From: Streptomyces capitiformicae
GTDB taxonomy: Bacteria > Actinomycetota > Actinomycetes > Streptomycetales > Streptomycetaceae
DNA length: 64,000 nucleotides
Direction: 5' to 3'
Assembly (NCBI RefSeq): GCF_002214185.1
Contig: NZ_CP022161.1
Span: forward strand, 124,001 to 188,000
The translations under genes and the position numbers were made by a program. Positions 1 through 64,000 of this stretch are shown here, one piece after another. The stretch's first letter is position 1, and each line of letters opens with the position of its first letter. Under the pieces are notes generated by a model. It did not search any database, was not told the origin of the DNA, and saw only the letters and a program-made list of their open reading frames with translations.

Positions 1-227
1 TGCCAGGTCCGGCCGTACGCGGCGATCTCGGCCGCCAGTCCCGGGCGCATCCCTTCGAGGAGTTCCAGGGTCTCGCGGTGGACGAACAGGGCGCGGCTAC
101 CCGGGCGTTCGCGGCCCTCGGGGTCGGCTTCGAGCAGGGTGACGGGGAGGTCGTGGGCGCGCAGGGCGAGGGCCGCGGAGAGGCCCACGGGGCCGGCGCC
201 CACGACGAGGACGGGCGAAGTCGTCAT
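1..227 (-). CDS. FAD-dependent aromatic monooxygenase, N-terminal part (runs off the window)
   Basis: The first 75 residues are present. They open with a Rossmann FAD-binding motif (VLVVGAGPVGLSAALAL) and then an acidic residue in LLEAD that would contact the ribose. A region with GSRALFVHRETLELL resembles the PheA/TfdB class of flavoprotein hydroxylases. That class inserts one oxygen into aromatic or polyketide substrates using NAD(P)H. The ATG overlaps the stop of the upstream ligase gene as ATGA, so it is probably the last visible member of the minus-strand run that begins near 5604. The catalytic and substrate domains lie outside the window, so the substrate cannot be inferred. A related flavin oxidoreductase is possible. 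Confidence 0.8.
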   Translation of the reverse strand, partial: MTTSPVLVVGAGPVGLSAALALRAHDLPVTLLEADPEGRERPGSRALFVHRETLELLEGMRPGLAAEIAAYGRTW

Positions 228-1849
228 GTGCGGGCGCTCTCGGTCAGCATGCGGGTGATCTCGACCCGTTTGACCTTCCAGGTGGAGGTCATGGGCAGCT
301 CCTCGAACCGCCACTGTCGGGGCTCCGCCATGGTCGGCAGGTCGGCGGTGGCCTCCCGCCAGCGCCGCAGGTCCAGGGGGCGTTCGCCGCGTACGCACAC
401 CACGGGGACGGGTTCGCGGTCGACGCCGGGCACGATGACGACCTCGCGCAGCTCCTCCAGACGGGACATCAGGGTGTCCTCGACCTCCAGGTTGCTGTGC
501 ACGGAGTCGATCTGGTCGATCTCACGGTCGATCAGATAGAGGGCGCCCCAGCGGCTCTGGTAGCCCATGTCGCCCATCTGCCACCAGCCGCCGTCGAGTT
601 GGCGCAGATAGCGCTCGCGGGCGCCGAGGTAGGTGAGGATACGGCCCCGGGTGCGGGCCTCGATCCGGCCGGGGGCGCCGGGGCGGACCCGGCGGCCGTC
701 CTCGTCCGCGACCCGGACGCGGGTGAAGCCCGGGATGCCGATGCCGACCCTGCGGCCGTCGGCGCGGGCGGCGCTGCGGCGCGTGAACCACTGGAAGGCG
801 ACCGGGCCGGTCTCGCTCTGCCCGTACAGCTGGATGAGCCACGGCGAGCGCCGCCCGGACGCGTCGAGGAGCCGCTGCACGGTACGCGGGTGGATGGCGT
901 CGAAGGTGGAGCCGTACGAGCGGACGCGGGCCAGCGGCGCCCCGGGGGCGTCCGCCAGTTCCTCCCACAGGACGAAGGTGTTGGGGTGGGTCTCGACGAT
1001 GCCGGGGCGGTGGCGGGCCAGCAGCGGGCCCACGTTCGCCGGTTCGGGATCGGTGATGAGGACCAGCGGGCTGCCGAAGTGCAGCAGGACACCGAGCAGA
1101 TGGTAGAAGCGCGAGTGCACGAAGGACATGTGCAGGGCGGCTGTCTCGCCCCGGGTGGGCCAGCCCATCGCCTTCTGCGGGACGAGCCGGTTCCACATCG
1201 TGTTCGGGCAGTGCACTGCCAGCTTGGGGAGGCCGGTGGTGCCCGAGCTGTGGGTGATGAGCGAGGGGTCGCGGGGGTGGAGGCGCACGGCGGCCGGGGT
1301 CTCGGCGCCGGCGTACTTCCGCAGCGGTTCGGCGCCGGGGGCGTCGTCGACGGAGAGGGTACGGCGTACGAGTCCGGTGAGTTCGACGTCGTTCAGGGGG
1401 CCTTCGAGCTTGGCCCGGTCGGTGATCAGCCAGGGCTTGTGGAGGCGTTCGAGGAGCTGACCGACGACGGGGCCCGCGAGGCCGGGCGACAGGAGCACGG
1501 GGACGGCGCCGATACGGGAGACCGCGCAGGTCAGCAGCACGATGTCGACGTTGTCCGTCTTGTGGACCACGACCTGCTCGGAGGGGCGCACGCCCGCTTC
1601 CCAGAGACGGCCGGAGAGTTCGTCGACCACGTCGGCGAGGACCGGGTAGGTGAGGTCGGTCCCGAGGGCCGGGTTGACGTCGAGAGGGCGGTCCAGGGTG
1701 ACGAAGACGGGCCCGTGGCGGTCGGCGGCCTCCCTGAGCATCGAGCCCAGGTAGAAGCCGCGCCCGGCGAGTGTTTCCGGCCGGCGAGTGGCCTGATGCT
1801 GGTCGCGCATATGGCCAGACCTTTCTGCGGGGGTGGAGGTGTCGGCCAT
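224..1849 (-). CDS. AMP-dependent acyl/aryl-CoA synthetase-like ligase
   Basis: This 541-residue protein belongs to the ANL superfamily, which activates a carboxylate as an acyl-adenylate and usually passes it to CoA or a carrier protein. The P-loop-like core motif is seen as THSSGTTGLPK near residue 200. YGQSETG and the GDMGY/DRE segment follow in the expected order. The C-terminal subdomain is short, and it ends in TSTWKVKR, which matches the lysine-bearing A10 region. The ATG at 1849 is preceded by AAGGAG about eight bases upstream, and it lies 3 bp after the stop of the other ligase. An internal ATG at 1810 is possible. Having two different ligases in tandem suggests two acids are activated or one is handed between steps. 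The substrate is not evident. Confidence 0.85.
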   Translation of the reverse strand: MADTSTPAERSGHMRDQHQATRRPETLAGRGFYLGSMLREAADRHGPVFVTLDRPLDVNPALGTDLTYPVLADVVDELSGRLWEAGVRPSEQVVVHKTDNVDIVLLTCAVSRIGAVPVLLSPGLAGPVVGQLLERLHKPWLITDRAKLEGPLNDVELTGLVRRTLSVDDAPGAEPLRKYAGAETPAAVRLHPRDPSLITHSSGTTGLPKLAVHCPNTMWNRLVPQKAMGWPTRGETAALHMSFVHSRFYHLLGVLLHFGSPLVLITDPEPANVGPLLARHRPGIVETHPNTFVLWEELADAPGAPLARVRSYGSTFDAIHPRTVQRLLDASGRRSPWLIQLYGQSETGPVAFQWFTRRSAARADGRRVGIGIPGFTRVRVADEDGRRVRPGAPGRIEARTRGRILTYLGARERYLRQLDGGWWQMGDMGYQSRWGALYLIDREIDQIDSVHSNLEVEDTLMSRLEELREVVIVPGVDREPVPVVCVRGERPLDLRRWREATADLPTMAEPRQWRFEELPMTSTWKVKRVEITRMLTESART

Positions 1850-1852
1850 GAC

Positions 1853-3490
1853 TCACCACGCTCCTTGGCGGACGAGGTGACGGCGGAGCTTGCCGGTCGC
1901 GGTACGCGGCAACGTGGGGACGAAGCTCACGCTGCGGGGGACCTTGAAGGCGGCCAGCTTGTCGCGGGCCATGCAGATGAGTTCGGCCTCCAGGCCCACG
2001 GCGATGGGGGGTACGGGAATGACGAAGGCCCGCAGCTTGCTGGCGCCGCGCTCGTCGGTGACGGCCACGACGGCGACGTCCCGGACCGCCGGGTGGGTGC
2101 GCAGCAGGGCCTCCACCTCCAGCGGGGAGACGGTGATGCCGCCGACCATCTCCATGTCGTCGGCCCGGCCCAAGTGCCGATAGGTGCCGTCCGGTTCGCG
2201 GCGGGCCCGGTCCCGGGTGTTGAGCCAGCCGCCGACCAGGGCACGCTCGGTCTCCTCGGGCCGGTTGAGGTAGCCGGGGGTCACCGTCGGCCCGCGCACC
2301 CAGAGCTCGCCCGCCTCGCCGTCCGGAACCGGGGTGCCCGCGCGGTCGCGGAGTTCGACCTCGAAGCCGGGTACGGGGCGGCCGACCGTGCCGGGGTGGT
2401 TGTGGTCGAAGCTGTTGGCGCAGAACGCGTGGCCGGCCTCGGTGGAGCCGATCTGTTCGAGGACGGGGGCGCCGAGCAGCTCCGTGACCTGCTTGCCGAG
2501 CCCCGCGGGCATTCCCTCGCCGGCCGACACCGCCGCGCGCACCGAGGCGAAGCAGTCCTCGTGCCCGTTGGCCCGGTCGGTGACGAGGGCGGCGTACGCC
2601 GACGGCACCGAGTAGAGCAGGGTCACGCGGTGACGGGCGACGAGTTCGTCCACGACGGCCGGGGTGGGGCGGCGGTCGGTGAGGACCGCGCTGGAGCCGG
2701 AGAAGAGGGGGAAGACGAAGGCGTTGCCGAAGCCGTAGGCGAAGTACAGGCGGGAGACGGAGAGGGTGACGTCGTCCTGGGTGATGCGCAGCAGCCTCCG
2801 GCCTATCAGGTCGTGGTAGGTCTTGGGGTCGCTGTGGACGTGGACGACTCCCTTGGGGCGGCCTGTCGTTCCGGAGGTGTACTGAATGTAGAGAGGCATG
2901 TGGGCGTCGACGGGATGGGCCGTCTTCATGGGCTTGGCCGTGGCACTCAGAGCCATCAGTTGGTCGGCACCGAGGCGCGCCGCTGGGACGGTCGTGGGGA
3001 CAGCGCGGGTTGTTTGTGGCTGGTCGCGCCCGCGCGGCGGAGCCGCAAATGTCACAGCCCCGCGGCCCTTGACTTCGTGGCCGCCGGCCGGGAAGTGATG
3101 GTCCGCGCCCGGTCCTGTCACCCACAGAACTACCTCTGTGTCCTCTGCCATGAACTGGAGTTCGGGTGGGGTGAGTTCGGGGTTGACCAGGACCGCGACC
3201 GCGCCCAGGCGGGCGACGGCCAGGAATGTGGTCACCCAGGCGATGGAGTCCGGGAGGGCCAGCAGTACCCGGTCTCCCGGGCGTACTCCATGGTCGGTCA
3301 GGACCGTGGCGGCACGGGACGCGAGGTCGTGGATCCCACCGTGGGTGTGGGCGCGGTGGCCCTGGTGGAAGGCCGGGCGGTCGGTCCAGCCGTGGCGTTC
3401 GGCGAGTGCGGCGAGGTGGGCCGCGAGGTTGCCGGGGGCGTCGGCGTCGGCGTGGAGCCGGGCGGGCTGGGACGTCGTCATGATTGTCAT
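1853..3490 (-). CDS. Benzoate-CoA ligase family protein
   Basis: This 545-residue ANL ligase most resembles benzoate/aminobenzoate-CoA ligases. It shows YIQYTSGTTGRPKG, then SVSRLYFAYGFGN, a hallmark of that family, followed by GSTEAGHAF, the GRADDMEMVGG hinge and the terminal lysine in RTATGKLRR. It is expected to adenylate a benzoate-type acid and load CoA. The start at 3490 overlaps the aminodeoxychorismate synthase stop as ATGA, so translation is probably coupled. A 4-aminobenzoate made by that enzyme is therefore the obvious but unproven substrate. A second ATG at 3481 is in frame. Between the N-terminal domain and the P-loop there is a roughly 25-residue Arg/Pro/Ala-rich stretch that corresponds to a dispersed repeat (2998-3068) and is not expected in the family. 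Confidence 0.85.
   Translation of the reverse strand: MTIMTTSQPARLHADADAPGNLAAHLAALAERHGWTDRPAFHQGHRAHTHGGIHDLASRAATVLTDHGVRPGDRVLLALPDSIAWVTTFLAVARLGAVAVLVNPELTPPELQFMAEDTEVVLWVTGPGADHHFPAGGHEVKGRGAVTFAAPPRGRDQPQTTRAVPTTVPAARLGADQLMALSATAKPMKTAHPVDAHMPLYIQYTSGTTGRPKGVVHVHSDPKTYHDLIGRRLLRITQDDVTLSVSRLYFAYGFGNAFVFPLFSGSSAVLTDRRPTPAVVDELVARHRVTLLYSVPSAYAALVTDRANGHEDCFASVRAAVSAGEGMPAGLGKQVTELLGAPVLEQIGSTEAGHAFCANSFDHNHPGTVGRPVPGFEVELRDRAGTPVPDGEAGELWVRGPTVTPGYLNRPEETERALVGGWLNTRDRARREPDGTYRHLGRADDMEMVGGITVSPLEVEALLRTHPAVRDVAVVAVTDERGASKLRAFVIPVPPIAVGLEAELICMARDKLAAFKVPRSVSFVPTLPRTATGKLRRHLVRQGAW
2998..3068. repeat. Dispersed Streptomyces intergenic repeat lying inside a ligase gene
   Basis: The stretch with GGTCGCGCCCGCGCGGCGG and GAGCCGCAAATGTCACAGC looks like a GC-rich element that I recall as very common between genes in Streptomyces chromosomes. 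Here it lies within the reading frame of the benzoate-CoA ligase-like gene and keeps the frame open. Its membership in a repeat family is from memory; the position inside the coding region is seen directly. Confidence 0.55.
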
Positions 3491-5604
3491 CGCGTCGGCT
3501 CCTCGGTGACGGCCGGGGCCCGGGTGTGCTCGCGGTGGGCCCGCATCAGGGCGGCGGTCTTCAGCAGCATCTCGTCGTACTCGGCGGCCGGGTCGGAGTC
3601 GAGGACGATCGCGCCGCCCGCGCCCAGGTGCATACGGCCGCCCTGGAACACGGCGGTGCGGATGACGATGTTGAGGTCGGCGCCGCCGGCGCAGCCGAGA
3701 TAGCCGAGCGCTCCCGAGTACACGCCGCGGGCCTCGGTCTCCAACTCGTCGATGATCTCCATGGTGCGGAGCTTGGGCGCCCCGGTCATGGATCCGCCCG
3801 GGAAGCAGGCCCGGACGCAGTCCACGGCGTCGGTTCCCTCGCGCAGCCTGCCCTCGACGGTGGAGACCAGTTGGTGCACGGTGGCGTAGGTCTCGGTGGC
3901 CATGAGGCGCGGGACGCGTACGGTGCCGGTCTTCGACACCCTGCCCAGGTCGTTGCGGAGGAGGTCGACGATCATCAGGTTCTCGGCGCGCGTCTTGGCG
4001 TCGCTGGCGAGCTCGTCGCGCAGCCGGTCGTCCTCCTCCGGGGTTCCACCACGTGGTGCGGTGCCCTTGATGGGCTTGGCCTCGGCGAGGCCGTCGCGGG
4101 TGATCCGCAGGAAGCGCTCGGGGGACGAGCCCGCGACATCGAGGTCGCCGAACCTGAGGTAGGCCGCGTACGGGGCCGGGTTGATGCGGCGAAGGACCCG
4201 GTAGAAGTCGTACGGGTCGTACGGCGCGGGTAACCGCACGGCGTTGGTCAGGCAGACCTCGTAGCTGGTGCCGGCCTTCAGCTCGTCCTGGCAGGCCTCG
4301 ATGTCGGCGAGGTAGGTGGCGCGGTCGCGGACGAGCCAGGGCTCGGCGGCGCGGGGGTACGGCTCGGCGGAGCACGGGGTGTCCCGGGTCTCCGTGGCCA
4401 CGAAGGTCAGCTGGGCCGTCGCGGTGTCGAGCCAGTCTGCGGCCTGGCGGGCGGCTGCCGGGGTGTCCTCGGCCAGGCAGACGGCGTAGGTGGCGCCCTC
4501 CTCGTGGTCGACGGCGATCAGCCGGTCCGCGAACAGCCAGCAGGCGTCCGGGGTTTCGGCCGTGTGCCGGTTCGGGGAGCCGGTGTCGGCCTTCAACTCG
4601 TAGCCGAAGTAGCCGACATAGCCGCCGGTGAAGTCGAAGGGCAGGCTCGACGCGTCGATCTTGCGGCTGGCCAGCTGCCGCTTCAGATAGTCGAAGACGC
4701 TCGCCTGGACCTTGCGCGTGGGCCGCCCCTCCCGCTCGATCTCGCACAGGCCGCTGTCGACGTCGTAGCGGACGAACTCGGCGAGCGGACCACTGCCGTC
4801 GCCGAAGAACGAGAACCGGGACAGGCCCTCCTCGACACGCGAGCTGTCCAGCCAGAACGCGCGCGGCGCGTCGGCGTACATGCGGGTGAAGGCGGCCTCG
4901 GCGTCGACGGCGGTGGCGATCCGGCGGGTGTGCAGCCGGTACGCGGGGCCGGGAGCTCGTCGGGGACGGGGGATCGCGCCGGTGAGGGAGGTGACCGCGG
5001 TGTTCTTCGTCCGTGGGCTGCCGGCCCGTTCCGCCGTGAGATTGCGGAAGTTGACCAGCAGGCGGTGGCCGTGGTCGGTGAGGATCGACTCCGGGTGGAA
5101 CTGCACGCCCCACAGCGGCCGTTCACGGTGGCGCAGGCCCATGAGGACGCCGTCCTCGGACCAGGCCGTGGGCTGCAGGGTCGACGGCAGCGGCTCGCGC
5201 ACGGACAGCGAGTGGTAGCGGACGACGGTGAAGTTCTGCGGCAGACCGCGGAACAGGTCACGGCCGTCGTGCCGGACGGTCGACAGGTGGCCGTGGCGGG
5301 GCCACGGGGCCGACTCGACCTCGGCCCGCTCCCCCACCGCGATGCCCTGGTGGCCCAGGCAGACGCCGAGCACGGGGATCGTGGCCTCGGCGATCACGCG
5401 GGCGGCGATACCGAAGTCGCGTGGCTCGGCGGGGTGGCCCGGTCCCGGCGACACCACCACGTTGTCGAATTCCCGCAGCTTTGGCATGTCGTCGGCCGCG
5501 GCGTCGTTCAGTACCACCACCGGCTCCTCGCCGTTGACCTCGGCGATCAGCTGGAACAGGTTGTACGTGTACGAGTCGTAATTGTCGATGAGCAGAGTCT
5601 TCAC
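3487..5604 (-). CDS. pabAB: Aminodeoxychorismate synthase, fused glutaminase (PabA) and synthase (PabB)
   Basis: This 705-residue fusion makes 4-amino-4-deoxychorismate from chorismate and glutamine, the entry to 4-aminobenzoate and p-aminophenylalanine. Residues 1-190 are a class I glutamine amidotransferase with the nucleophile in GVCLGHQ and the catalytic histidine in VQFHPES. Residues about 220-690 are the chorismate-binding domain. PIKGT carries the lysine that distinguishes ADC synthases from anthranilate synthases, which usually have alanine there. GGSMTGAPK and YSGALGYLG follow. The GTG at 5604 has GGGAGG seven bases upstream. The gene heads the coupled run pabAB, ligase, ligase, monooxygenase. 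Fused PabAB with clustered ligases is typical of secondary metabolism (candicidin- or aureothin-type), not the housekeeping folate copy. No lyase (PabC) is visible here. Confidence 0.92.
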   Translation of the reverse strand: MKTLLIDNYDSYTYNLFQLIAEVNGEEPVVVLNDAAADDMPKLREFDNVVVSPGPGHPAEPRDFGIAARVIAEATIPVLGVCLGHQGIAVGERAEVESAPWPRHGHLSTVRHDGRDLFRGLPQNFTVVRYHSLSVREPLPSTLQPTAWSEDGVLMGLRHRERPLWGVQFHPESILTDHGHRLLVNFRNLTAERAGSPRTKNTAVTSLTGAIPRPRRAPGPAYRLHTRRIATAVDAEAAFTRMYADAPRAFWLDSSRVEEGLSRFSFFGDGSGPLAEFVRYDVDSGLCEIEREGRPTRKVQASVFDYLKRQLASRKIDASSLPFDFTGGYVGYFGYELKADTGSPNRHTAETPDACWLFADRLIAVDHEEGATYAVCLAEDTPAAARQAADWLDTATAQLTFVATETRDTPCSAEPYPRAAEPWLVRDRATYLADIEACQDELKAGTSYEVCLTNAVRLPAPYDPYDFYRVLRRINPAPYAAYLRFGDLDVAGSSPERFLRITRDGLAEAKPIKGTAPRGGTPEEDDRLRDELASDAKTRAENLMIVDLLRNDLGRVSKTGTVRVPRLMATETYATVHQLVSTVEGRLREGTDAVDCVRACFPGGSMTGAPKLRTMEIIDELETEARGVYSGALGYLGCAGGADLNIVIRTAVFQGGRMHLGAGGAIVLDSDPAAEYDEMLLKTAALMRAHREHTRAPAVTEEPTR

Positions 5605-5634
5605 CCGCCCACCTCCCTCTGATCGCTCTCGGAC

Positions 5635-6312
5635 CTAGGCGGTCCGTCGTTTGTGCCGGCCGCGCAGCGCCTGCAGCGGCGGATACAGCCACTTCTTCAG
5701 AAATCTCTGGAGTCTCGGCATGAGAATCCAGGTGACGATGGCCGTCACGGACAGGCACAACAGAAGTGTACGGAAAAGCGGATTCAGGTCGTTGAGATAG
5801 GGAAGAACCGCCAGGTTGAACAGGAGCACGGGTGGGAAAACCGCGCTCATATTCACCAGCCACAGTTTCCATTTCGGGGGCGGGCGCGGGGCGGCCGGCG
5901 CCGGCTCCCGGGCGGTCTGGGCGTCGAACCATGCCTTGGAGCCCACCACACTGCGGCGGGCGGTCTCCCGGGCGAGTCCTTCGGCGCGGGCCGCCCACTG
6001 GGCGCAGGCCAGCGAGTTCTCCCAGGTCCGGGCCGATTCCTCACTGTCGAAGCGGTAGACCACATGCCACTCCGCCTCTCCGTCGACGAGTACGCCTCCC
6101 CCCAGAAAACCCGGCTGCTGCGCGGTCGTACGCAGCGCGGCCCACCCCCAGGAGTGGAAGTCGGCCTCGCGCCCCGGCACCACGTGATACGCGACGGTGA
6201 CGGTAACGGGATTCCTGCTCACGCCGTCGAATACGCGAAGAACCGCGACCCCGTTCAAATCTTCAACGAACTTTTTCAACTGTCCGTATCGCACCTTTGA
6301 GAGGGCTTTCAT
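5635..6312 (-). CDS. Antibiotic-biosynthesis-monooxygenase-like protein with a two-helix membrane tail
   Basis: The protein has about 225 residues. Residues 20-130 look like an ABM/dimeric alpha-beta barrel domain ([20 protein letters not shown], then [18 protein letters not shown]). Such domains oxidise or bind aromatic compounds without cofactors. A Pro/Ala linker leads to two hydrophobic helices (about 155-175 and 180-200) and a basic tail, so the domain should face the cytoplasm from the membrane. The chosen ATG at 6312 directly abuts AAGGAGG, which is too close for an ideal ribosome site; a downstream GTG or a later start is possible. It lies 30 bp upstream of pabAB in the same direction. 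Base composition is less GC-rich than its neighbours. The exact function is unknown. Confidence 0.65.
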
Positions 6313-6461
6313 CCTCCTTGACGGCTTCTGTCGAGAAGAACGCCCAGCAGTACGCCCGGGTAACTTGCTTGGATTCTTTGGAAGCGGTTGCCCGAAGAAC
6401 GAGAAAAGGCGCACCATCGCAATCCGGCTCCGCTGGAAAGCGCAGGAAGCGAAGGAGAGCC
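6313..6461. promoter_or_regulatory. Divergent promoter region of the pabAB cluster edge
   Basis: This 149-bp gap separates the minus-strand monooxygenase/pabAB run from the plus-strand DUF3050 gene, so it must carry both promoters. It is visibly less GC-rich than the flanks. I could not assign convincing -35/-10 pairs or a regulator site. GAAGGAG at 6451-6457 is the ribosome site for the plus-strand gene. Confidence 0.4.
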
Positions 6462-7241
6462 ATGTCCAGGTACGACTGGGATATGAATCACGAGGGAATC
6501 GACCGGGCTCGCGCCGCGATCGAACCCGTACGGAAAGAAGTGACCGCGCACCCGATCTACCAGCGGATCAACAGCCGCGCGGACATGGCCGTCTTCATGG
6601 AGCACCACGTATTCGCCGTGTGGGACTTCATGTCCCTCCTCAAGTCCCTTCAGCGTGATCTGACCTGTGTGGACGTCCCCTGGGTGCCGCGCGGGTCGGA
6701 GGTGAGCCGGCGGCTCATCAACGACATCGTCCTCGTCGAGGAGAGCGACGAGTTGGGCGGCGGGTTCACCAGTCACTTCGAGCTGTACCGGTCGGGCATG
6801 GGCGAGGCGGGCGCGGACACATCACGTCTCGACACGTTCCTGGGGCTGATCGAGGAGGGCCACGATGTGCCCGCGGCGCTTCGGGTCGCCCAAGTGCCCG
6901 CTCCCGCTGCGGACTTCGTCCGTACGACGTTCGGCATCATCTCGGAGCGGCCGTTGCACTGCCGGGCCGCGGCGTTCGCGTTCTCACGGGAAGACCTGAT
7001 CCCCGATATGTTCGATCAGGTGATCAAGAAGGAGGGGACCGAGCGGTTTCCGCTATTCTGCGACTACCTCGCGCGGCACATCGAGGTGGACGGGGAGGAG
7101 CACACGCCGATGGCCATGGCGATGGTCGCGGATCTGTGCGGGGGTGAGGACGTGCGATGGCAGCAGGCCGTCGAGACGGCTGTGGTCGCGCTGGAGGCGA
7201 GGTCTCGACTGTGGGACGGCATCACGGAGGCCATGCGGTAA
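6462..7241 (+). CDS. DUF3050 family protein, heme-oxygenase-fold candidate diiron oxidase
   Basis: This 259-residue protein resembles the DUF3050 family, which from memory sits in the heme-oxygenase/TenA fold superfamily. Several members of that superfamily are diiron oxidases or N-oxygenases. Possible metal ligands are seen in helix-like segments: MEHHVF (about 46-51), VEESDE (92-97) with SHFELY (104-109), SERPLH (161-166) and HIEVDGEEH (206-214), where His206, Asp210 and His214 have the spacing expected for such sites. GAAGGAG precedes the ATG by four bases. The gene is divergent from the pabAB run, which suggests a role in the same pathway, for example oxidising an aryl amine. That role is inference; no substrate can be read from sequence. 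Confidence 0.7.
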
Positions 7242-7246
7242 GGGGC

Positions 7247-7447
7247 CGCGTCGCACCGGAACGCCTCCGCCGCCAGGCGCCGCCCCCGCAGGTCGGCCAC
7301 CGTCGTCTCGGCCGCGGCCAGGTCCACGTCGGTGACGAGCACTTGGGCGCCCTCCTGTGCGAGCGGCGGTGACGGCGCCGACAACCGCGTGCGGCCCCCG
7401 TGATGAGCACCCCGTACCCCTTCGAAGCGTCCCGTCGTCGCAGGCAT
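7247..7447 (-). pseudogene. Remnant of a short-chain dehydrogenase N-terminus
   Basis: Read backwards from 7447, three frames must be joined to recover an SDR start: MPATTGRFEG, then YGVLITGAARG (the NAD(P)-binding glycine motif) in a second frame, then LAQEGAQVLVTDVDLAAAE in the first frame again. The similarity ends about 65 residues in, where the remnant meets the end of the DUF3050 gene. No catalytic Tyr/Lys survives. It is a frameshifted, truncated relic, probably a scar of the rearrangement that set the cluster border. Confidence 0.7.
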
Positions 7448-7541
7448 ACGGCGAACGTACGGGGCGCGGCATCGGCGTGACATGCCACGCGATCGCCCAG
7501 GCAGCTGCTACGCGATCTTGGAACGGCTACCTTGTGTGCTC

Positions 7542-8081
7542 ATGTCAGCCTTCATCCAGCAACTCCCGGCCCTGATAGGCGTGATCATCGGCGCGCTGGG
7601 CTCCTACCTGGTCGTCGTGCGCGGTGAGCGGGTCCGGTTCCGCCAGGAGCAGACCGCCCGCTGGGAGGAGCGGCGGCTCGCGGTGTACGCCGACTACGCA
7701 CGCGACCTGAAGAAGTCCGTCACCCTGACCTACCGGATCGCCTCCCACCTCGGCAACGATCCGCATCCCCATCCGCTCTCCCCGGAGGAGGCCGCGCCCC
7801 TCCTGGCCGAGGCGACGGTCGCCCGGGATCCCTCCGGTGAGGCGCTGATTCTGCTCGGCAGCCCGGAGGTGGTGGAGAGGGCGCGGGCGTGGGTGGTCAC
7901 GGTGATGGAGATGGAGGAGTTCCTGCGCGGCGAGACCCGCGATCCGGCGGCCTGGCAGGCACTGCTGGACCGGCAGCGCGCCGGGCGGGAGGGGTACTAC
8001 CGCGCGGTGCGGAAGGACCTGGCGCTCCCGCCCGGCCACTCCGCCCGCTGGTCGTTGCCGGCGTCCGTCAACCGGGGGTGA
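7542..8081 (+). CDS. Small membrane-anchored protein of unknown function
   Basis: This 179-residue protein has one N-terminal hydrophobic helix (LIGVIIGALGSYLVVV, about residues 9-25), followed by a soluble charged helical region beginning RGERVRFRQEQTARWEERR. This layout is common in short actinobacterial proteins of unknown role. The ATG at 7542 is chosen because the membrane helix starts right after it; no strong ribosome site is visible. It converges with the SDR gene, with 12 bp between the stops. No function is proposed. Confidence 0.7.
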   Translation: MSAFIQQLPALIGVIIGALGSYLVVVRGERVRFRQEQTARWEERRLAVYADYARDLKKSVTLTYRIASHLGNDPHPHPLSPEEAAPLLAEATVARDPSGEALILLGSPEVVERARAWVVTVMEMEEFLRGETRDPAAWQALLDRQRAGREGYYRAVRKDLALPPGHSARWSLPASVNRG

Positions 8082-8093
8082 GCGGCGGCCGGT

Positions 8094-9008
8094 TCAGCGG
8101 TACCCCGTCGTGTCGGCCGGCTTCCCCGCGTCCTGGACCTCGACGAGATAACGCCACGCGTCGGGGCGGCTGCCGTCGAGGTCGGTGAAGCCGTACACCT
8201 GGGCGAGGCCGCCGCTGGAGAGGGACTCGCCGTTGAAGCGGGCGACTTCGGGGTCGGCTGCCAGGGCGGCGACGGCGCGGCCGACGTAGCGCGGGGTCTC
8301 GGAGATGGCGAAGTGGGGGACGCGGTCGAGGGCGTCGCGCCAGTTGTCCTCGCTGACGTCGTAGTGGTCGAGCATCATCTCCGAGCGCAGCCACCCGGGG
8401 GTGAGGGCGACGGCGGTGGCGCCGCGCGGGCCGAGTTCGTGGCCCAGCGCGAACGCCATGCGGAGGACGGAGGACTTGGCGAGGTCGTAGAAGAAGGACA
8501 CCCGGTAGTTCTCGCGGTTGTAGTCGTCCGTGCCGTCGGTCATCTCGACCACGAGGCCGCCGGGGTTGCGCAGGAGCAGGGGCAGCGCGTGGTGGTTGGT
8601 GATGGCGTGCGTCTCGACGGCGAGTCGCAGCAGCCGCAGGCCGTTGTCGAGGTCGTGCTCCCAGACCGGGCTGTCCCATGCGAAGAGCTTCTCGCCGCCC
8701 CAGATGTCGTTGACGAGGACATCGAGCCGGCCCTGCTCGTCCGAGATACGGTCCACCAGGGTCCGGACCTGTGACGGTTCGAGATGGTCGGTGGGTACGG
8801 GGATGCCCTGGCCGCCCGCCTCGGTGACCAGGTCGGCGGTGTCCTCCAGGGTCTCCGGGCGGTCGTACTCGGAGCGGTGCGCGCGGGTGGTGCGGCCGGT
8901 CACATAGACCGTGGCTCCGGCCGCGCCCAGTTCGACGGCGATCCCCCGGCCCGCGCCGCGCGACGCCCCCGCGACCAGGGCGACTTTGCCGTCCAGCGAT
9001 TTCGTCAT
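8094..9008 (-). CDS. Short-chain dehydrogenase/reductase
   Basis: This 304-residue protein is a classical-type SDR. The cofactor motif GASRGAGRGIA lies near residue 14. The structural LVNDIWGG segment stands where NAG usually occurs. The catalytic pair is YDLAK (Tyr-x3-Lys), followed by the TPGWLRSEM loop. It should oxidise or reduce an alcohol/ketone with NAD(P). It is slightly longer than the 250-residue norm because of an N-terminal insertion (GRTTRAHRSEYDRPETLED) resembling members that bind larger substrates. AGG lies upstream of the ATG. It stands alone, with convergent and same-strand neighbours, so the substrate is unknown. Confidence 0.88.
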   Translation of the reverse strand: MTKSLDGKVALVAGASRGAGRGIAVELGAAGATVYVTGRTTRAHRSEYDRPETLEDTADLVTEAGGQGIPVPTDHLEPSQVRTLVDRISDEQGRLDVLVNDIWGGEKLFAWDSPVWEHDLDNGLRLLRLAVETHAITNHHALPLLLRNPGGLVVEMTDGTDDYNRENYRVSFFYDLAKSSVLRMAFALGHELGPRGATAVALTPGWLRSEMMLDHYDVSEDNWRDALDRVPHFAISETPRYVGRAVAALAADPEVARFNGESLSSGGLAQVYGFTDLDGSRPDAWRYLVEVQDAGKPADTTGYR

Positions 9009-9116
9009 GTCCGACCTCCCGTGTGTGTGGCTGCGATCTTCAGGGACGCCTGGTGTGCGTCGGCGTCCACGACACGAGGGTGTCTTGGAAGCCGGACATC
9101 TTCTGTCGGGTTTTCG

Positions 9117-9160
9117 GACCGGGGCCGACTGCCATGCCTTCGCGGCAGTCGGCCCCGGTC
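9117..9160 (-). terminator. Hairpin terminator after the formaldehyde detoxification pair
   Basis: A perfect 17-bp inverted repeat (9117-9133 against 9144-9160) with a 10-base loop lies 5 bp beyond the stop of the metallo-beta-lactamase gene. There is no clear T-run, which is normal for Streptomyces hairpins. Confidence 0.75.
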
Positions 9161-9165
9161 GGTAC

Positions 9166-9795
9166 TCAGTGGCCGCGGGCGATCCACTCCTCCAGATGCG
9201 GTGCCTCGGCTCCGATCGTCGTGCTGTCGCCGTGGCCGGTGCGGACGACCGTGTCCGGTGGGAGGGCCAGGAGACGGTCGCGGATGGAGTCGATGATGGT
9301 CGGGAAGTGGGAGTAGGAGCGGCCGGTGGCGCCGGGGCCGCCGGCGAAGAGGGTGTCGCCGGTGAAGACGGTGCCGAGGCCGGGGTCGTACAGGCAGACG
9401 GCGCCCGGGGCGTGGCCGGGGGTGTGCAGGACGGTCAGGTCGGCGCCGGCGGCCTCGATGATCTGGCCGTCGGCCAGCCAGTGGTCGGGCAGGCGGTCGG
9501 GGTGGGTCTGCTTCCACAGCGGCAGGTCGTCCGGGTGGAGCCAGATCGGTGCGCCGGTGCGCTCGGCGAGGGCGGGCGCGGCGTCGATGTGGTCGTTGTG
9601 GGCGTGGGTGCAGACGATGGCCGACAGCCTGCGGTCGCCGACCGCCTCGGCGATGGCGTCGGCGTCGTGGGCGGCGTCGATGACGATCACCTCGTGGTCG
9701 TCGCCGACGAGCCAGACGTTGTTGTCGACGTCCCAGGTGCCGCCGTCGAGGCTGAACTGGCCCGAGGTGACGAGGTGTTCGATGCGCGCGGCCAT
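9166..9795 (-). CDS. Metallo-beta-lactamase-fold hydrolase paired with MscR
   Basis: The 209-residue protein carries the metal motif THAHNDHID (HxHxDH, about residue 70) and further ligand regions LHTPGHAPG and FTGDTLF, ending with a conserved RTGHGDST. These are features of glyoxalase II-like thioesterases. It overlaps the S-(hydroxymethyl)mycothiol dehydrogenase stop by one base (TGATG). The same pairing is known in mycobacteria (Rv2259/Rv2260). The likely job is to hydrolyse S-formylmycothiol or another mycothiol thioester to formate plus mycothiol. The specific substrate is inferred from context. Confidence 0.85.
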   Translation of the reverse strand: MAARIEHLVTSGQFSLDGGTWDVDNNVWLVGDDHEVIVIDAAHDADAIAEAVGDRRLSAIVCTHAHNDHIDAAPALAERTGAPIWLHPDDLPLWKQTHPDRLPDHWLADGQIIEAAGADLTVLHTPGHAPGAVCLYDPGLGTVFTGDTLFAGGPGATGRSYSHFPTIIDSIRDRLLALPPDTVVRTGHGDSTTIGAEAPHLEEWIARGH

Positions 9796-10883
9796 CAGAG
9801 CGTCACCACCGAACGCAGGACGTCGCCGCCGTGCATCCGCTCGAAGGCCTTCTCCACGTCGTCGAGTCCGATGGTCTCGGTGACGAACGCCTCCAGATCC
9901 AGTCGGCCCTGGAGGTAGAGGTTGATCAGCATGGGGAAGTCCCGGTCCGGCAGGCAGTCGCCGTACCAACTCGACTTGAGCGCGCCGCCGCGGCCGAAGA
10001 CGTCCAGCAGCGGCAGTTCCAGTTTCATCTCGGGTGTCGGTACGCCGACGAGGACGACCGTGCCGGCCAGGTCGCGGGCGTAGAAGGCCTGCTTGTACGT
10101 CTCGGGGCGGCCGACCGCCTCGATGACGACGTCGGCGCCGAAGCCGCCGGTCAGCTCGCGGATCGCCTCGACCGGGTCGGTGTCCTTGGAGTTGACGGTG
10201 TGGGTGGCGCCGATGTTCTTGGCGGTGGTCAGCTTCCGGTCGTCGATGTCCACGGCGATGATCTTCTCGGCGCCGGCCAGCCGGGACCCGGCGATGGCCG
10301 CGTCCCCGACGCCGCCGCAGCCGATGACGGCGACGCTGTCGCCCCGGCCCACGTTGCCGGTGTTGATCGCGGCTCCGATACCGGCCATCACCCCGCAGCC
10401 CAGCAGTCCGGCGACCGCGGGGGCTGCTGCCGGGTCGACCTTGGTGCACTGCCCGGCGGCGACGAGCGTCTTGTCCGCGAAGGCGCCGATGCCGAGGGCG
10501 GGTGACAGTTCCTGTCCGGTCGAGGCGAGGGTCATCTTCTGGGTGGCGTTGTGCGTGGCGAAGCAGTACCAGGGCCGCCCACGTCGGCAGGCCCGGCAAT
10601 TGCCGCACACCGCACGCCAGTTGAGGATGACGAAATCACCGGGAGCCACGTCCGTGACGCCCGCGCCGACCGCCTCCACCACACCGGCGGCCTCATGGCC
10701 GAGCAGGAAGGGGAAGTCGTCGTTGATGCCCCCCTGCTTGTAGTGCAGGTCGGTGTGGCACACCCCGCACGCCTGCACCTGCACCACGGCCTCCCCCGGC
10801 CCCGGATCGGGGACGACGATGGTCTCGATCCGCACCGGTTCGTTCCTGCCCGGTGCGATCACGCCGCGTACTTCCTGCGCCAT
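9795..10883 (-). CDS. mscR: S-(hydroxymethyl)mycothiol dehydrogenase (formaldehyde detoxification)
   Basis: This 362-residue zinc alcohol dehydrogenase has the catalytic zinc motif [14 protein letters not shown] and GHEAAG, and the structural zinc cysteines in [15 protein letters not shown]. The NAD-binding GCGGVGDAA is near residue 185. [12 protein letters not shown] matches the mycothiol-dependent formaldehyde dehydrogenase subgroup. It oxidises the spontaneous adduct of formaldehyde and mycothiol to S-formylmycothiol, also acting on S-nitrosomycothiol in homologues. GGAAGG lies upstream of the ATG. It leads a two-gene operon with the hydrolase and is divergent from the sulfane-sulfur operon. 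Both systems depend on low-molecular-weight thiols. Confidence 0.92.
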
Positions 10884-11001
10884 GGTGAACCCTTCCTTCG
10901 ATCCCAGGTGGACGGTCGCCCGCCCATGGTCACCCTACGGACCGACCAGCCGGTAAGGCCTCCGGCGGGTGCGGAACCGTGGCCGAAAAGGCTGCCACTG
11001 G

Positions 11002-11017
11002 ATACCCCCCTAGGTAT
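11002..11017. promoter_or_regulatory. CstR/CsoR-type operator 1
   Basis: ATACCCCCCTAGGTAT is a 16-bp inverted repeat with ATACC/GGTAT ends. It lies 83 bp upstream of the persulfide dioxygenase start and matches two further copies nearby. The presumed ligand is the CstR-like repressor encoded at 13580-13867. Confidence 0.7.
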
Positions 11018-11036
11018 CCCTGCTACTGTGTCCTAC

Positions 11037-11052
11037 ATACCCCCTGGGGTAT
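11037..11052. promoter_or_regulatory. CstR/CsoR-type operator 2
   Basis: ATACCCCCTGGGGTAT is a near-perfect 16-bp palindrome placed 33 bp upstream of the persulfide dioxygenase ATG, 35 bp from operator 1. A G-C tract flanked by TA-rich ends is the usual CsoR/CstR recognition pattern. Binding here would block the promoter of the dioxygenase-exporter operon. Confidence 0.8.
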
Positions 11053-11084
11053 TTTCGGATCCGAACGAGGAGAGGAGTGCCGCC

Positions 11085-12785
11085 ATGTACTTCGTCGACA
11101 CCATCGAGGTGCCGGGGCTGGGTAACCGCGGCTATCTGGCGGGCGGCCCGCGCGGCGCCGTGGCGGTCGATCCACCGCGGGACATCGACCGGATGATCAC
11201 GGCCGCTGCCCGGCGGGACGTGCGGATCGCGTACGTCGTCGAGACGCACGTCCACAACGACTACGTCACCGGCGGCCTGGAGCTCGCCCGGCTGACCGGC
11301 GCCGCCTACCTGGTGCCCGCCGCGGCACGGGTGGCCTACCAGCGGGTGCCGGTGCACGACGGCGACACCGTGGAGGTCGAAGCGGGTCTGACGCTGCGCG
11401 CCGTGGCCACCCCGGGGCACACCCCGCACCACACCGCGTACGTCCTTCAGGAGGGCGGCCGTGCGGTGGCCGCGTTCACCGGCGGCTCCCTGCTCATCGG
11501 CACGGTCGGGCGCCCGGATCTGGTCGAGCCCCGGCTGACCGGCGAGCTGGCCCGCGCCCAGCATGCCTCGGCGCACCGGCTGGCCGAGACGCTGCCGGAC
11601 GACACCCGGGTCCTGCCGACACACGGCTTCGGCAGCTTCTGTGCCTCCGGGCGGCCGACGGGCGACACCACGACCGTCGGGCACGAGCGGGTCACCAACG
11701 AAGCCCTGGTCAAGGACGAGGAGACGTTCGTCGCCGAACTGCTGGCCGCGCTCGACGACGTACCGGCGTACTACACGCACATGGGACCCGCCAACGCGCA
11801 GGGGCCCGCCCCGGTGGACCTGACCCCGCCGGCCCTGGCGGATGCCGAGGAGATCGCCGCGCGGCTGGCGGCGGGTGAGTGGGTCGTGGACCTGCGCAAC
11901 CGGGTCGCGTTCGCCGAGGGGCATGTGGCTGGGACGGTGAACTTCGAGGCGGACGGGCAGCTCGCCACGTATCTCGCCTGGCTGCTGCCGTGGGGCAAGC
12001 CGGTGACGCTGCTCGCCGAGTCGGCGGAGCAACTCGCCGATGCCCAGCGAGAGTTGGTGCGGGTCGGCATCGACCGTCCCGCCGCGGCGGCGACCGGCTC
12101 ACCCGTCGACTGGCTGCGCGAGAGCGAGCGAGCGCGCTCCTTCCCGCGCGGCACCTTCGCCGACCTGGCGAAGGCCTACGGCGACGGGGACGGGGTGGTC
12201 GTGCTCGACGTCCGGCGTGACTCCGAGCGTGCGGCGGGGCATATCGCGGGCTCGACACACATCCCGGTGCACCGGCTGCGCGACCGGCTCGGCGAGATAC
12301 CCGACGGCACCGTGTGGGTGCACTGCGCCGGCGGGATGCGGGCCGGCATCGCCGCCTCGCTGCTCGACGCGGCCGGGCGGAACGTGGTGGCCGTGGACGA
12401 CGGATTCGCGTCCGCGGCCGAGGCCGGGCTGCCCATGGCGCGCATCACGCCGGTCCGGGCCCACGAACGCACCGGCGCGGACGGCGACGCCGTACTCCTC
12501 GATGTCCGTGAGCCGGAGGAATGGGCGGCTGGGCATGCTCCGGCCGCGGTGCACACCCCGTTGTCCGCGCTCACGGCCGGGGCTCCCCTGCCCCGGCACG
12601 CCCAGCACCGCCCCCTCGTCGCGATCTGCCGCTCCGGCCGGCGTTCCCAGGAGGCCGCCACCCTGCTCCGGGCCCGCGGCGCGGACGTGGTGGACGTCAG
12701 CGGGGGCATGCTGGCGTGGGCGGAGGCGGGGCTGCCCGTGGTCACCGAGGCCTCGCCCGGCACGACCGGTGGCCCGGCGGCGTGA
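11085..12785 (+). CDS. CstB-like persulfide dioxygenase fused to rhodanese domains
   Basis: The protein has 566 residues. Residues 1-240 form an ETHE1-type metallo-beta-lactamase domain (THVHNDYVTGG, ATPGHTPHH, LPTHGFGSFC). It oxidises glutathione-, mycothiol- or other low-weight persulfides to sulfite with non-heme iron and oxygen. Three rhodanese-like units follow: about 255-345 without a catalytic cysteine (a pseudo-rhodanese), 370-455 with HCAGGMRAG, and 465-555 with CRSGRRS. Staphylococcal CstB has only one active rhodanese after the pseudo-domain, so this copy appears extended. Together the units could convert persulfide to sulfite and thiosulfate. The AGGAGAGGAG ribosome site is strong. 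Two CstR-type operators precede it, and the sulfite exporter gene overlaps its end. Confidence 0.9.
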   Translation: MYFVDTIEVPGLGNRGYLAGGPRGAVAVDPPRDIDRMITAAARRDVRIAYVVETHVHNDYVTGGLELARLTGAAYLVPAAARVAYQRVPVHDGDTVEVEAGLTLRAVATPGHTPHHTAYVLQEGGRAVAAFTGGSLLIGTVGRPDLVEPRLTGELARAQHASAHRLAETLPDDTRVLPTHGFGSFCASGRPTGDTTTVGHERVTNEALVKDEETFVAELLAALDDVPAYYTHMGPANAQGPAPVDLTPPALADAEEIAARLAAGEWVVDLRNRVAFAEGHVAGTVNFEADGQLATYLAWLLPWGKPVTLLAESAEQLADAQRELVRVGIDRPAAAATGSPVDWLRESERARSFPRGTFADLAKAYGDGDGVVVLDVRRDSERAAGHIAGSTHIPVHRLRDRLGEIPDGTVWVHCAGGMRAGIAASLLDAAGRNVVAVDDGFASAAEAGLPMARITPVRAHERTGADGDAVLLDVREPEEWAAGHAPAAVHTPLSALTAGAPLPRHAQHRPLVAICRSGRRSQEAATLLRARGADVVDVSGGMLAWAEAGLPVVTEASPGTTGGPAA

Positions 12786-13528
12786 GCACTCTCCTTCTCG
12801 CCCTGCTCGCCGGGGGCGTGATCGGGCTGTCGCTCGGAGCGCTGGGCGGTGGGGGCAGTGTGCTCGCGGTGCCCGCGCTGATCTATCTGCTCGGTTTCAC
12901 CCCGGCCGCGGCGACGACGGCGAGCCTGGTGATCGTCACGGTCACGTCGGCGACCGCACTGGCCGCGCACACCCGGGCGGGGACGGTACGCCTGCGTGGC
13001 GGGGCCCTGTTCGCGGCGGCGGGTCTGGCGCCCTCGGTGCTGGGCGGCACGCTGTCCGCGGGTCTGCCGCCCGCCCTGCTGACCGGGGCCTTCGCGGTGG
13101 TGGCGGGGCTGGCCGCGTACCGGATGCTGCGGCCCTCGGCCACGCGGCGGGAGGAGTCGACCGTACGGACGAGCCGGGTCGCCCTGTCCGGGGCCGGGCT
13201 CGGCGCGGTCACCGGTGTGCTCGGGGTGGGCGGCGGTTTCCTCGCCGTACCGGCCCTGGTGAACGTGGTGCGGCTGCGCATGCGCGACGCCGTGGGCACC
13301 AGCCTGCTCGTCATCACGGTGAACTCGCTGGCCGCGCTGGCCGCTCGCGCGGGCGCCGCCGAAAGCCTCGACTGGGCGGTCGTCGCCCCGTTCGCCGGGG
13401 CCGCGATCCTCGGCGCCTGGGACGGCAAGCGGCTGGCCGACAAGGTCTCCGGGGACACCCTCCGGCGGATCTTCGCCTGGGTACTGCTGGCGGTGGCCGC
13501 GTTCATGCTGGTGGACGCGATGATGTGA
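12782..13528 (+). CDS. TauE/SafE family sulfite or sulfur-compound exporter
   Basis: The 248-residue protein is mostly hydrophobic with about seven to eight membrane helices. It shows the duplicated TauE signature: GALGGGGSVLAVPALIYLLG in the first half and GVLGVGGGFLAVPALVNVV in the second. The GTG start overlaps the dioxygenase stop (GTGA), so the two are co-translated. Sulfite produced by the upstream enzyme is the obvious cargo, although family members also carry sulfoacetate, thiosulfate or other anions. It is controlled with the upstream gene. Confidence 0.88.
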   Translation: MSTLLLALLAGGVIGLSLGALGGGGSVLAVPALIYLLGFTPAAATTASLVIVTVTSATALAAHTRAGTVRLRGGALFAAAGLAPSVLGGTLSAGLPPALLTGAFAVVAGLAAYRMLRPSATRREESTVRTSRVALSGAGLGAVTGVLGVGGGFLAVPALVNVVRLRMRDAVGTSLLVITVNSLAALAARAGAAESLDWAVVAPFAGAAILGAWDGKRLADKVSGDTLRRIFAWVLLAVAAFMLVDAMM

Positions 13529-13579
13529 CCCGGCCGCACCGCCTGGCCCTGGGGACAGCGCGGCCGCGCGCCGGACCCC

Positions 13580-14540
<961 letters not shown>

Positions 14541-14673
14541 CGGGTACGGGAGTTGCGGGACCGGAGGGCGCCGGCTGCCGATCGAAAAGGCCTTCCCGGC
14601 GCTCCTCACCCCCGACGTAGGCTGAAGCTCCGCGCCCCGTCCCCACTCCCCGACCGATCTGCCGAGGAGCTTC

Positions 14674-16449
14674 GTGAGCACCCCTGAGACCAGAGCCGAA
14701 CAGCAGCCCGCATGGCGGCAATTGCTCGGCTATGTACGACCCCACCGTTGGGCACTTCTGCTGGGCGCACTGCTGTCCCTCGTCACCGGCGCGACCGGTC
14801 TCGCACTGCCCCTGGTGGCCCGCGAGCTGATCGACGACCTCTCGCACGACCGGGCCATCACCTGGGCCCTGGTCCTGATGTCGGTGCTGGTCGTCGGCAA
14901 CGCGGCGCTGGGCGCGCTGGGTTCGTACGTACTGCGGCGCACGGCGGAGTCGGTGGTGCTCGGTGCGCGGCGCGCGCTGTCGTCGTATCTGCTGCGGCTG
15001 CGCATCACGGCGGTCGACCGCACCGAGCCGGGCGACCTGATGGCGCGAATAACCTCCGACACCACCCTGCTGCGCGAGGTCACCACCGACACGCTCGTGG
15101 GCCTCGGCACCGGCGGGCTCACGCTGGTCGCGACGGTGGTGCTGATGGGTCTGGTCGACCCGGTGCTGCTGATCGTCACCCTCGGCGTGATTCTCGGCGC
15201 GGGCACGGTGTTCGGGGTGATCGTGCCGCGCATCAACCGGGCGAGCCGTGCCGCGCAGGACGCGGTCGGCGCGATGGGCGCCTCGCTGGAGCGGATCCTC
15301 GGCGCGCTGCGCACGGTCAAGGCGTCCGGTGCCGAGCACCGCGAGGAGGAGACCATCCACGCGGCGGCCAGGGAGTCGTGGCGGCAGAGCGTACGGGCCG
15401 CCAAGTGGTCGGCGGCCGCGGGCAACACGGCCGGGCTGGCCATGCAGATGGCGTTCATCACCGTGCTGGCGGTGGGCGGCGCCCGGGTCGCGACCGGCGC
15501 GATCGACGTGGGCACGCTGGTGGCGTTCCTGCTGTACGTCTTCTATCTGATGTCGCCCATTCAGCAGGTCGTGGGCGCGATCACCCAGTACCAGACCGGC
15601 GCCGCCGCGCTCGCCCGCATCCAGGAGGCGCTGCGTCTGCCCGCCGAGCCGGCCGCCCGGCCCGCGCCGCTGCCGGCGCCCGACGCGGAACCAGCCGCCC
15701 TGGCCTTCGACGACGTCCGTTTCCGCTACGCCGACGACCTTCCGTACGTCCACCACGGGGTGACCTTCGAGGTGCCGGCCCGGGGCATGACGGCGTTCGT
15801 GGGGCCCTCGGGCGCGGGCAAGACCACGGTTTTCTCCCTCATCGAGCGGTTCTACGACCCCGAGGCGGGCGTCATCACGGTCGACGGCTGTGATGTCACC
15901 GAGTGGGAACTCGCGGAACTGCGGTCGGCGATCGGCTATGTGGAGCAGGACGCGCCCGTGCTGTCCGGCTCCCTGCGCGACAACCTGCTGCTGGGCAACC
16001 CGGAGGCCGGCGAGAACGATGTCGCACGGGTGTTGAAGACGACCCGGCTCGACGGTCTGGTCGCCAAGCTCCCGCAGGGGCTTCAGACCCTGGTCGGCCA
16101 TCGGGGCACCAAGCTCTCCGGCGGTGAGCGTCAGCGCGTCGCCATCGCCCGGGCCCTGCTGCGCCGCCCACGGCTGCTGCTGCTCGACGAGGCGACCAGT
16201 CAGCTGGACGCGGTGAACGAGGCGGCGCTGCGGGACACGGTCGCCGATGTGTCCCGTACGACCACGGTGCTGGTCGTCGCCCACCGGCTGTCCACGGTGA
16301 CGATGGCCGACCGCATCGTCGTCATGGACGCCGGGCGCGTCCGCGCGGTCGGCACCCATCGTGAACTGGTGGCCGCCGACCCGCTGTACGCGGAGTTGGC
16401 GGCCACACAGTTCCTGGCGTCCGATCAGAACGGCGATCAGAAGGGGTAG
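14674..16449 (+). CDS. ABC exporter, fused membrane and ATPase domains
   Basis: This 591-residue half-transporter should work as a homodimer or with a partner encoded elsewhere. Residues about 25-310 form the six-helix membrane domain ([20 protein letters not shown] onward). The ATPase follows with Walker [10 protein letters not shown], signature LSGGERQR, Walker [13 protein letters not shown] and the switch histidine in VVAHRLST. It resembles MsbA/BmrA-type multidrug or lipid exporters. A GTG start at 14674 has GAGGAG seven bases upstream. Its last 13 bp overlap the convergent aldehyde dehydrogenase gene. Cargo unknown. Confidence 0.88.
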
Positions 16450-17897
16450 TGCGCCTGCTGGGTGGCGATGGTCAGCCAGCGGGTGTTCGAGAAGGCCTCG
16501 ATGCCCCAGCGGCCGCCGAACCGCCCGTAGCCGGAGGCCTTCACGCCGCCGAAGGGGGCCTGCGGTTCGTCAGCCACGGACTGGTCGTTGATGTGCACGA
16601 TCCCGGTGCGGATCCGGCGCGCGACGGCCAGGCCGTGGGTGGCGTTCTCGGTGATGATGCCGCAGGTCAGGCCGTTGTCGGTGTCGTTCGCGATCTCCAC
16701 GGCGGTGTCGTCGGCGGCGAACGTCTCCAGGACGCAGAGCGGGCCGAAGGACTCCGTGTAGTAGAGGTCGGCGTCCTTGGGGACGTTGGTGAGCACGGTC
16801 GCCGGGTGTACGGCGCCCTCCGGCTGTCCGCCCCCGGTGAGCACCGTGGCGCCCTTGGCGACCGCGTCCTTCACCAGAGCCGCGATCCGCTCGGCGGCCG
16901 AGGCGCTGACCAGCGGTCCGACCACCGTGTGCGGGTCGTTCGGGTCGCCGGACTGCAGAGTGGAGACCTTGGCGGTGAACTTCTGCGCGAACTCCTCGGC
17001 CAGCGACTCGTGGACGAGGATCCGGTCGCCGGACATGCAGATCTGTCCGGCGTTCATGAAGACGCTGAAGGTGACGGCGTCGACCGCGTAGTCCACGTCG
17101 GCGTCGTCGAGCACGATGACCGCGTTCTTGCCGCCCAACTCCAGTACGGCGGGCTTGAGATGGCGTGCCGAGAGCTCACCGATGATCCGGCCGACGCCGG
17201 TGGAGCCGGTGAAGTTCACCGCCCGCACCCGCGGGTCCGAGACCAGCGCCTCGGCGATCTCCGCCGCGTCCGCGCGGTCGTTGGTGACCACGTTGAGCAC
17301 GCCGTCGGGCAGCCCCGCCTCCCGGAACACGTCCGCGACCAGCAGCCCGCAGGCGATGGGCGCGTCCTCGCTGGGCTTGACGACGACGGTGTTGCCCGCG
17401 GCGAGCGGTGCCGCCACGGCGCGTACGCCGAGGATGACGGGCGCGTTCCAGGGGGCGAACGCGGCGACCACGCCCAGCGGTTCGCGCACCGCGAGGCCCA
17501 GCGCGCCCTGTTGCTGGCTGCTGAGCACCTCACCGCGCGGCGCGGTGATCGCGGCCGCCGCCTCACGCAGGATGTTGGCGGCCAGCATCACGTTGAACAG
17601 TGCCCAGGGCCGGGTGCCGCCCGCCTCGCGTGCCATGATCTCGGCGACCTGCTCGCCCCGGCCCTCCAGCAGATCGGCGGCCTTGAAGAAGATCGCGCGC
17701 CGGGCGAAGGGAGCGAGCGCCGCCCACTCCTCGAACGCCGCGTCGGCGGCGTCCACGGCCCGCCGGACGTCTTCGGGACCTGCCGCCGCGACGGTCGCGT
17801 ACACCTCCCCGGTGTACGGGTCGAGGTCTTCGGCGGTGCGGCCGGACGTGGCGGGCACGTCCTTGCCACCGATCAACAGGTCACGGGCTATGGCCAT
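16437..17897 (-). CDS. NAD(P)-dependent aldehyde dehydrogenase (vanillin/benzaldehyde-type)
   Basis: This 486-residue enzyme has the full ALDH set: [11 protein letters not shown], the cofactor FTGSTGVG, the general-base glutamate in LELGGKNAV, the catalytic cysteine in [11 protein letters not shown] and ESFGPLC. The GGTRPW segment and overall order resemble vanillin, salicylaldehyde or benzaldehyde dehydrogenases. It oxidises an aldehyde to a carboxylate. The ATG at 17897 has GAGGAAG seven bases upstream; longer forms lack one. The promoter region holds a 26-bp AT-rich palindrome at 17975-18000, pointing to a dedicated repressor that is not obviously encoded nearby. Confidence 0.9.
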
Positions 17898-17974
17898 GGT
17901 GCGGCTTCCTCGGGGTACGTATCGACGACTTGTACGCGGGGTACGCGGGAGAAACGCAATGTGCGGGTTTGTTC

Positions 17975-18000
17975 GTAAAGTGAAATTCAATTCACGTTAC
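17975..18000. promoter_or_regulatory. Long AT-rich palindromic operator between ALDH and NTF2-like genes
   Basis: Nested arms GTAA/TTAC and GTGAA/TTCAC flank the six-base centre ATTCAA. The site is strikingly AT-rich for this genome and lies 78 bp from the ALDH start and 124 bp from the divergent gene. It has the shape of a TetR- or GntR-type operator controlling both genes. Confidence 0.7.
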
Positions 18001-18123
18001 TGTCCCGTGATGTTCTGTCCGGGCGCCGGGGAATGTCAAGAGCCCCGCCCTGTCCCGCCGACTGCGTTTGCCGTGTCCCCTGCGGCGGAGGAGCCTCGAA
18101 GGAGAGGACGAAGGAGGTCACCC

Positions 18124-18495
18124 ATGGGCACTGCGGCAAGCCCCGCCTTCGACACCGAAGCGCTGCGCAGGGGCACGGAGCAGGCGAACGCGGCGACACT
18201 GCTGTCGCTCTACGCGGACGACGCCGAGATACGCGTCGTGGACCGCAACACCCAGCCCAGCCACCCCAAGGTCATGCACGGGCGGGCCGAGATCGGCGAC
18301 ATGCTCGAAGAGATCTGCAGCCGGGACATGACGCACAAGCTGGAACAGTGCGTCGTCCAGGGCGACCAGGTCGCCTACACCGAGTCCTGCGAGTATCCCG
18401 ACGGGGTGCGGGTGCTGGCGAGTTCGATGATCTCGCTGCGGGACGGCAAGATCGTCGACCAAACGCTGATCCAGGCCTGGGACGAGGACTCCTAG
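18124..18495 (+). CDS. NTF2/SnoaL-like small protein
   Basis: This 123-residue protein fits the NTF2-like cone fold: an N-terminal helix with the LLSLYADDAEIRVVDRN motif, and a C-terminal sheet ending in MISLRDGKIVDQTLIQAWDED. Family members are ligand-binding proteins, isomerases or cyclases such as SnoaL, and many have no assigned reaction. AAGGAGG precedes the ATG by six bases. It is divergent from the aldehyde dehydrogenase over a shared palindrome, so a joint role in handling an aldehyde or its precursor is possible. No catalytic residues can be assigned with confidence. Confidence 0.8.
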   Translation: MGTAASPAFDTEALRRGTEQANAATLLSLYADDAEIRVVDRNTQPSHPKVMHGRAEIGDMLEEICSRDMTHKLEQCVVQGDQVAYTESCEYPDGVRVLASSMISLRDGKIVDQTLIQAWDEDS

Positions 18496-18503
18496 GTCAA
18501 CGG

Positions 18504-19415
18504 TCAGGCGGGTACGCCCAGGTGGTCCAGGAGCCGGTGCATGTCGGCCACCGGGAGACGGGGTTGTGGCCGCCGCCTCCATGGCCATGGCCCGTCACGG
18601 GTCGCGCAGCAACTCGTCGATCCGGGCCCGTGACAGCCGGACCACGAAGTCCTCGTGCTCCGCGAGCAGTTCGACGAGGTCGGCCGGGAGCGCCGGGTGG
18701 ACGGCCGCGCTCCGGCGCAGCCGACGGTGGGCGGAGGCCGTTACAGGCACGCAGGGCGTCCGAGTCGCCGCCGAGTGCCAGGACCCAGCCGAGCGAACGG
18801 GGACCGTCCGAGCGCTCGACCGTGTAGTCGACGGCCGCGCGCTGCTCCTCCGTCAGGTCGGGGCGCGCCGGCACCGCCCGTCGTACCCCGTGCTCGGGAT
18901 CCACGGCGAGCCGTGCCACGAGCTCGGGCGGCAGCGACGGATTACCGGCCAGCGCCTCCGTGGCGTAGGAGTCGTCGAGGTCCATGAGTCGTTCGGCGGT
19001 GGCGCGGGGCAGTCGGGCGACCGCGATCACGTCCCGGCGCTCGAAGTCCTCGACGAAGGCAAGGACTTGGTCGGTGCGGAGCTCGTCGGTGCGACAGGCC
19101 TGCCGGTCCGCCGCCCGGCGCACGGCGGCGTCGGGGTCGGCGAGCAGCGCCTCGCGCGCGGTCGGATCCAGGGCGTCTCTGACTCGGCACACGGCTTGGC
19201 GCACCCAGGGTCCTCGTGACCGGCGTACCCGGCCAGGACACGGTACAGGCCAGTTCCGCTCGCACCCTGCGTTCTGGGTCGTCCAGGAGCCGGGCCCGGT
19301 CCGCCGGGGCGGCCCCGGGCTCTGGGCGAACACGCAGCGTGCCCGGAGGCGAAGGCCGCCTTTCGTTCCGCGCGTACGTCACCGCTCGACTCCCCCTGTC
19401 GTACCGATCGGTCAT
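18504..19415 (-). pseudogene. Broken leucine-rich-repeat-variant (LRV/HEAT-like) protein
   Basis: Repeat-like segments can be read only by changing frame at least three times: DRARLLDDPERRVRAELA in the first frame, then DALDPTAREALLADPDAAVR through NPSLPPELVARLAVDPEHGV in a second, VHPALPADLVELLAEHEDFV in a third, and the terminal LPVADMHRLLDHLGVPA in another. Short NPxLP..LL...L repeats of this kind form LRV superhelices in Streptomyces proteins of unknown function. Several independent frameshifts mean the gene is no longer expressed as one protein. Confidence 0.75.
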
Positions 19416-19498
19416 CCTGCGGTCGGCCAGGGGCTCTTTCAGGTCATCGCCGTCCCGTTCGCCGGACCCGGCGCCGCTTCGCCGCCATACTGGGCCGC

Positions 19499-20740
19499 GT
19501 GCGGGTAGCGATCATGACGGCCGGCTCCCGGGGCGACGTGGCCCCGTACACGGGGCTGGGACATGGGCTGGTGCGGGCCGGGCACGAGGTCACCCTGGTG
19601 ACGCACGCCCGCTTCGAGTCCCTCGTCGCGGGGTCGGGGGTCGCGTTCCGTTCCCTGCCGGTGGATCCGCGGGCCGAGCTGGAGTCGGAGCGCGGGCGGG
19701 AGTTGCACCGGAGCACGACCGGGGCCGGGAAGCTGCTGCGGGCGGTGCGTATGGCCCGGAGCCTGGTCGGGGGGATGTCTCACGATCTGGAGGTCGCCGC
19801 CCGCGCCAGTGACGTACTGCTGCTGGCCGGCACGCTCGCGCCGTTCGGCCACACCCTCGCCCAGGGGCTGTCGATTCCGAGCTTCGGAGTGAACCTCCAA
19901 CCACTGGCCCCCACAAGGGAGTTCGCGCCGCCGATGACCGGAGTGCGCTCGTGGGGTCCCGTCCTGAACCGGGCGGCCGGGCACGCGGTGAACCTGTCCG
20001 TGGAGTGGATCTTCACGGAGGAGATGCGCAGGCTGCGCGCCGCGTACGGGCTCCCGCGCGCCGGCCCGGTCGCCGCCCGGCGGGCCCGCGAGCGTCGGGC
20101 CTGGCCGGTGTTCCACGGCTACAGCCCACGAGTGGTGCCGAGGCCGGGCGACTGGCGGGCGGGGCTCGACGTCACCGGGTACTGGTGGTCGTACGACCGC
20201 GAGGACCGGCTCCCCTCCCCCCTGCTGGACTTCCTCGACGCCGGGCCTCCTCCGGTCTTCGTGGGCCTGGGCAGCGCCACCGTGCCCGATCCCGAGCGGA
20301 TGAGCGCCGAGATCGTACGGGCGCTGCGGGCGGCGGGGCTGCGGGGGGTGATCCAGCGGGGTTGGGGCGAACTGCGCGGCGAGGGCGACGACATGTTCAC
20401 GGTGGGCGAGGTGCCGCACTCCCTGCTCTTCCCCAGGATGGCCGCGGTGGTCCATCACGCGGGCGCCGGCACCACGGGGGCCGGCCTGCGCGCCGGGGTC
20501 CCGGCCGTACCCGTCCCCGTCCAGTTCGACGAGGCCTTCTGGGCCGCCCGGCTGGTCGCCCTCGGCGTCTCCCCCGCCGCCGTACCCCTGCGGGGCTTCA
20601 CCGCGACGGAACTGACGGCGGCCCTGCGCCGAGCGACCGGCGACCCGTCGTACGGCCACCGGGCGCGGGCTCTGGCCGAGGAGTTGCGGGCGGAGGACGG
20701 GGTGGCCCCGGTCCTGACGGCGGTGAACGAACTCTCCTGA
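19499..20740 (+). CDS. UDP-glucosyltransferase-like protein, GT1 family (sterol-glucosyltransferase type)
   Basis: The 413-residue protein starts with MRVAIMTAGSRGDVAPY, the typical N-terminus of GT1 enzymes of the sterol 3-beta-glucosyltransferase group. The donor-binding C-terminal domain carries VFVGLGSATVPDP, GEVPHSLLFPRMAAVVHHAG with the histidine that contacts the diphosphate, and GTTGAGLRAGVPAVPVPVQFD. It transfers a sugar from a UDP-sugar to a lipid, sterol or natural-product hydroxyl. The GTG at 19499 lies just after a long stretch of decayed sequence. There is no neighbouring biosynthetic gene, so the acceptor is unknown. Confidence 0.88.
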   Translation: MRVAIMTAGSRGDVAPYTGLGHGLVRAGHEVTLVTHARFESLVAGSGVAFRSLPVDPRAELESERGRELHRSTTGAGKLLRAVRMARSLVGGMSHDLEVAARASDVLLLAGTLAPFGHTLAQGLSIPSFGVNLQPLAPTREFAPPMTGVRSWGPVLNRAAGHAVNLSVEWIFTEEMRRLRAAYGLPRAGPVAARRARERRAWPVFHGYSPRVVPRPGDWRAGLDVTGYWWSYDREDRLPSPLLDFLDAGPPPVFVGLGSATVPDPERMSAEIVRALRAAGLRGVIQRGWGELRGEGDDMFTVGEVPHSLLFPRMAAVVHHAGAGTTGAGLRAGVPAVPVPVQFDEAFWAARLVALGVSPAAVPLRGFTATELTAALRRATGDPSYGHRARALAEELRAEDGVAPVLTAVNELS

Positions 20741-20801
20741 CGGCGACGAACCGGGCTGCCTTACGACGGCGAACCGGTTCCCCTGACGGCGGTGTGCTGC
20801 C

Positions 20802-21200
20802 TCACCCCTGCTCGGGTCGCCACCCCGCCGGGCGGAGTATCCCGAGCAGGAGGTGGACGAGTTCGTCGACCACCTCGTCGAGGGCGGCGTCGACGTAGCC
20901 GGCCCGCCAGTCGTGGAGGAGGCCGTTGACGCTGCCGATGAAGGCGGTGGCGGCGAGGCGGTAGTCGCGGGGGACGGCTTCGCCCTGTTCGGCGGCCGCG
21001 GCGGCCTCGGCGCAGATGAAGTCGACCCAGCGGGAACGGCGTTCGAGGCGCTGGCGTTCCAGGCGGGGGCTGACGCCGATGATCTCGGTGAAGGTGATGC
21101 GCAACCGGCGCGGATCACCGGTGACGTCGGCGGCGTAGGCGTGGGACGCGGCGGTGGCGCGCTCGGCGAGCGGCTGACGGTTCGCCGTGGCGAGGCCGAA
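20802..21200 (-). pseudogene. TetR-family regulator lacking its DNA-binding domain
   Basis: The surviving 130 residues are a TetR C-terminal ligand domain (GDPRRLRITFTEIIGVSPR, then FIGSVNGLLHDW and VVDELVHLLLGIL). Reading upstream, an in-frame TGA at 21201-21203 ends the frame before any helix-turn-helix. No ribosome site or start suits a shorter protein. It is a deletion relic. Paired motifs at 21563-21578 and 24819-24834 may once have been its operators. Confidence 0.75.
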
Positions 21201-21562
21201 TCAGGGCGTCCTCGCCACGACGCACAGCCCCCGTACCGGCCGGTCGGCTGTTTGAGCGTCTCTGATTGGCTTAGCGAAACTGAGCTTGCTCAGCGGCTTG
21301 AGTCAATCGCCTTCGTGCCCTGGTGCTGTGAACCGGAGCCTCAGCCCGCGTGGCACGTCCCCCCGGACGCTGGTCGGCCGGGCCGTGAGGCCATGCCGAG
21401 GAGGGTGCCCGACGTCGCCTGGGCGCCGGGCGTGCACGTCACAATCTGTCACAGGATCACTACGATTCGCTGATCCAACTGTTCATTGCCCGTCCGGCGA
21501 CTAGGTCGACCCTCGGTTGATTTTGTCGTGTCCCTGGTCTTGTGGTGAAGCACGCCAGTTCC

Positions 21563-21578
21563 TTACTTTCCAGTAAGT
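21563..21578. promoter_or_regulatory. TTACT-N4-AGTAA operator-like motif
   Basis: The inverted repeat TTACT/AGTAA with spacer TTCC lies 52-67 bp upstream of the propeller gene. A close copy (TGACT-N4-AGTAAGT) lies upstream of the convergent GH5 gene at 24819-24834, so one regulator may control both. Confidence 0.5.
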
Positions 21579-21583
21579 ATGCT

Positions 21584-21603
21584 CTGAACACTGAGGTGTT
21601 CAG
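21584..21603. promoter_or_regulatory. Inverted repeat in the propeller promoter
   Basis: CTGAACAC and GTGTTCAG are perfect 8-bp arms around TGAG, ending 26 bp before the ATG. It could be a second operator or a leader hairpin. Confidence 0.5.
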
Positions 21604-21629
21604 ACTCCCCCCCCGCAGGAGGAATCGAC

Positions 21630-22892
21630 ATGCCCCTCTCCCCCGCCCCCCGCCGCCGCAGAACCCGGCACCTGGGCGCCGTCGCCGCCGCGCTCGCGCT
21701 GACCGCCTCCGCCGCGGCGACCGCCACCCCGGCGACTGCCGCGGCCGATCTGCGGGAGGTGATGTTCGTGGGCAACAACTGGGACGGCACCGCGGACGTC
21801 ATCAAGTCGTCGGGGGACTTCGCGAAGATCGGCCGGATCAACGTCATCCCGGACAAGGACGAGCGGATGGCGGAGATCAACGCCAATCCGATCAGGTGGA
21901 TCGCCTTCATGACGATCCGCAACACCGTGGGCGAGGGTCACGACCAGTTCGTGGACGACATGTACTCCACGCCGGACGGCTCGTCGATGGTCGTCTCCCG
22001 CCCGAGCTTCGCCGATGTGGTCTCCATCGACCTGGCCACCGGCGACATCAACTGGCGCTTCCCCGTGTCGGGTTACCGCTCGGACCACATGGCGGTCTCC
22101 CCCGACGGCAAGCGGGTCGCGGTGTCCGCGTCGACCGGCAACACCGTGCACGTCCTGGACATCGTCACCGGCCGGCAGCTCGGTTCGTTCAAGACCGGTG
22201 ACAAGCCGCACGAGAACATCTTCACCGGCGACGGCAAGTACATCTGGAACATGGCGATCGGTGATGTGAACACCCAGACCGACGCGCCCTGGCTGGACTG
22301 GACGAAGGGCGACCGCAAGATCACGGTCGTCGACGCCAACACGTTCCAGCAGGTCAAGGTCATCGACATGCGGGACCGGCTCAACGCGATCGGGCTCAAC
22401 GACTACTCGGACGCGGTCCGGCCCGCCGTGTTCTCCCCGGACGAGACGAAGCTGTACTTCCAGGTGTCGTTCTTCCACGGCTTCTTCGAGTACGACATCG
22501 CCACCGACAAGATCACCCGTACCAAGACCCTGTCGAAGAACCCGGCGACCAGTGACGACCGTACGACCTTCGTCAACGACTCGCGGCACCACGGCATCTC
22601 GATGAAGCCGGACGGCTCGAAGCTGTGCGTCGCGGGCACGATGGACGACTACGCGACCGTGGTCGACCGTGCGACCCTGCAGGAGGGCCCGCTCGTCACC
22701 GTCGCCAAGCCGTACTGGGCGACCGTCAGCGGTGACGGCAAGTCCTGCGTGGTCTCCGAGAGCGGCGCCGACCAGGTCACGGCGATCGACTTCGCCACGG
22801 GAAGGAAGACCGTGTCCGTCGCAGTCGGCGACCACCCCCAGCGGGTGCGGCTGGCACAGGTGCCCGCCGACTGGACCGGACCCTCCGACTGA
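21630..22892 (+). CDS. Secreted YncE/YVTN-type beta-propeller protein
   Basis: The 420-residue protein has a twin-Arg/basic signal peptide (PRRRRTRHLGAVAAALALTA, cleavage near ATAAA). Propeller blades follow, recognisable from MYSTPDGSSMVVSRPSF, SPDGKRVAVSASTGNTVHVLDIVTG and SGDGKSCVVSESGADQVTAIDFATG. Such proteins are structural or binding modules, and some are surface or redox proteins. No catalytic motif is evident. The ribosome site AGGAGGA is strong. Its stop codon is immediately adjacent to the stop of the convergent GH5 gene, and both promoters carry a related palindrome. Confidence 0.85.
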   Translation: MPLSPAPRRRRTRHLGAVAAALALTASAAATATPATAAADLREVMFVGNNWDGTADVIKSSGDFAKIGRINVIPDKDERMAEINANPIRWIAFMTIRNTVGEGHDQFVDDMYSTPDGSSMVVSRPSFADVVSIDLATGDINWRFPVSGYRSDHMAVSPDGKRVAVSASTGNTVHVLDIVTGRQLGSFKTGDKPHENIFTGDGKYIWNMAIGDVNTQTDAPWLDWTKGDRKITVVDANTFQQVKVIDMRDRLNAIGLNDYSDAVRPAVFSPDETKLYFQVSFFHGFFEYDIATDKITRTKTLSKNPATSDDRTTFVNDSRHHGISMKPDGSKLCVAGTMDDYATVVDRATLQEGPLVTVAKPYWATVSGDGKSCVVSESGADQVTAIDFATGRKTVSVAVGDHPQRVRLAQVPADWTGPSD

Positions 22893-24776
22893 CTAGTTGA
22901 ACTCGGCGGCCAGCCACCCCGACAGCTCCGTCCGCGCCGCGCTCAACCGCGCGGCGGGCGGGGCTGTCGCGCCGTTGGTGACCAGGGCGTAGTGCAGCTT
23001 GCCCGAGTCGGCGGCGGTGAGCAGCAGCCGGCGGCTGCCGGTGGCGCCCGGCTCCCTGGCGGCGGCGACGGGTGTCGACGTCGTGTACGCCGGCGGGGCG
23101 GCCGTCACCCCGAGGTCGGACACCACCGTCGTGGACGCGGTCGGGAAGGACGCCGGCAGGTGCAGTTCCGTCGGTTCGGTGCTGCCGTCCGAGCGCCAGA
23201 CCAGCAGGGCGTACTGGCCCGAGCCGACGAGCGAGGAGACGTTCGGCAGTGAGCTGGGCACGGGGTTCCATGTCAGCGTCGTGGAGCCGTCGCGCGAACG
23301 GTCCTCGTAGGTGAAGGCGACGGCGCTGCCCGCGGTGGCGCTCGGGTAGATCCGGTCGAGCATCCGGGCGTCCTGGCGGAGCACGGCCGTACCGGAGTCG
23401 TCGAGCCGTACGGCCGACAGATCTTCGCCGTTCCAGGCGTCGCCCTCGACCTGCGCCTTGTCGGGGTTGTCGTTCATCAGCTCCTTGTGGCGGCCGTTGT
23501 AGATGTCCCACTGCCACTGGGAGCCGGAGAGGACCGGGCCGGAGGACGCCGGTTCGGCCCACCAGTTGGCGCCCTTCACCCGGGAGTCGAGCGCCTGGTA
23601 CATGGCCTTGTAGACCGTGGGCGCCTTGTCGGAGACCGAGCCGCTGAGCGGGTGCCCGAACTCACTGACGATCGCGGTGGTGCCATTGGCCGTGGCCCGG
23701 TCCCGGACGGTACCGAAGTCGGTCACGTACTGGCCGTCCCCCGCCTTGCCCCACATGAAGACGCCGGAGATCGCCTTCTGGTCGTAGAAGTGGGTGTTGA
23801 AGACGAACCGCGGTCCGATCGTGCCCGCGTCGAGGAGTCCGCCCTCCTTCTTCTGGAAGTCGAGGTTGGCGTTCCAGAAGAGGTTCGGCTCGACGAAGGC
23901 GGGTTTGCTCTGCCAGCCCGCCGCGTCCATCCGCGCGCGGAACTTGACGTAGAACGGCCACAGGACGTCCTTCTCCCACGTCCTGCTGGTCTGCCCCGAG
24001 TCGAGGATCCCCGGATGCGGCTCGTTCCACGGGTTGAAGCCGACGACGCCCTGGAACTGGGTGGCGGTGAGGTTCGACTTCACGTACGTCATCGTCTTCT
24101 GCGCAGTGTCCAGGAAGGAATCCTGGAGGCCGTAGGCGTTGTGCCAGAAGTCGTACATCGACTCCGTCACGGCCGCGTTGGAGGTGATGTTCTGGCCCCA
24201 GAACGGGCAGATGCCGCAGTACTCGTCGGGGTAGTCGCCGAGGTCGACGGCCCACTTGGGGGCGCCGTCGCCGGTGTACCAGCTGTCCGAGTCGAACAGC
24301 CAGCGGGAGTAGAGGTCCTGGTGGAAGTCGGGGTAGACCCGGATCCCCGCGTCCAGGAAGGCGCCCATCTGCGCCGTGGCCGCCGCGAGGTACCGGGTGT
24401 CCACCTGCCCGCGCACCGGTTCCGCGTACGCCCAGGACAGCAGGAAGCGGACCGAGTTGCCGCCGCCGAGTGCCCTCAGCGCGGTCGCCGACTTCTTGGC
24501 GTCGGCGACCGAGGCGAAGGGCAGCCCATTGTTCTCCTTGAGCTTCGTCTCGCCGGAGACGTTGTAGCCACGCAGGACGACCTCGCGGCCGAGGCCGTCC
24601 TTGAAGCGGCCGCCTTCGACGGTGAGAGTCGCCGCGGCCTGGGCGTCGAACCAGAGTTCGTCAGTGAGAGCGGAGGCGGGCTGGGTGGGGCCCGCCGTGG
24701 TCAGGAAGCCGGTGACGAGTACGAAGACACCGAGCAGACGTGTGCGCAATCTTGACATGTCCACCACATTCGACAT
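22893..24776 (-). CDS. Secreted GH5 glycoside hydrolase, endoglycoceramidase-like
   Basis: This 627-residue protein has a signal peptide (LRTRLLGVFVLVTGFLTTAG) and a GH5 TIM barrel at about 50-460. The acid/base glutamate is in FNPWNEPHPG and the nucleophile glutamate is in VSEFGHP. HQDLYSRW and CGICPFWGQN fit endoglycosylceramidase-type GH5 enzymes, which release glycans from glycolipids. A C-terminal beta-sandwich ends the protein. The start at 24776 has only a weak GGGAC; 24758 is an alternative. A TGACT-N4-AGTAAGT motif lies upstream. The substrate (glycolipid or another beta-glucoside) is inferred from family resemblance. Confidence 0.85.
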   Translation of the reverse strand: MSNVVDMSRLRTRLLGVFVLVTGFLTTAGPTQPASALTDELWFDAQAAATLTVEGGRFKDGLGREVVLRGYNVSGETKLKENNGLPFASVADAKKSATALRALGGGNSVRFLLSWAYAEPVRGQVDTRYLAAATAQMGAFLDAGIRVYPDFHQDLYSRWLFDSDSWYTGDGAPKWAVDLGDYPDEYCGICPFWGQNITSNAAVTESMYDFWHNAYGLQDSFLDTAQKTMTYVKSNLTATQFQGVVGFNPWNEPHPGILDSGQTSRTWEKDVLWPFYVKFRARMDAAGWQSKPAFVEPNLFWNANLDFQKKEGGLLDAGTIGPRFVFNTHFYDQKAISGVFMWGKAGDGQYVTDFGTVRDRATANGTTAIVSEFGHPLSGSVSDKAPTVYKAMYQALDSRVKGANWWAEPASSGPVLSGSQWQWDIYNGRHKELMNDNPDKAQVEGDAWNGEDLSAVRLDDSGTAVLRQDARMLDRIYPSATAGSAVAFTYEDRSRDGSTTLTWNPVPSSLPNVSSLVGSGQYALLVWRSDGSTEPTELHLPASFPTASTTVVSDLGVTAAPPAYTTSTPVAAAREPGATGSRRLLLTAADSGKLHYALVTNGATAPPAARLSAARTELSGWLAAEFN

Positions 24777-24818
24777 GTCCCTACCGTCCCAATGACCAGG
24801 CGGGCCGTCAATACCACC

Positions 24819-24834
24819 TGACTCACGAGTAAGT
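24819..24834. promoter_or_regulatory. Operator-like motif upstream of the GH5 gene
   Basis: TGACTCACGAGTAAGT matches 21563-21578 with one base changed in the left arm. It lies 43-58 bp upstream of the GH5 start. Confidence 0.45.
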
Positions 24835-24958
24835 ACCCGTTTTCTCAGGACAGTTCACCTGTCACGGCCGGTTCTTTGCCCGGCTCAGGCGGTGGGGTGG
24901 CAGCGGGATGTCGCTGACCACGGCGGACGGCGCCATTCATCCACCGGGAGCGTAGGCA

Positions 24959-25462
24959 TCAGGTGCGGGGCCCCAGCCGGTGGAGTCGTACGTCCGTCAG
25001 GTGGCCGTCCGTCACGGTCGCCGTCATGTACGTGCAGTGCGGCTGTCGGCGGCGGTCCGTGGGCGAGCCGGGGTTGAGGAGGCGCAGCCCGGTGTCCGTG
25101 GTCGTGTCCCAGGGGATGTGGCTGTGGCCGAAGACCAGGACGTCGGTGTCGGGGAAGCGGTCGGCGCAGCGGCGTTCGCGGCCCTGGGCGGGGCCGGTCT
25201 CATGGACGACCGCGAGGCGCAGGCCGGCCAGGTCGGCGTACGCCACTTCGGGGAGGCGGGCGCGCAGGGCGGGGCCGTCGTTGTTGCCGTACACCCCGAT
25301 CAGGCGTGGGGCACGGCTTTCGAGAAGGTCGAGTGTGGCCTCGTCCACCCAGTCGCCGGCGTGGACGACCACGTCGGCGTGCGGGAGTTCGTCGAGGAGT
25401 TGCCCGGGCAGCGCCTTCGCGCGCACCGGCAGGTGGGTGTCGGACATCAGCAGCAGACGCAC
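24959..25462 (-). CDS. YfcE/MJ0936-type metallophosphoesterase
   Basis: The 167-residue protein carries the binuclear metal motifs of the calcineurin-like fold: SDTHLP, VVHAGDWVD, GVYGNNDG and VFGHSHIP. It should hydrolyse phosphodiesters or phosphomonoesters; related enzymes act on bis-p-nitrophenyl phosphate, with unknown natural substrates. The GTG at 25462 (or ATG 25447) lies 12 bp after the stop of the SpoIIE-type phosphatase gene on the same strand, so the two probably share a transcript. Confidence 0.85.
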   Translation of the reverse strand: MRLLLMSDTHLPVRAKALPGQLLDELPHADVVVHAGDWVDEATLDLLESRAPRLIGVYGNNDGPALRARLPEVAYADLAGLRLAVVHETGPAQGRERRCADRFPDTDVLVFGHSHIPWDTTTDTGLRLLNPGSPTDRRRQPHCTYMTATVTDGHLTDVRLHRLGPRT

Positions 25463-25474
25463 CCTGTCAGGGTG

Positions 25475-27892
25475 TCACCCGATGGGGATCTCCGCCCACA
25501 CCTGTTTGCCGCCGCTCACCGGCACCGTGCCCCAGGCGGTCGACATGGCCTCCACGAGGAGGATGCCACGGCCTCCGGTGGCCTCCCAGCCGATGCTGGT
25601 GGGCTTGGCCGGCGTACGGGGTGAGGCGTCGGCGACCGCGACGCGCAGCCGGTCGGCGAGGAGGGTGAGGTCGAGGCGGACCTTGCCGTCGGTGTGTACG
25701 AGGGCGTTGGTGACGAGCTCGGAGACAACGAGGAGGACGGTGTCCGCCTCGAAGTCGATGCCCCAGGCGCGCAGGACCCGCTTGGTGTAGCGGCGGGCCT
25801 GGCCTACGGCCTGGGGGACGCGCCACACCGTCCAGTTCTCGCGCTGCGGGCGCAGGGCCATGCCGTCGTAGCGCATGAGGAGCAGGGCGACGTCGTCGTC
25901 GCGGTTGGCGCTGCGGAGCAGGCTGTCGGCGACGGCGCCGAGGTGGGCGGGGTCGGCGGCGGACAGTCCGTCGGCGAGCTGGTCGAGGCCGTCCTCGACG
26001 TCGAGGGCGGCGGACTCGACGAGGCCGTCCGTGGTGAGAGCGAGCACGGTGCCGGGGGCCAGGCGCAGCGGGGTCATGGGGAAGTCGGCCTGCGGGACGA
26101 CGCCGAGCGGCGGTCCGCCCTCCGACTCGGTGATCTCGGCGGTGCCGTCGGGGTGCCGCAGCACGGGCGGCACATGGCCGGCCCTGACGTACCAGGCGGA
26201 GCCCTCCTCCATGTCGATGTCGACGTAGCAGCAGGTGGCGAAGAGGTCGGTCTCCATGTCGACGAGGAGCCGGTTGGCGTGGGAGACGACGACGTCCGGG
26301 GGGTGCCCTTCGACCGCGTACGCGCGCAGCGCGGTGCGCATCTGGCCCATGAGGGTGGCGGCGCCGGCGTTGTGGCCCTGGACGTCGCCGATGACGAGGG
26401 CGACGTGGTTGTCGGGCAGCGGGATCACGTCGTACCAGTCGCCGCCGACCTCCAGACCGGCGGTGGTGGGCAGGTAGCGGGCGACGGCCACCGCGCCGGG
26501 CAGCTGGGGCAGACGGCGTGGGAGGAGGGTGCGCTGGAGCATGCTGACCAGTTCGTGCTCGGCGTCCAGGGCGTGGGCGCGCATCAGTGCCTGGCCGGCG
26601 AGGCCCGCGGCGGCGGTGAGCAGGGCGCGCTCGTCGGAGCCGAAGGCGTGGGGGCTGTCCCAGCCGATCAGGCAGGCCCCGGCCATGCGGCCGCCGCCCG
26701 GCAGCGGGAGCACGGCGAGGCCGCCGGGGCCGACGTCGGCGAGCGCGGGCTCCAGGGTGGCGCCGGCGGGCCAGATCGCGGCGCGTCCCTCGCGCAGGGC
26801 GGCGGCGAGGGTCGGCATGCTGCGCACCGGCGCGTCGGGCCATTCGGAGCGCCACTCGGAGCGCCACACCTCGGGCCAGGCCTCCGGCTGGGGCGGGTCG
26901 AGGACGGTGACGACGAGGCGGTCGGCCTCCAGTTCGGCGAGGGCGATCCGGTCGGCCTGGAGCGGTTTGCGCAGGGCGGCGACCACGGCCTGGCTGACGT
27001 CGCGCACGGTGCCCGCCCTGGCCAGGGCGGCGGCGAGGCGCTGGATGCGGGCCACGTCGTTGAGGCCGGAGCGCACGCTGGCGGCGTCGGCGACGGCGCC
27101 GACCAACCGGTCGGGGCGGCCCTCGCCGCCGGGGACCAGACGGGCACGCAGCCACAGCCACCGCTGTTCGCCGGAGGGCTGGCGGATCCGGAACTCCAGT
27201 TCGCGGTCACCGACGTACATGTGGTCCGCCTCCACGACGGACATCAGCGCCGGCAGGTCCTCGGGCACGGTGAGGGCCATCAGGGTCTCGACCCGGCCGT
27301 CGAAGTCGTCGGGGCCGATGCCGAACAGTTCCAGCAGTTCGGGGGCGACCTCGATGCGCCCGGTGTCCATGGCGTACTCGAACGAGGCTCCGACCCCGGC
27401 GGGCGGGGCCGGGGCGGCCTGGGCGACGGCCTCGGTGAGGAGTCCGAGGCACTCCCGGTCCTCGGTGTCGAAGCCGTCCGTGCCGTCGCTGACGGCCACC
27501 AGACAGCCCCGCTCGCGCAGCGGCAGCACGGCCAGCGAGAACTCCTTGGCGTGCGAGCGGCGTACGTCGGCGTCCTGGAGGAGGTCCGCGGAGCCGAGCC
27601 AGCGCGGCTGCCCGGAGCGGCACGCCTCGGCGACCGGGGCGGTGCCGGAGGCCGGGTAGCTGTCGCGCAGCCCGTACAGGTTCCTCGGTACGCCGGCCGA
27701 CGCGACCAGCGACAGCAGATCGCCGTCGCCGTCGGGGGTGTACACGACGGCGACCGTCGCATCCGTGAAGACGAGTACCTGTTCGAGGACAGCGTGCAGC
27801 CGATCGTGCGGATCGAGCTCGTCGGCGACGGCCTCGAGGGCGAGTTCGGCACGCTGTGTCCTCGCTCCGCGCTGCGCCGCACCCTCACTCAC
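25475..27892 (-). CDS. PAS/GAF SpoIIE-family protein phosphatase with HATPase domain
   Basis: The protein has about 805 residues. A GAF-like domain lies at 20-180, a PAS domain at about 190-310 and a second GAF region at about 325-470. A PP2C/SpoIIE phosphatase follows at about 490-680 (GGDWYDV, GDVQGHN, the aspartates that bind manganese). A C-terminal anti-sigma-type HATPase ends it (VSELVTNALVHT, GGRGILLV). Such fusions dephosphorylate anti-sigma antagonists while also binding sigma factors or antagonists, linking a sensed signal to stress gene expression. The GTG at 27892 is chosen because it overlaps the stop of a small upstream frame as GTGA; a GTG at 27895 is also possible. It is divergent from another SpoIIE gene at 28337. 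Confidence 0.88.
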   Translation of the reverse strand: MSEGAAQRGARTQRAELALEAVADELDPHDRLHAVLEQVLVFTDATVAVVYTPDGDGDLLSLVASAGVPRNLYGLRDSYPASGTAPVAEACRSGQPRWLGSADLLQDADVRRSHAKEFSLAVLPLRERGCLVAVSDGTDGFDTEDRECLGLLTEAVAQAAPAPPAGVGASFEYAMDTGRIEVAPELLELFGIGPDDFDGRVETLMALTVPEDLPALMSVVEADHMYVGDRELEFRIRQPSGEQRWLWLRARLVPGGEGRPDRLVGAVADAASVRSGLNDVARIQRLAAALARAGTVRDVSQAVVAALRKPLQADRIALAELEADRLVVTVLDPPQPEAWPEVWRSEWRSEWPDAPVRSMPTLAAALREGRAAIWPAGATLEPALADVGPGGLAVLPLPGGGRMAGACLIGWDSPHAFGSDERALLTAAAGLAGQALMRAHALDAEHELVSMLQRTLLPRRLPQLPGAVAVARYLPTTAGLEVGGDWYDVIPLPDNHVALVIGDVQGHNAGAATLMGQMRTALRAYAVEGHPPDVVVSHANRLLVDMETDLFATCCYVDIDMEEGSAWYVRAGHVPPVLRHPDGTAEITESEGGPPLGVVPQADFPMTPLRLAPGTVLALTTDGLVESAALDVEDGLDQLADGLSAADPAHLGAVADSLLRSANRDDDVALLLMRYDGMALRPQRENWTVWRVPQAVGQARRYTKRVLRAWGIDFEADTVLLVVSELVTNALVHTDGKVRLDLTLLADRLRVAVADASPRTPAKPTSIGWEATGGRGILLVEAMSTAWGTVPVSGGKQVWAEIPIG

Positions 27893-28146
27893 CACGTCGC
27901 AATTACAGCGCTTCCCAGCCACTCGCGCAGCCCCTGCGACCATTCCGTGGTGATCGGGGCGCGTCTTCGGTGCGGTACGAGGCGTACGCGCTCGCCGGCA
28001 GGGACTTCCACGAGACACCGGACCGGCTGTCGGCCGGCGAACGCGCCGGGGCGGCCGTACCCGGCCAGGAGACGGCCCGGCGGGAGGTTTCCGAGGAAGG
28101 TGCATGCCTCCGCCACCAGGGCGAAGGCGGACCGGATCGGGCCCAC
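27889..28146 (-). CDS. Possible small protein coupled to the SpoIIE phosphatase gene
   Basis: An 85-codon frame (GTG at 28146) ends in a TGA that overlaps the GTG of the phosphatase gene, the same GTGA junction used by certain genes elsewhere in this window. The middle contains PVRCLVEVPAGERVRLVPHR. There is no recognisable domain and no ribosome site at the start. It may be a real short gene, or the tail of a decayed one. Confidence 0.35.
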   Translation of the reverse strand: MGPIRSAFALVAEACTFLGNLPPGRLLAGYGRPGAFAGRQPVRCLVEVPAGERVRLVPHRRRAPITTEWSQGLREWLGSAVIATW

Positions 28147-28336
28147 CGTACGGGACTACTGCGTGCCGCGGCTGATCCCGTTCAAGTCCGCTCCCGGCTT
28201 TGGCCGCGCTGGAACGGCTCGCGGGGCTGGGTAGCGGGGCTCGGCCCCCGCCCAGTGCTCGCCGTGCGTACCGGGCCGTCAGGGGGGAGCCTTGACCCGG
28301 GGGCCGTCGTGCCGCCGTGGGAGGAGGTGGTCGGGC
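28147..28336. promoter_or_regulatory. Divergent region between two SpoIIE phosphatase genes
   Basis: This 190-bp gap must hold the promoter of the 28337 gene and probably that of the minus-strand unit. No clear sigma-factor boxes were identified. GGAGGAGG at 28320-28327 is the ribosome site for 28337. Confidence 0.35.
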
Positions 28337-30478
28337 ATGTCCGACGTGTACGCGTCCCGGGGGCGGACCACCGTCGAGACGGCACGCCTGGGCCATCCGA
28401 TGCTGTCGCTGGCCCTGGCCGCGATGATGGACGACGTCGACGCGCACTCCGGCGCCGTGTATCTGCTGACAGCCGACGAGCCGGTGCTGGAGATGGCGGT
28501 CATGGCGGGGCTGCCGAGATCGTTCGCCGCGCCGTGGGAGCGGGTGGGACTGAGCACTCCGGTCCCGGTCGCCGAGGCCGTACGGGACCGGCGGCTCGTA
28601 TGGGTGAACGGCGAGGAGCAGATGGCCCGCCGCTACCCCCGTATCGCCGTGGTCCTGCCCTACCCCTTCGCCCTGGCCGCCCTGCCGGTGGCGACCCGCG
28701 ACACCACCTACGGCGCCGTCTTCCTCACCTGGCCCGGCTCGCACCCGCCGGAGCTCAGCGACCGTGAGCGGGACCATCTCACCTCGGCCTGCGACCGGCT
28801 CGCGAAACGGCTGCGGCGCGCGGAGGAGGAGGGCCGGCCGGTACTGCCGGAACCGGACCTGTCGGCGCCGTCGGCGACCACCGTCGCCGGGACGCTCGGC
28901 ACGGTGGAGGCGGCGCGGATGGTGGCGCGGCTGCCGTACGGGATGTGCGCGCTCGATCTGCACGGGCGGATCTCCTTCGCCAACGCGGCGACCGCCGAAC
29001 TGCTCGGCATCCCCGTCAGCGGGCTGCTCGGCACCCAGCTGTGGGCGTCCGTGCCCTGGCTGAACGATCCCTCGTACGAGGACCGGTACCGGGCCGCGCT
29101 GATGAGTCAGCACGTCACGTCGTTCGTGGCGCTCAAGCCGCCGAACGACTGGCTGTCGTTCCGGCTGTACCCGGGCACGAACGGGCTGAGCGTTCGCATC
29201 TCCCGGGCCCGGGCGGTCGCCGAGATGGAGGGCGCCGCGCGTCGGGATGACGACGAGCCGGGCCGCCTGGTGACCATCAACCATGTCCTGGCGCTGGCCA
29301 GCGCGCTCACCGAGGCGGTGGGGGTGCAGGACATGGTGGAGCTGGTCGCCAACGAGATCGTCCCGGCCATCGGCGCGCAGGCACTGCTGATGCTCGGTTC
29401 GCGGGCGGGGCGGCTGCATGTGCTGGGGCACCGCGGTTACGCGGATCCGCGCCTCGTGGAAGGCTTCGACGGTATGCCGCTCACCGCGCAGACCCCCGGC
29501 GCGCATGTCCTGAGCAGCGGGGTGCCCGCCTTCTTCGAGAGCCGACAGCAGTTGGAGCACCTGTATCCGATGCAGCGGACGACCCGGGACGGCCTGGGCG
29601 CCTGGGCGTATCTGCCGCTCATCGCCCAGGGGCGGCCGGTCGGCACCTGTGTGCTCGGGTACGCGGAACCGCATCCGTTCCCGGCGGACGAGCGTGCGGT
29701 GCTGACCAGCCTCAGCGGGCTCATCTCCCAGGCCCTGGAGCGCGCCCTGCTGTACGACGCCAAGCACCAGCTCGCCCACGGGCTGCAGGCCGCGCTGCTT
29801 CCGCACTCGCTGCCGTCGATCCCCGGCATCGAGTCGGCCTCCCGCTATCTGCCGGCGACCCGGGGCATGGACATCGGCGGCGACTTCTTCGACCTCGTGC
29901 TCTCGCACGGGCGGGCCTCGGCCGTGATCGGCGACGTACAGGGGCACAACGTGACGGCGGCGGGGCTGATGGGGCAGATCCGTACGGCCGTACGCGCGTA
30001 CACGACCGTCGGTCAGGCGCCGCAGGACGTGATGAGCAGTACCAACCGGCTGCTGATCGACCTCGGCTCCGAGTTGTTCGCCAGCTGTCTGTACCTGCGG
30101 CTCGACCCGGAGCACGGGATGGCCGTCATGGCGCGGGCCGGGCATCCACCGCCGTTGCTGCGCAGACCGGACGGGAAGGTGAAGGTGCTGGACCTCGCGG
30201 GTGGGCCGCTTCTGGGGATCGACGCGGACGCGGTGTATCCGACGACCGAGGTGGCGCTGGGCGAGGGTTCCCTGCTGGCCCTCTACACGGATGGGTTGAT
30301 CGAGTCGCCCGGGGTGGACATCGAGGATGCGCTGGCCGACCTCGGGGAGCGGCTCGCCTCCGTCGGGGAGCAGGCGTTGGATGCGGTCGCCGATGAGTTG
30401 GTCCGGGAGACGGAGACCGCGCAGGAGCGGCTGGACGACGTGGCCCTGCTTCTGTTGCGGGCGGCGAAGGTCGGGTGA
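28337..30478 (+). CDS. GAF/PAS SpoIIE-family protein phosphatase
   Basis: The 713-residue protein has an N-terminal GAF (about 20-180), a PAS domain (about 200-310, LPYGMCALDLHGRISFANAA) and a second GAF (about 330-490). A SpoIIE/PP2C catalytic domain follows (about 515-710, GGDFFDLV, GDVQGHNV, final DDVALLLL). Unlike its divergent neighbour it has no HATPase, so it is probably only a phosphatase. It should dephosphorylate STAS-type anti-anti-sigma factors, and one candidate is encoded at 46892. GGAGGAGG precedes the ATG. Sensing ligands are unknown. Confidence 0.88.
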   Translation: MSDVYASRGRTTVETARLGHPMLSLALAAMMDDVDAHSGAVYLLTADEPVLEMAVMAGLPRSFAAPWERVGLSTPVPVAEAVRDRRLVWVNGEEQMARRYPRIAVVLPYPFALAALPVATRDTTYGAVFLTWPGSHPPELSDRERDHLTSACDRLAKRLRRAEEEGRPVLPEPDLSAPSATTVAGTLGTVEAARMVARLPYGMCALDLHGRISFANAATAELLGIPVSGLLGTQLWASVPWLNDPSYEDRYRAALMSQHVTSFVALKPPNDWLSFRLYPGTNGLSVRISRARAVAEMEGAARRDDDEPGRLVTINHVLALASALTEAVGVQDMVELVANEIVPAIGAQALLMLGSRAGRLHVLGHRGYADPRLVEGFDGMPLTAQTPGAHVLSSGVPAFFESRQQLEHLYPMQRTTRDGLGAWAYLPLIAQGRPVGTCVLGYAEPHPFPADERAVLTSLSGLISQALERALLYDAKHQLAHGLQAALLPHSLPSIPGIESASRYLPATRGMDIGGDFFDLVLSHGRASAVIGDVQGHNVTAAGLMGQIRTAVRAYTTVGQAPQDVMSSTNRLLIDLGSELFASCLYLRLDPEHGMAVMARAGHPPPLLRRPDGKVKVLDLAGGPLLGIDADAVYPTTEVALGEGSLLALYTDGLIESPGVDIEDALADLGERLASVGEQALDAVADELVRETETAQERLDDVALLLLRAAKVG

Positions 30479-30548
30479 CTCCTGCCGGGGCGCCGACGCC
30501 CCCTGGGGGGTGTGGTGAAAGCCCCGCACAGCACCCCTGAAACGCACC

Positions 30549-30578
30549 GGTCCGACCCTCCCGCCGGAGGGCCGGACC
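30549..30578. terminator. Bidirectional hairpin terminator
   Basis: Arms GGTCCG-A-CCCTCC and GGAGGG-C-CGGACC with a four-base loop form a 13-position stem with one mismatch. It lies between the convergent SpoIIE gene and the S1 protease gene. A smaller GGGGCG/CGCCCC hairpin at 30487-30502 precedes it. Confidence 0.8.
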
Positions 30579-30702
30579 GAGTTCCACTCACCGGCCGGAA
30601 CCGCTGTGGTGTGGTCGGTGGGTGGGTCGTGGGATCGACGGTGCGGTATCAGTGGCCGCTGAGCCCGGAACCGTCGTCCACCACGTCTTCGCGGGTGTCG
30701 GC

Positions 30703-32145
30703 CTAGTGCTCGACGACGCCCTGCTCGTGCTCCGCGCCGGCCTCTTCACCGGCACCGGCAGCGGCGGCTTCCTCACCGGCACCGGCGGCGGCGGCTTCCT
30801 CACCCGCGCCGGCCTCGCCACCGGCACCGGCCGCGGCGGCCTCGCCACCCGCACCCGCGGCGCCGGCCTCGTCACCAGCACCCGCAGCGGCGGCTTCCTC
30901 ACCGGCACCGGCGGCGGCGGCTTCCTCACCCGCGCCGGCCTCGCCACCGGCACCAGCGGCGGCGGCCTCGTCACCGGCACCGCCCGCGGCTTCCTCACCG
31001 GCGCCCGCGCCGCCGTCGCCGAGGGTGGCGCCGACCGCGGCCAGGGCGGTGGTGACCGGCTGGAAGAAGGTCTCGCCGCCGACGGTGCAGTCGCCACTGC
31101 CGCCGGAGGTCAGGCCGATGGCCTGGCCGTCCTGGGTGAACAGCGAGCCGCCGCTGTCGCCGGGCTCGGCGCAGACGTTGGTCTGGATGAGGCCGGTGAC
31201 CGTGCCCTCCGGGTAGTTCACCGTCGCGTCGAGGCCGGTGACCTGGCCGTCGGCGAGACCGGTGGTGCTGCCCATGCGGAACACCTGGAGACCGACCGTG
31301 GCCTCGCCGGCCGCGTTGATGTCGACCGTCTCGCCGTTGCCGAGGTCGACGGTGCTCGCCGCCTGGGTCGCCGGGTCGTTGTAGTTGACCAGCGCGAAGT
31401 CACCGTCGCCGGGGAACGTGGCGGTCGCCGCGTCGACCGTGCCGATCGGGGCGCCACCCTCCTCCTCGGACCACTCGGCCTCCGCGACACCGCAGTGACC
31501 GGCGGTCAGGAACGCGGGCGCCCCTTGGGCGTTGACGACGTTGAAGCCTGCGGAGCAGCGCGCGCCGCCGCCGAAGATGGCGTCGCCGCCCTCCAGGAAG
31601 GTCTTGAAGGTGCCGGCGGACTTCTTGATCTCCGCCATGCCCGAGCCGAGCGACTTGACCGTCGACTCGATGGTGTCCCAGTTCTCACCGGTGACCGTGG
31701 AGTCGGCGGTGACCTGGAGCTTGTTCGTACGGGGGTCGATCGCCCAGGCGGTGCCGGGGATGCTCGCCTTCTCCTTCAGCGTCGCCGCGCCGGCCTTGAG
31801 CTCGGACCAGCTGTTCTCGACCTCCTGGACCTTCGCACCGGCCTCCTGGGCCTGGATGATCACATTGTTGTCGTCGCCGTCGATCTCGATGCCGTCGATG
31901 ACCTGAATGATGAGCTGCTGCTCACTCGAGTTGTAATACGCGCCTGCGAACGCTTCACCGAGCGCTTCCCGGAGTTGGGAGGCGAGGTCCGAGGCGTCAC
32001 TCGCGGCGAGCGTCTTCGGGGCCGCCTGGTTGGACTCCGTCTGGGACGCCATGGCGTTCGGCAGGATGAGGGCCGCCGCTCCGAGTGCCGCCACGCCGCC
32101 TGCCGCTATAAAGGCCTTACGCTTGGTGGCTCGTTTGTGACTCAA
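30703..32145 (-). CDS. Secreted S1 serine protease with propeptide and long acidic Gly/Ala/Glu tail
   Basis: The 480-residue protein begins with a signal peptide (AFIAAGGVAALGAAALILP), then an alpha-lytic-type propeptide (about 35-175). The chymotrypsin-fold domain follows: His in LTAGHCG, Asp in DFALVNY and Ser in GDSGGS. The last 100 or so residues are low-complexity GAGEEAAAA-type repeats ending GAEHEQGVVEH; such a tail may hold the enzyme in the cell wall or bind calcium. The start is a TTG at 32145, chosen because AGGAGG lies seven bases upstream and no suitable ATG exists. It belongs to the streptogrisin/alpha-lytic group, but the tail is unusual. Confidence 0.88.
   Translation of the reverse strand: MSHKRATKRKAFIAAGGVAALGAAALILPNAMASQTESNQAAPKTLAASDASDLASQLREALGEAFAGAYYNSSEQQLIIQVIDGIEIDGDDNNVIIQAQEAGAKVQEVENSWSELKAGAATLKEKASIPGTAWAIDPRTNKLQVTADSTVTGENWDTIESTVKSLGSGMAEIKKSAGTFKTFLEGGDAIFGGGARCSAGFNVVNAQGAPAFLTAGHCGVAEAEWSEEEGGAPIGTVDAATATFPGDGDFALVNYNDPATQAASTVDLGNGETVDINAAGEATVGLQVFRMGSTTGLADGQVTGLDATVNYPEGTVTGLIQTNVCAEPGDSGGSLFTQDGQAIGLTSGGSGDCTVGGETFFQPVTTALAAVGATLGDGGAGAGEEAAGGAGDEAAAAGAGGEAGAGEEAAAAGAGEEAAAAGAGDEAGAAGAGGEAAAAGAGGEAGAGEEAAAAGAGEEAAAAGAGEEAGAEHEQGVVEH
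30758..30954. repeat. Direct repeats encoding the protease acidic tail
   Basis: A 71-bp block at 30758-30828 recurs without a single change at 30884-30954, 126 bp (42 codons) away. Shorter GC-rich variants surround it. The preserved frame and recent identity point to expansion by slippage or unequal recombination. Confidence 0.85.
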
Positions 32146-32353
32146 CTCTTGACCTCCTGGGGGCGGGGTCCGTGCCGCCGTCGGCGGGTGAACTGGGGGC
32201 GCCTGGTTGCCAGTTGGTACGGATGCTTCCGATGGGGTGTTCAACGCCTCGGAAAAAGTTTCCGATCTTCCGCTTCGCAAAGTGCGGTTCGGGTGGCATT
32301 TCACGACTTCCCACCCGCGTTCCCCGGCCCGAATCCCTGGGAACGATGCCGGC

Positions 32354-32767
32354 ATGACTCTCACACCCGCCGAAGCCGACAAGATCCTCGCCACCAACTT
32401 CGCCCCTTGGGTACTCGACCTCGGCCTCACCGCCGTGGAGTTGGACGAGCGACGCGCGGTCCTGCGCCTGCCGTGGTGCGACCGGCTCGCACGCGAGGGC
32501 GGCGCCCTGTCGGGGCAGGCGTTGATGGCCGCGGCGGACACGGCGACGGTGATCGCGGTGTCGGCGGCGCGCGGTTCCTTCGTACCGATGACCACGGTTC
32601 AGCAGTCGACCAGCTTCCAGCGAGCGGTCACGGGTGAGGACGTACTCGTCGAGGCGGTCCTCACCAAGCTCGGGCGCCGGATGGCTTTCGCCGACATCGC
32701 GATGACGACCGGGAGTTCGGGGGAGCTCGCGGCCCGGGCGAGCACGGTTTACGCGCTTCTGGGGTGA
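32354..32767 (+). CDS. Hotdog-fold PaaI-type thioesterase
   Basis: The 137-residue protein matches the hotdog fold of acyl-CoA thioesterases. LPWCDRLAREGGALSGQALMAAADTATVIA has the Gly-Gly-x-x-x-Gly-Gln helix start and the acidic residue used in catalysis, followed by TTVQQSTSFQRAVTGEDV. It should hydrolyse small or aromatic acyl-CoAs. The ATG at 32354 is divergent from the S1 protease. The natural substrate is unknown. Confidence 0.82.
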   Translation: MTLTPAEADKILATNFAPWVLDLGLTAVELDERRAVLRLPWCDRLAREGGALSGQALMAAADTATVIAVSAARGSFVPMTTVQQSTSFQRAVTGEDVLVEAVLTKLGRRMAFADIAMTTGSSGELAARASTVYALLG

Positions 32768-33270
32768 CGACAGGGCGCTCCTGTGACAACTGAGCGCAAT
32801 ACGTCAAGCGAGCAGACACGATCCGCTACCGATCGGTAGCCGTCCGTTCCCGTTCCCGATCGAAAAACCGGCTCCGGCGAATCTCCACATCGAATACCCA
32901 GTCAGGTCACGGCGCACCAAGGATCTGCACGGCCGGCGCCACCGCGCCGCGCCTTTGAGGCGGGACTGTCCAGTTCGTTTTCCGGTTGGCAACGAGCGGG
33001 CTGCGACGATGCGGCGCCCGGTGTGAAGAACTTGGCACCGCCGCGTGCGCAGGCCTGCACGGATGAGCCCTCATGGTCATCAAGTTCCCTGGTGAGAGGC
33101 TCTGTTGATTGGATGTGCGCCCCGGATCTCTGCTTTGATCCATCGCACCGCGGGGGCCGCCAAGCTCTCGGAGACGAGAAGTGGGCACCCACGTGTGCGG
33201 CCGTCGTTCTGTCCCCAGAAGGGGGCCGCTCCCCCCCCTTATGAAGAGCTATACGAAGGGAAGTTCCATC
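32768..33270. other. Intergenic region upstream of the NHLM peptide locus
   Basis: No convincing coding sequence lies in these 503 bp. It contains a perfect palindrome at 32825-32840, and a GTGGG-CA-CCCAC repeat at 33181-33192. GAAGGGAAG before 33271 is the ribosome site. The length suggests a regulated promoter for the peptide precursor. Confidence 0.5.
32825..32840. promoter_or_regulatory. Perfect 16-bp palindrome
   Basis: GCTACCGATCGGTAGC has no loop, so it reads as a protein operator and not a hairpin. It lies 58 bp after the thioesterase and about 430 bp before the peptide precursor. Confidence 0.55.
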
Positions 33271-33486
33271 ATGAACTCCACCCCCCAGGTTGAGACCGCC
33301 GAGCTGTCGGACGCCGCCCTCGACGCCGTCTCCGGCGGCCTGCAGGTCAACGCTCTCGGCACCGTCACCGGCCTGGTGGACGGCGTCGCCCCGGTCTCCG
33401 GCCTGGTCAACACGGCCGTCACCACGGTCGAGGGTGCCACCGGCCTGAGCACCGCCCCGGTCACGAGCCTGGTCGCCGGTCTCTGA
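33271..33486 (+). CDS. Double-glycine leader peptide precursor for the NHLM exporter
   Basis: The 71-residue precursor has a 23-residue leader ending ELSDAALDAVSGG, the typical pattern cut by C39 peptidases. The predicted 48-residue core starts LQVNALGTVTGLVDG and ends TSLVAGL. It is rich in Gly, Val, Thr, Leu and Ala and contains no Cys, Lys, Arg, His or aromatic residue, with GLV-type segments recurring. The peptide therefore cannot form lanthionines or disulfides. Similar Streptomyces peptides are often labelled type A2 lantipeptide, from memory, but the missing cysteine argues against that. GAAGGGAAG lies upstream of the ATG; an in-frame ATG at 33241 lacks a ribosome site. Transport genes follow. 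Confidence 0.82.
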   Translation: MNSTPQVETAELSDAALDAVSGGLQVNALGTVTGLVDGVAPVSGLVNTAVTTVEGATGLSTAPVTSLVAGL

Positions 33487-33508
33487 TCGAGCCCCAGTGC
33501 CGCTGAGT

Positions 33509-33533
33509 CCCGGAACCGCCTGACGGTTCCGGG
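33509..33533 (+). terminator. Hairpin between precursor and transporter genes
   Basis: Perfect 10-bp arms CCCGGAACCG and CGGTTCCGGG around CCTGA begin 22 bp after the precursor stop. As no other promoter is evident, it is probably a partial terminator that keeps precursor mRNA more abundant than transporter mRNA. Confidence 0.75.
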
Positions 33534-33608
33534 GCTCTCGGATGCCCGGACACCATCGGGCGCCCCGAAAGTCCTTTCGTCTCACATCGCGCAGGTGAGG
33601 GAAGTCCC

Positions 33609-34415
33609 GTGCAGTTCCGCCAACAGGCCCTCGCCAAGCTCCAGTCACCGGAGGAGCTCGACCTTCCGGTGCGCTTCGCCCGCCCCCAGGGCTGGCTGGT
33701 GCTGTCCATCACGGTGGTCGCCATGGCCGCCGCGTCCGTGTGGGCCGTCACCGGTTCGGTGACCTCCACGGTCAGCGCGCCCGCCATCCTCACCCACGGG
33801 CAGGGCAGTTACATCCTGCAGAGCCCCGTCGCCGGCCAGGTCACCGCCGTACTCGCGAAGCAGGGCGAGCGGCTGCCCGCCAAGGCACCGGTCCTGAAGG
33901 TCGCCACCGCCGAGGGCGAGACGGTCGTACGTTCCGTCGCCGCGGGCCGGGTCTCCGCGCTCGCCGCCACGATCGGCCAGATCATCCAGACCGGCGCCGA
34001 TGTCGCCGCGATCGAGAAGGTCGCCGACGCCGACGACCCGCTGTACGCCACGGTGTACGTCCCGGCCGAGAACGCCGCCTCCATCCCGAAGAACGCCGAA
34101 GTCGACCTCACCGTCCAGTCGGCGCCCACCCAGAGCTACGGTGTGCTGCGCGGTCATGTGAAGAAGGTGGACCGCACCGCCCAGACACCGCAGTCGATCG
34201 GCGCGTTCCTCGGTGACAGCCAGCTCGGCGAGCAGTTCACCAGGAAGGGCCGGCCGGTGGCCGTCACCGTACGCCTGGACCGCAAGGCGTCGACCGAGTC
34301 CGGCTACAAGTGGTCCTCGCAGGACGGGCCGCCCTTCGAGCTGTCCTCCATGACCATGGCCACGGGTTCGATCCGCATGGCCGACGAGCGTCCGATCGAT
34401 TGGCTGCTCCCGTGA
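33609..34415 (+). CDS. HlyD-like secretion protein of the NHLM peptide export system
   Basis: The 268-residue protein has one membrane helix (WLVLSITVVAMAAASVWAV, about 28-46) and a lipoyl/HlyD-type beta domain (GSYILQSPVAGQVTAVLAKQ to IGQIIQTGADVAAIEKV). In NHLM systems this adaptor links the ABC exporters to the outside. The GTG at 33609 is preceded by GAGGGAAG. The next gene overlaps its stop as GTGA. No outer-membrane partner is expected in an actinomycete, so it probably stabilises the complex or guides the peptide across the wall. Confidence 0.88.
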   Translation: MQFRQQALAKLQSPEELDLPVRFARPQGWLVLSITVVAMAAASVWAVTGSVTSTVSAPAILTHGQGSYILQSPVAGQVTAVLAKQGERLPAKAPVLKVATAEGETVVRSVAAGRVSALAATIGQIIQTGADVAAIEKVADADDPLYATVYVPAENAASIPKNAEVDLTVQSAPTQSYGVLRGHVKKVDRTAQTPQSIGAFLGDSQLGEQFTRKGRPVAVTVRLDRKASTESGYKWSSQDGPPFELSSMTMATGSIRMADERPIDWLLP

Positions 34416-36649
34416 CCCCACCGCAGGACACCGCGCCGCCGTCGGGGCACGGCAGGCGCAAGGCGGCGGCGAAGAAGCGCCCGGTGCCCAGGAGCAGGCA
34501 GCGGACCGTCCGTACGCCCACCGTCCTCCAGATGGAGGCCGTGGAGTGCGGTGCCGCCTCCCTCGCCATGGTTCTCGGCCACTACGGGCGGCACATCCCG
34601 CTGGAGGAGCTGCGCATCGCCTGCGGTGTCTCCCGGGACGGCTCGCGCGCGAGCAACCTCCTGAAGGCGGCCCGCGGTTACGGCCTGACCGCCAAGGGCA
34701 TGCAGATGGACGTGGCCGCCCTCGCGGAGGTGAAGGGTCCGGCCATCCTGTTCTGGGAGTTCAACCACTACGTCGTCTACGACGGGATGGGGCGCCGCTT
34801 CGGCCGGCGCGGCGTGCACATCAACGACCCCGGCAAGGGCCGCCGGTTCGTGCCGATGGAGGACTTCGACGCGAGCTTCACCGGTGTCGTCCTCGTCATG
34901 GAGCCCGGCGCCGACTTCGAGAGGGGCGGCCGCAAGCCCGGCGTCCTCGGCGCCATGCCGGCCCGGATGCGCGGCACCTCCGGCACCCTGCCCGCCGCCG
35001 TCCTCGCGAGCCTGCTCCTTGTGGCGGTCGGCGCGGCGGTACCCGCGCTGAGCCGCACGTACATCGACATGTTCCTGATCGGCGGCCAGACCTCGCTGCT
35101 GGGCGTGCTGTTCGCGTCGATGGGCGCGTGCGTGCTGCTGACGGTCCTGCTGACCTGGCTGCAACAGGCCAACCTGCTGCGCGGCCGTCTGATCTCCTCC
35201 ACCCTCTCCAGCGCCCGCTTCCTCAGGCATCTCCTCCGCCTGCCCGTCACCTTCTTCTCCCAGCGCAGCCCCGCCGACCTCGTCCAGCGGCTCCAGTCCA
35301 ACGACGTGGTCGCCGAGACCCTGGCCCGCGACCTCGCGGCGGCCGGTGTGGACGCGGTCGTCGTCGTCCTCTACGCCGTACTCCTCTATACGTACGATCC
35401 GCAGCTCACCTTCGTCGGCATCGCGGTGGCGCTGCTGAACGTGGTGGCGATGCGGGTGGTGATCCGGCTGCGCGCGACCCGTACGGCGAAACTGCGCGCC
35501 GACAGCGCACGGCTCACCAACACGGCGTACACCGGCCTGCAGTTGATCGAGACGATGAAGGCGACCGGCGGCGAGGAGGGCTACTTCCGCAAGTGGGCGG
35601 GCCAGCACGCCACCACGCTGGAGGAGCAGCAGCGCCTCGGCGTGCCGAGCGCGTGGCTGGGCGTGGTCGCGCCGACGCTCGCCACGCTCAACAGCGCGCT
35701 CATCCTCTGGATCGGAGGCATGCGCGCGGTCGAGGGCCACATATCCGTCGGCCTCCTGGTCGCCTTCCAGTCGCTGGTCACCCGCTTCACCGCGCCGATC
35801 ACCCGCCTCAACGGCGTCGCGGGCCGCATCCAGGACTTCGCGGCGGACGTCGCCCGGCTGAAGGACGTCGAGAACTTCCAGGCGGACCCGCTGTACACCC
35901 GCCCGGACGCCGGCGAGTCCACCCGCCGACTGCACGGCCACGTCGAGCTGGAGAACATCACCTTCGGCTACAGCCCCCTCGACAAACCCCTGCTCACGGG
36001 CTTCGACCTCACCGTCGGCCCAGGTCAGCAGGTGGCTCTGGTCGGCGGCTCGGGCAGCGGCAAGTCGACGGTGTCGAGGCTGATCTCGGGCCTGTACACC
36101 CCCTGGGAGGGCGTGATCCGCATCGACGGCCGACGACTTGAGGACATCCCGCGCGGCGCGCTCGCCACCTCCGTCTCCTTCGTCGACCAGGAGGTCTTCC
36201 TCTTCGAGGGCACGGTCCGCGACAACGTGGCCCTGTGGGACCCGTCGATCCCGGACGAGGCCGTGGTCGAGGCGCTGCGGGACGCCGCCCTGTACGACGT
36301 CGTCACCCGTCGCCCGGGCGGTATCAACAGCAGGGTCGAGCAGGACGGCCGCAACTTCTCCGGCGGGCAGCGCCAACGTCTGGAGATCGCCCGGGCTTTG
36401 GTGCGCAGGCCCAGCATCCTCGTCCTGGACGAGGTGACGAGCGCGCTCGACGCCGAGACCGAGCTGGTCGTCATGGACAACCTGCGCAAGCGCGGCTGCG
36501 CCTGTGTGGTGATCGCCCACCGGCTCAGCACGGTCCGCGACAGCGACGAGATCGTCGTCCTGCAGCACGGCACGATCGTGGAACGCGGCCGGCACGAGGA
36601 GCTGGTGGCACGCGGCGGCGCGTACGCCCAACTGGTCAGGGAGCGGTGA
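34412..36649 (+). CDS. NHLM peptide exporter with C39 leader peptidase and ABC ATPase
   Basis: This 745-residue protein starts with a C39 cysteine protease (about 35-170). The active cysteine is in MEAVECGAASL, the histidine in FNHYVVYDG and the aspartate in INDPGKG. It cuts after the double glycine of the precursor. Six membrane helices follow, then the ATPase: GGSGSGKST, FSGGQRQRL, VLDEVTSALD and the switch histidine in VIAHRLST. The GTG at 34412 overlaps the HlyD-like stop. It should process and export the 33271 peptide. Intact catalytic residues show that the locus is functional in principle. Confidence 0.92.
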   Translation: MTPPQDTAPPSGHGRRKAAAKKRPVPRSRQRTVRTPTVLQMEAVECGAASLAMVLGHYGRHIPLEELRIACGVSRDGSRASNLLKAARGYGLTAKGMQMDVAALAEVKGPAILFWEFNHYVVYDGMGRRFGRRGVHINDPGKGRRFVPMEDFDASFTGVVLVMEPGADFERGGRKPGVLGAMPARMRGTSGTLPAAVLASLLLVAVGAAVPALSRTYIDMFLIGGQTSLLGVLFASMGACVLLTVLLTWLQQANLLRGRLISSTLSSARFLRHLLRLPVTFFSQRSPADLVQRLQSNDVVAETLARDLAAAGVDAVVVVLYAVLLYTYDPQLTFVGIAVALLNVVAMRVVIRLRATRTAKLRADSARLTNTAYTGLQLIETMKATGGEEGYFRKWAGQHATTLEEQQRLGVPSAWLGVVAPTLATLNSALILWIGGMRAVEGHISVGLLVAFQSLVTRFTAPITRLNGVAGRIQDFAADVARLKDVENFQADPLYTRPDAGESTRRLHGHVELENITFGYSPLDKPLLTGFDLTVGPGQQVALVGGSGSGKSTVSRLISGLYTPWEGVIRIDGRRLEDIPRGALATSVSFVDQEVFLFEGTVRDNVALWDPSIPDEAVVEALRDAALYDVVTRRPGGINSRVEQDGRNFSGGQRQRLEIARALVRRPSILVLDEVTSALDAETELVVMDNLRKRGCACVVIAHRLSTVRDSDEIVVLQHGTIVERGRHEELVARGGAYAQLVRER

Positions 36650-36650
36650 G

Positions 36651-39515
36651 ATGACCTCCGTACACGACAGCCACGGGGGCCAGGATGTCCAGGGAAGCCA
36701 GGTGAACCACGGGGGCGACCTCGTCCTCGGCGCGCTCGGCGCCATGGGCACACCCCTCGACTGCACCGGCTACACCCGCCTCGACCTCGAAGGCCCGCAG
36801 GTGCTGTGGCTGGTGGTCTCCGGCGCCCTGGACCTGTTCGCGGTCGACGCCGAGCAGCAGGGCCACTGGCACCACCTCGGCCGCCTGGAAGCGGGCTCGC
36901 TGTTGCTCGGCCCGGTCGCCGGGCCGCAACACACCCTGGTCGCACGCCCGTTGCGGGACTGCGTGGTGCGCCGCATCGGGCTGCGCGAGCTGTACCAGCC
37001 GGTGAACACCGAGACCTGGTCGTACGACGAATGGGGCAACCCCCAGCTCGTACCCCCGCAGACGAGCCCGCTGGAGTACGCCCTCGCCCTGGGCGTCGGC
37101 CGTGGTCTGTCCATCCTCTTCCAGGCGCCGATGGCCACCGAGCAGGCGGCCGCGCTCACCGACGACGACGTGTTCTGGATGCAGGTGCCGCCCGGCAGCG
37201 TCCAGTACGGCTCGCTGTACGGCGCGGAGGCGGCGGCCGACCTGCTGATGGACCCCGGGGTCTGGCAGAGCATGGTCGACCAGCAGTACCGGCTGCTGGC
37301 CACGCTGGACCGCTGGATCGAGCAGCTGGAACGCACCCACGAGGACCGTACGGCGGCGGGTATCAAGGCCGGCGAGGCGGTCCGCGCCCAGGCCGACCGA
37401 ACCCTGCTCGCGTCCATCGGCAAGTCGTCCGCGACCCGGCGTACGACGGCGGCCGACGCCGACGCCACGTACGCGGCCTGCAAGGTCGTCGCCCAGGCGG
37501 CCGGGATCGCTCTCTCCGAACCCGCGCAGAGCGGCACGGAGAGCGACCGGCTCGACCCGGTGGAACGCATCGCGCTCGCCTCCCGGGTCCGGGTCCGCGC
37601 CGTACGGCTCACCGGAAGCTGGTGGCGGGAGAACGTGGGCCCGCTGGTCGGGCACCGGGCCCTGTCCGGCGCGCCGGTGGCGCTGCTGTGGCGGCGCGGC
37701 GGATATGTGGCCGTGCAGCCGTCGTCCGGCCGGGAGACGCCGATCGAGAAGGCGAACGTGGCGGAGTTCGAGCCGCGTGCCGTGATGTTCTACCGCCCGC
37801 TGCCCGAGCGGGTGCTGAGCCCCCTGCGTCTGATGCGGTTCAGCCTCCACGGCACCGGCGGCGACATGACCGGCCTGCTGCTGAGCGGCCTGGTGACGGT
37901 CGCGCTCGGGTCGCTCGTACCGATCGCGACGGGCAAGGTGCTCGGCGAGTACGTGCCGAAGGCGCAGGAGAACCTCATCGTGCAGGCCTGCTTGGCGGTG
38001 ATGCTCGCGAGCGTGGTGTCGGCGGCGTTCCTGCTGTTGCAGAACCTGACGATCCTGCGCCTGGAGGGCAGGATCGAGGCGACGCTCCAACCGGCGGTCT
38101 GGGACCGCCTGTTGAGACTTCCGACCAAGTTCTTCACGACCCGCTCGACCGGTGAACTCGCCAGTGCCGCCATGGGCATCAGCGCGATCCGTCGGACGCT
38201 CGCGGGGGTCGGCCCGGTGGTCGCCCAGTCGGTGACGATCGGTGCCGTGAACCTGGCTCTGCTGCTCTGGTACAGCGTGCCGATGGCGCTGGCCGCGATC
38301 GGGATGCTCGTGGTCGTCGCGGCGGTCTTCCTCGGCCTCGGCCTGTGGCAGGTGCGCTGGCAGCGCCGCCTGGTGGTGCTGAGCAACAAGCTGAACAACC
38401 AGGCCTTCCAGACCCTGCGCGGGCTGCCGAAGCTGCGGGTGGCGGCGGCCGAGAACTACGCGTACGCGGCCTGGGCGGGCGAGTTCGCGCGCAGCCGGGA
38501 GCTCCAGCAGAAGGTCGGCGGGATCAAGAACCTCAACACGGTGCTCGGCGCGGTGTATCTGCCGCTGTGCACCCTGCTGATGTTCATGCTCCTGGCGGGC
38601 CCGGCACGGGGTTCGATGTCGGCGGCGGAGTTCCTGACGTTCAACACGTCCGTGACGATGCTGCTGACGTCGGTCACCCAGCTCACGGGCGCGTTCGTCT
38701 CGGCGGTGGCGGTGCTGCCGTTGTTCGAGGAGATCAAGCCGGTGCTGGAGGCGACGCCCGAGGTGCGTACGGCGAGTACACGCCCAGGTGTACTGACGGG
38801 TGGGATCGAGGCCCGCCGGCTGTCCTTCCGGTACGCGGACGACGGCCCGCTCGTACTGGACGACGTGTCCTTCGACATCAGGCCGGGCGAGTTCGTGGCG
38901 ATCGTCGGCCCGAGCGGCTGCGGCAAGTCGACACTGCTGAGGCTGCTGATCGGCTTCGACAAGCCGGTCTCGGGCAGCGTCCTGTACGACGGCCAGGACC
39001 TCGCCGCCCTGGACCAGTCCGCCGTACGCCGCCAGTGCGGTGTCGTACTCCAGCACGCCCAACCCTTCACCGGGTCGATCCTGGACGTCATCTGCGGCAC
39101 CGAGCCGTTCACACCGGAGGAGGCGATGGCCGCCGCCGAGATGGCGGGGCTCGCCGAGGACATCAAGCGGATGCCGATGGGGCTGCACACCATCGTCCAG
39201 GGCAACGGCGCGATCTCCGGCGGCCAGCGGCAGCGCCTGATGATCGCCCAGGCCCTGATCCGCCGGCCCCGCATCCTCTTCTTCGACGAGGCCACGAGCG
39301 CGCTCGACAACGAGACCCAGCGGACGGTCATCGAGAGCACGCGTGCCCTCAACGCCACGCGCGTCGTCATCGCCCACCGGTTGTCCACGGTCATGGACGC
39401 CGACCGGGTGGTGGTGATGGAGGACGGCAAGGTCGCGGAGGTGGGGGCGCCGGGACGGTTGTTGGCGAACACGGGGGGTCGGCTTCACGAGCTGGTCCGC
39501 CGCCAGATGGCATGA
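36651..39515 (+). CDS. Second NHLM-type ABC transporter with cyclic-nucleotide-like N-terminus
   Basis: The 954-residue protein is the partner ABC protein of NHLM systems. The first 400 residues lack a peptidase and instead have a beta-rich, cupin/cNMP-like region (GPQVLWLVVSGALDLFAVD, WHHLGRLEAGSLLLGP). The six-helix membrane domain (about 410-690) and an ATPase follow, with GPSGCGKST, ISGGQRQRL, FFDEATSALD and VIAHRLST. Its ATG is 1 bp after the preceding stop. It may pair with the peptidase-ABC protein as a heterodimer. No tailoring enzyme is found on either side. Confidence 0.9.
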   Translation: MTSVHDSHGGQDVQGSQVNHGGDLVLGALGAMGTPLDCTGYTRLDLEGPQVLWLVVSGALDLFAVDAEQQGHWHHLGRLEAGSLLLGPVAGPQHTLVARPLRDCVVRRIGLRELYQPVNTETWSYDEWGNPQLVPPQTSPLEYALALGVGRGLSILFQAPMATEQAAALTDDDVFWMQVPPGSVQYGSLYGAEAAADLLMDPGVWQSMVDQQYRLLATLDRWIEQLERTHEDRTAAGIKAGEAVRAQADRTLLASIGKSSATRRTTAADADATYAACKVVAQAAGIALSEPAQSGTESDRLDPVERIALASRVRVRAVRLTGSWWRENVGPLVGHRALSGAPVALLWRRGGYVAVQPSSGRETPIEKANVAEFEPRAVMFYRPLPERVLSPLRLMRFSLHGTGGDMTGLLLSGLVTVALGSLVPIATGKVLGEYVPKAQENLIVQACLAVMLASVVSAAFLLLQNLTILRLEGRIEATLQPAVWDRLLRLPTKFFTTRSTGELASAAMGISAIRRTLAGVGPVVAQSVTIGAVNLALLLWYSVPMALAAIGMLVVVAAVFLGLGLWQVRWQRRLVVLSNKLNNQAFQTLRGLPKLRVAAAENYAYAAWAGEFARSRELQQKVGGIKNLNTVLGAVYLPLCTLLMFMLLAGPARGSMSAAEFLTFNTSVTMLLTSVTQLTGAFVSAVAVLPLFEEIKPVLEATPEVRTASTRPGVLTGGIEARRLSFRYADDGPLVLDDVSFDIRPGEFVAIVGPSGCGKSTLLRLLIGFDKPVSGSVLYDGQDLAALDQSAVRRQCGVVLQHAQPFTGSILDVICGTEPFTPEEAMAAAEMAGLAEDIKRMPMGLHTIVQGNGAISGGQRQRLMIAQALIRRPRILFFDEATSALDNETQRTVIESTRALNATRVVIAHRLSTVMDADRVVVMEDGKVAEVGAPGRLLANTGGRLHELVRRQMA

Positions 39516-39559
39516 CCGGTTTCTCGCCCCCGCCACGCCTTCGAGCTCGGGATGGTCGG

Positions 39560-39612
39560 TGGTGCGTTGGCGGGTGCGGGTGGGCGGGGGCTGGTCGCGC
39601 GGTTCCCCGGTC
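39560..39612. repeat. Dispersed Streptomyces repeat after the NHLM operon
   Basis: A GC-rich stretch containing GCTGGTCGCGCGGTTCCCC resembles the common intergenic element also found inside the ligase gene at 2998-3068. It lies 45 bp beyond the transporter stop and may contribute to termination. Confidence 0.45.
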
Positions 39613-39681
39613 GTGATCAAACTGCCTGCTACACAAGCCGGTGGCGGCCGCCCGCAGCGACTTGCGTGAGATCATCCGTCC

Positions 39682-39975
39682 ATGAGCAGCGACCTGGAAG
39701 TGGAAGTGAGTGCTCTGGCGATCAATGTCACGATCCCGCAGGCGCTCCGCTGGACGGACACTCGACGCGGTGAAGCGTTCACGCTGACCACACTCAACGT
39801 CCGGCTTCTCCCGGACGGTCACCTCGCCGCAAAGGCCTATGGCCGACCAGTCGATGGTGGTCGCGGCGCATACGTCTCGTTCCCTGTCCCCGACAGACCC
39901 GAACTGGCGGCCCTGGTCGCCGGCGCTGCCAGCCGTGCCGGGGCGTTGTGGGCCGCCCATCGCGGTCTCGGCTGA
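39682..39975 (+). CDS. Small hypothetical protein downstream of the NHLM operon
   Basis: A 97-residue soluble protein (SALAINVTIPQALRW at the start, then VRLLPDGHLAAKAYGRPVDG). No family was recognised. It has no membrane helix or cysteine motif. It starts 166 bp after the transporter gene, behind a repeat element, so it is probably a separate transcript. Codon usage is compatible with a real gene, but the ribosome site is weak. Confidence 0.5.
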   Translation: MSSDLEVEVSALAINVTIPQALRWTDTRRGEAFTLTTLNVRLLPDGHLAAKAYGRPVDGGRGAYVSFPVPDRPELAALVAGAASRAGALWAAHRGLG

Positions 39976-40056
39976 GCTTGGTTCGGCTCGAAGGTCGACG
40001 GTGGCAGTCCCGGACTTCGCCCTCGCGGCGCGGCCTTGGAGGGTAGATCTTCTTGC

Positions 40057-40115
40057 GTGACGCGAGTGCAACTGACGGATCCTGAGCGGGAGTTCACCGG
40101 GCTGGTTGCACCCTG
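40057..40115 (+). pseudogene. Remnant of a transposase start
   Basis: VTRVQLTDPEREFTGLVAP resembles the N-terminus of IS5-family transposases (usually LTDAEWEFI). It breaks off after about 20 residues, where the monooxygenase fragment begins. GGAGGG precedes it. No inverted repeat or catalytic region remains. Confidence 0.5.
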
Positions 40116-40121
40116 CCGCCT

Positions 40122-40203
40122 TTGTACACGGTCGGCCGGGTCGCACTCCTGAGCGACGCGGCACACGCGATGACGCCCAAGCCCGGACAGGCCGCCTGCC
40201 AGA
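40122..40203 (+). pseudogene. Fragment of an FAD-dependent monooxygenase
   Basis: YTVGRVALLSDAAHAMTPKP matches the conserved GDAAH flavin-binding motif of aromatic hydroxylases. Only about 25 residues survive before the frame runs into a repeat element. It lies directly against the transposase remnant, so an IS event probably deleted the rest of the gene. Confidence 0.65.
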
Positions 40204-40248
40204 AGAAAGTCCCGTCGTCCGCCCGGAGGGCGGGCCGGGCGGCGTCAT

Positions 40249-40307
40249 GGGGGTCCCCCCCGCTCGAGCTAAGCCGAGAGTGGGGAAGAAGCCGAGAGTG
40301 GGGGAGC
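40249..40307. repeat. Dispersed palindromic repeat, duplicated unit
   Basis: The unit AAGCCGAGAGTGGGG occurs at 40271-40285 and 40289-40303 (period 18), next to GGGGTCCCCCCCGCTCGAGC. Sequences of this kind (CCCCCACTCTCGGCTT) are recalled as very common between Streptomyces genes. It lies downstream of the convergent MFS gene and could act as its terminator. Confidence 0.65.
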
Positions 40308-40348
40308 GTGCCAGGCGTCGGGCGGCAGGCGGGACTTCGCAACACGCC

Positions 40349-41617
40349 CTAGCGGCGCGGCAGGAGCACGATCGACGCCACCGGGATCGCGGCCAGCACC
40401 AGCCACGGCACGGCCGCAGGCAACCCGGTGTCCATCAGCGACCCCGTACCCGCACTGCCCACCAGCACGATCAACCCGGAGACGGATGACATCGCCCCCG
40501 TGTACAGCCCGAGCCGCCCCGAGGCGGCAAGGTCCGGCACCCACGCCCGCGCCGCCGGCGCCACGAGCATCTGCCCCAACGTCAGCAGCACGACGAACCC
40601 GGCGGCGGGCAGCAGCCCAACGTTCCCCGTCCACGAGGCCGGCCGTATCACCGCCACCACCCCGAACCCGGCGGCGATCAGCAGCAGCCCCGCCGTCATG
40701 GACCGCCGCAGGTCGAGCCGCTCGGCGGCCCACCGCGTGACCGGCAGCTGCGCGGTCACGACGAGCAGCGAGGACAACCCGAACAGCCACGCCAGCGCCG
40801 ACTGAGAGCCCGTGGCACGCTCCACCTCGTCAGGAAGGAGGAGGTACAGCTGGTTGTAGGCCAGCAGATACGCCCCGTACGTGCAGCACAGCGCCAGGAA
40901 CCGGCGGTTGCTCAACAGCCCTCCCAGCCCGCCCTTCACCTCGACCCGTTCCCGGCCGGGGATGTGCTGCGGCAGCAGCCAGAAGTGCCCGGCGAGAACC
41001 AGAACGAAAACCCCGGCCCCGGCGAGGCACACCACGCGATAGTCCACGGCCAGCAGCAGCGCCCCGATGAGCGGTCCGACGAACGCCCCGGCCTGCCCCG
41101 CCACCGTGAACAGCGCGAGGACGCTCGTACGGGAGCCGCCCCCCGCATCCTCCCAGACCACCGCCTGCCGGGCGACCTCGGACTCCACGGCCGGCGAGAA
41201 CAGCGCGGCGGCGAATCCGATCAGCAGGACGGACCCGATGACCGACCAGTCCGCCTCCGCGTATCCCAGCCACGCGAACCCGGCGATGCGCAGCACACAT
41301 CCCGCGAGGACGACGGGCCGTACGCCGTAACGGTCGGCCAGCGCACCGCCCACCACGAACAGCCCTTGCTGGCTGAAGGTCCGCAGACCCAGCACGAAGC
41401 CGACCATCCAGCCGGCCATACCGATCGCCGTACCGAGGTGCTCGGCGAGGAACGGCAGCACCGCGTAGAAGCCGAGGTTGAAGGCGAGCTGGGTAAGGAT
41501 CAGCAACCGCAGAAGAGGGTTGAGCCGCTCCCAGGTGTGCCGCCGGGACGGCCGGGCGGATTCCGGCCGGGGCGGCTCACTCATCGTCTTCGCGTCGCTC
41601 GATTGCTGCTGGGTCAT
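40349..41617 (-). CDS. MFS efflux transporter
   Basis: The 422-residue protein has about twelve membrane helices (from LLRLLILTQLAFNLGFYAVLP). The major-facilitator loop GGALADRYGVRP between helices 2 and 3 supports a proton-coupled exporter of the drug-efflux type. Its ATG overlaps the permease stop as ATGA, so it is cotranscribed with the peptide-type ABC genes. The cargo may be a peptide or amino-acid-derived compound, but that is a guess from context. Confidence 0.85.
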   Translation of the reverse strand: MTQQQSSDAKTMSEPPRPESARPSRRHTWERLNPLLRLLILTQLAFNLGFYAVLPFLAEHLGTAIGMAGWMVGFVLGLRTFSQQGLFVVGGALADRYGVRPVVLAGCVLRIAGFAWLGYAEADWSVIGSVLLIGFAAALFSPAVESEVARQAVVWEDAGGGSRTSVLALFTVAGQAGAFVGPLIGALLLAVDYRVVCLAGAGVFVLVLAGHFWLLPQHIPGRERVEVKGGLGGLLSNRRFLALCCTYGAYLLAYNQLYLLLPDEVERATGSQSALAWLFGLSSLLVVTAQLPVTRWAAERLDLRRSMTAGLLLIAAGFGVVAVIRPASWTGNVGLLPAAGFVVLLTLGQMLVAPAARAWVPDLAASGRLGLYTGAMSSVSGLIVLVGSAGTGSLMDTGLPAAVPWLVLAAIPVASIVLLPRR

Positions 41618-43383
41618 GCGGTCTCTCCGTCGGTGAGGGCTACGGCGGTCTTCGGCTGCCCCGCGGTCCGGACGAACGGGCGCGGCCGGCGCACTCCGCC
41701 CGCCGCCGTGACCGCCAGGGCGCCCAGCAGGGCGAGTGCGGCCGCGGGGGCGAGGACGGCCCAGGGGGCGCGTTCGGCGTACGGCTGGTTCTCGGCGAGG
41801 AGCAGGCCCCACTCGGGGTCGGGCGGCTGGGCGCCGAGGCCGAGGAAGCCGAGGGAGGTGAGGGCGAGGGCCACGCCGGGCAGCCGGAGGAGGGCGTGGC
41901 GGGCGACGGGGGGCAGTAGGGCGGGGAGGAGTTCGCGGCGGAGCAGGTAGGCGTCGCCCGCGCCCAGGCCCTTGGTGGCCGTGATGTGCGTGGTGGCCCG
42001 CTCCTGTTCGAGCAGGGCCGTGGTGTGCGCCGCCAGCGGTACCCAGGCGACGGCGGCCACGGCCAGCGCCGGTGTCGCCGCTCCGCTGCCGGCGACTCCG
42101 GCGACGAGCAGGCCCGCAAGGACCGCCGGTACGGCGTTGACGGTGTCGACGAGGGGTCCGGAGAAGCGGGGCAGCAGCCCCAGCAGGACGCCCACGAGCA
42201 GGGCGGTCGCGCTGATCGCGACGGCGAGGGCGAGCGTGGTGAACGCGCCGTGGCCGATGCGGGCGAGGAGGTCGCGGCCGAGGGCGTCGGTGCCCAACGG
42301 GTGGTCCCAGGAAGGGGGTTGGAGCCGGGCGCCGGTGTCCAGGGCGAGCGGATCGCGGGTCAGGCCGAGCGCGACGACCGCCAGCAGGACGGTTCCGTAG
42401 AGCAGAGGAGTGCGGCGTGGCACCGGCGGCCTGGGGCGGTGCAGGGAGTGCAGGGCGCCGTCGCGCAGGGCCGGGCCGATGAGGAGGCGGGCGGTGAGGC
42501 GGGTGAGGGCTCCGGCGAGGGCGGCCAGCAGGACCAGGGCGAGGGTGCCGGCCTGGAGGGCGGGGAGGTCCTGGGCGAGGGCGGCCTGGAGGGTGGTGCG
42601 GCCGAGGCCGGGAATGTCGAAGATCTGCTCGACGGTGACCGCGCCGCCGGTGAGGCCGACCACGAACAGGCCGACGTTCGGGAGCAGTCCGGGTATGCAG
42701 CGGCGCACGGCTTGGCGGGCTGTGGCACGCCCCGATATGCCGCGTGCGGCGGCGGCCAGTGCCCAGGGTTCGGCGAAAGCGCCGGGCAGCAGGTCGTCGA
42801 GCATCCGGCCGAGCAGCGCTCCGGCGGGCAGGCCGAGCGCGAGGGCGGGCAGCACCATCCACCGCGGCCCGTACCAGCCGAGCGCGGGCAGCCAGCCTAG
42901 GTGCACGCCGACCACGACGGCGAGTACGGACGCGGTGAGGAACTCCGGCAGCGCGGCCACCATCGCCGCCGCGCTGCCGCCGCCGCGGCGCTCGTCGAGG
43001 CGGCGGCGCGCGCCCAGCCACAGGGTGCGCGAGCACACCGCCGCGGCCGTCAGCGCGGCGACGACGAGCGCGGCCGCCATCAGCAGCAGGGAGACACCGA
43101 CGGCCTGGACGACGGCCGGGGTGACCTCTGCGCCGGAGATCCACGAACGGCCCGCGTCACCGCGCGCCAGCCCGCCGAACCACTCCCCCAGCAGTTTCAT
43201 CGGGCCCGCGTCCAGACCGAGTTCGGCGCGGATCGCCGCCAGCACCTCGGGCGTCGGCTCGCGTTCGGCCGAGCGGGCCTTGAGGACCGTGAGCGCCGGG
43301 TCGGTGCGCGACAGCCACGGCAGCAGGCCGATGCCGCACAGCAGGCCGGCGGCGAGCAGGGCGCGCCAGAGTGCCCGCCTCAG
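41614..43383 (-). CDS. Fused DppB-DppC-type ABC permease, probable CTG start
   Basis: This protein of about 589 residues joins the two permease subunits of a peptide/nickel-type importer in one chain. The first half has GLLPNVGLFVVGLTGGAVTVEQIFDIPGLG (DppB-like) and the second half has HPLGTDALGRDLLARI (DppC-like). Each half carries the cytoplasmic EAA-type loop. No ATG, GTG or TTG suits the start. A CTG at 43383 overlaps the binding-protein stop as CTGA, mirroring the ATGA/GTGA junctions elsewhere, with GGGGA upstream. No ATPase gene is present between this gene and the MFS gene. Confidence 0.82.
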   Translation of the reverse strand: MRRALWRALLAAGLLCGIGLLPWLSRTDPALTVLKARSAEREPTPEVLAAIRAELGLDAGPMKLLGEWFGGLARGDAGRSWISGAEVTPAVVQAVGVSLLLMAAALVVAALTAAAVCSRTLWLGARRRLDERRGGGSAAAMVAALPEFLTASVLAVVVGVHLGWLPALGWYGPRWMVLPALALGLPAGALLGRMLDDLLPGAFAEPWALAAAARGISGRATARQAVRRCIPGLLPNVGLFVVGLTGGAVTVEQIFDIPGLGRTTLQAALAQDLPALQAGTLALVLLAALAGALTRLTARLLIGPALRDGALHSLHRPRPPVPRRTPLLYGTVLLAVVALGLTRDPLALDTGARLQPPSWDHPLGTDALGRDLLARIGHGAFTTLALAVAISATALLVGVLLGLLPRFSGPLVDTVNAVPAVLAGLLVAGVAGSGAATPALAVAAVAWVPLAAHTTALLEQERATTHITATKGLGAGDAYLLRRELLPALLPPVARHALLRLPGVALALTSLGFLGLGAQPPDPEWGLLLAENQPYAERAPWAVLAPAAALALLGALAVTAAGGVRRPRPFVRTAGQPKTAVALTDGETA

Positions 43384-44912
43384 CGCCGGGTCCCCGTTCC
43401 GACCAGAGCGCGCTCGTACGGGTCGAGGATCACGCCCTTCACGGAGGTGCCGACGCCGGTGATGACCCGCTGGTGGACGAGCGGGACGGTCGCGTCCGTG
43501 CCGAGGACGGCCGCCTCGGCGTTCATGGCCGCCTGCCGGCGCTCGTCGGTGTCGGACTCCTTCTCGGCCTCGGCCACGGCCTGGTCGACCTTCTTGTCGC
43601 ACAGCAGCGCGAGGTTGTAGCTGCCGTCGCAGGTGAAGTCGCTGGCGAGGATGGAGACGGGGTCGCCGGTATCGAGCAGGGAGTTGCGAGCGCCGACGAA
43701 GGCGTCGAACTTCCCGGCGAGGACGTCGCTCTCCAGCCGCGAGTACTCGCGCACCTCCAGCTTCACCTTGAACCCCGCCTTCTGGAGCTGCTGTTGCAGC
43801 ACCTGAGCGACCTCGGGCAGCTCGGGCCGGTTGTCGTAGGTGGCGACGGTCACCGAAGTGCCGTCGACGTCGGCGGCCTTCGCGCGCCCGGTCGGCTCGG
43901 CCCTCCCCCAGCCTTCGGCCGGGGGGACCCTCATCGCGCTTCGCGCGCCCGCGGCCCAGGTCACGGCGGGCCCGAAGATGCCGACGCCGGGGTCGGCGTA
44001 CCCCTCGTACACGTCCTTGGCGAGTACGGAGGTGTCGACGGCCTCACGGGCGGCGGCCCGGAGCTTCGGGTCCTTGAAGGCACCGCTCTTGGTGTTGAGG
44101 AGGAGGCTGGTGGTGCGGGTGGTGGCCGTCTCGTGACGGGTGCCCTTGTCGAGGGTCGACGCCTGGGCGACGGGGACGGCCTCGGCGATGTCGATCTGGT
44201 CGGTGCGCAGGGCGTTGGTGCGGGCGGTGCCGTCGGCTGTGAACCGGGCGTCGATGCCGGAGGCCTGGGCGCGGCCGCCCCAGTAGTCGTCGAAGCGGTC
44301 GAGGGTGGCCGCGGTGGTGCCGTTGGCCTTGGTGATCTCGAACGGTCCGGTGGCGGTGCCGACCGGAGTGGGGCGGTCCTTGCCGTAGGCCTTCTCGGAC
44401 AGAATCGCGAGGCCGGGGCTGGAGAGGCGGAGCGGCAGGGCCGGGTCCGGGTCCTCGGTGGTGACGCGCACCTGGTTGTCGCCGCTCTTCTTCGCGGTGA
44501 GCGTGATGCCGGAGAGCGCGGCGGTGACGGGCTCGGCCTCGGTGGCGTGGGTGAGGGCGGCGGCGACCGCGTCCGGGGTGACGTCGGTGCCGTCCTGGAA
44601 GGTGGCCTCACGCAAGGTGAAAAGCCAGTTCCGGTCGTTTTCACGGGTCCAGGACTCGGCGAGCGCCGGGGCCGCGGCGCCGTTGGCGTCGAGCTTGGTG
44701 AGTCCCTCGGTGACGCCGAGCCGGCTGAGGAGGGTGGCGTCGGCGCCGTACGGGGAGAAGTTCTCGGCGGGCGGGAAGGCGAGGGCGACGCGCAGCCGGG
44801 AGCCGTCGGCCGAGTCGCCGCCGGGGCTGTCACCGCCCGAGGCGAAGCAGCCGGTCAGCGCGGGGGCAAGGAGCAGGCCGGCGACGACGCGACGGCGGCG
44901 GGGAGAGCGCAT
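43380..44912 (-). CDS. Peptide-type ABC substrate-binding lipoprotein
   Basis: The 510-residue protein has a lipoprotein signal with lipobox LTGC (cysteine at about 22) and the family-5 binding fold (EGLTKLDANG, LAESWTREND, FTLREATFQDGTDVTPDAVA). It binds oligopeptides, nickel complexes or similar ligands outside the cell and delivers them to the permease. AAGGA precedes the ATG. In the middle, MRVPPAEGWG is the direct translation of a dispersed repeat (43901-43934) inserted in frame, an unusual feature for a conserved fold. Confidence 0.88.
   Translation of the reverse strand: MRSPRRRRVVAGLLLAPALTGCFASGGDSPGGDSADGSRLRVALAFPPAENFSPYGADATLLSRLGVTEGLTKLDANGAAAPALAESWTRENDRNWLFTLREATFQDGTDVTPDAVAAALTHATEAEPVTAALSGITLTAKKSGDNQVRVTTEDPDPALPLRLSSPGLAILSEKAYGKDRPTPVGTATGPFEITKANGTTAATLDRFDDYWGGRAQASGIDARFTADGTARTNALRTDQIDIAEAVPVAQASTLDKGTRHETATTRTTSLLLNTKSGAFKDPKLRAAAREAVDTSVLAKDVYEGYADPGVGIFGPAVTWAAGARSAMRVPPAEGWGRAEPTGRAKAADVDGTSVTVATYDNRPELPEVAQVLQQQLQKAGFKVKLEVREYSRLESDVLAGKFDAFVGARNSLLDTGDPVSILASDFTCDGSYNLALLCDKKVDQAVAEAEKESDTDERRQAAMNAEAAVLGTDATVPLVHQRVITGVGTSVKGVILDPYERALVGTGTRR
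43901..43934. repeat. Dispersed repeat inserted in frame in the binding-protein gene
   Basis: CCCTCCCCCAGCCTTCGGCC followed by GGGGGGACCCTCAT forms an imperfect hairpin of the kind found between Streptomyces genes. Here it adds about ten residues to the encoded lipoprotein without breaking the frame. Confidence 0.7.
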
Positions 44913-44969
44913 GGTCCTTGGTTCTCTGTGGGGAGCAGGTGGGACGGGGAACGGGGCGGGTGCGGAGCC

Positions 44970-45554
44970 CTACATGACAACCACAGGCGAAGACGTCACG
45001 GGCATGGGTATCTCGAAGTGCACGACCCGCTGCCCGCTCTCCTCGCGTTCGTCGCACACCGCCACGCCCTGCGAGCGCCAGAAGTCCTCCGCGCCGGGCA
45101 CCGCCGGGTCCGTGTGCAGATAGACGCAGCGGTAACCGCCGTCGGCCGCGACGAAGTCCAGCAGCGCGGCGACCATCCGCCGGGCGAGCCCGCGCCGCCG
45201 ATGCTCGGAGCGCACGTAGATGCGCCGTAGTTGGGCGGTCTCGCCGGACGGGTAACGCTCGGCGAGCCAGCGGGGGTTGGGGGGATGAGCGGGGCCGCGG
45301 GAGTCCAGCGCACCGGTGGCCACGACCTCGTCCCGCTCGTCGACCGCCACCAGGAGCGCATGCCGGACGGGAGCCACGTACGCGCTGTGGAGGTCGATGA
45401 TGTCCCCGTGCCAACGCGGCACGTAACCGGTGCCGAAGTCCCGGTAGACGGTGTCGAGCATCACCGCCCGGGCACTGTCGAGGTCGTCGGGCCCTGCCAC
45501 CCTGATGCTGTATTCATGCACCTGCACATCATATGCAATAGGGCTGATCGTCAT
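44970..45554 (-). CDS. GNAT family N-acetyltransferase
   Basis: This protein of up to 194 residues has the GNAT core: LLVAVDERDEVVATGALD, then the acetyl-CoA loop RRIYVRSEHRRRGLARRM (R-x-x-G-x-A), then VYLHTDPAVPGAEDFWRSQG. It should acetylate an amine using acetyl-CoA. ATG 45554 is the longest start; GTG codons at about ten residues further on are alternatives with equally weak ribosome sites. It lies upstream of the binding-protein gene. Substrate unknown. Confidence 0.78.
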   Translation of the reverse strand: MTISPIAYDVQVHEYSIRVAGPDDLDSARAVMLDTVYRDFGTGYVPRWHGDIIDLHSAYVAPVRHALLVAVDERDEVVATGALDSRGPAHPPNPRWLAERYPSGETAQLRRIYVRSEHRRRGLARRMVAALLDFVAADGGYRCVYLHTDPAVPGAEDFWRSQGVAVCDEREESGQRVVHFEIPMPVTSSPVVVM

Positions 45555-45686
45555 GATCAGGGGTTCGATTCCTCATCCGGTCCCGGGTGGTGGGCGGGTG
45601 CGCCCCGACGGCCGGTACTTGCCTGTACACCACCGGCCGCCGTTCGAAACACGCGTGGTCAAGCGGCTTCCGGGTAGTCCCGGGTC

Positions 45687-46736
45687 ATGCGAATGAGCGT
45701 GCTGGATGTGGGATCGAACACGGTACGACTCGTGGTGGCGGACGCGGAGGGCGGCGTACCACTGCCGGTGCACACCGCCAAGTGGCGGTTGCGGTTGTCC
45801 GAGCAGGTGCCGCCCGGCGGAGATGTCCCCGGCGAGGCCGTACGGAGACTGTCCGAGGCCGTCACGGCGGCGGCGGGCACGGCCGAGCGCTGGGGGGCTT
45901 CGACTCCACTGGCGTTCGCGACGGCCGTGGTGCGCTCCGCGCCGAACTGCCGGGAGGTGCTGCGCACCGTGCGCGCCGACACCGGCGTCCGCCTGTGCAC
46001 GCTGCCCGGCGAGGTGGAGGCGGAGCTCACCTTCCTCGGGGCGCGGCGGTGGATGGGCTGGCGGTCGGGGCCGCTCGCGCTGCTCGACATCGGGGGCGGG
46101 TCACTGGAAGTGGCCTTCGGCCGGGGGCGGCTGCCGGACTTCGTGGCGTCGCTGCCGCTGGGCGCGGGTCGGCTCACCCATGAGTTCTTCCACGGCGAGG
46201 ACCCTCCGTCGCCGGAGAGCGTCAGGGCGCTGCGGCGCAAGGTCCGCCATCAACTCCGGGATGTGGCCGCGCGCATCCGCTGGGAGGGGCCGCGCACCGC
46301 CGTGGCGACCTCGCGCACCTTCCAGCAGCTGGCCAGGTTGTGCGGGGCCGCGCCGGGCCGCCACGGCCCGTTCGTGGAGCGGGAGTTGCACCGGTCGGAC
46401 CTGCGCCGCGCGGCCGAGCGGCTCGCCACGATCCCGGCCGCCGAGCGTTCCGCCCTCCCGGGCATCTCCGCGCCCCGCGCGGCGCAGAGTCTGGCCGGAG
46501 CGCTGGTCGGCCACACCACCATGAAGCTGACCGGCCTCAGGACGGTGACCATCTGCCCCTGGGCGATCCGCGAGGGCGTGCTGTTACGGCACATCGAGGA
46601 CGGCCCGTCCTGGTGGGCGGAGATCACCCACGACGACTGCCCGGCCGCGATCCCGTCCCCGACCCCGGCGGCCACGGCCGGGCCGTCGAGTTCGGCGGGC
46701 GCGGTACCGCTCCGCATCGCCACGCCGGCCCGCTGA
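45687..46736 (+). CDS. Ppx/GppA family exopolyphosphatase-like protein
   Basis: The 349-residue protein belongs to the ASKHA-fold Ppx/GppA family. It has the N-terminal phosphate loop VLDVGSNTVRLVV and the second nucleotide motif LALLDIGGGSLEVAFG, with the base-like glutamate in GEVEAELTFLGA. It hydrolyses inorganic polyphosphate or pppGpp. It is short compared with E. coli Ppx (about 510 residues) because the C-terminal helical domains are missing, as in actinobacterial homologues. The final 40 residues are Pro/Ser/Ala-rich. Confidence 0.88.
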   Translation: MRMSVLDVGSNTVRLVVADAEGGVPLPVHTAKWRLRLSEQVPPGGDVPGEAVRRLSEAVTAAAGTAERWGASTPLAFATAVVRSAPNCREVLRTVRADTGVRLCTLPGEVEAELTFLGARRWMGWRSGPLALLDIGGGSLEVAFGRGRLPDFVASLPLGAGRLTHEFFHGEDPPSPESVRALRRKVRHQLRDVAARIRWEGPRTAVATSRTFQQLARLCGAAPGRHGPFVERELHRSDLRRAAERLATIPAAERSALPGISAPRAAQSLAGALVGHTTMKLTGLRTVTICPWAIREGVLLRHIEDGPSWWAEITHDDCPAAIPSPTPAATAGPSSSAGAVPLRIATPAR

Positions 46737-46826
46737 CCGCACGGGGCACAGGATTTCGTCAATGACCATGACGAAAGTTCACCTTTTCGAGTGCCGTAGA
46801 TCTTGCGAGCGGTGACAGAGGGATGG

Positions 46827-46843
46827 CCCCGACCATGTCGGGG
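46827..46843. terminator. Small hairpin downstream of ppx
   Basis: CCCCGAC and GTCGGGG are perfect 7-bp arms around CAT, between ppx and the STAS gene. It is a short terminator or leader hairpin. Confidence 0.45.
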
Positions 46844-46891
46844 TAGCTACCGAGTCCGAACGCGCCCTGCCCCTCACCAGGTGGAGCCGCC

Positions 46892-47326
46892 ATGACTCCG
46901 GATGCCCATGACCGTGCCGCGGGTCCGCACGAGAGTGCGGCCTCCGCCGGAGCCGGGCTCGCGGCGGTGAACCCGTACGCGCGCAGCCGTCGGGTCGGCC
47001 CCTTCACCGTGGTCGAGGTGTCGGGCGAGATCGACATGGCGTCGGCGGGCTTCGTGGCCGAGCATCTGACGGCCGCCACCACCGGACGTGACCGACCGGA
47101 TGTGCTCGTCGATCTGCGCCGGGTGGCCTTCTTCGACTGTTCGGGCCTGCGCGTGCTGTGCCGGGCCGAGGCCCTCGCCCGGCAGCGCGGCGGTCGGCTG
47201 CGTCTCGTCTCCGACCAGCCCCGCATCCACCGGCTACTGCGTGCCGCACGTCTGTTGGGCCGCTTTCCGCCACTCCCGGGACTTCCGCCCACGCCTCCTT
47301 CCCCGCAACCGCCAAGTCTCAACTAG
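46892..47326 (+). CDS. STAS-domain anti-anti-sigma factor
   Basis: The 144-residue protein has the STAS fold (FTVVEVSGEIDMASAGFVAE, then VDLRRVAFFDCSGLRVL). The serine in FDCSGL is the usual phosphorylation site. When dephosphorylated by a SpoIIE phosphatase it binds an anti-sigma kinase and frees a sigma factor. Three such phosphatases are encoded in the window, none next to this gene. An N-terminal extension of about 30 residues and a Pro-rich tail flank the domain. Confidence 0.86.
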   Translation: MTPDAHDRAAGPHESAASAGAGLAAVNPYARSRRVGPFTVVEVSGEIDMASAGFVAEHLTAATTGRDRPDVLVDLRRVAFFDCSGLRVLCRAEALARQRGGRLRLVSDQPRIHRLLRAARLLGRFPPLPGLPPTPPSPQPPSLN

Positions 47327-47390
47327 CAGTTCGATGAAACGATTGAAGGGCTTGCGGAATCCGAGCCCTACAGAAGTGGAGACGCGCGAA

Positions 47391-47582
47391 GTGAAGTTCC
47401 TTCTCGAAGTCGACCTGGACAGCCCGGACTGGGACGAGGGCACCACTGTCCTGGAGTTGGAACGCATCCTGCGGTACTGGGGCGGCAACCTCCGGCACTG
47501 CGAGATCAAACCGGGGGACGGGCAGCCTCTGTACGACTCCGACCATCAGCAGGTCGGGCGCTGGACCGTCACGTCCGAGTGA
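47391..47582 (+). CDS. Small conserved hypothetical protein
   Basis: The 63-residue protein begins MKFLLEVDLDSPDWDEG, continues ELERILRYWGGNLRHCEIKP and ends with a short beta segment. It resembles small actinobacterial proteins that start KFLLEVD and have a WGGN or WAGN motif. No function is known to me. The GTG at 47391 has GGAG nine bases upstream; a longer frame from 47334 lacks one. Confidence 0.65.
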   Translation: MKFLLEVDLDSPDWDEGTTVLELERILRYWGGNLRHCEIKPGDGQPLYDSDHQQVGRWTVTSE

Positions 47583-47609
47583 CCGCCTGACTCTCACCTC
47601 CGCATGATG

Positions 47610-47652
47610 CCGGGGGCCGGCCGCAGCCCCACTCTGCCTGGCCGGCCCCCGG
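47610..47652. terminator. Bidirectional hairpin terminator
   Basis: Perfect 13-bp arms (47610-47622, 47640-47652) around a 17-base loop lie between the small plus-strand gene and the convergent inhibitor gene. The stem is GC-only, as usual here. Confidence 0.8.
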
Positions 47653-47754
47653 ACGGGGATCACGTGGCGCACCGCGACAGGGCTCGCACTCCCCAGTTAC
47701 GGGCCCTCGCTCATCACTCGCGGGTCCGCGCGACCCCGGTCTCGAAACTCTTCG

Positions 47755-47799
47755 CCAGAAGGCCCAGAAGGCCCAGAAGGCTCAGAAGGCTCAGAAGGC
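47755..47799. repeat. Five 9-bp tandem repeats over the inhibitor stop codon
   Basis: Units CCAGAAGGC (two with CT-CAGAAGGC changes) repeat five times. On the minus strand each unit reads GCC-TTC-TGx, so the natural ending Ala-Phe-stop is followed by duplicated copies, of which one more ends in TGA and three in TGG. Confidence 0.85.
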
Positions 47800-48225
47800 G
47801 AAGAGGACCGTCGCGGCGGAGTCCTTCACGCACTCGTTGGCGAAGGTGCGCTCGTACGTGACGCGCTTGCCCTGCCAGACGCCCTGGACGGTGACGACCA
47901 CCGGGTCGTACTGCTTGCTGCACATCGCCCCGACCCTGCCGGTCAGGGCGTCGAAGTCACCGCCGCTCACCCGGAGTTCGGCGCAGGCCTCGGCGGCGGC
48001 CGGATGCGTGCCGGACGACTTCGGCACACAGGTCAAAGTGACCGCGCGCTCGGGGGTCACGGCAGCGGCCGTCTCACCGTGGCCCGTGGTCAGGACCAGG
48101 GCGGACGGGGCGTAGAGCCCGGCCGCACCGGGCTCGGGGGCGGCGAGCGCGGAGCCCGCGAAGGGGCCGCAGACGGCGGTGGCCGTCAGGGTGAGAGTCG
48201 CTGCCCATCGCGCGGTGTTCGGCAT
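47791..48225 (-). CDS. Subtilisin inhibitor-like (SSI) secreted protease inhibitor
   Basis: The 144-residue precursor has a signal peptide ([20 protein letters not shown]) and the SSI fold with two disulfides: [16 protein letters not shown] and the reactive loop MCSKQYDP to NEC. It ends in VLFAF like other SSI members. In classic SSI the loop is MCPMVYDP, with methionine at P1; here lysine occupies P1, which would favour trypsin-like proteases. GGAAGG is spaced nine bases from the ATG at 48225; an ATG nine bases earlier lies too close to it. The gene is probably regulated by AdpA, as other SSI genes are. Confidence 0.92.
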
Positions 48226-48555
48226 TGTGTGCATCCTTCCGCTCTGCTGGAGTACCGGACGCCTCGCCACAGCTGTCTTGTGCACGAAGCGTGTCCGTTC
48301 GGTGCCGGATCGGCGAACGTGAGTCTGCCGGGTACGACGCGGGAACACACATCCGACCCACAGGTTTCAGTAACTTTGAGTATTGAATCAGTGGCGTGAA
48401 GTCACAGAACTCGAACACGCGAGGCCCGAATCTGCGCGGTTCTTGATCGTCTGACGACCGCGGATGGCCGAATCGCCATGGCTGAGCAATCGGCCTGAAA
48501 CATTCCGCCAAGGCGGCGACGAGCCACTGTCAGAGCCGTCCACTACGTTGCGGGC
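48226..48555. other. Divergent promoter region of the SSI and esterase genes
   Basis: No gene is seen in 330 bp. TGGCGTGAAG at 48392-48401 is a close match to the AdpA consensus, about 170 bp upstream of the inhibitor. No reliable -35/-10 pairs were assigned. Confidence 0.4.
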
Positions 48556-49251
48556 ATGACTCACTTCGTATTGGTGGCAGGGGCCCGGCTGGGTGCGTGG
48601 GCGTGGGACGAGGTGGCCGCCGACCTGCGGGAGTTCGGCCACGACGTTCATCCGCTCACGCTGTCCGGGCTCGCCGAGAAGCAGGGCGTACCGGCCGGGC
48701 AGCAGACACACGTCAAGGACATCGTCGAGGAGGTGGAGCGCCGTGAGCTGCGAGACGTCGTCCTGGTCGGGCACAGCTACTCGGGCGTGCCCGTGGGCCA
48801 GGCCGCCGAGCGGATCGGCGACCGGCTGAGACATGTGGTGTTCGTCGACGCGAACGTCCCGGTCGACGGGGAGACGTTTCTCTCGGGCTGGCCGAGCGAC
48901 GAGGTGAGGCAGTCGATAGCCGATAACGGCGGGTTCTGGCCGATCGTCGGCGCACCCTACTACGCGGGCCAGGGACTCACCGACGAACAGATCGACCGCA
49001 TCGTCACCGGATCGACGGCCCACCCGGGTGCCACGCTCACCGAACCCGCCGTCCTCGCACGCCCCATCGGCGAGCTCCCGGCGACGTACATCAAGTGCCT
49101 CCTGGACGGCGACGAGTTCCTGCCCGCCGTGGCCGAAGCCCTGAAGAGCGACCGCTGGCGGCTGGTCGAGATGAACACCGGGCACTGGCCGATGTTCTCG
49201 CGACCGCGCGAACTGGCCGGGATCCTGCACGAATCGATCGCCGAAAGCTGA
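48556..49251 (+). CDS. Alpha/beta-hydrolase esterase, SABP2-like
   Basis: The 231-residue protein has the oxyanion region VLVAGARLGAWAWDEVA, the nucleophile elbow GHSYSG and the histidine near NTGHWPMFSRP. These match plant-type methylesterase/hydroxynitrile-lyase-like enzymes also found in bacteria. It should hydrolyse a small ester. No ribosome site is clear. The natural substrate is unknown. Confidence 0.82.
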   Translation: MTHFVLVAGARLGAWAWDEVAADLREFGHDVHPLTLSGLAEKQGVPAGQQTHVKDIVEEVERRELRDVVLVGHSYSGVPVGQAAERIGDRLRHVVFVDANVPVDGETFLSGWPSDEVRQSIADNGGFWPIVGAPYYAGQGLTDEQIDRIVTGSTAHPGATLTEPAVLARPIGELPATYIKCLLDGDEFLPAVAEALKSDRWRLVEMNTGHWPMFSRPRELAGILHESIAES

Positions 49252-49372
49252 GCCTCGGCCCCTCCGGCGAGTGCGGCACGCTGGACGGGACCGTCCGCAC
49301 TCGCCAGGATCGTCGGCGACGCGAGCATTCCCGACGCGACGCGTTCTCGACGGCGAGGGGCGGTACGGACGG

Positions 49373-50542
49373 ATGGCCAAGCACTGGGCTGACTTCCAGT
49401 ACGAGATCTACCTGGGCGGGACGGCCGGGGCCGTGCCCCGGCTGCCCACCGACCTGACCCGGCTGGAGGAACTGGCCGAGCACAGGCTCGGTGCCGGTCC
49501 GGTCGGTTATGTGGCGGGCGGCGCGGGCGACGGCGGCACCGCCCGCGCCAACCGGGCCGCCCTGGAGCGCCACCGGATCGTGCCCCGGCTGCTGCGGGAC
49601 GTCACCGAACGCGACCTGTCCGTCGAGGTGTTGGGCCGCGCCCTGCCCGCGCCGCTGGCCCTCGCTCCGGTCGGCGTCCTGTCGATCGTGCACCCGGACG
49701 CGGAGCCCGCGGCCGCCCGTGCCGCCGCCGCGCAGGGCGTGCCGTACATCCTGTCCTCGGCGTCCAGCACGCCCATGGAGCAGGTCGCGGAGGTGATGGG
49801 CGACGCGGAACGCTGGTTCCAGCTGTACTGGGCCAAGGACCGCGAGGTCACCCGGAGCTTCCTGAACCGGGCCAGGACCGCCGGGTACACGGTGCTCGTC
49901 GTCACGCTCGACACGCCGATGCTCGGCTGGCGGCCCCGCGATCTGGAGCGGGCGTATCTGCCGTTCCTGCACGGTGTGGGCACCGCCAACTACTTCTCCG
50001 ACCCGGCGTTCCAGGCGGGCCTCGCCAAGCCGGTCCACGAGGATCCCGACGCGGCCGTCATGCACTTCGCGGGCATGTTCGGGGACCCCGGGAAGACATG
50101 GCCCGACCTGGCGTTCCTGCGTGAGCAGTGGGACGGGCCCATCGTCCTCAAGGGTGTTCTGCATCCCGACGACGCCCGTCTCGCCGCCGACGCCGGGATG
50201 GACGGGGTGCTGGTGTCCAACCACGGCGGCCGTCAGGTGGCCGGCTGTGTGGCCGCCGCCGACGCGCTGCCGCGCGTCGCCGAGGCGGTCGGCGAACGGC
50301 TGACCGTCCTCTTCGACAGCGGCGTCCGGACCGGCGACGACATCTTCAAAGCCCTCGCGCTCGGCGCCCGGGCCGTGCTCGTCGGCCGACCCTATGCGTA
50401 CGGTCTCGCGCTCGACGGCCAGGCGGGTGTGGAGCACGTCATCCGTTGCCTGCTGGCCGAGTTGGACCTCACCCTCGCCCTGTCCGGGCACCGCGGCCCC
50501 GGCACGATCGGTCCCGACAGCCTCGACGGTGGAGCGGCGTGA
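49373..50542 (+). CDS. FMN-dependent lactate 2-monooxygenase or related alpha-hydroxy-acid oxidase
   Basis: The 389-residue protein belongs to the glycolate oxidase family: PAPLALAPVGVL, ILSSASSTPMEQV, QLYWAKDREV, the catalytic region IVLKGVLHPDDA, and VSNHGGRQVAG with the active His and Arg. Its length and N-terminal WADFQYEIYLGG fit lactate 2-monooxygenase, which turns L-lactate and oxygen into acetate, CO2 and water. Other alpha-hydroxy acids are possible. GAGGGG lies upstream of the ATG at 49373. It converges with the ricin-type gene, with 25 bp between the stops. Confidence 0.85.
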   Translation: MAKHWADFQYEIYLGGTAGAVPRLPTDLTRLEELAEHRLGAGPVGYVAGGAGDGGTARANRAALERHRIVPRLLRDVTERDLSVEVLGRALPAPLALAPVGVLSIVHPDAEPAAARAAAAQGVPYILSSASSTPMEQVAEVMGDAERWFQLYWAKDREVTRSFLNRARTAGYTVLVVTLDTPMLGWRPRDLERAYLPFLHGVGTANYFSDPAFQAGLAKPVHEDPDAAVMHFAGMFGDPGKTWPDLAFLREQWDGPIVLKGVLHPDDARLAADAGMDGVLVSNHGGRQVAGCVAAADALPRVAEAVGERLTVLFDSGVRTGDDIFKALALGARAVLVGRPYAYGLALDGQAGVEHVIRCLLAELDLTLALSGHRGPGTIGPDSLDGGAA

Positions 50543-50567
50543 GGCCCCGCCGGCCTCACCCACCGCC

Positions 50568-52457
50568 CTACAGGTCGATCTCCGAAAGAACGTCGGCGAG
50601 TCGGAGCGTCACCAGTGGCGCGAGGGAGTCCGGCCCGGATGCGGCACCGGAACCGCGCTCGGGCTCCGCGCCGGCGCCGTCGCCTATCGACATGATCGAG
50701 CCGTCCTGTTCCGCCTCCGACGAGCCGTCCGACCCAGAACCATCCGAGTCGCCCGAGCCGCCCGAATCATCAGAGCCGTCCGAATCGCCCGTTTCCCTCG
50801 CATCCGGCGACGGCGAGGCCTCGCCCGCGTCCGGCTCCTCGGTGACCCGCTCGGTCTCGGTGCCGGGGGCCCCGGAACCCGAGACGGACAGCGACTCGGG
50901 GCTGGCCGCCACGCCGTCGGTGAGCCAGCGCTGTGCGCCGGAGTTGTCCCGGCCCTTCACCACGACATCGGCCTCGGTGTCCGCCTCGATGGGCGCGACG
51001 GCGAGCCCCTCGCTCCACCGGGGCAGCAACTCGCCCTGGACGGTGAAGTCGTAGCGCACGTCGTCGCCGCGCTTGGAGTCCTCGTCGGCGCAGGCACCGA
51101 GGACGACGACACCGGCGTCGACCTGGGAGTCCAGGCACAGTTCGGGGTTGGCGACACTGCGCAGCAGGCCGTCCTCCTCGTACGACCACTTCTGGGTCCA
51201 GTCGGAGGAGCACACCGCCAGCTCCGTCGAGGCGCCCTTCTCGGCCTCGCCGCCCTGGATGTCGAGGCACAGGTCGGCTGCCTGGTTGCGCAGCCGGGTC
51301 TGCTGGGGTGCCGTGGGACGTCCGGCCATGGCGGGCGGGGTCGGCGAGACGGTGGAGGTGTTGTCGCCGCCGGTGTCGGGCGCGGTGGCGACACCGCCGG
51401 ACGCGCTCGTGGAGGCGGCGGGGTCGGCACCGCTGCCGTCGTCCGAGAGCAGGGCCGCACCGAGGACGGCGGCGAGCAGGGCGCCGGAGCTGACGCCGAC
51501 CGTGAGCAGCGCCCTGGGCTTGCGCGTTCCGGACATGATCCGGCGGCGCTGGGCGGGAATCTGGGAGAGCAGACGGTGGCGTCCGCCGCTTCCCGGACGT
51601 CTTGAGCTGCCCTTGTACGGCATACGGCCGGGCCGGGAGTCGAGATAGCGCCGGGCGCCCCAGCCGAGCACGGCCTCGGCGATGACGCCGCCCAGCCCGC
51701 CCTCGAAATGGCTGAGTTGCTCGGCGGCGTAACGGCAGTAACGGCACTCCAGCAGATGCTGCTGGACATCGGGCAGCAGGGCGCCGCCCCGGCGAATCGG
51801 CACGTCGAGGAGCCGGTTGTAGAAGCGGCAATCCTTGGAGGGTGCGAGTTCGCGGTGGGCGCGGACGCAGCCCTCACGGAATTTGTCGCGCGCCTGTTCC
51901 AGGGTGGCCACCGCGCTGTCGGCGTCCAGACCCAGCAGACCAATGGGTATGGTTATCGTTTCGGCTTCCACCTCGGTGTGCCAGAGCAGGCACTGGGAGA
52001 CGGCCGGGAGCGCCTGGAAAGAACGCTCGATGAGCTTGCGATTTTCCGGCGTCATGGACTTCGCCGCCCGCATACCGCGCCCTCCGGCGGGTTTCTTCAA
52101 GTCGGGCAGCACACCGGATATACGGTCTTCCGCGGACCAGTCCTTGACGGTGTCCCGTGCGGTAACGAGCAGCCGGGGCCGCAGGGCGACGCCCGATTCG
52201 CCCCGCATCAGCCCGTCCAGCACCCGGTGGAACGCGGTGGCGGTGACCATCGAGGCGACGCCCGACGCGGAGGCGAGGCAGATGACCGCGTAGTCGTACG
52301 TCGGCTGCCAGTGCCGTGCCATCAACAGGGCGACAGGGTCGCCGGTTCCGCCTTCCGGCCAGCCTCTCAGCCGGGCGGCGAGAGTCTCGTCCGACTCCCC
52401 GGGTACCGGTCCGGGAGCGGGAGCGTAAGTCGGGCGGGGAGGGTGGGGGGTGTGCAC
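50568..52457 (-). CDS. Sigma-like/zinc-finger membrane protein with ricin-type lectin domain
   Basis: This 629-residue protein has an unusual domain order. Residues 40-110 and 155-210 look like sigma-70 regions 2 and 4 (PVALLMARHWQPTYDYAVICL; SFQALPAVSQCLLWHTEVEAE). Next comes an anti-sigma zinc motif H-x3-C-x2-C in HLLECRYC (about 250). A membrane helix follows at about 335-357 (LLTVGVSSGALLAAVLGAALL). An extracellular ricin-type beta-trefoil (about 400-540, LCLDIQGGEAEKG, CLDSQVDAG) and a Ser/Asp/Gly tail end the protein. This suggests a membrane-bound regulator that senses sugar outside the cell. GTG 52457 has GGAAGG upstream. The sigma-like parts may no longer bind DNA. Confidence 0.8.
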   Translation of the reverse strand: MHTPHPPRPTYAPAPGPVPGESDETLAARLRGWPEGGTGDPVALLMARHWQPTYDYAVICLASASGVASMVTATAFHRVLDGLMRGESGVALRPRLLVTARDTVKDWSAEDRISGVLPDLKKPAGGRGMRAAKSMTPENRKLIERSFQALPAVSQCLLWHTEVEAETITIPIGLLGLDADSAVATLEQARDKFREGCVRAHRELAPSKDCRFYNRLLDVPIRRGGALLPDVQQHLLECRYCRYAAEQLSHFEGGLGGVIAEAVLGWGARRYLDSRPGRMPYKGSSRRPGSGGRHRLLSQIPAQRRRIMSGTRKPRALLTVGVSSGALLAAVLGAALLSDDGSGADPAASTSASGGVATAPDTGGDNTSTVSPTPPAMAGRPTAPQQTRLRNQAADLCLDIQGGEAEKGASTELAVCSSDWTQKWSYEEDGLLRSVANPELCLDSQVDAGVVVLGACADEDSKRGDDVRYDFTVQGELLPRWSEGLAVAPIEADTEADVVVKGRDNSGAQRWLTDGVAASPESLSVSGSGAPGTETERVTEEPDAGEASPSPDARETGDSDGSDDSGGSGDSDGSGSDGSSEAEQDGSIMSIGDGAGAEPERGSGAASGPDSLAPLVTLRLADVLSEIDL

Positions 52458-53000
52458 AGAGCGGGTTTCCTTCCAAGGCACAAGATGGCACACGGAGTTG
52501 GCCGCCGAAAAGGGCCCTGGATTGGTGCGTACCTTTTTGGCGGGCGCCGGGAAAGCGGCCGGGGACCGAGCCGCACGATGACCATCGACCTTGAGCCTTT
52601 TGGGCCCTTCGGCGACCCGAAAGCCAACTGGCCTTTCGAGTCGGGCCATTGCCCCTTGCGCAGGATGTTCACCCTTGCACAAGTTACTCGTGGCTAACAA
52701 GGCACTTGGGCAACATCCGTATCACCATTAGCAGGTCAGATGACCGGAATCAGGCCCTCCGATGTACCGGACGGCGCCTTCCGGATCTTCTGGCATTCAA
52801 GGTTTCAAGCAGTCTCAAGCGCCCCGTGTGAACCGTGCGCACACCCCGGTGGCCCGCGCACGCTCCCGGCGCACAGGCGTTCGCTGTTCACTGAAAACGG
52901 CCCGCTCGAAAGGCCCCGCGCGGAACGGCGGCTCTCCCGCGCGAAACGGGCCGCCGACCTTGATCCTCCCGCCCTCGGTCGGCGGCCCCGGGCGGGCCCT
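52458..53000. other. Long intergenic region upstream of the ricin-type gene
   Basis: No gene was found in 543 bp. It holds the terminator of the toxin-antitoxin operon (52948-52988) and then roughly 480 bp of leader or promoter. Composition falls in the region 52670-52760 (CAAGTTACTCGTGGCTAAC), which is the most likely place for the promoter. Confidence 0.5.
52948..52988 (-). terminator. Terminator of the toxin-antitoxin operon
   Basis: Perfect 12-bp arms (52948-52959 and 52977-52988) around a 17-base loop lie 13 bp past the toxin stop, followed on the minus strand by GTTTCG. Confidence 0.8.
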
Positions 53001-53378
53001 TCAGATCTGCCAGGACCGCAGTCGGTCCGCCGCTCCGTACACATCCGTCTTCCCGGAGATGAGATCGCGCGCGAGGTCGACCAGGGCCCCGTACGGAGGA
53101 TTGATACCGACACCGCTGACGAACATGTATGCGACGGCCGTCGCACACGCGAAGCGCACATTGGCCGCCGGCAGGGGCTTGAGCAGCGCCAGGGTGTGCA
53201 GCAGCGCGGCGGCCCGCCAGGCCGGGTCGGAGTCGACGCCGAGGCGAGGCGGGTCGACACGGTGCCGGGCCACGGCGGCGACCAGGGCGGAGAAGTCGTT
53301 GATCGTGGGCTGCTCGGGCAGGACCTCTTCGTGTCGCTGGAGCAGCCAGGGCACGTCGATATGGATGACGGAAGCCAT
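53001..53378 (-). CDS. Fic/Doc-family toxin with a degenerate catalytic motif
   Basis: This 125-residue protein has the helical Fic/Doc fold. DPAWRAAALLHTLALLKPLP lines up with Doc sequences before the active loop. The usual HxFx(D/E)GNxR motif is replaced by KPLPAANVRF, so the catalytic histidine and glycine are missing while the asparagine and arginine remain. Either activity is altered or the protein acts through binding. Its ATG follows the antitoxin stop by 3 bp. Doc phosphorylates EF-Tu in E. coli phage P1, but that reaction cannot be assumed here. Confidence 0.75.
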   Translation of the reverse strand: MASVIHIDVPWLLQRHEEVLPEQPTINDFSALVAAVARHRVDPPRLGVDSDPAWRAAALLHTLALLKPLPAANVRFACATAVAYMFVSGVGINPPYGALVDLARDLISGKTDVYGAADRLRSWQI

Positions 53379-53381
53379 CGG

Positions 53382-53627
53382 TCAGACGGCCCGTCCTTCC
53401 ACCTTGGCGGCGGGTTCGTCGTCCGGGAAGGCGGCGGCGAACTCGTCGGCGTGCGTGGTGAAGAACTTCCGGAAGGCCTCGGCGCCCTCCTTCAGCGCCC
53501 GGTGCCGCACTATGTCGGCCGCGGCCGCCTCGCGCACGAGCGCCTTCATCGACGTACCGCGCTCCTTGGCTATCTGCCGCAGGTCCTCTAGCTCGCGGTC
53601 GCTGAACTCCACATTCAGAGCTGGCAT
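53382..53627 (-). CDS. Antitoxin-like partner of the Fic/Doc toxin
   Basis: This 81-residue protein begins MPALNVEFSDRELEDLRQIA, a ribbon-helix-helix-like pattern (LNVEFSD as the DNA-binding strand). The C-terminal half is more helical and acidic and is the likely toxin-binding part. It is the first gene of a two-gene operon and probably represses it. Confidence 0.78.
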   Translation of the reverse strand: MPALNVEFSDRELEDLRQIAKERGTSMKALVREAAAADIVRHRALKEGAEAFRKFFTTHADEFAAAFPDDEPAAKVEGRAV

Positions 53628-53702
53628 GCACCAACGGTACCGCGCGGGTACTTACCCGTAAATATTCGCAGGTCAAAGGCGATGCAAAGCGGTACCGAAA
53701 AG

Positions 53703-53735
53703 GTGCGGCCGACGCCCCGAAGACGTCGGCCGCAC
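53703..53735 (-). terminator. Terminator of the GH9 gene
   Basis: Perfect 12-bp arms (53703-53714 and 53724-53735) with a nine-base loop lie 27 bp downstream of the cellulase stop, followed on the minus strand by CTTTTC. This is a canonical intrinsic terminator. Confidence 0.85.
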
Positions 53736-53761
53736 GGAAACGCGCTCAGGTGTCCAGGCGC

Positions 53762-56005
53762 TCAGGTCTGATCCGCCACGAACGACGCCATCCGGGCCAG
53801 CGCCGCGTTCCAGTTGATCGCGTGTTCGTTCGTCGACCAGGACTGGATGTCGTCGATGTAGCAGAACTGACCGACGCAGCCCTGGAGTTTGCTCTGTGCG
53901 AAGGGGTCCTGGATGCTCGAGTTGGGGCCTCCGGCGAGGGTGCCGGCGGGCGGGTTCGGCAGGGCGGGGTCGAGTTGGCGGGCATACCAGCGGCTGTGCT
54001 GGTTGCGGGCGTCGACGTCGCCGTAGCCGGTGACGTAGGAGATGTTCAGGGCGTTGCGGCCGAAGAGGTAGTCCATGCTCTGCAGCGCGCCCTCGCGGTA
54101 CTTGGACGCGCCGGTGATGTCGTACGCCGTGGCGATGACGACCGCGTTGTTGAGGATCTGGTGGTTGGAGCCCCAGTCGTAGACATTGCGGTCGGGCGCG
54201 TACGGCATGCCGTACGGGTGTGCCCTCAGGGTGTCCAGGTAGCGGTCGGCGCCCTTGATCACGGACTGGCGGACCTTGTCGCGGCCGGGCAGCTTGTTCG
54301 GGACGGTCGCGAGGTCGAGCCGGCCCGCGGCGGCCGTCCTGGACCAGTCGAAGCCGAGGGGGCCGAAGATGTCGGCGGTGTGCACCGGGGAGCCGAGGAC
54401 GAAGTCGGCGAACTTCTGCTCCCCCGTCGTGAGGTAGAGCTGGGCTGCCGCCCAGTAGAACTCGTCGGTGACGTTGGTGTCGGAGTAGGTGCCGCCGCCG
54501 ATGCCGTCGCTCTCGGAGGCGTACCTCGCGGGGTGTTCGAGGGCCGCCGCCCAGGCCGTCCGTGCCGCGCCGAGGGTCTTCGCGGCGAAGGCGCGGTCGT
54601 ACGGGCGGTACAGGCGGGCCGCCTGGGCCGCGGTGGCGGCCAGGTTGAGGGTGGCCGCGGTGCTCGGCGGGTGCAGTTCCCGTTTCTGCGGGTCGTCGCT
54701 CGGCATCAGGGGCAGGCCGGTCCACTGCTCGTCGTGGATCTTGTGGTGGGCCATACCGGCGAGCGGCTGCCCGTCCGGGACCTGCATCTTCAGCAGGAAC
54801 TCCAGTTGCCAGCGGACCTCGTCCAGCAGGTCGGGCACCTTGTTGCCGCTCTCGGGGATGTTCAGAGAGCCGTCGCCGAGCTTCTTGGACTCCCCCGTGC
54901 GGGCGTGCAGGGCGCGCTCGTAGGTGCTCAGCACCTCCCAGGTGGAGATACCGCCGTTGACGACGTACTTGCCGTGGTCGCCGGCGTCGTACCAGCCGCC
55001 GGTGACGTCGAGGGTGTAGTCGCAGACGCCGGGCTGGCAGGGCACGTTCCCGTCACCCCGGTTGGGTGCGACATCGATGTGACCTGCGGCGCGGCCGTAT
55101 CCGGGGCGCAGTTCGCCGCTGATCGGGGTGCCGCTGCGCTGCGTGTAGTAGTACTTCAACGAGTCGAGCCGGAGCCGTTCGTAGGCGCCCGGGTCGATGT
55201 CGAACGGGCGGCTGGTCTCCCCGTCGGCGACCAGCGTGAAGCCGGTACCGCGCTTCCTGTACGAGCCGAAGTCGATCGAATGGACGTTCTGCCCGGAGGA
55301 GGCGTCCACGCCGCGCGGGGTGGTCCGGCCCTGGGCGACCACGGCGCCCGAGCCGTTCTTCAGCTGCCAGGGCAGTTTCCCGGTGGCCTTGGTGACCAGG
55401 GTGGCGTTCTTCGGCCCGGCGGGCAGATAGGCGACCTGGTTGACGCGCACCCGGGGCCCGGTGTCGGGCTCGTAGACCTCCGGCGGCACCCCTCCCAGCA
55501 GCGACACATCGTCCATGCAGAACGTGAACGGGGCGGCGTTGCCGCCGAGCTGGAAGCCCACCTGACCCTGGGCGGTGTCTACGGGCGAGGTGAAGGTGTA
55601 GGAGTACGAGTCGCCCGAGACGTTCAGCTGGGGGCTCACCTCGAAGTAGGTGTCGTACGGCGCCACCGACAGGCCGACGATCGCCCGGAGGATGTTGCCC
55701 TGGGGCACGCCGGACGCGGTGAAGCTGAAACGGTACGACTCGCCCTTGACGAGGGTGATGTCGTTCTGGCCGATCGCGGCGTCCCAGCGGTTGGCCGTGC
55801 CGCCGGGGATGTCGGCACAGAGGCGGCCGTCGGCCAGGCCGCCGGTGACATTGCTCGTCGTCCACCAGGGCGCGGTGGTGCTGTCGAAAGTGCCGTTCTT
55901 GACCTGTTCGACCTCCTCGGCCTGGGCCGAGCCGGTGGGCAGCGCGGTGAGCGCGGCCGCGAGGAGGGCGGTTGTGGCGAGCAGGGTGGTTCCGCGTCGT
56001 TTCAC
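53762..56005 (-). CDS. Secreted GH9 endo/exocellulase with CBM4-type and Ig-like domains
   Basis: The 747-residue protein has a signal peptide ([20 protein letters not shown]), a CBM4_9-like module (about 32-170, [13 protein letters not shown]), a CelD-type N-terminal Ig domain (about 185-270) and the GH9 barrel (about 280-745). Catalytic residues are seen as [10 protein letters not shown] (base aspartates), HSRWYARQ and the acid glutamate in [10 protein letters not shown]. It cuts beta-1,4-glucan by inversion. The GTG at 56005 has GAGGAG upstream. A perfect CebR box at 56061-56074 shows that cellobiose induces it. Confidence 0.92.
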
Positions 56006-56060
56006 GTCTGTCTCCTCGGGGGGAGGTGGGCGCACAGCGGTAGCGGTGGTGCCAACGGCG

Positions 56061-56074
56061 TGGGAGCGCTCCCA
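56061..56074. promoter_or_regulatory. CebR operator (cellulose regulon)
   Basis: TGGGAGCGCTCCCA is the exact 14-bp palindrome recognised by CebR, the LacI-family repressor of cellulose use in Streptomyces. It lies 56 bp upstream of the GH9 start. Confidence 0.92.
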
Positions 56075-56199
56075 GATGCGGACGTTGGCCATGCTGTTCG
56101 AGACCTGACGGTCCGTCAACTGTCCGGACAGGACATGTTGTCCGTCCGGACCGAAGCGGCCGCTCGGCAGTCGGACCGCTGGCGTTGCGCCACATGTGT

Positions 56200-56650
56200 T
56201 CAGACTGCGAGGACGTCCAACCTGCTGATCCGCACCGCGCCGCGCGCCTCACCCGGATGGCGGCTCGTCATCGTGAGCCGGACCCGGGTGCCGCGCACCG
56301 GGGCGAACGTGATCACCGTGGGGGTGTCGGAGGCCGTGGCCCAGTCGATCTTCGCGCCCTCGGCGGGGACGTACCGTTTGCCGTCCCACACCTCGACCTC
56401 GACGGTCTCGGGAAGCGTGTGACCCGCGTCGACGGTGAAGGAGACCTCGACCCGGTCGACCGTGCCGGGCCGCCCCCAGTCGACCGACACCCAGTCCTCG
56501 GGCCGCGGCCCGCTGAACGCGGGCAACAGGGCCGTGGCCGCCTTGAGGAAACCGTTGGACCAGCCGGTGGCGGGGTCACCGTCGAGCATGGCGGCGGGGA
56601 GGGTGTCGGGGCGCCCCGAGTAACTGGCGTCCGCGAAGGGGTTGTCAGCT
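56200..56650 (-). pseudogene. C-terminal discoidin fragment of a GH2 glycosidase
   Basis: About 150 codons remain (NPFADASYSGRPDTLPAAML, GWSNGFLKAATALLPAF, then [20 protein letters not shown]) ending at 56200. They form an F5/8-type (discoidin) carbohydrate-binding domain. No start or signal peptide precedes them. They are probably the end of the same gene as the GH2 remnant at 57012-57993. Confidence 0.7.
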
Positions 56651-57011
56651 GCTCGCCGGGGAGCGTGAACGAGGACGGTTTGACACGATCGTGTGATGGT
56701 CGGCTTCTGTGCTTGCGGTGTCCTGGGCTGTTCGGGCCACGGTGACCGTGCGATCTGGGACGCCGGGTACGGCGCCAGTGTGCGGGGCCCCCGCTCCACC
56801 GGAGTGATGGTTCGGGGCCTCCCCGTCGCCTCTGGCCGTACCCACCTGGCCAGGTCGCGTAGGGCAGCGTTCATCAGCGGCCTCCGGCCGCGGGGGCCTC
56901 CCGGGCCCGGACCACGGACAGGATCCGTGTCGCCGCCCCGGGGTCGAGTACGCCGGGGACCAGTACGCCCAAGACCGTTCGGGGCGCGCGGCTGATCGGA
57001 CTCACTCCCAC
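56651..57011. other. Unassigned stretch between two parts of a broken GH2 gene
   Basis: These 361 bp separate the discoidin fragment from the other GH2 remnant. An ACACGATCGTGT palindrome lies at 56683-56694, at the junction. On the minus strand RAPRTVLGVLVPGVLDPGAA and MNAALRDLARWVRP can be read, but neither was recognised. It may be inserted foreign DNA. Confidence 0.5.
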
Positions 57012-57993
57012 TCAGTCCAAAGGAACGGTGGGTGACCGCTTCCGAGTGGTCGGGGCGAACTCGGCGGCCAGGGTGGACGCCTGCGAGCGGGCCGGGGTGA
57101 CGCGCACGATCGTCTTCCCGGCGCGCATGCCTTCCACCCGTGCCGTCATCTTCAGGTCGTGCGGCGCACCGGCCGTACGCAGGACGTCGGTGGCGACGAC
57201 CCTGCCGCCGCTTCGTGCCACCGCCTTCAACTCGCCCGGCGCGTACGGCACCTTCCAGGTGAGGTGGAGCTTGGCCGCGCTGCCGTTGGGGCTGGTGTAG
57301 CTGCCGGGGTAGGGGCCGTCGGTGAAGGTCTTGTCGTCGCCGGTCGCCTCGGTGGTCTCCGGCGAGGGCGGATTGTGCGAGGTGCGGAAGGCGTTGACAC
57401 CCATCGACTTCCTGATCGTCATCTGTCTGCGGATGGCGTCGGCGTTCACGGCGGCGCCGAGCGCGCCCAGGTCGTGGTGGAGGTCGACACTCTTGATCTT
57501 GTGATAGGCGCCGTTGAGGGGGAAGCCCTCGTCAGGGTCGAAGCGGAAGGCGCGGATGCCGAAGGTGGTGCGACAGATGTCGGTCGTGCTGCCGCCGACG
57601 CGCAGCTCGGTTCTGAGGGTGTAGCGGTGCGGGCCGATAAGTCCCACAACTTCGGGTCGGCAACGGTCAGTTCGTGGGTCTCGGCCGCCGTGTCGGTGAC
57701 GGCCACCGTGGAGGACGTGCGGGCGACGGTACGGCCACGGGGGTCGACGACACGCGAGGCGACCTCGACGTCCGTGGCACTGCCTGAGGCGTTCACCCAC
57801 GGAGGTCCACACCCGGACGACGGCGCGCTCCTCGGTGATGTCCGGCGTGGTGACGTACGTGCCCCAGCGGGCCACATGCACGGGCTCGGTGACGACCAGG
57901 CGTGCCTCGCGGTAGATGCCGCCGGCGAACACGGGGAGGGCGAAGCCCGCGGGGATGCGGTTTCCGGTCCGCTTTCCCGGCGGAGCACCTAGG
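57012..57993 (-). pseudogene. GH2 beta-galactosidase remnant missing its catalytic domain
   Basis: Starting upstream, GGIYREARLVVTEPVHVARW fits the sugar-binding domain. A frameshift gives VASRVVDPRGRTVARTSSTV, then DPDEGFPLNGAYHKIKSVDL and GVNAFRTSHNPPSPE, which is the barrel entry. The sequence then jumps to EATGDDKTFTDGPYPGSYTS and LHLTWKVPYAPGELKAVARS (the DUF4982 domain). The acid and nucleophile glutamates that should lie between have been deleted. At least two frameshifts are also needed. The gene cannot make an active enzyme. Confidence 0.8.
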
Positions 57994-58029
57994 CTTGAAT
58001 TCACCCGTAAACCCGTTCGGTCCGGCTGA

Positions 58030-60459
58030 ATGGAACTCGCGACGATGAGGAGCCGCAAGGTAACGCACGGTGATGCACCTGCGTATGCCCTGGACGGTGC
58101 CGCCACGGCGCGGGCGGTCATGGACGGCGACGGCACGGTCGTCGAGTGGAACGAGGGGGCGACACGGCTGCTGGGCTGGCCCGCCGGGGAGGTCGTCGGG
58201 CATCCGGCCAAGGAGTTGCTGGCCCCGGGGGCCTCTTTCATGCCGCCGCCATCGGGCAGCCTCAGCTGGAGCGGGACGCTCGCGCTGCGTCACCGCGACG
58301 GCCGTACGGTGTCGGCGTGGCTGCTCGCCCATCACCGGGGGCCGAAGGACGGCGACGGCAGCGGCGGCTGGCTCATTCTTTGCCCGCTCGACGATCCCGG
58401 GCCCCTGGTACGGGACGATCCGCTGGCGGCGGCTGTCATGGTCCAGTCGCCGTGCGCCATGGCGGTCTTCGACGACCGGCTCCGGCTGCGCGGGATCAAC
58501 GCCGTGATGGAGGACGCCGTCGGCATGCCGGAGGAGAACCTCCGAGGGCTGCACATGTCCGAGATCGTGGGCGGACGGCAGGGCGCGAAGCTGGAGCAGC
58601 ATCTGCGCGAGGTGCTCACCCTGGGCCGGCGCAAGGACGTGCAGACCTTTCTGCGGGCCGCCGACGAGAACAGGGCCCACGCCTGGTCCGCGGCGATCGC
58701 CCCGCTCACCGACGACGCCGGAGTGCCGATCGGGGTCTGTGTCACCGGGCACGACATCACCGAGCAGTACCTGGCCCGCCAGCGGCTGCAGTTGGTGAAC
58801 GAGGCGAGCATCCGCATCGGCACCACCCTCGACGTCGGACGCACCGCCCAGGAACTGGCCGACGTCTGCGTGCCCGCCCTCGCCGACTTCGTCAGCGTCG
58901 ACCTCATGGAGGCCCTCGACCACGGCGACGAACCGCACGAGGGCCCGCTCTCGGCACCGTTCACCCTGCGCCGTGCCGCCCACCAGTCGATCAACCCGGG
59001 GTGCCCCGAGGCCGTGGTCGAGCTGGGCCGGACCGATGTCTACCCGGTCGGCTCACCGCAGGCGGCCTCCCTGACGGTCGGGCACACGATCGTGGCGACG
59101 GACCCGGCCAACACGCTCGCGGACTGGCTCGCCTGGGACCCGCTGCGCAGCGCGCGGGCCAAGGAACTGGGCGTCCACACGACCATGTCGGTGCCGATCC
59201 GGGCCCGGGGCACGACGCTCGGGGTGGCCGTCCTGACCCGTTTCAAACGGGTCGACCCGTTCACCTCGGACGACGAGCTGCTGGCCGAGGAGGTCACGGC
59301 CCGTGCCGCCGTCTGTATCGACAACGCCCGCTGCTACTCGCGCGAACGCGAGACCGCCCTCGCCCTCCAGCGCAGCCTCCTCCCGCAGACCCTCCCCCAC
59401 ATGCCCGCCCTGGAGGCGGCCTCGCGTTACCTCCCGGCGGCGCAGGCCGGGGTGGGCGGCGACTGGTTCGACGTGATCCCGCTCTCCGGGATGCGGGTCG
59501 CCATGGTCGTCGGCGATGTCGTCGGGCACGGCGTCCAGGCCTCCGCGACCATGGGGCGCCTGCGCACCGCCGTCCGCACCCTCGCCGACGTCGACCTGGC
59601 CCCGGACGAGCTCCTGACCCACCTCGACGACCTCGTCGTACGGCTCTCGGCGGAGGCCGGCAGCGAGGGCGTGACCGGTGAGGTGGGCGCCACCTGCCTG
59701 TACGCCGTGTACGACCCGGTGACCCGCCGCTGCACCTTCGCCCGCGCCGGGCATCCGCCGCCGGTCGTGCTGGACCCGGACCGCCGGCCGATGAAGGTGT
59801 ATGTGCCCTCGGGACAGCCCCTGGGCCTGGGCGGGCTGCCCTTCGAATCCGCCGAGCTCGAACTGGCCGAGGGCACCGTCATCGCCCTGTACACCGACGG
59901 GCTGATCGAGACCCGGGACCGGGACATCGACGCCGGTCAGGAGCTGCTGGCCAGGGCCCTGTCCGGCCGCAAGGGCTCACTGGACGACATCTGCCAGGAG
60001 GTCGTCCACTGCCTGCTGCCCGCGAACGGCGCCCCCGACGACGTGGCGCTGCTCCTCGCCCGTACCCGTGGGCTCGAGGCCGCGCAGGTGGCGACCTGGG
60101 CGATACCGGCCGACCCGGCGTTCGTCGCCCGCACCCGCCAGTATGTGCTCACGCAGATGGCGCTGTGGGGCATCAGCGAGGCCGCGTTCACGGCGGAGCT
60201 GGTGGTCAGCGAGCTGGTCACCAACGCGATCCGGCACGCCGCCCCGCCGATCCAGCTGCGGCTGATCCACGACGGCACCACGCTGATCTGTGAGGTCTCG
60301 GACGGCAGCGGCACCGCCCCGCATCTGCGCCGGGCCAAGACCTTAGACGAGGGCGGGCGCGGGCTGCTGCTGGTGGCCCAGCTGACCCAGCGGTGGGGCA
60401 GCAGGCACACGGAGGACGGCAAGACGATCTGGGCGGAGCTGACTTTGTCGGAGGAGTGA
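58030..60459 (+). CDS. PAS-GAF SpoIIE phosphatase with HATPase domain
   Basis: This 809-residue protein has two PAS domains (about 20-110; 135-250, MAVFDDRLRLRGINAVM), a GAF domain (about 260-430) and a SpoIIE/PP2C domain (about 450-660; GGDWFDV, GDVVGHG, DDVALLL). An anti-sigma-like HATPase is at the end (ELVVSELVTNAIRH, EGGRGLLLV). It acts like the 25475 protein, as a signal-dependent phosphatase/kinase switch for anti-sigma systems. The ATG at 58030 is chosen; 58045 is an alternative with no better ribosome site. Confidence 0.88.
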   Translation: MELATMRSRKVTHGDAPAYALDGAATARAVMDGDGTVVEWNEGATRLLGWPAGEVVGHPAKELLAPGASFMPPPSGSLSWSGTLALRHRDGRTVSAWLLAHHRGPKDGDGSGGWLILCPLDDPGPLVRDDPLAAAVMVQSPCAMAVFDDRLRLRGINAVMEDAVGMPEENLRGLHMSEIVGGRQGAKLEQHLREVLTLGRRKDVQTFLRAADENRAHAWSAAIAPLTDDAGVPIGVCVTGHDITEQYLARQRLQLVNEASIRIGTTLDVGRTAQELADVCVPALADFVSVDLMEALDHGDEPHEGPLSAPFTLRRAAHQSINPGCPEAVVELGRTDVYPVGSPQAASLTVGHTIVATDPANTLADWLAWDPLRSARAKELGVHTTMSVPIRARGTTLGVAVLTRFKRVDPFTSDDELLAEEVTARAAVCIDNARCYSRERETALALQRSLLPQTLPHMPALEAASRYLPAAQAGVGGDWFDVIPLSGMRVAMVVGDVVGHGVQASATMGRLRTAVRTLADVDLAPDELLTHLDDLVVRLSAEAGSEGVTGEVGATCLYAVYDPVTRRCTFARAGHPPPVVLDPDRRPMKVYVPSGQPLGLGGLPFESAELELAEGTVIALYTDGLIETRDRDIDAGQELLARALSGRKGSLDDICQEVVHCLLPANGAPDDVALLLARTRGLEAAQVATWAIPADPAFVARTRQYVLTQMALWGISEAAFTAELVVSELVTNAIRHAAPPIQLRLIHDGTTLICEVSDGSGTAPHLRRAKTLDEGGRGLLLVAQLTQRWGSRHTEDGKTIWAELTLSEE

Positions 60460-60534
60460 GACGGGCGACGGAGTGGGGGCCATCCGTAGCCTGCCCTGCC
60501 TTCCGTAGTCGTCCATGGCCGCCTTCCCGGTGGG

Positions 60535-61476
60535 TCAGCCGTCGCCGCGTACTCCGCTTCGGTACGCGCCCGGCGGCACCCCGTAGCGCTCCCGGAACGC
60601 CCTGCTGAAGTGGTACGGGCTGCCGAACCCGGAAGCGGCGGCGACCCGTTCCACGGGCAGTTCGGTCGCCTCCAGGAGCCGGGCAGCGTGCAGCAGGCGG
60701 GCGTGGCGGAGGGCGCGCATCGGGGAGTGGCCGAGCTGTTCGGTGAAGAGGTGGGCGAAACGGGACGGGGAGAGCGAGACCCGTTCGGCGAGGGAGTGGA
60801 CGGTGTGCGGGGCGCCGGGGTCCGCGGTGATCAGGTCCTGGGCCCGCCGGACCCTGGCGTCGACCCCCGACCGGCGGGGCTCGGCCCGGGCGGCGGCGAG
60901 CAGCACGACCTCCTCCAGTGAGCACAGGGCGAGCTCGCGGGCCGCCACCCCGTGCGCCACGGCGATCTCACCGTCCCCGGGATCGGCCTCGGGCGGCGGT
61001 GGTGTGCCGTCGCCGGTCCAGCGGGCGTCGGCGAGCATCCGGCGGAAGGCCGCGCTGACGCGCTTACGGATGCCATAGGGGGCCCGGGTGACGACGTACA
61101 GCCGGTCGCCGGTCTCGTACGGGCGCAGCCATGTCGTCCAGGACGCCCTCGGCTGGCAGTGCACCCACCAGAACGCCCAGTGCCCGGCGCCGGGGCCGAC
61201 GCCGTAGTGCTGCGGCACGCCCGACCCGAGGACCACGAGGTCACCGGGGGACGATCCCGCCTCGGCCGCGCCCTGTCGCAGCAGTCCGCCGCCGCCCGTG
61301 GTCCAGGTGAAGAGCCAGCTGTCCGCGCCGCGCGGCCGGTTGACGGCGTACGGCGGCCGCGCGTCGAAGCGGCCGATGATCACCTGGCCCGGCGGAGGGG
61401 ACGGATCGGCGGGTGCGGCAGTGTCAGGCTCGGCGGGTGCAGCAGTTTCGGGCAAGTCATCAGCACGCACAGGCAT
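60535..61476 (-). CDS. AraC-family transcriptional regulator
   Basis: This 313-residue protein has an N-terminal cupin-like ligand region (LLRQGAAEAGSSPGDLVVLG, HYGVGPGAGHWAFWWVHCQP) and a C-terminal pair of helix-turn-helices (SLAERVSLSPSRFAHLFTEQ; VAAASGFGSPYHFSRAFRER). It is divergent from the PhyH-type dioxygenase gene with 64 bp between starts, so it probably controls that gene. AraC proteins with this layout usually sense sugars. Confidence 0.88.
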   Translation of the reverse strand: MPVRADDLPETAAPAEPDTAAPADPSPPPGQVIIGRFDARPPYAVNRPRGADSWLFTWTTGGGGLLRQGAAEAGSSPGDLVVLGSGVPQHYGVGPGAGHWAFWWVHCQPRASWTTWLRPYETGDRLYVVTRAPYGIRKRVSAAFRRMLADARWTGDGTPPPPEADPGDGEIAVAHGVAARELALCSLEEVVLLAAARAEPRRSGVDARVRRAQDLITADPGAPHTVHSLAERVSLSPSRFAHLFTEQLGHSPMRALRHARLLHAARLLEATELPVERVAAASGFGSPYHFSRAFRERYGVPPGAYRSGVRGDG

Positions 61477-61540
61477 CCTCCCGGAAGGCGCTCGGACCTA
61501 GCGTGAGACACAGTGGAGCCTGGTGAGAAGGGACGCGCGG

Positions 61541-62332
61541 ATGACAGCCTCAGGCAAGGTCGAGTTCGAGGAGAACGGCTATCTGGTGGTGCGGGGGCTG
61601 TTCACCACCGCCGAGGTCGAGGAGCTCTGCGACCGCTTCGCCGCCCTCCGGGCGGGCGGCCCGATACCGGGGCACTTCCAGCCCCGTACCTCCGACCCCG
61701 ATGCCGCCGACCCGCTGCATGTCTACCCTCGCGTGATGCACCCCCACCGGATCGACGACCTGTCGCTGCGCGTGCTTCTCGACGCGCGGCTGCGGGACAT
61801 CCTCGAAGAGCTGCTCGGGGAGGAGGTCCTGGCCGCGCAGAGCATGTTCTACTTCAAGCCGCCGGGGGCCCGGGGGCAGGCACTGCACCAGGACAACTTC
61901 TATCTGCGGGTGGAACCGGGCACGTGTGTCGCGGCGTGGATCGCCTGCGATGTGATCGACCGGGACAACGGCGGTCTGGAGGTCGTGCCGGGGACGCATC
62001 GCATGGACCTGTTCTGCCCGGAGCAGGCGGACGAGGAACTGTCCTTCGTGCGCGAGTACGTACCGCCACCGCCCGGTCTGACCGCCGTCCCCGTCGACAT
62101 GGCGCCGGGCGACGTCCTCTTCTTCAACGGCAGCCTGGTGCACGGCTCCCAGCCCAACCGCACCACCGACCGCTTCCGCCGCTCCTTCATCGGCCACTAT
62201 GTGGGCCGCTCCACCGAGCGCATCGGGCGCTACTACGACACGCTGACGATGAGCGGCGAACCCGTCCCCCTGCCGGAGAGCGAGGGCGCGGGCCCGTGCG
62301 GCACCGAGTTCGAGCCGGCGGGCGCTCACTGA
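61541..62332 (+). CDS. Phytanoyl-CoA dioxygenase (PhyH) family protein
   Basis: The 263-residue protein is an Fe(II)/2-oxoglutarate oxygenase with the metal triad H-x-D in LHQDNFY and the distal His in SLVHGSQPNR, whose arginine binds 2-oxoglutarate. It hydroxylates an unknown substrate. The ATG at 61541 has GAAGGGA upstream; a GTG at 61523 is possible. It is probably regulated by the divergent AraC protein, so a sugar-related or opine-like substrate is plausible but unproven. Confidence 0.85.
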   Translation: MTASGKVEFEENGYLVVRGLFTTAEVEELCDRFAALRAGGPIPGHFQPRTSDPDAADPLHVYPRVMHPHRIDDLSLRVLLDARLRDILEELLGEEVLAAQSMFYFKPPGARGQALHQDNFYLRVEPGTCVAAWIACDVIDRDNGGLEVVPGTHRMDLFCPEQADEELSFVREYVPPPPGLTAVPVDMAPGDVLFFNGSLVHGSQPNRTTDRFRRSFIGHYVGRSTERIGRYYDTLTMSGEPVPLPESEGAGPCGTEFEPAGAH

Positions 62333-62355
62333 CCGCCTGAGCCATGCCCACCGGA

Positions 62356-63019
62356 TCAGCCCAGTTCGAGCAGCCCACGCCGGACGGCCTCGGACACCGT
62401 GCTCGCCCGGTTCTCCGTGCCCAGCTTGCGGTAGACGCGGACCAAGTGGGTCTTGATCGTCGCCTCGGTCAGGTACAGGGAGGCGGCGATCGCCCGGTTG
62501 CTGTGGCCCCGGGCCAGCAGCCGTACGACCTGGATCTCCCGTTCGGTCAGGGCGGCTCCCGGATCGGCCAGGGGATCGGCGAGGTGTCCGGCCACCTCCG
62601 GGGCGAGCGCCATGCCTCCACCGGCCGCGGCGCGCACGGCGCGGAACAGTTCCTCGGGCGGTCCCGCCTTGAGGATGTAACCGCGGGCTCCGGCCTCCAT
62701 CGCCCGTACGACGTCGCCCTGGCTGCCGTAACTGGTGAGGACGACCACGGGTGTCCGGGGTGCCGACGGTGATGCGCCGGGTCGCGTCGAGGCCGTTCAC
62801 ACGGTCGCCGGGGGCCGAGTCGTCCGTCAGCCGGAGGTCCATGAGGACCACGTCGGTGCGGAGCCGGGCGGCGAGGCGTACGGCCTCTTCGCCGTCGCCG
62901 CTCTCGCTGATGACGTCGAAGCCGGGTTCGCCGGTGAGCAGGGCGCGCAGCCCGGCGCGTACGACGGCGTGGTCGTCCACGATCAGGACGCGGAGCGGCG
63001 TGGCGGGGGTGTGGGTCAC
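62356..63019 (-). pseudogene. LuxR-type response regulator with a frameshift
   Basis: The receiver starts VLIVDDHAVVRAGLRALL with phosphoacceptor in VVLMDLRL. The frame breaks near 62750, where PVVVLTSYGSQGDVVRAMEA continues in another frame, followed by the LuxR helix-turn-helix (LTEREIQVVRLLARGHSNRA). The total of 664 bp is one base more than a multiple of three, so a single extra base explains it. It may be a real mutation or a sequencing error. Start GTG 63019 overlaps the kinase stop as GTGA. Confidence 0.8.
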
Positions 63020-63941
63020 CGGGAGCCCGCCAGGGCGAGCGTGTTCAGGGGCAGGGTGGCGCGGGCGAGCGTGCCGTGTCCGGGTGCGCTGCGGATGGTG
63101 AGCGATCCGCCGAGGGCGCCGAGGCGCTCCCGGCCGGCGATCAGCCCGAGGCCGCGGTCGTTCGGCCTCGGGCTGATCGCCGACGCGACGTCGAACCCCC
63201 TGCCGTCGTCGCGTACCTCCACCGTGACCCTGGCGTCGTCGCGGTGGTCGAGAGTGACCCAGACGTGGCCGGCGCGGGCGTGTTCGCGGGGGTTGGCCAG
63301 GAGGCCCTGGGCGACGCGGAGCAGAGCGGCGGCGCCGGCCGGGAACAGTTCGCCGGGTTCGCCCTCGGTGCGGAACAACACCCGTGCGGGCGTGTCCGTG
63401 TCGCCGGCGCCGCCGGGACCGCGATCGCCGCTGTGCCGGACGACGTCGGCGCCATCACGGGCGCACAGGGAGCGCAGCGCGGCCGCGAGGTCGTCGTGCT
63501 GCAGTGCGGGCGGGGTGAGGTCGCGGATGGTGGTGCGGGTCTCGGCGAGGTTGGCGCCGAGCGCGTCCACGACCGTGCGGACCTGGGTCCTGGCGAGGTC
63601 CGGGCGGCGATCCCAGTCGCGGACCTTGCTGTAGTACACGACGACCGTCAGGTCGATGTCCGGGAAGCGGCTGCGGAAGGCATTGGCCATGAAGTCCTGC
63701 TGGGTGGAGGTGTCTCCGCCCGCGTAGATGACGAGCTTGCCGCCCTCGGCGACAGCGTCGCGGTACAGGTCGTCGAGCGAACGGGTCTCCTCGGCACCGG
63801 CCGAGAGGCCGGTACGGTCTGGCGTGCGCGCGGCGGGAGCGCGGCGGGAGCGGCCTGCGCGGCAGCGGTGGCGACGAGTCCGCCGAGGGCGGCGCCCGCT
63901 CCGGTGGTGAGGATGCGTCGCCTGCTGAAGTCGCGGGCCAC
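63016..63941 (-). pseudogene. Binding-protein N-terminus fused to a histidine-kinase C-terminus
   Basis: Residues from 63941 read as a Tat-type signal (RDFSRRRILTTGAGAALGG) and, after a frameshift, an extracellular solute-binding protein (LDDLYRDAVAEGGKLVIYAG, NAFRSRFPDIDLTVVVYYSK). Right after that comes DWDRRPDLARTQVRTVVDAL and a kinase HATPase domain (VTVEVRDDGRGFDVASAISP, GLGLIAGRERLGALGG). The kinase has lost its membrane sensor and the phosphorylated histidine. A deletion joined the two genes near 63620. The response regulator downstream is frameshifted, so the whole two-component system is dead. Confidence 0.75.
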
Positions 63942-63963
63942 GGGTGGGGGAAGTCCTTTCCGC

Positions 63964-63991
63964 GGCGTGACCTGTACGGCGTGATCTGTAC
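63964..63991. repeat. Two 14-bp direct repeats
   Basis: GGCGTGACCTGTAC at 63964-63977 is followed directly by GGCGTGATCTGTAC, upstream of the chimeric remnant. It may be an activator-binding site of the lost binding-protein gene, or simple slippage. Confidence 0.5.
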
Positions 63992-64000
63992 TGCGTCGCC

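Follow-up and report, generated by a model that had tools for sequence, protein, structure and literature searches.

A Cysteine-Free Double-Glycine Peptide, Its C39 Exporter and Probable Dispersed, Leader-Sharing Cargo in Streptomyces

In a 64,000-nucleotide stretch of the Streptomyces capitiformicae genome (contig NZ_CP022161.1, positions 124,001 to 188,000; hereafter the window), we found a conserved peptide export locus whose double-glycine leader recurs in precursor genes encoded far from the transporter. Our best explanation, to which we assign a probability of about 60%, is that one C39 exporter releases the unmodified peptide encoded beside it and also serves dispersed, co-regulated peptides sharing its leader. 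The C39-type peptidase-exporter, helped by a HlyD-like adaptor and a second ABC protein, would cut the leader after Gly-Gly and release an unmodified, hydrophobic, Gly/Val/Thr-rich peptide of 48 residues, and would handle in the same way cargo encoded singly elsewhere, with the same leader and different small-residue-rich cores. Near and distant genes would probably be expressed together via an extended -10 promoter that they often have in common, and their products most likely have extracellular roles, as signals or on the hyphal surface, within the envelope program of Sco5282/5283.

Gene Content of the Locus

The features of the locus and its upstream region, with the evidence for each, are as follows.

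33109..33141, + strand: promoter-like element, with TTGGAT at 33109-33114, a 19-bp spacer and an extended -10 in CTGCTTTGATCC at 33130-33141 (motif sharing)
33255..33263, + strand: ribosome-binding site GAAGGGAAG (GAAGGGAAGTTCC identical in 26/26 aligned upstream regions)
33271..33486, + strand: precursor gene, 71 aa (leader, 48-residue core and stop codon)
33271..33339, + strand: double-glycine leader MNSTPQVETAELSDAALDAVSGG, 23 residues (E11, D14, L17, D18, G22 and G23 invariant)
33340..33486, + strand: core peptide, 48 residues, plus stop codon (translation, conservation among relatives)
33609..34415, + strand: short HlyD-like membrane-fusion adaptor, 268 aa (Pfam HlyD_3, 2.6e-12)
34412..36649, + strand: C39 peptidase-permease-ATPase (NHLM ABC1), 745 aa (TIGR03796, 1024 bits)
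36651..39515, + strand: second NHLM ABC protein (ABC2), 954 aa, without a peptidase domain (TIGR03797, 887 bits)
45687..46736, + strand: Ppx/GppA phosphatase gene, a synteny marker and counterpart of SCO0757 (Pfam PF02541, 1.3e-52)

The C39 peptidase-ABC, HlyD-like and second NHLM ABC proteins named in the first-pass annotation were all recovered by these family models, confirming its observation of the locus as a whole. Both ABC proteins score well above the cut-offs for NHLM ABC1 (853.3 bits) and ABC2 (709.4 bits); ABC1 also contains a Pfam Peptidase_C39 match (5.2e-35) and aligns over its full length with solved structures of bacteriocin transporters that carry a peptidase domain, and with ComA (PDB matches). 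In these two ABC proteins the locus resembles the NHLM/NHLP systems as presented in the available part of PMC2887384; it differs from them in that no modifying enzyme was found, the HlyD-like protein falls just under TIGR03794 (151.4 bits, cut-off 156.2, the match covering model positions 251-417 of 421), and the short leader falls outside the NHLP type (11.7 bits against 50.9 for TIGR03793). The Ppx gene, which we do not count among the export genes, lies ~6 kb past ABC2 in the window and directly after ABC2 in S. coelicoflavus (locus L054), where the order precursor, HlyD, ABC, ABC, exopolyphosphatase is contiguous.

A Conserved Precursor Without Cysteine

The leader is of the double-glycine type already recognized in the first-pass annotation, with Gly-Gly at precursor residues 22-23 and hydrophobic residues at -4, -7 and -12, and its six invariant residues are unchanged in 38 leaders, adjacent and distant. 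Translation likewise agreed with the earlier description of a core without cysteine, basic or aromatic residues (C, K, R, H, F, W and Y are all absent). The precursor is not a chance ORF, because matches at E <= 0.001 were found in 94/150 genomes of the genus, some of these matches being distant cargo genes. A comparison of the core among relatives, as the first-pass annotation had proposed, found it conserved. Cysteine was found in none of the 97 distinct close cores, which come from the most similar 71-aa precursors only (30 genus-search matches, 80 named loci and the window's), and in none of 18 divergent transporter-adjacent cores, which are 42-62 residues long. The pN/pS of the core is 0.61, compared with 0.17-0.35 for the transporter genes, a ratio to be read with the unusually low pS of the core. 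Codon usage suggests high expression, and in several relatives a further ATG lies in frame six codons before the precursor start.

Some further ideas about the precursor were set aside. A glycine zipper in the core was put aside, G30 being conserved in only 66%, and AlphaFold2 on 40 aligned precursors gave only a low-confidence helical model (mean pLDDT 56.7). The sequence of the 5' UTR is well conserved; no RNA element is proposed there, the fold of the window's 5' UTR having a z of -1.23 relative to shuffles, with 25/200 shuffles as good, and Rfam giving one chance match only.

Neighboring Genes and the Case for Export Without Modification

The first-pass annotation had reported no tailoring enzyme at the locus, and this held: the LanM, radical-SAM, YcaO and P450 families had no match among the five proteins scanned at 30.7-39.5 kb (precursor, HlyD, two ABC proteins and a secreted serine protease). 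With neither a core Cys nor a lanthionine synthetase among these proteins, the locus does not qualify as a lanthipeptide system. We surveyed neighboring genes of at least 90 aa, with a GC filter, in 64 of the 80 named loci (those of 16 kb or longer) and in 16 divergent loci, and found no conserved tailoring-enzyme gene and no conserved immunity-like gene beside the locus in either set. The filter under-calls HlyD (27/64); by tblastn, HlyD is present in 80/80 named and 17/17 divergent loci. The adaptor and ABC1 occur in 80/80 named loci and ABC2 in 79/80, the sole miss being a 3.6-kb contig. Two candidate partners were rejected: the divergent serine protease, found in 60/64 close loci (77/80 named) but in 1/16 divergent ones (1/17 in the larger set), and a SpoIIE-type gene, found in 62/64 close but 0/16 divergent loci.

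The first-pass annotation had left a choice between export of an unmodified peptide and modification by enzymes encoded elsewhere. The Cys-free relatives and the lack of a conserved tailoring gene in the surveyed loci favor its first arm, so that the statement as a whole is partly supported, and export without modification is our favored reading of these sequences.

Distant Genes Share the Leader and Co-occur With the Transporter

Among the 150 leader places listed, down to approximately E 7e-8, 99 lie within 4.5 kb of ABC1 and at least 46, in 38 genomes, lie elsewhere; five ambiguous places on drafts were set apart, and the figure of 46 is a lower bound. The genome of the window has one such distant precursor, 3.2 Mb away. 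The distant precursors carry different, nearly Cys-free cores: among 52 distinct distant cores, some of them from genomes of the class sample, a single Cys occurs in 7 and Lys or Arg in 17. This set excludes the ABC-adjacent L196-L199 and L236; L193 and L194 come from ambiguous drafts. Sixteen related cores form one family, while the largest group (31) is chained loosely, by composition. Most of the distant genes lie in neighborhoods that are not conserved (at L113, the Pfam scan covered four of the called genes).

The leader and the ABC1 orthologue co-occur closely. In 150 genomes, with kinship ignored, both are present in 107 and neither in 41, with one genome having the leader only and one the ABC only; these two exceptions look like assembly gaps. 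The leader is absent from the four genomes whose only C39-ABC protein is of the 36-56% type, and all 38 genomes with a clearly separate precursor gene also have the ABC1 orthologue. As 42/150 genomes of the genus are without the leader, the system is not essential. The dispersed peptide set with one exporter was seen only in Streptomycetaceae among the samples examined. An adjacent-type precursor was also observed on a 1.16-Mb linear record of S. chartreusis (NZ_CP108841.1), in a stretch without annotation. Plasmid carriage was considered and rejected; this is the one record of the kind.

A Promoter-Like Motif Upstream of Near and Distant Genes

The extended -10 of the window, with its TTTGAT at 33134-33139, belongs to a motif that we interpret as a putative promoter. 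Each of the two precursors in the 11-Mb genome has the pattern [CG]TGCTTTGATCC upstream of it, and these are the only two sites of the pattern there; the looser [CG]TGCTTNNATCC has 8 sites in that genome compared with 5 for its control. The pattern GTGCTTNNATC is present upstream of 89/110 adjacent-type and 26/37 other precursor genes (0.10 and 0.06 expected), the latter including four ABC-adjacent divergent genes; it is absent from the remaining 11/37 and was not found on the opposite strand. Across the 150 genomes, 82 of the 105 exact GTGCTTTGATCC sites precede a listed leader, and the reversed control pattern has 2 sites; the other 23 have no listed leader downstream, and only one of them precedes a further precursor. 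Since near and distant genes often have the same extended -10 promoter-like sequence, their products are probably made together.

Relation to Known Systems

The basic export unit has already been published. In 2019, SCO0753-SCO0756 of S. coelicolor was reported to encode a hydrophobic peptide without Cys together with a dedicated exporter and to be strongly induced via the Sco5282/5283 two-component system, with the gene order peptide, HlyD-like, two ABC and then exopolyphosphatase, and a surface- or signaling-type role was proposed for SCO0753, according to the available part of PMC6629963. The window locus has the same order, including the exopolyphosphatase gene, and judged by synteny it is most probably orthologous; the SCO0753 peptide is given as 77 aa, compared with 71 aa for the window precursor (PMC6629963, same part). 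That part of PMC6629963 holds no mention of distant cargo or a shared promoter, and none was found in the open-licence literature, a scope that mostly leaves out subscription papers and preprints. What goes beyond this literature is the wider system with its putative distant cargo.

A single enzyme or exporter that handles several leader peptides from separate genes is familiar from prochlorosins and from pneumococcal shared bacteriocin exporters. Prochlorosins are modified by one LanM, whereas no LanM-like enzyme was found for the window peptide. SapB (RamS) of Streptomyces is a Cys-derived lanthipeptide, whereas the window core has no Cys; the likeness to SapB lies in the type of function proposed, that of a small hydrophobic morphogenetic peptide (available part of PMC6629963). 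HetC of Nostoc is likewise an ABC exporter with a peptidase and serves cell differentiation, but it belongs to another organism and gene set and its cargo is unidentified (available part of PMC10986499).

Alternative Explanations

The locus shares with class II bacteriocin exporters and ComA the C39 peptidase-ABC architecture, to which ABC1 aligns, the double-glycine leader and a probably unmodified product; such a leader with a C39 exporter is typical of class II systems. It is conceivable that the peptides inhibit related bacteria, the scattered precursors with their variable cores being an arsenal on one exporter, and the locus has indeed been filed as a bacteriocin in S. coelicolor papers. 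We consider this rather unlikely: the adjacent core shows strong conservation and lacks basic residues, and the survey found no conserved immunity-like gene, although a gene smaller than 90 aa would escape it. The second ABC protein is a further difference from class II systems. Pfam Bacteriocin_IIc matched the precursor only at E 0.64, far under its cut-off.

Distinctly unlikely, in our view, is a modified peptide (RiPP) with a tailoring enzyme from another part of the genome. Modified NHLP-type peptides are what the exporter family is otherwise associated with (available part of PMC2887384), and the genome does contain a YcaO/SagB cluster that includes a C39/NHLM exporter of its own. This cluster, however, also comes with a Cys-rich precursor whose leader differs, which makes modification by it unlikely, and an extra C39-ABC match of the YcaO type (E <= 1e-100, besides the orthologue) occurs in 0/149 other genomes; the Cys-free core and the lack of a conserved enzyme beside the surveyed loci also argue against modification. 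That the distant genes are inert duplicates, keeping the leader by descent without being cargo, would fit their mostly unconserved surroundings and the fact that no distant gene is listed for most sampled genomes. We judge it very unlikely, as these genes are open, retain leader and ribosome-binding site and in many cases have the promoter-like motif upstream, and as the 16-member core family and the ABC1 orthologue in every genome with a clearly separate gene speak for more than relics.

Implications

The Cys-free core contradicts the label of probable lanthipeptide that the locus has also carried (cited in the available part of PMC6629963), and a hydrophobic surface or signaling role of the peptide is plausible. 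If the distant peptides are cargo of the C39 exporter, cluster-based genome mining overlooks a good part of the system, which a leader-plus-promoter search would recover. The system would then illustrate cleanly how several separately encoded unmodified peptides use a single C39 exporter, and would supply a well-delimited group of secreted peptides, open to testing and tied to a two-component system that alters pellet formation in liquid culture. For the family, we put at even odds the broader idea that Streptomycetaceae possess a dispersed, co-regulated peptide secretome. One conserved C39/ABC exporter would be its hub, serving a variable collection of solitary genes for unmodified peptides with a shared leader and often a shared extended -10 promoter, and in each strain a conserved adjacent peptide together with zero to approximately three strain-specific ones would tune the hyphal surface or cell-cell signaling.

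Gene Content and Conservation of the Export Locus

The first-pass annotation had placed a precursor with a double-glycine leader beside a C39 peptidase-ABC protein, a HlyD-like protein, and a second NHLM ABC protein, and this arrangement was borne out: downstream of the precursor follow, in this order, the HlyD-like protein (score slightly under its model's cut-off), the C39 peptidase-ABC protein (ABC1; TIGR03796, 1024 bits), and the second ABC protein (ABC2; TIGR03797, 887 bits). Translation of 33271-33486 also confirmed the description of the 48-residue core as free of Cys, basic, and aromatic residues (zero Cys, Lys, Arg, His, Phe, Trp, and Tyr), and the claim that the locus has no tailoring gene held for the five proteins scanned at 30.7-39.5 kb of the window, none of which is a tailoring enzyme. 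The features in the window and elsewhere in the genome, which is one contig (C1) of 10,989,391 bases, are as follows.

25475-30547 (−) and 28292-30478 (+): oppositely oriented pair of SpoIIE-type phosphatase genes with GAF and PAS domains
30703-32595 (−): secreted serine protease of the alpha-lytic type, with a long tail rich in Ala, Gly, and Glu, divergent to the precursor
33271-33486 (+): double-glycine precursor, leader MNSTPQVETAELSDAALDAVSGG and 48-residue core
33609-34415 (+): HlyD-like protein
34412-36649 (+): ABC1
36651-39515 (+): ABC2
45687-46736: Ppx-GppA gene (Ppx; match 1.3e-52)
C1:3385058 (L113:5059-5265): distant precursor, 3.2 Mb from the window gene
C1:10326589-10336559 (L114:4590-14560): second C39/NHLM export locus

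The 80 named loci that carry a related precursor are all from Streptomyces. The most similar 111 loci hold 97 distinct precursors, every one of 71 residues, with a mean pairwise identity of 90% in the leader and 83% in the core; Cys, Phe, Trp, Tyr, and Lys are absent from all 97 cores, Arg occurs in one, and His in three. HlyD, ABC1, and ABC2 occur together in 17/17 divergent loci, and the divergent adjacent cores (n = 18) range from 42 to 62 residues; all 18 lack Cys, Lys, and Arg, and two contain an aromatic residue. Core pN (0.112) is about that of HlyD (0.117), and core pS (0.184) lies well under the 0.29-0.33 of the three partner genes; because this pS is so unusually low, the core pN/pS of 0.61, vs. 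0.17-0.35 in the partners, is hard to read. Precursor codons are strongly biased (15% G-ending in four-fold boxes, compared with 24% for the protease gene and 31-52% for HlyD, ABC1, ABC2, and Ppx), a pattern that fits high expression.

The neighboring serine protease and SpoIIE-type gene are kept in the close clade only, the protease lying beside the precursor in 77/80 named loci vs. 1/17 divergent loci and one of the two SpoIIE-type genes having relatives in 62/64 close loci. The 5′ untranslated stretch (33146-33270) is well conserved, with TGTCCCCAGAGGGGGCCGCTCCCCCCTTGTG then GAAGGGAAG, and has no significant fold; a similar stretch precedes distant genes of the own-genome type. Between ABC2 and Ppx, 41614-45554 (−) holds genes for an oligopeptide-type ABC importer and for an acetyltransferase, and looks like an insertion because in S. 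coelicoflavus (L054) the exopolyphosphatase-type gene comes immediately after ABC2.

Relationship to SCO0753-SCO0756

By synteny, the window locus is most probably the counterpart of SCO0753-0756. In PMC6629963, SCO0753 is described as a hydrophobic, cysteine-free peptide of 77 aa whose function is not known, upstream of the secretion operon SCO0754-0756 and kept in many Streptomyces, and SCO0757 is listed as an exopolyphosphatase. The same paper reports SCO0753 as the most overexpressed gene upon activation of the Sco5282 kinase and the SCO0753-0756 genes as almost silent in the null mutant, and suggests export via SCO0754-0756 with an altered hyphal surface. One paper names sco0756 among up-regulated efflux genes. 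The core unit of precursor and exporter is already known; no description of a dispersed cargo set or of the shared motif was found in searches of an open-licence library.

Distant Precursors Share the Leader and Co-occur with ABC1

A leader search of the own genome gave exactly two matches, the window gene and C1:3385058, which has the leader of the window gene and a different core, LNPHVSVVAGPATITDADVLAQVDAVKDQVLGAVGHHQVGVCVSI. No relatives of HlyD, ABC1, or ABC2 lie within about 5 kb of this distant gene, whose four scanned neighbors encode a sulfate permease, an FAD oxidoreductase, a TetR regulator, and a polysaccharide deacetylase. Similar distant genes in other genomes have mostly unrelated neighbors, the exceptions being a few loci each. 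The 52 distinct distant cores across the fetched stretches include a clear family of 16 (with the own-genome core), a group of 31 whose members are linked only loosely, and smaller groups; one Cys occurs in 7/52, two Cys in 0/52, and Lys or Arg in 17/52.

Across 150 genomes of the genus, the leader (a 24-position model) and an ABC1 orthologue (≥76% identity) were each found in 108, together in 107, and neither in 41, as simple genome counts that ignore kinship. The leader-only exception is a 79%-complete draft, and in the ABC-only exception a single internal stop interrupts the ABC gene, which starts at base 25 of its contig. The leader is absent from four genomes that have only a C39-ABC protein of 36-56%. 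Among 150 leader places listed, 99 (98 genomes) are ≤4.5 kb from ABC1, 46 (38 genomes) are elsewhere, and five are ambiguous; the closest distant leader sharing ABC1's contig is 204 kb off among the matches listed. With kinship likewise ignored, the leader occurred in 22 of 296 genomes of a class sample, all in the window's genus (1/114 genera), and in 62 of 121 genomes of a family sample, from 9/17 genera.

A Shared Promoter-Like Motif

The motif GTGCTTNNATC lies ≤260 bp upstream of 89/110 adjacent-type genes and 26/37 others (0.10 and 0.06 expected from shuffles; 0 on the opposite strand). It looks like an extended −10 element (TGC-TTTGAT), with TTGG 19 bp ahead of the hexamer in 78/106 motif-bearing adjacent-type regions and 18 or 19 bp ahead in 11/26 motif-bearing other regions, and we infer that it may be a promoter. 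Across the 150 genomes, 105 sites are listed for exact GTGCTTTGATCC (reversed control, 2), 82 of them 52-152 bp ahead of a listed leader; one of the 23 others lies upstream of a further precursor (L251), and the rest fall mostly in a few recurring unrelated contexts. Two such contexts, with no leader peptide downstream, recur in L250, L258, L260, L265, L266, L268, and L270 and in L252, L257, L261, L263, L264, and L267. The own genome has a single GTGCTTTGATCC site, upstream of the distant gene, and a single CTGCTTTGATCC site, at 33130-33141 of the window; the looser [CG]TGCTTNNATCC gives 8 sites vs. 5 for the control.

Possible Roles of the Exported Peptides

C39 domains cleave after the double glycine during export. 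The window locus has an NHLM-type exporter without an NHLP leader or an adjacent enzyme. The second C39/NHLM locus encodes a YcaO (SagD-type) protein and a SagB-type dehydrogenase, and its precursor ends in GGTSYCCNPCCCQS and has a weak NHLP/TOMM-nitrile leader match; this locus is probably a thiazole/oxazole-type peptide cluster. A modified product of the window locus, its enzyme possibly encoded elsewhere, seems less likely because the core has no Cys and no conserved enzyme is nearby. A bacteriocin label is given to SCO0753 or SCO0756 in two further papers; we consider this role less likely because the adjacent core, which is conserved, has no basic residue, and among genes of ≥90 aa no immunity-like one was found to be conserved.

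Overall, the window exporter apparently serves several separately encoded peptides. The distant peptides would be its cargo, and their cores, like the adjacent one, would carry no modification and may function as signals or on the surface of the hyphae.
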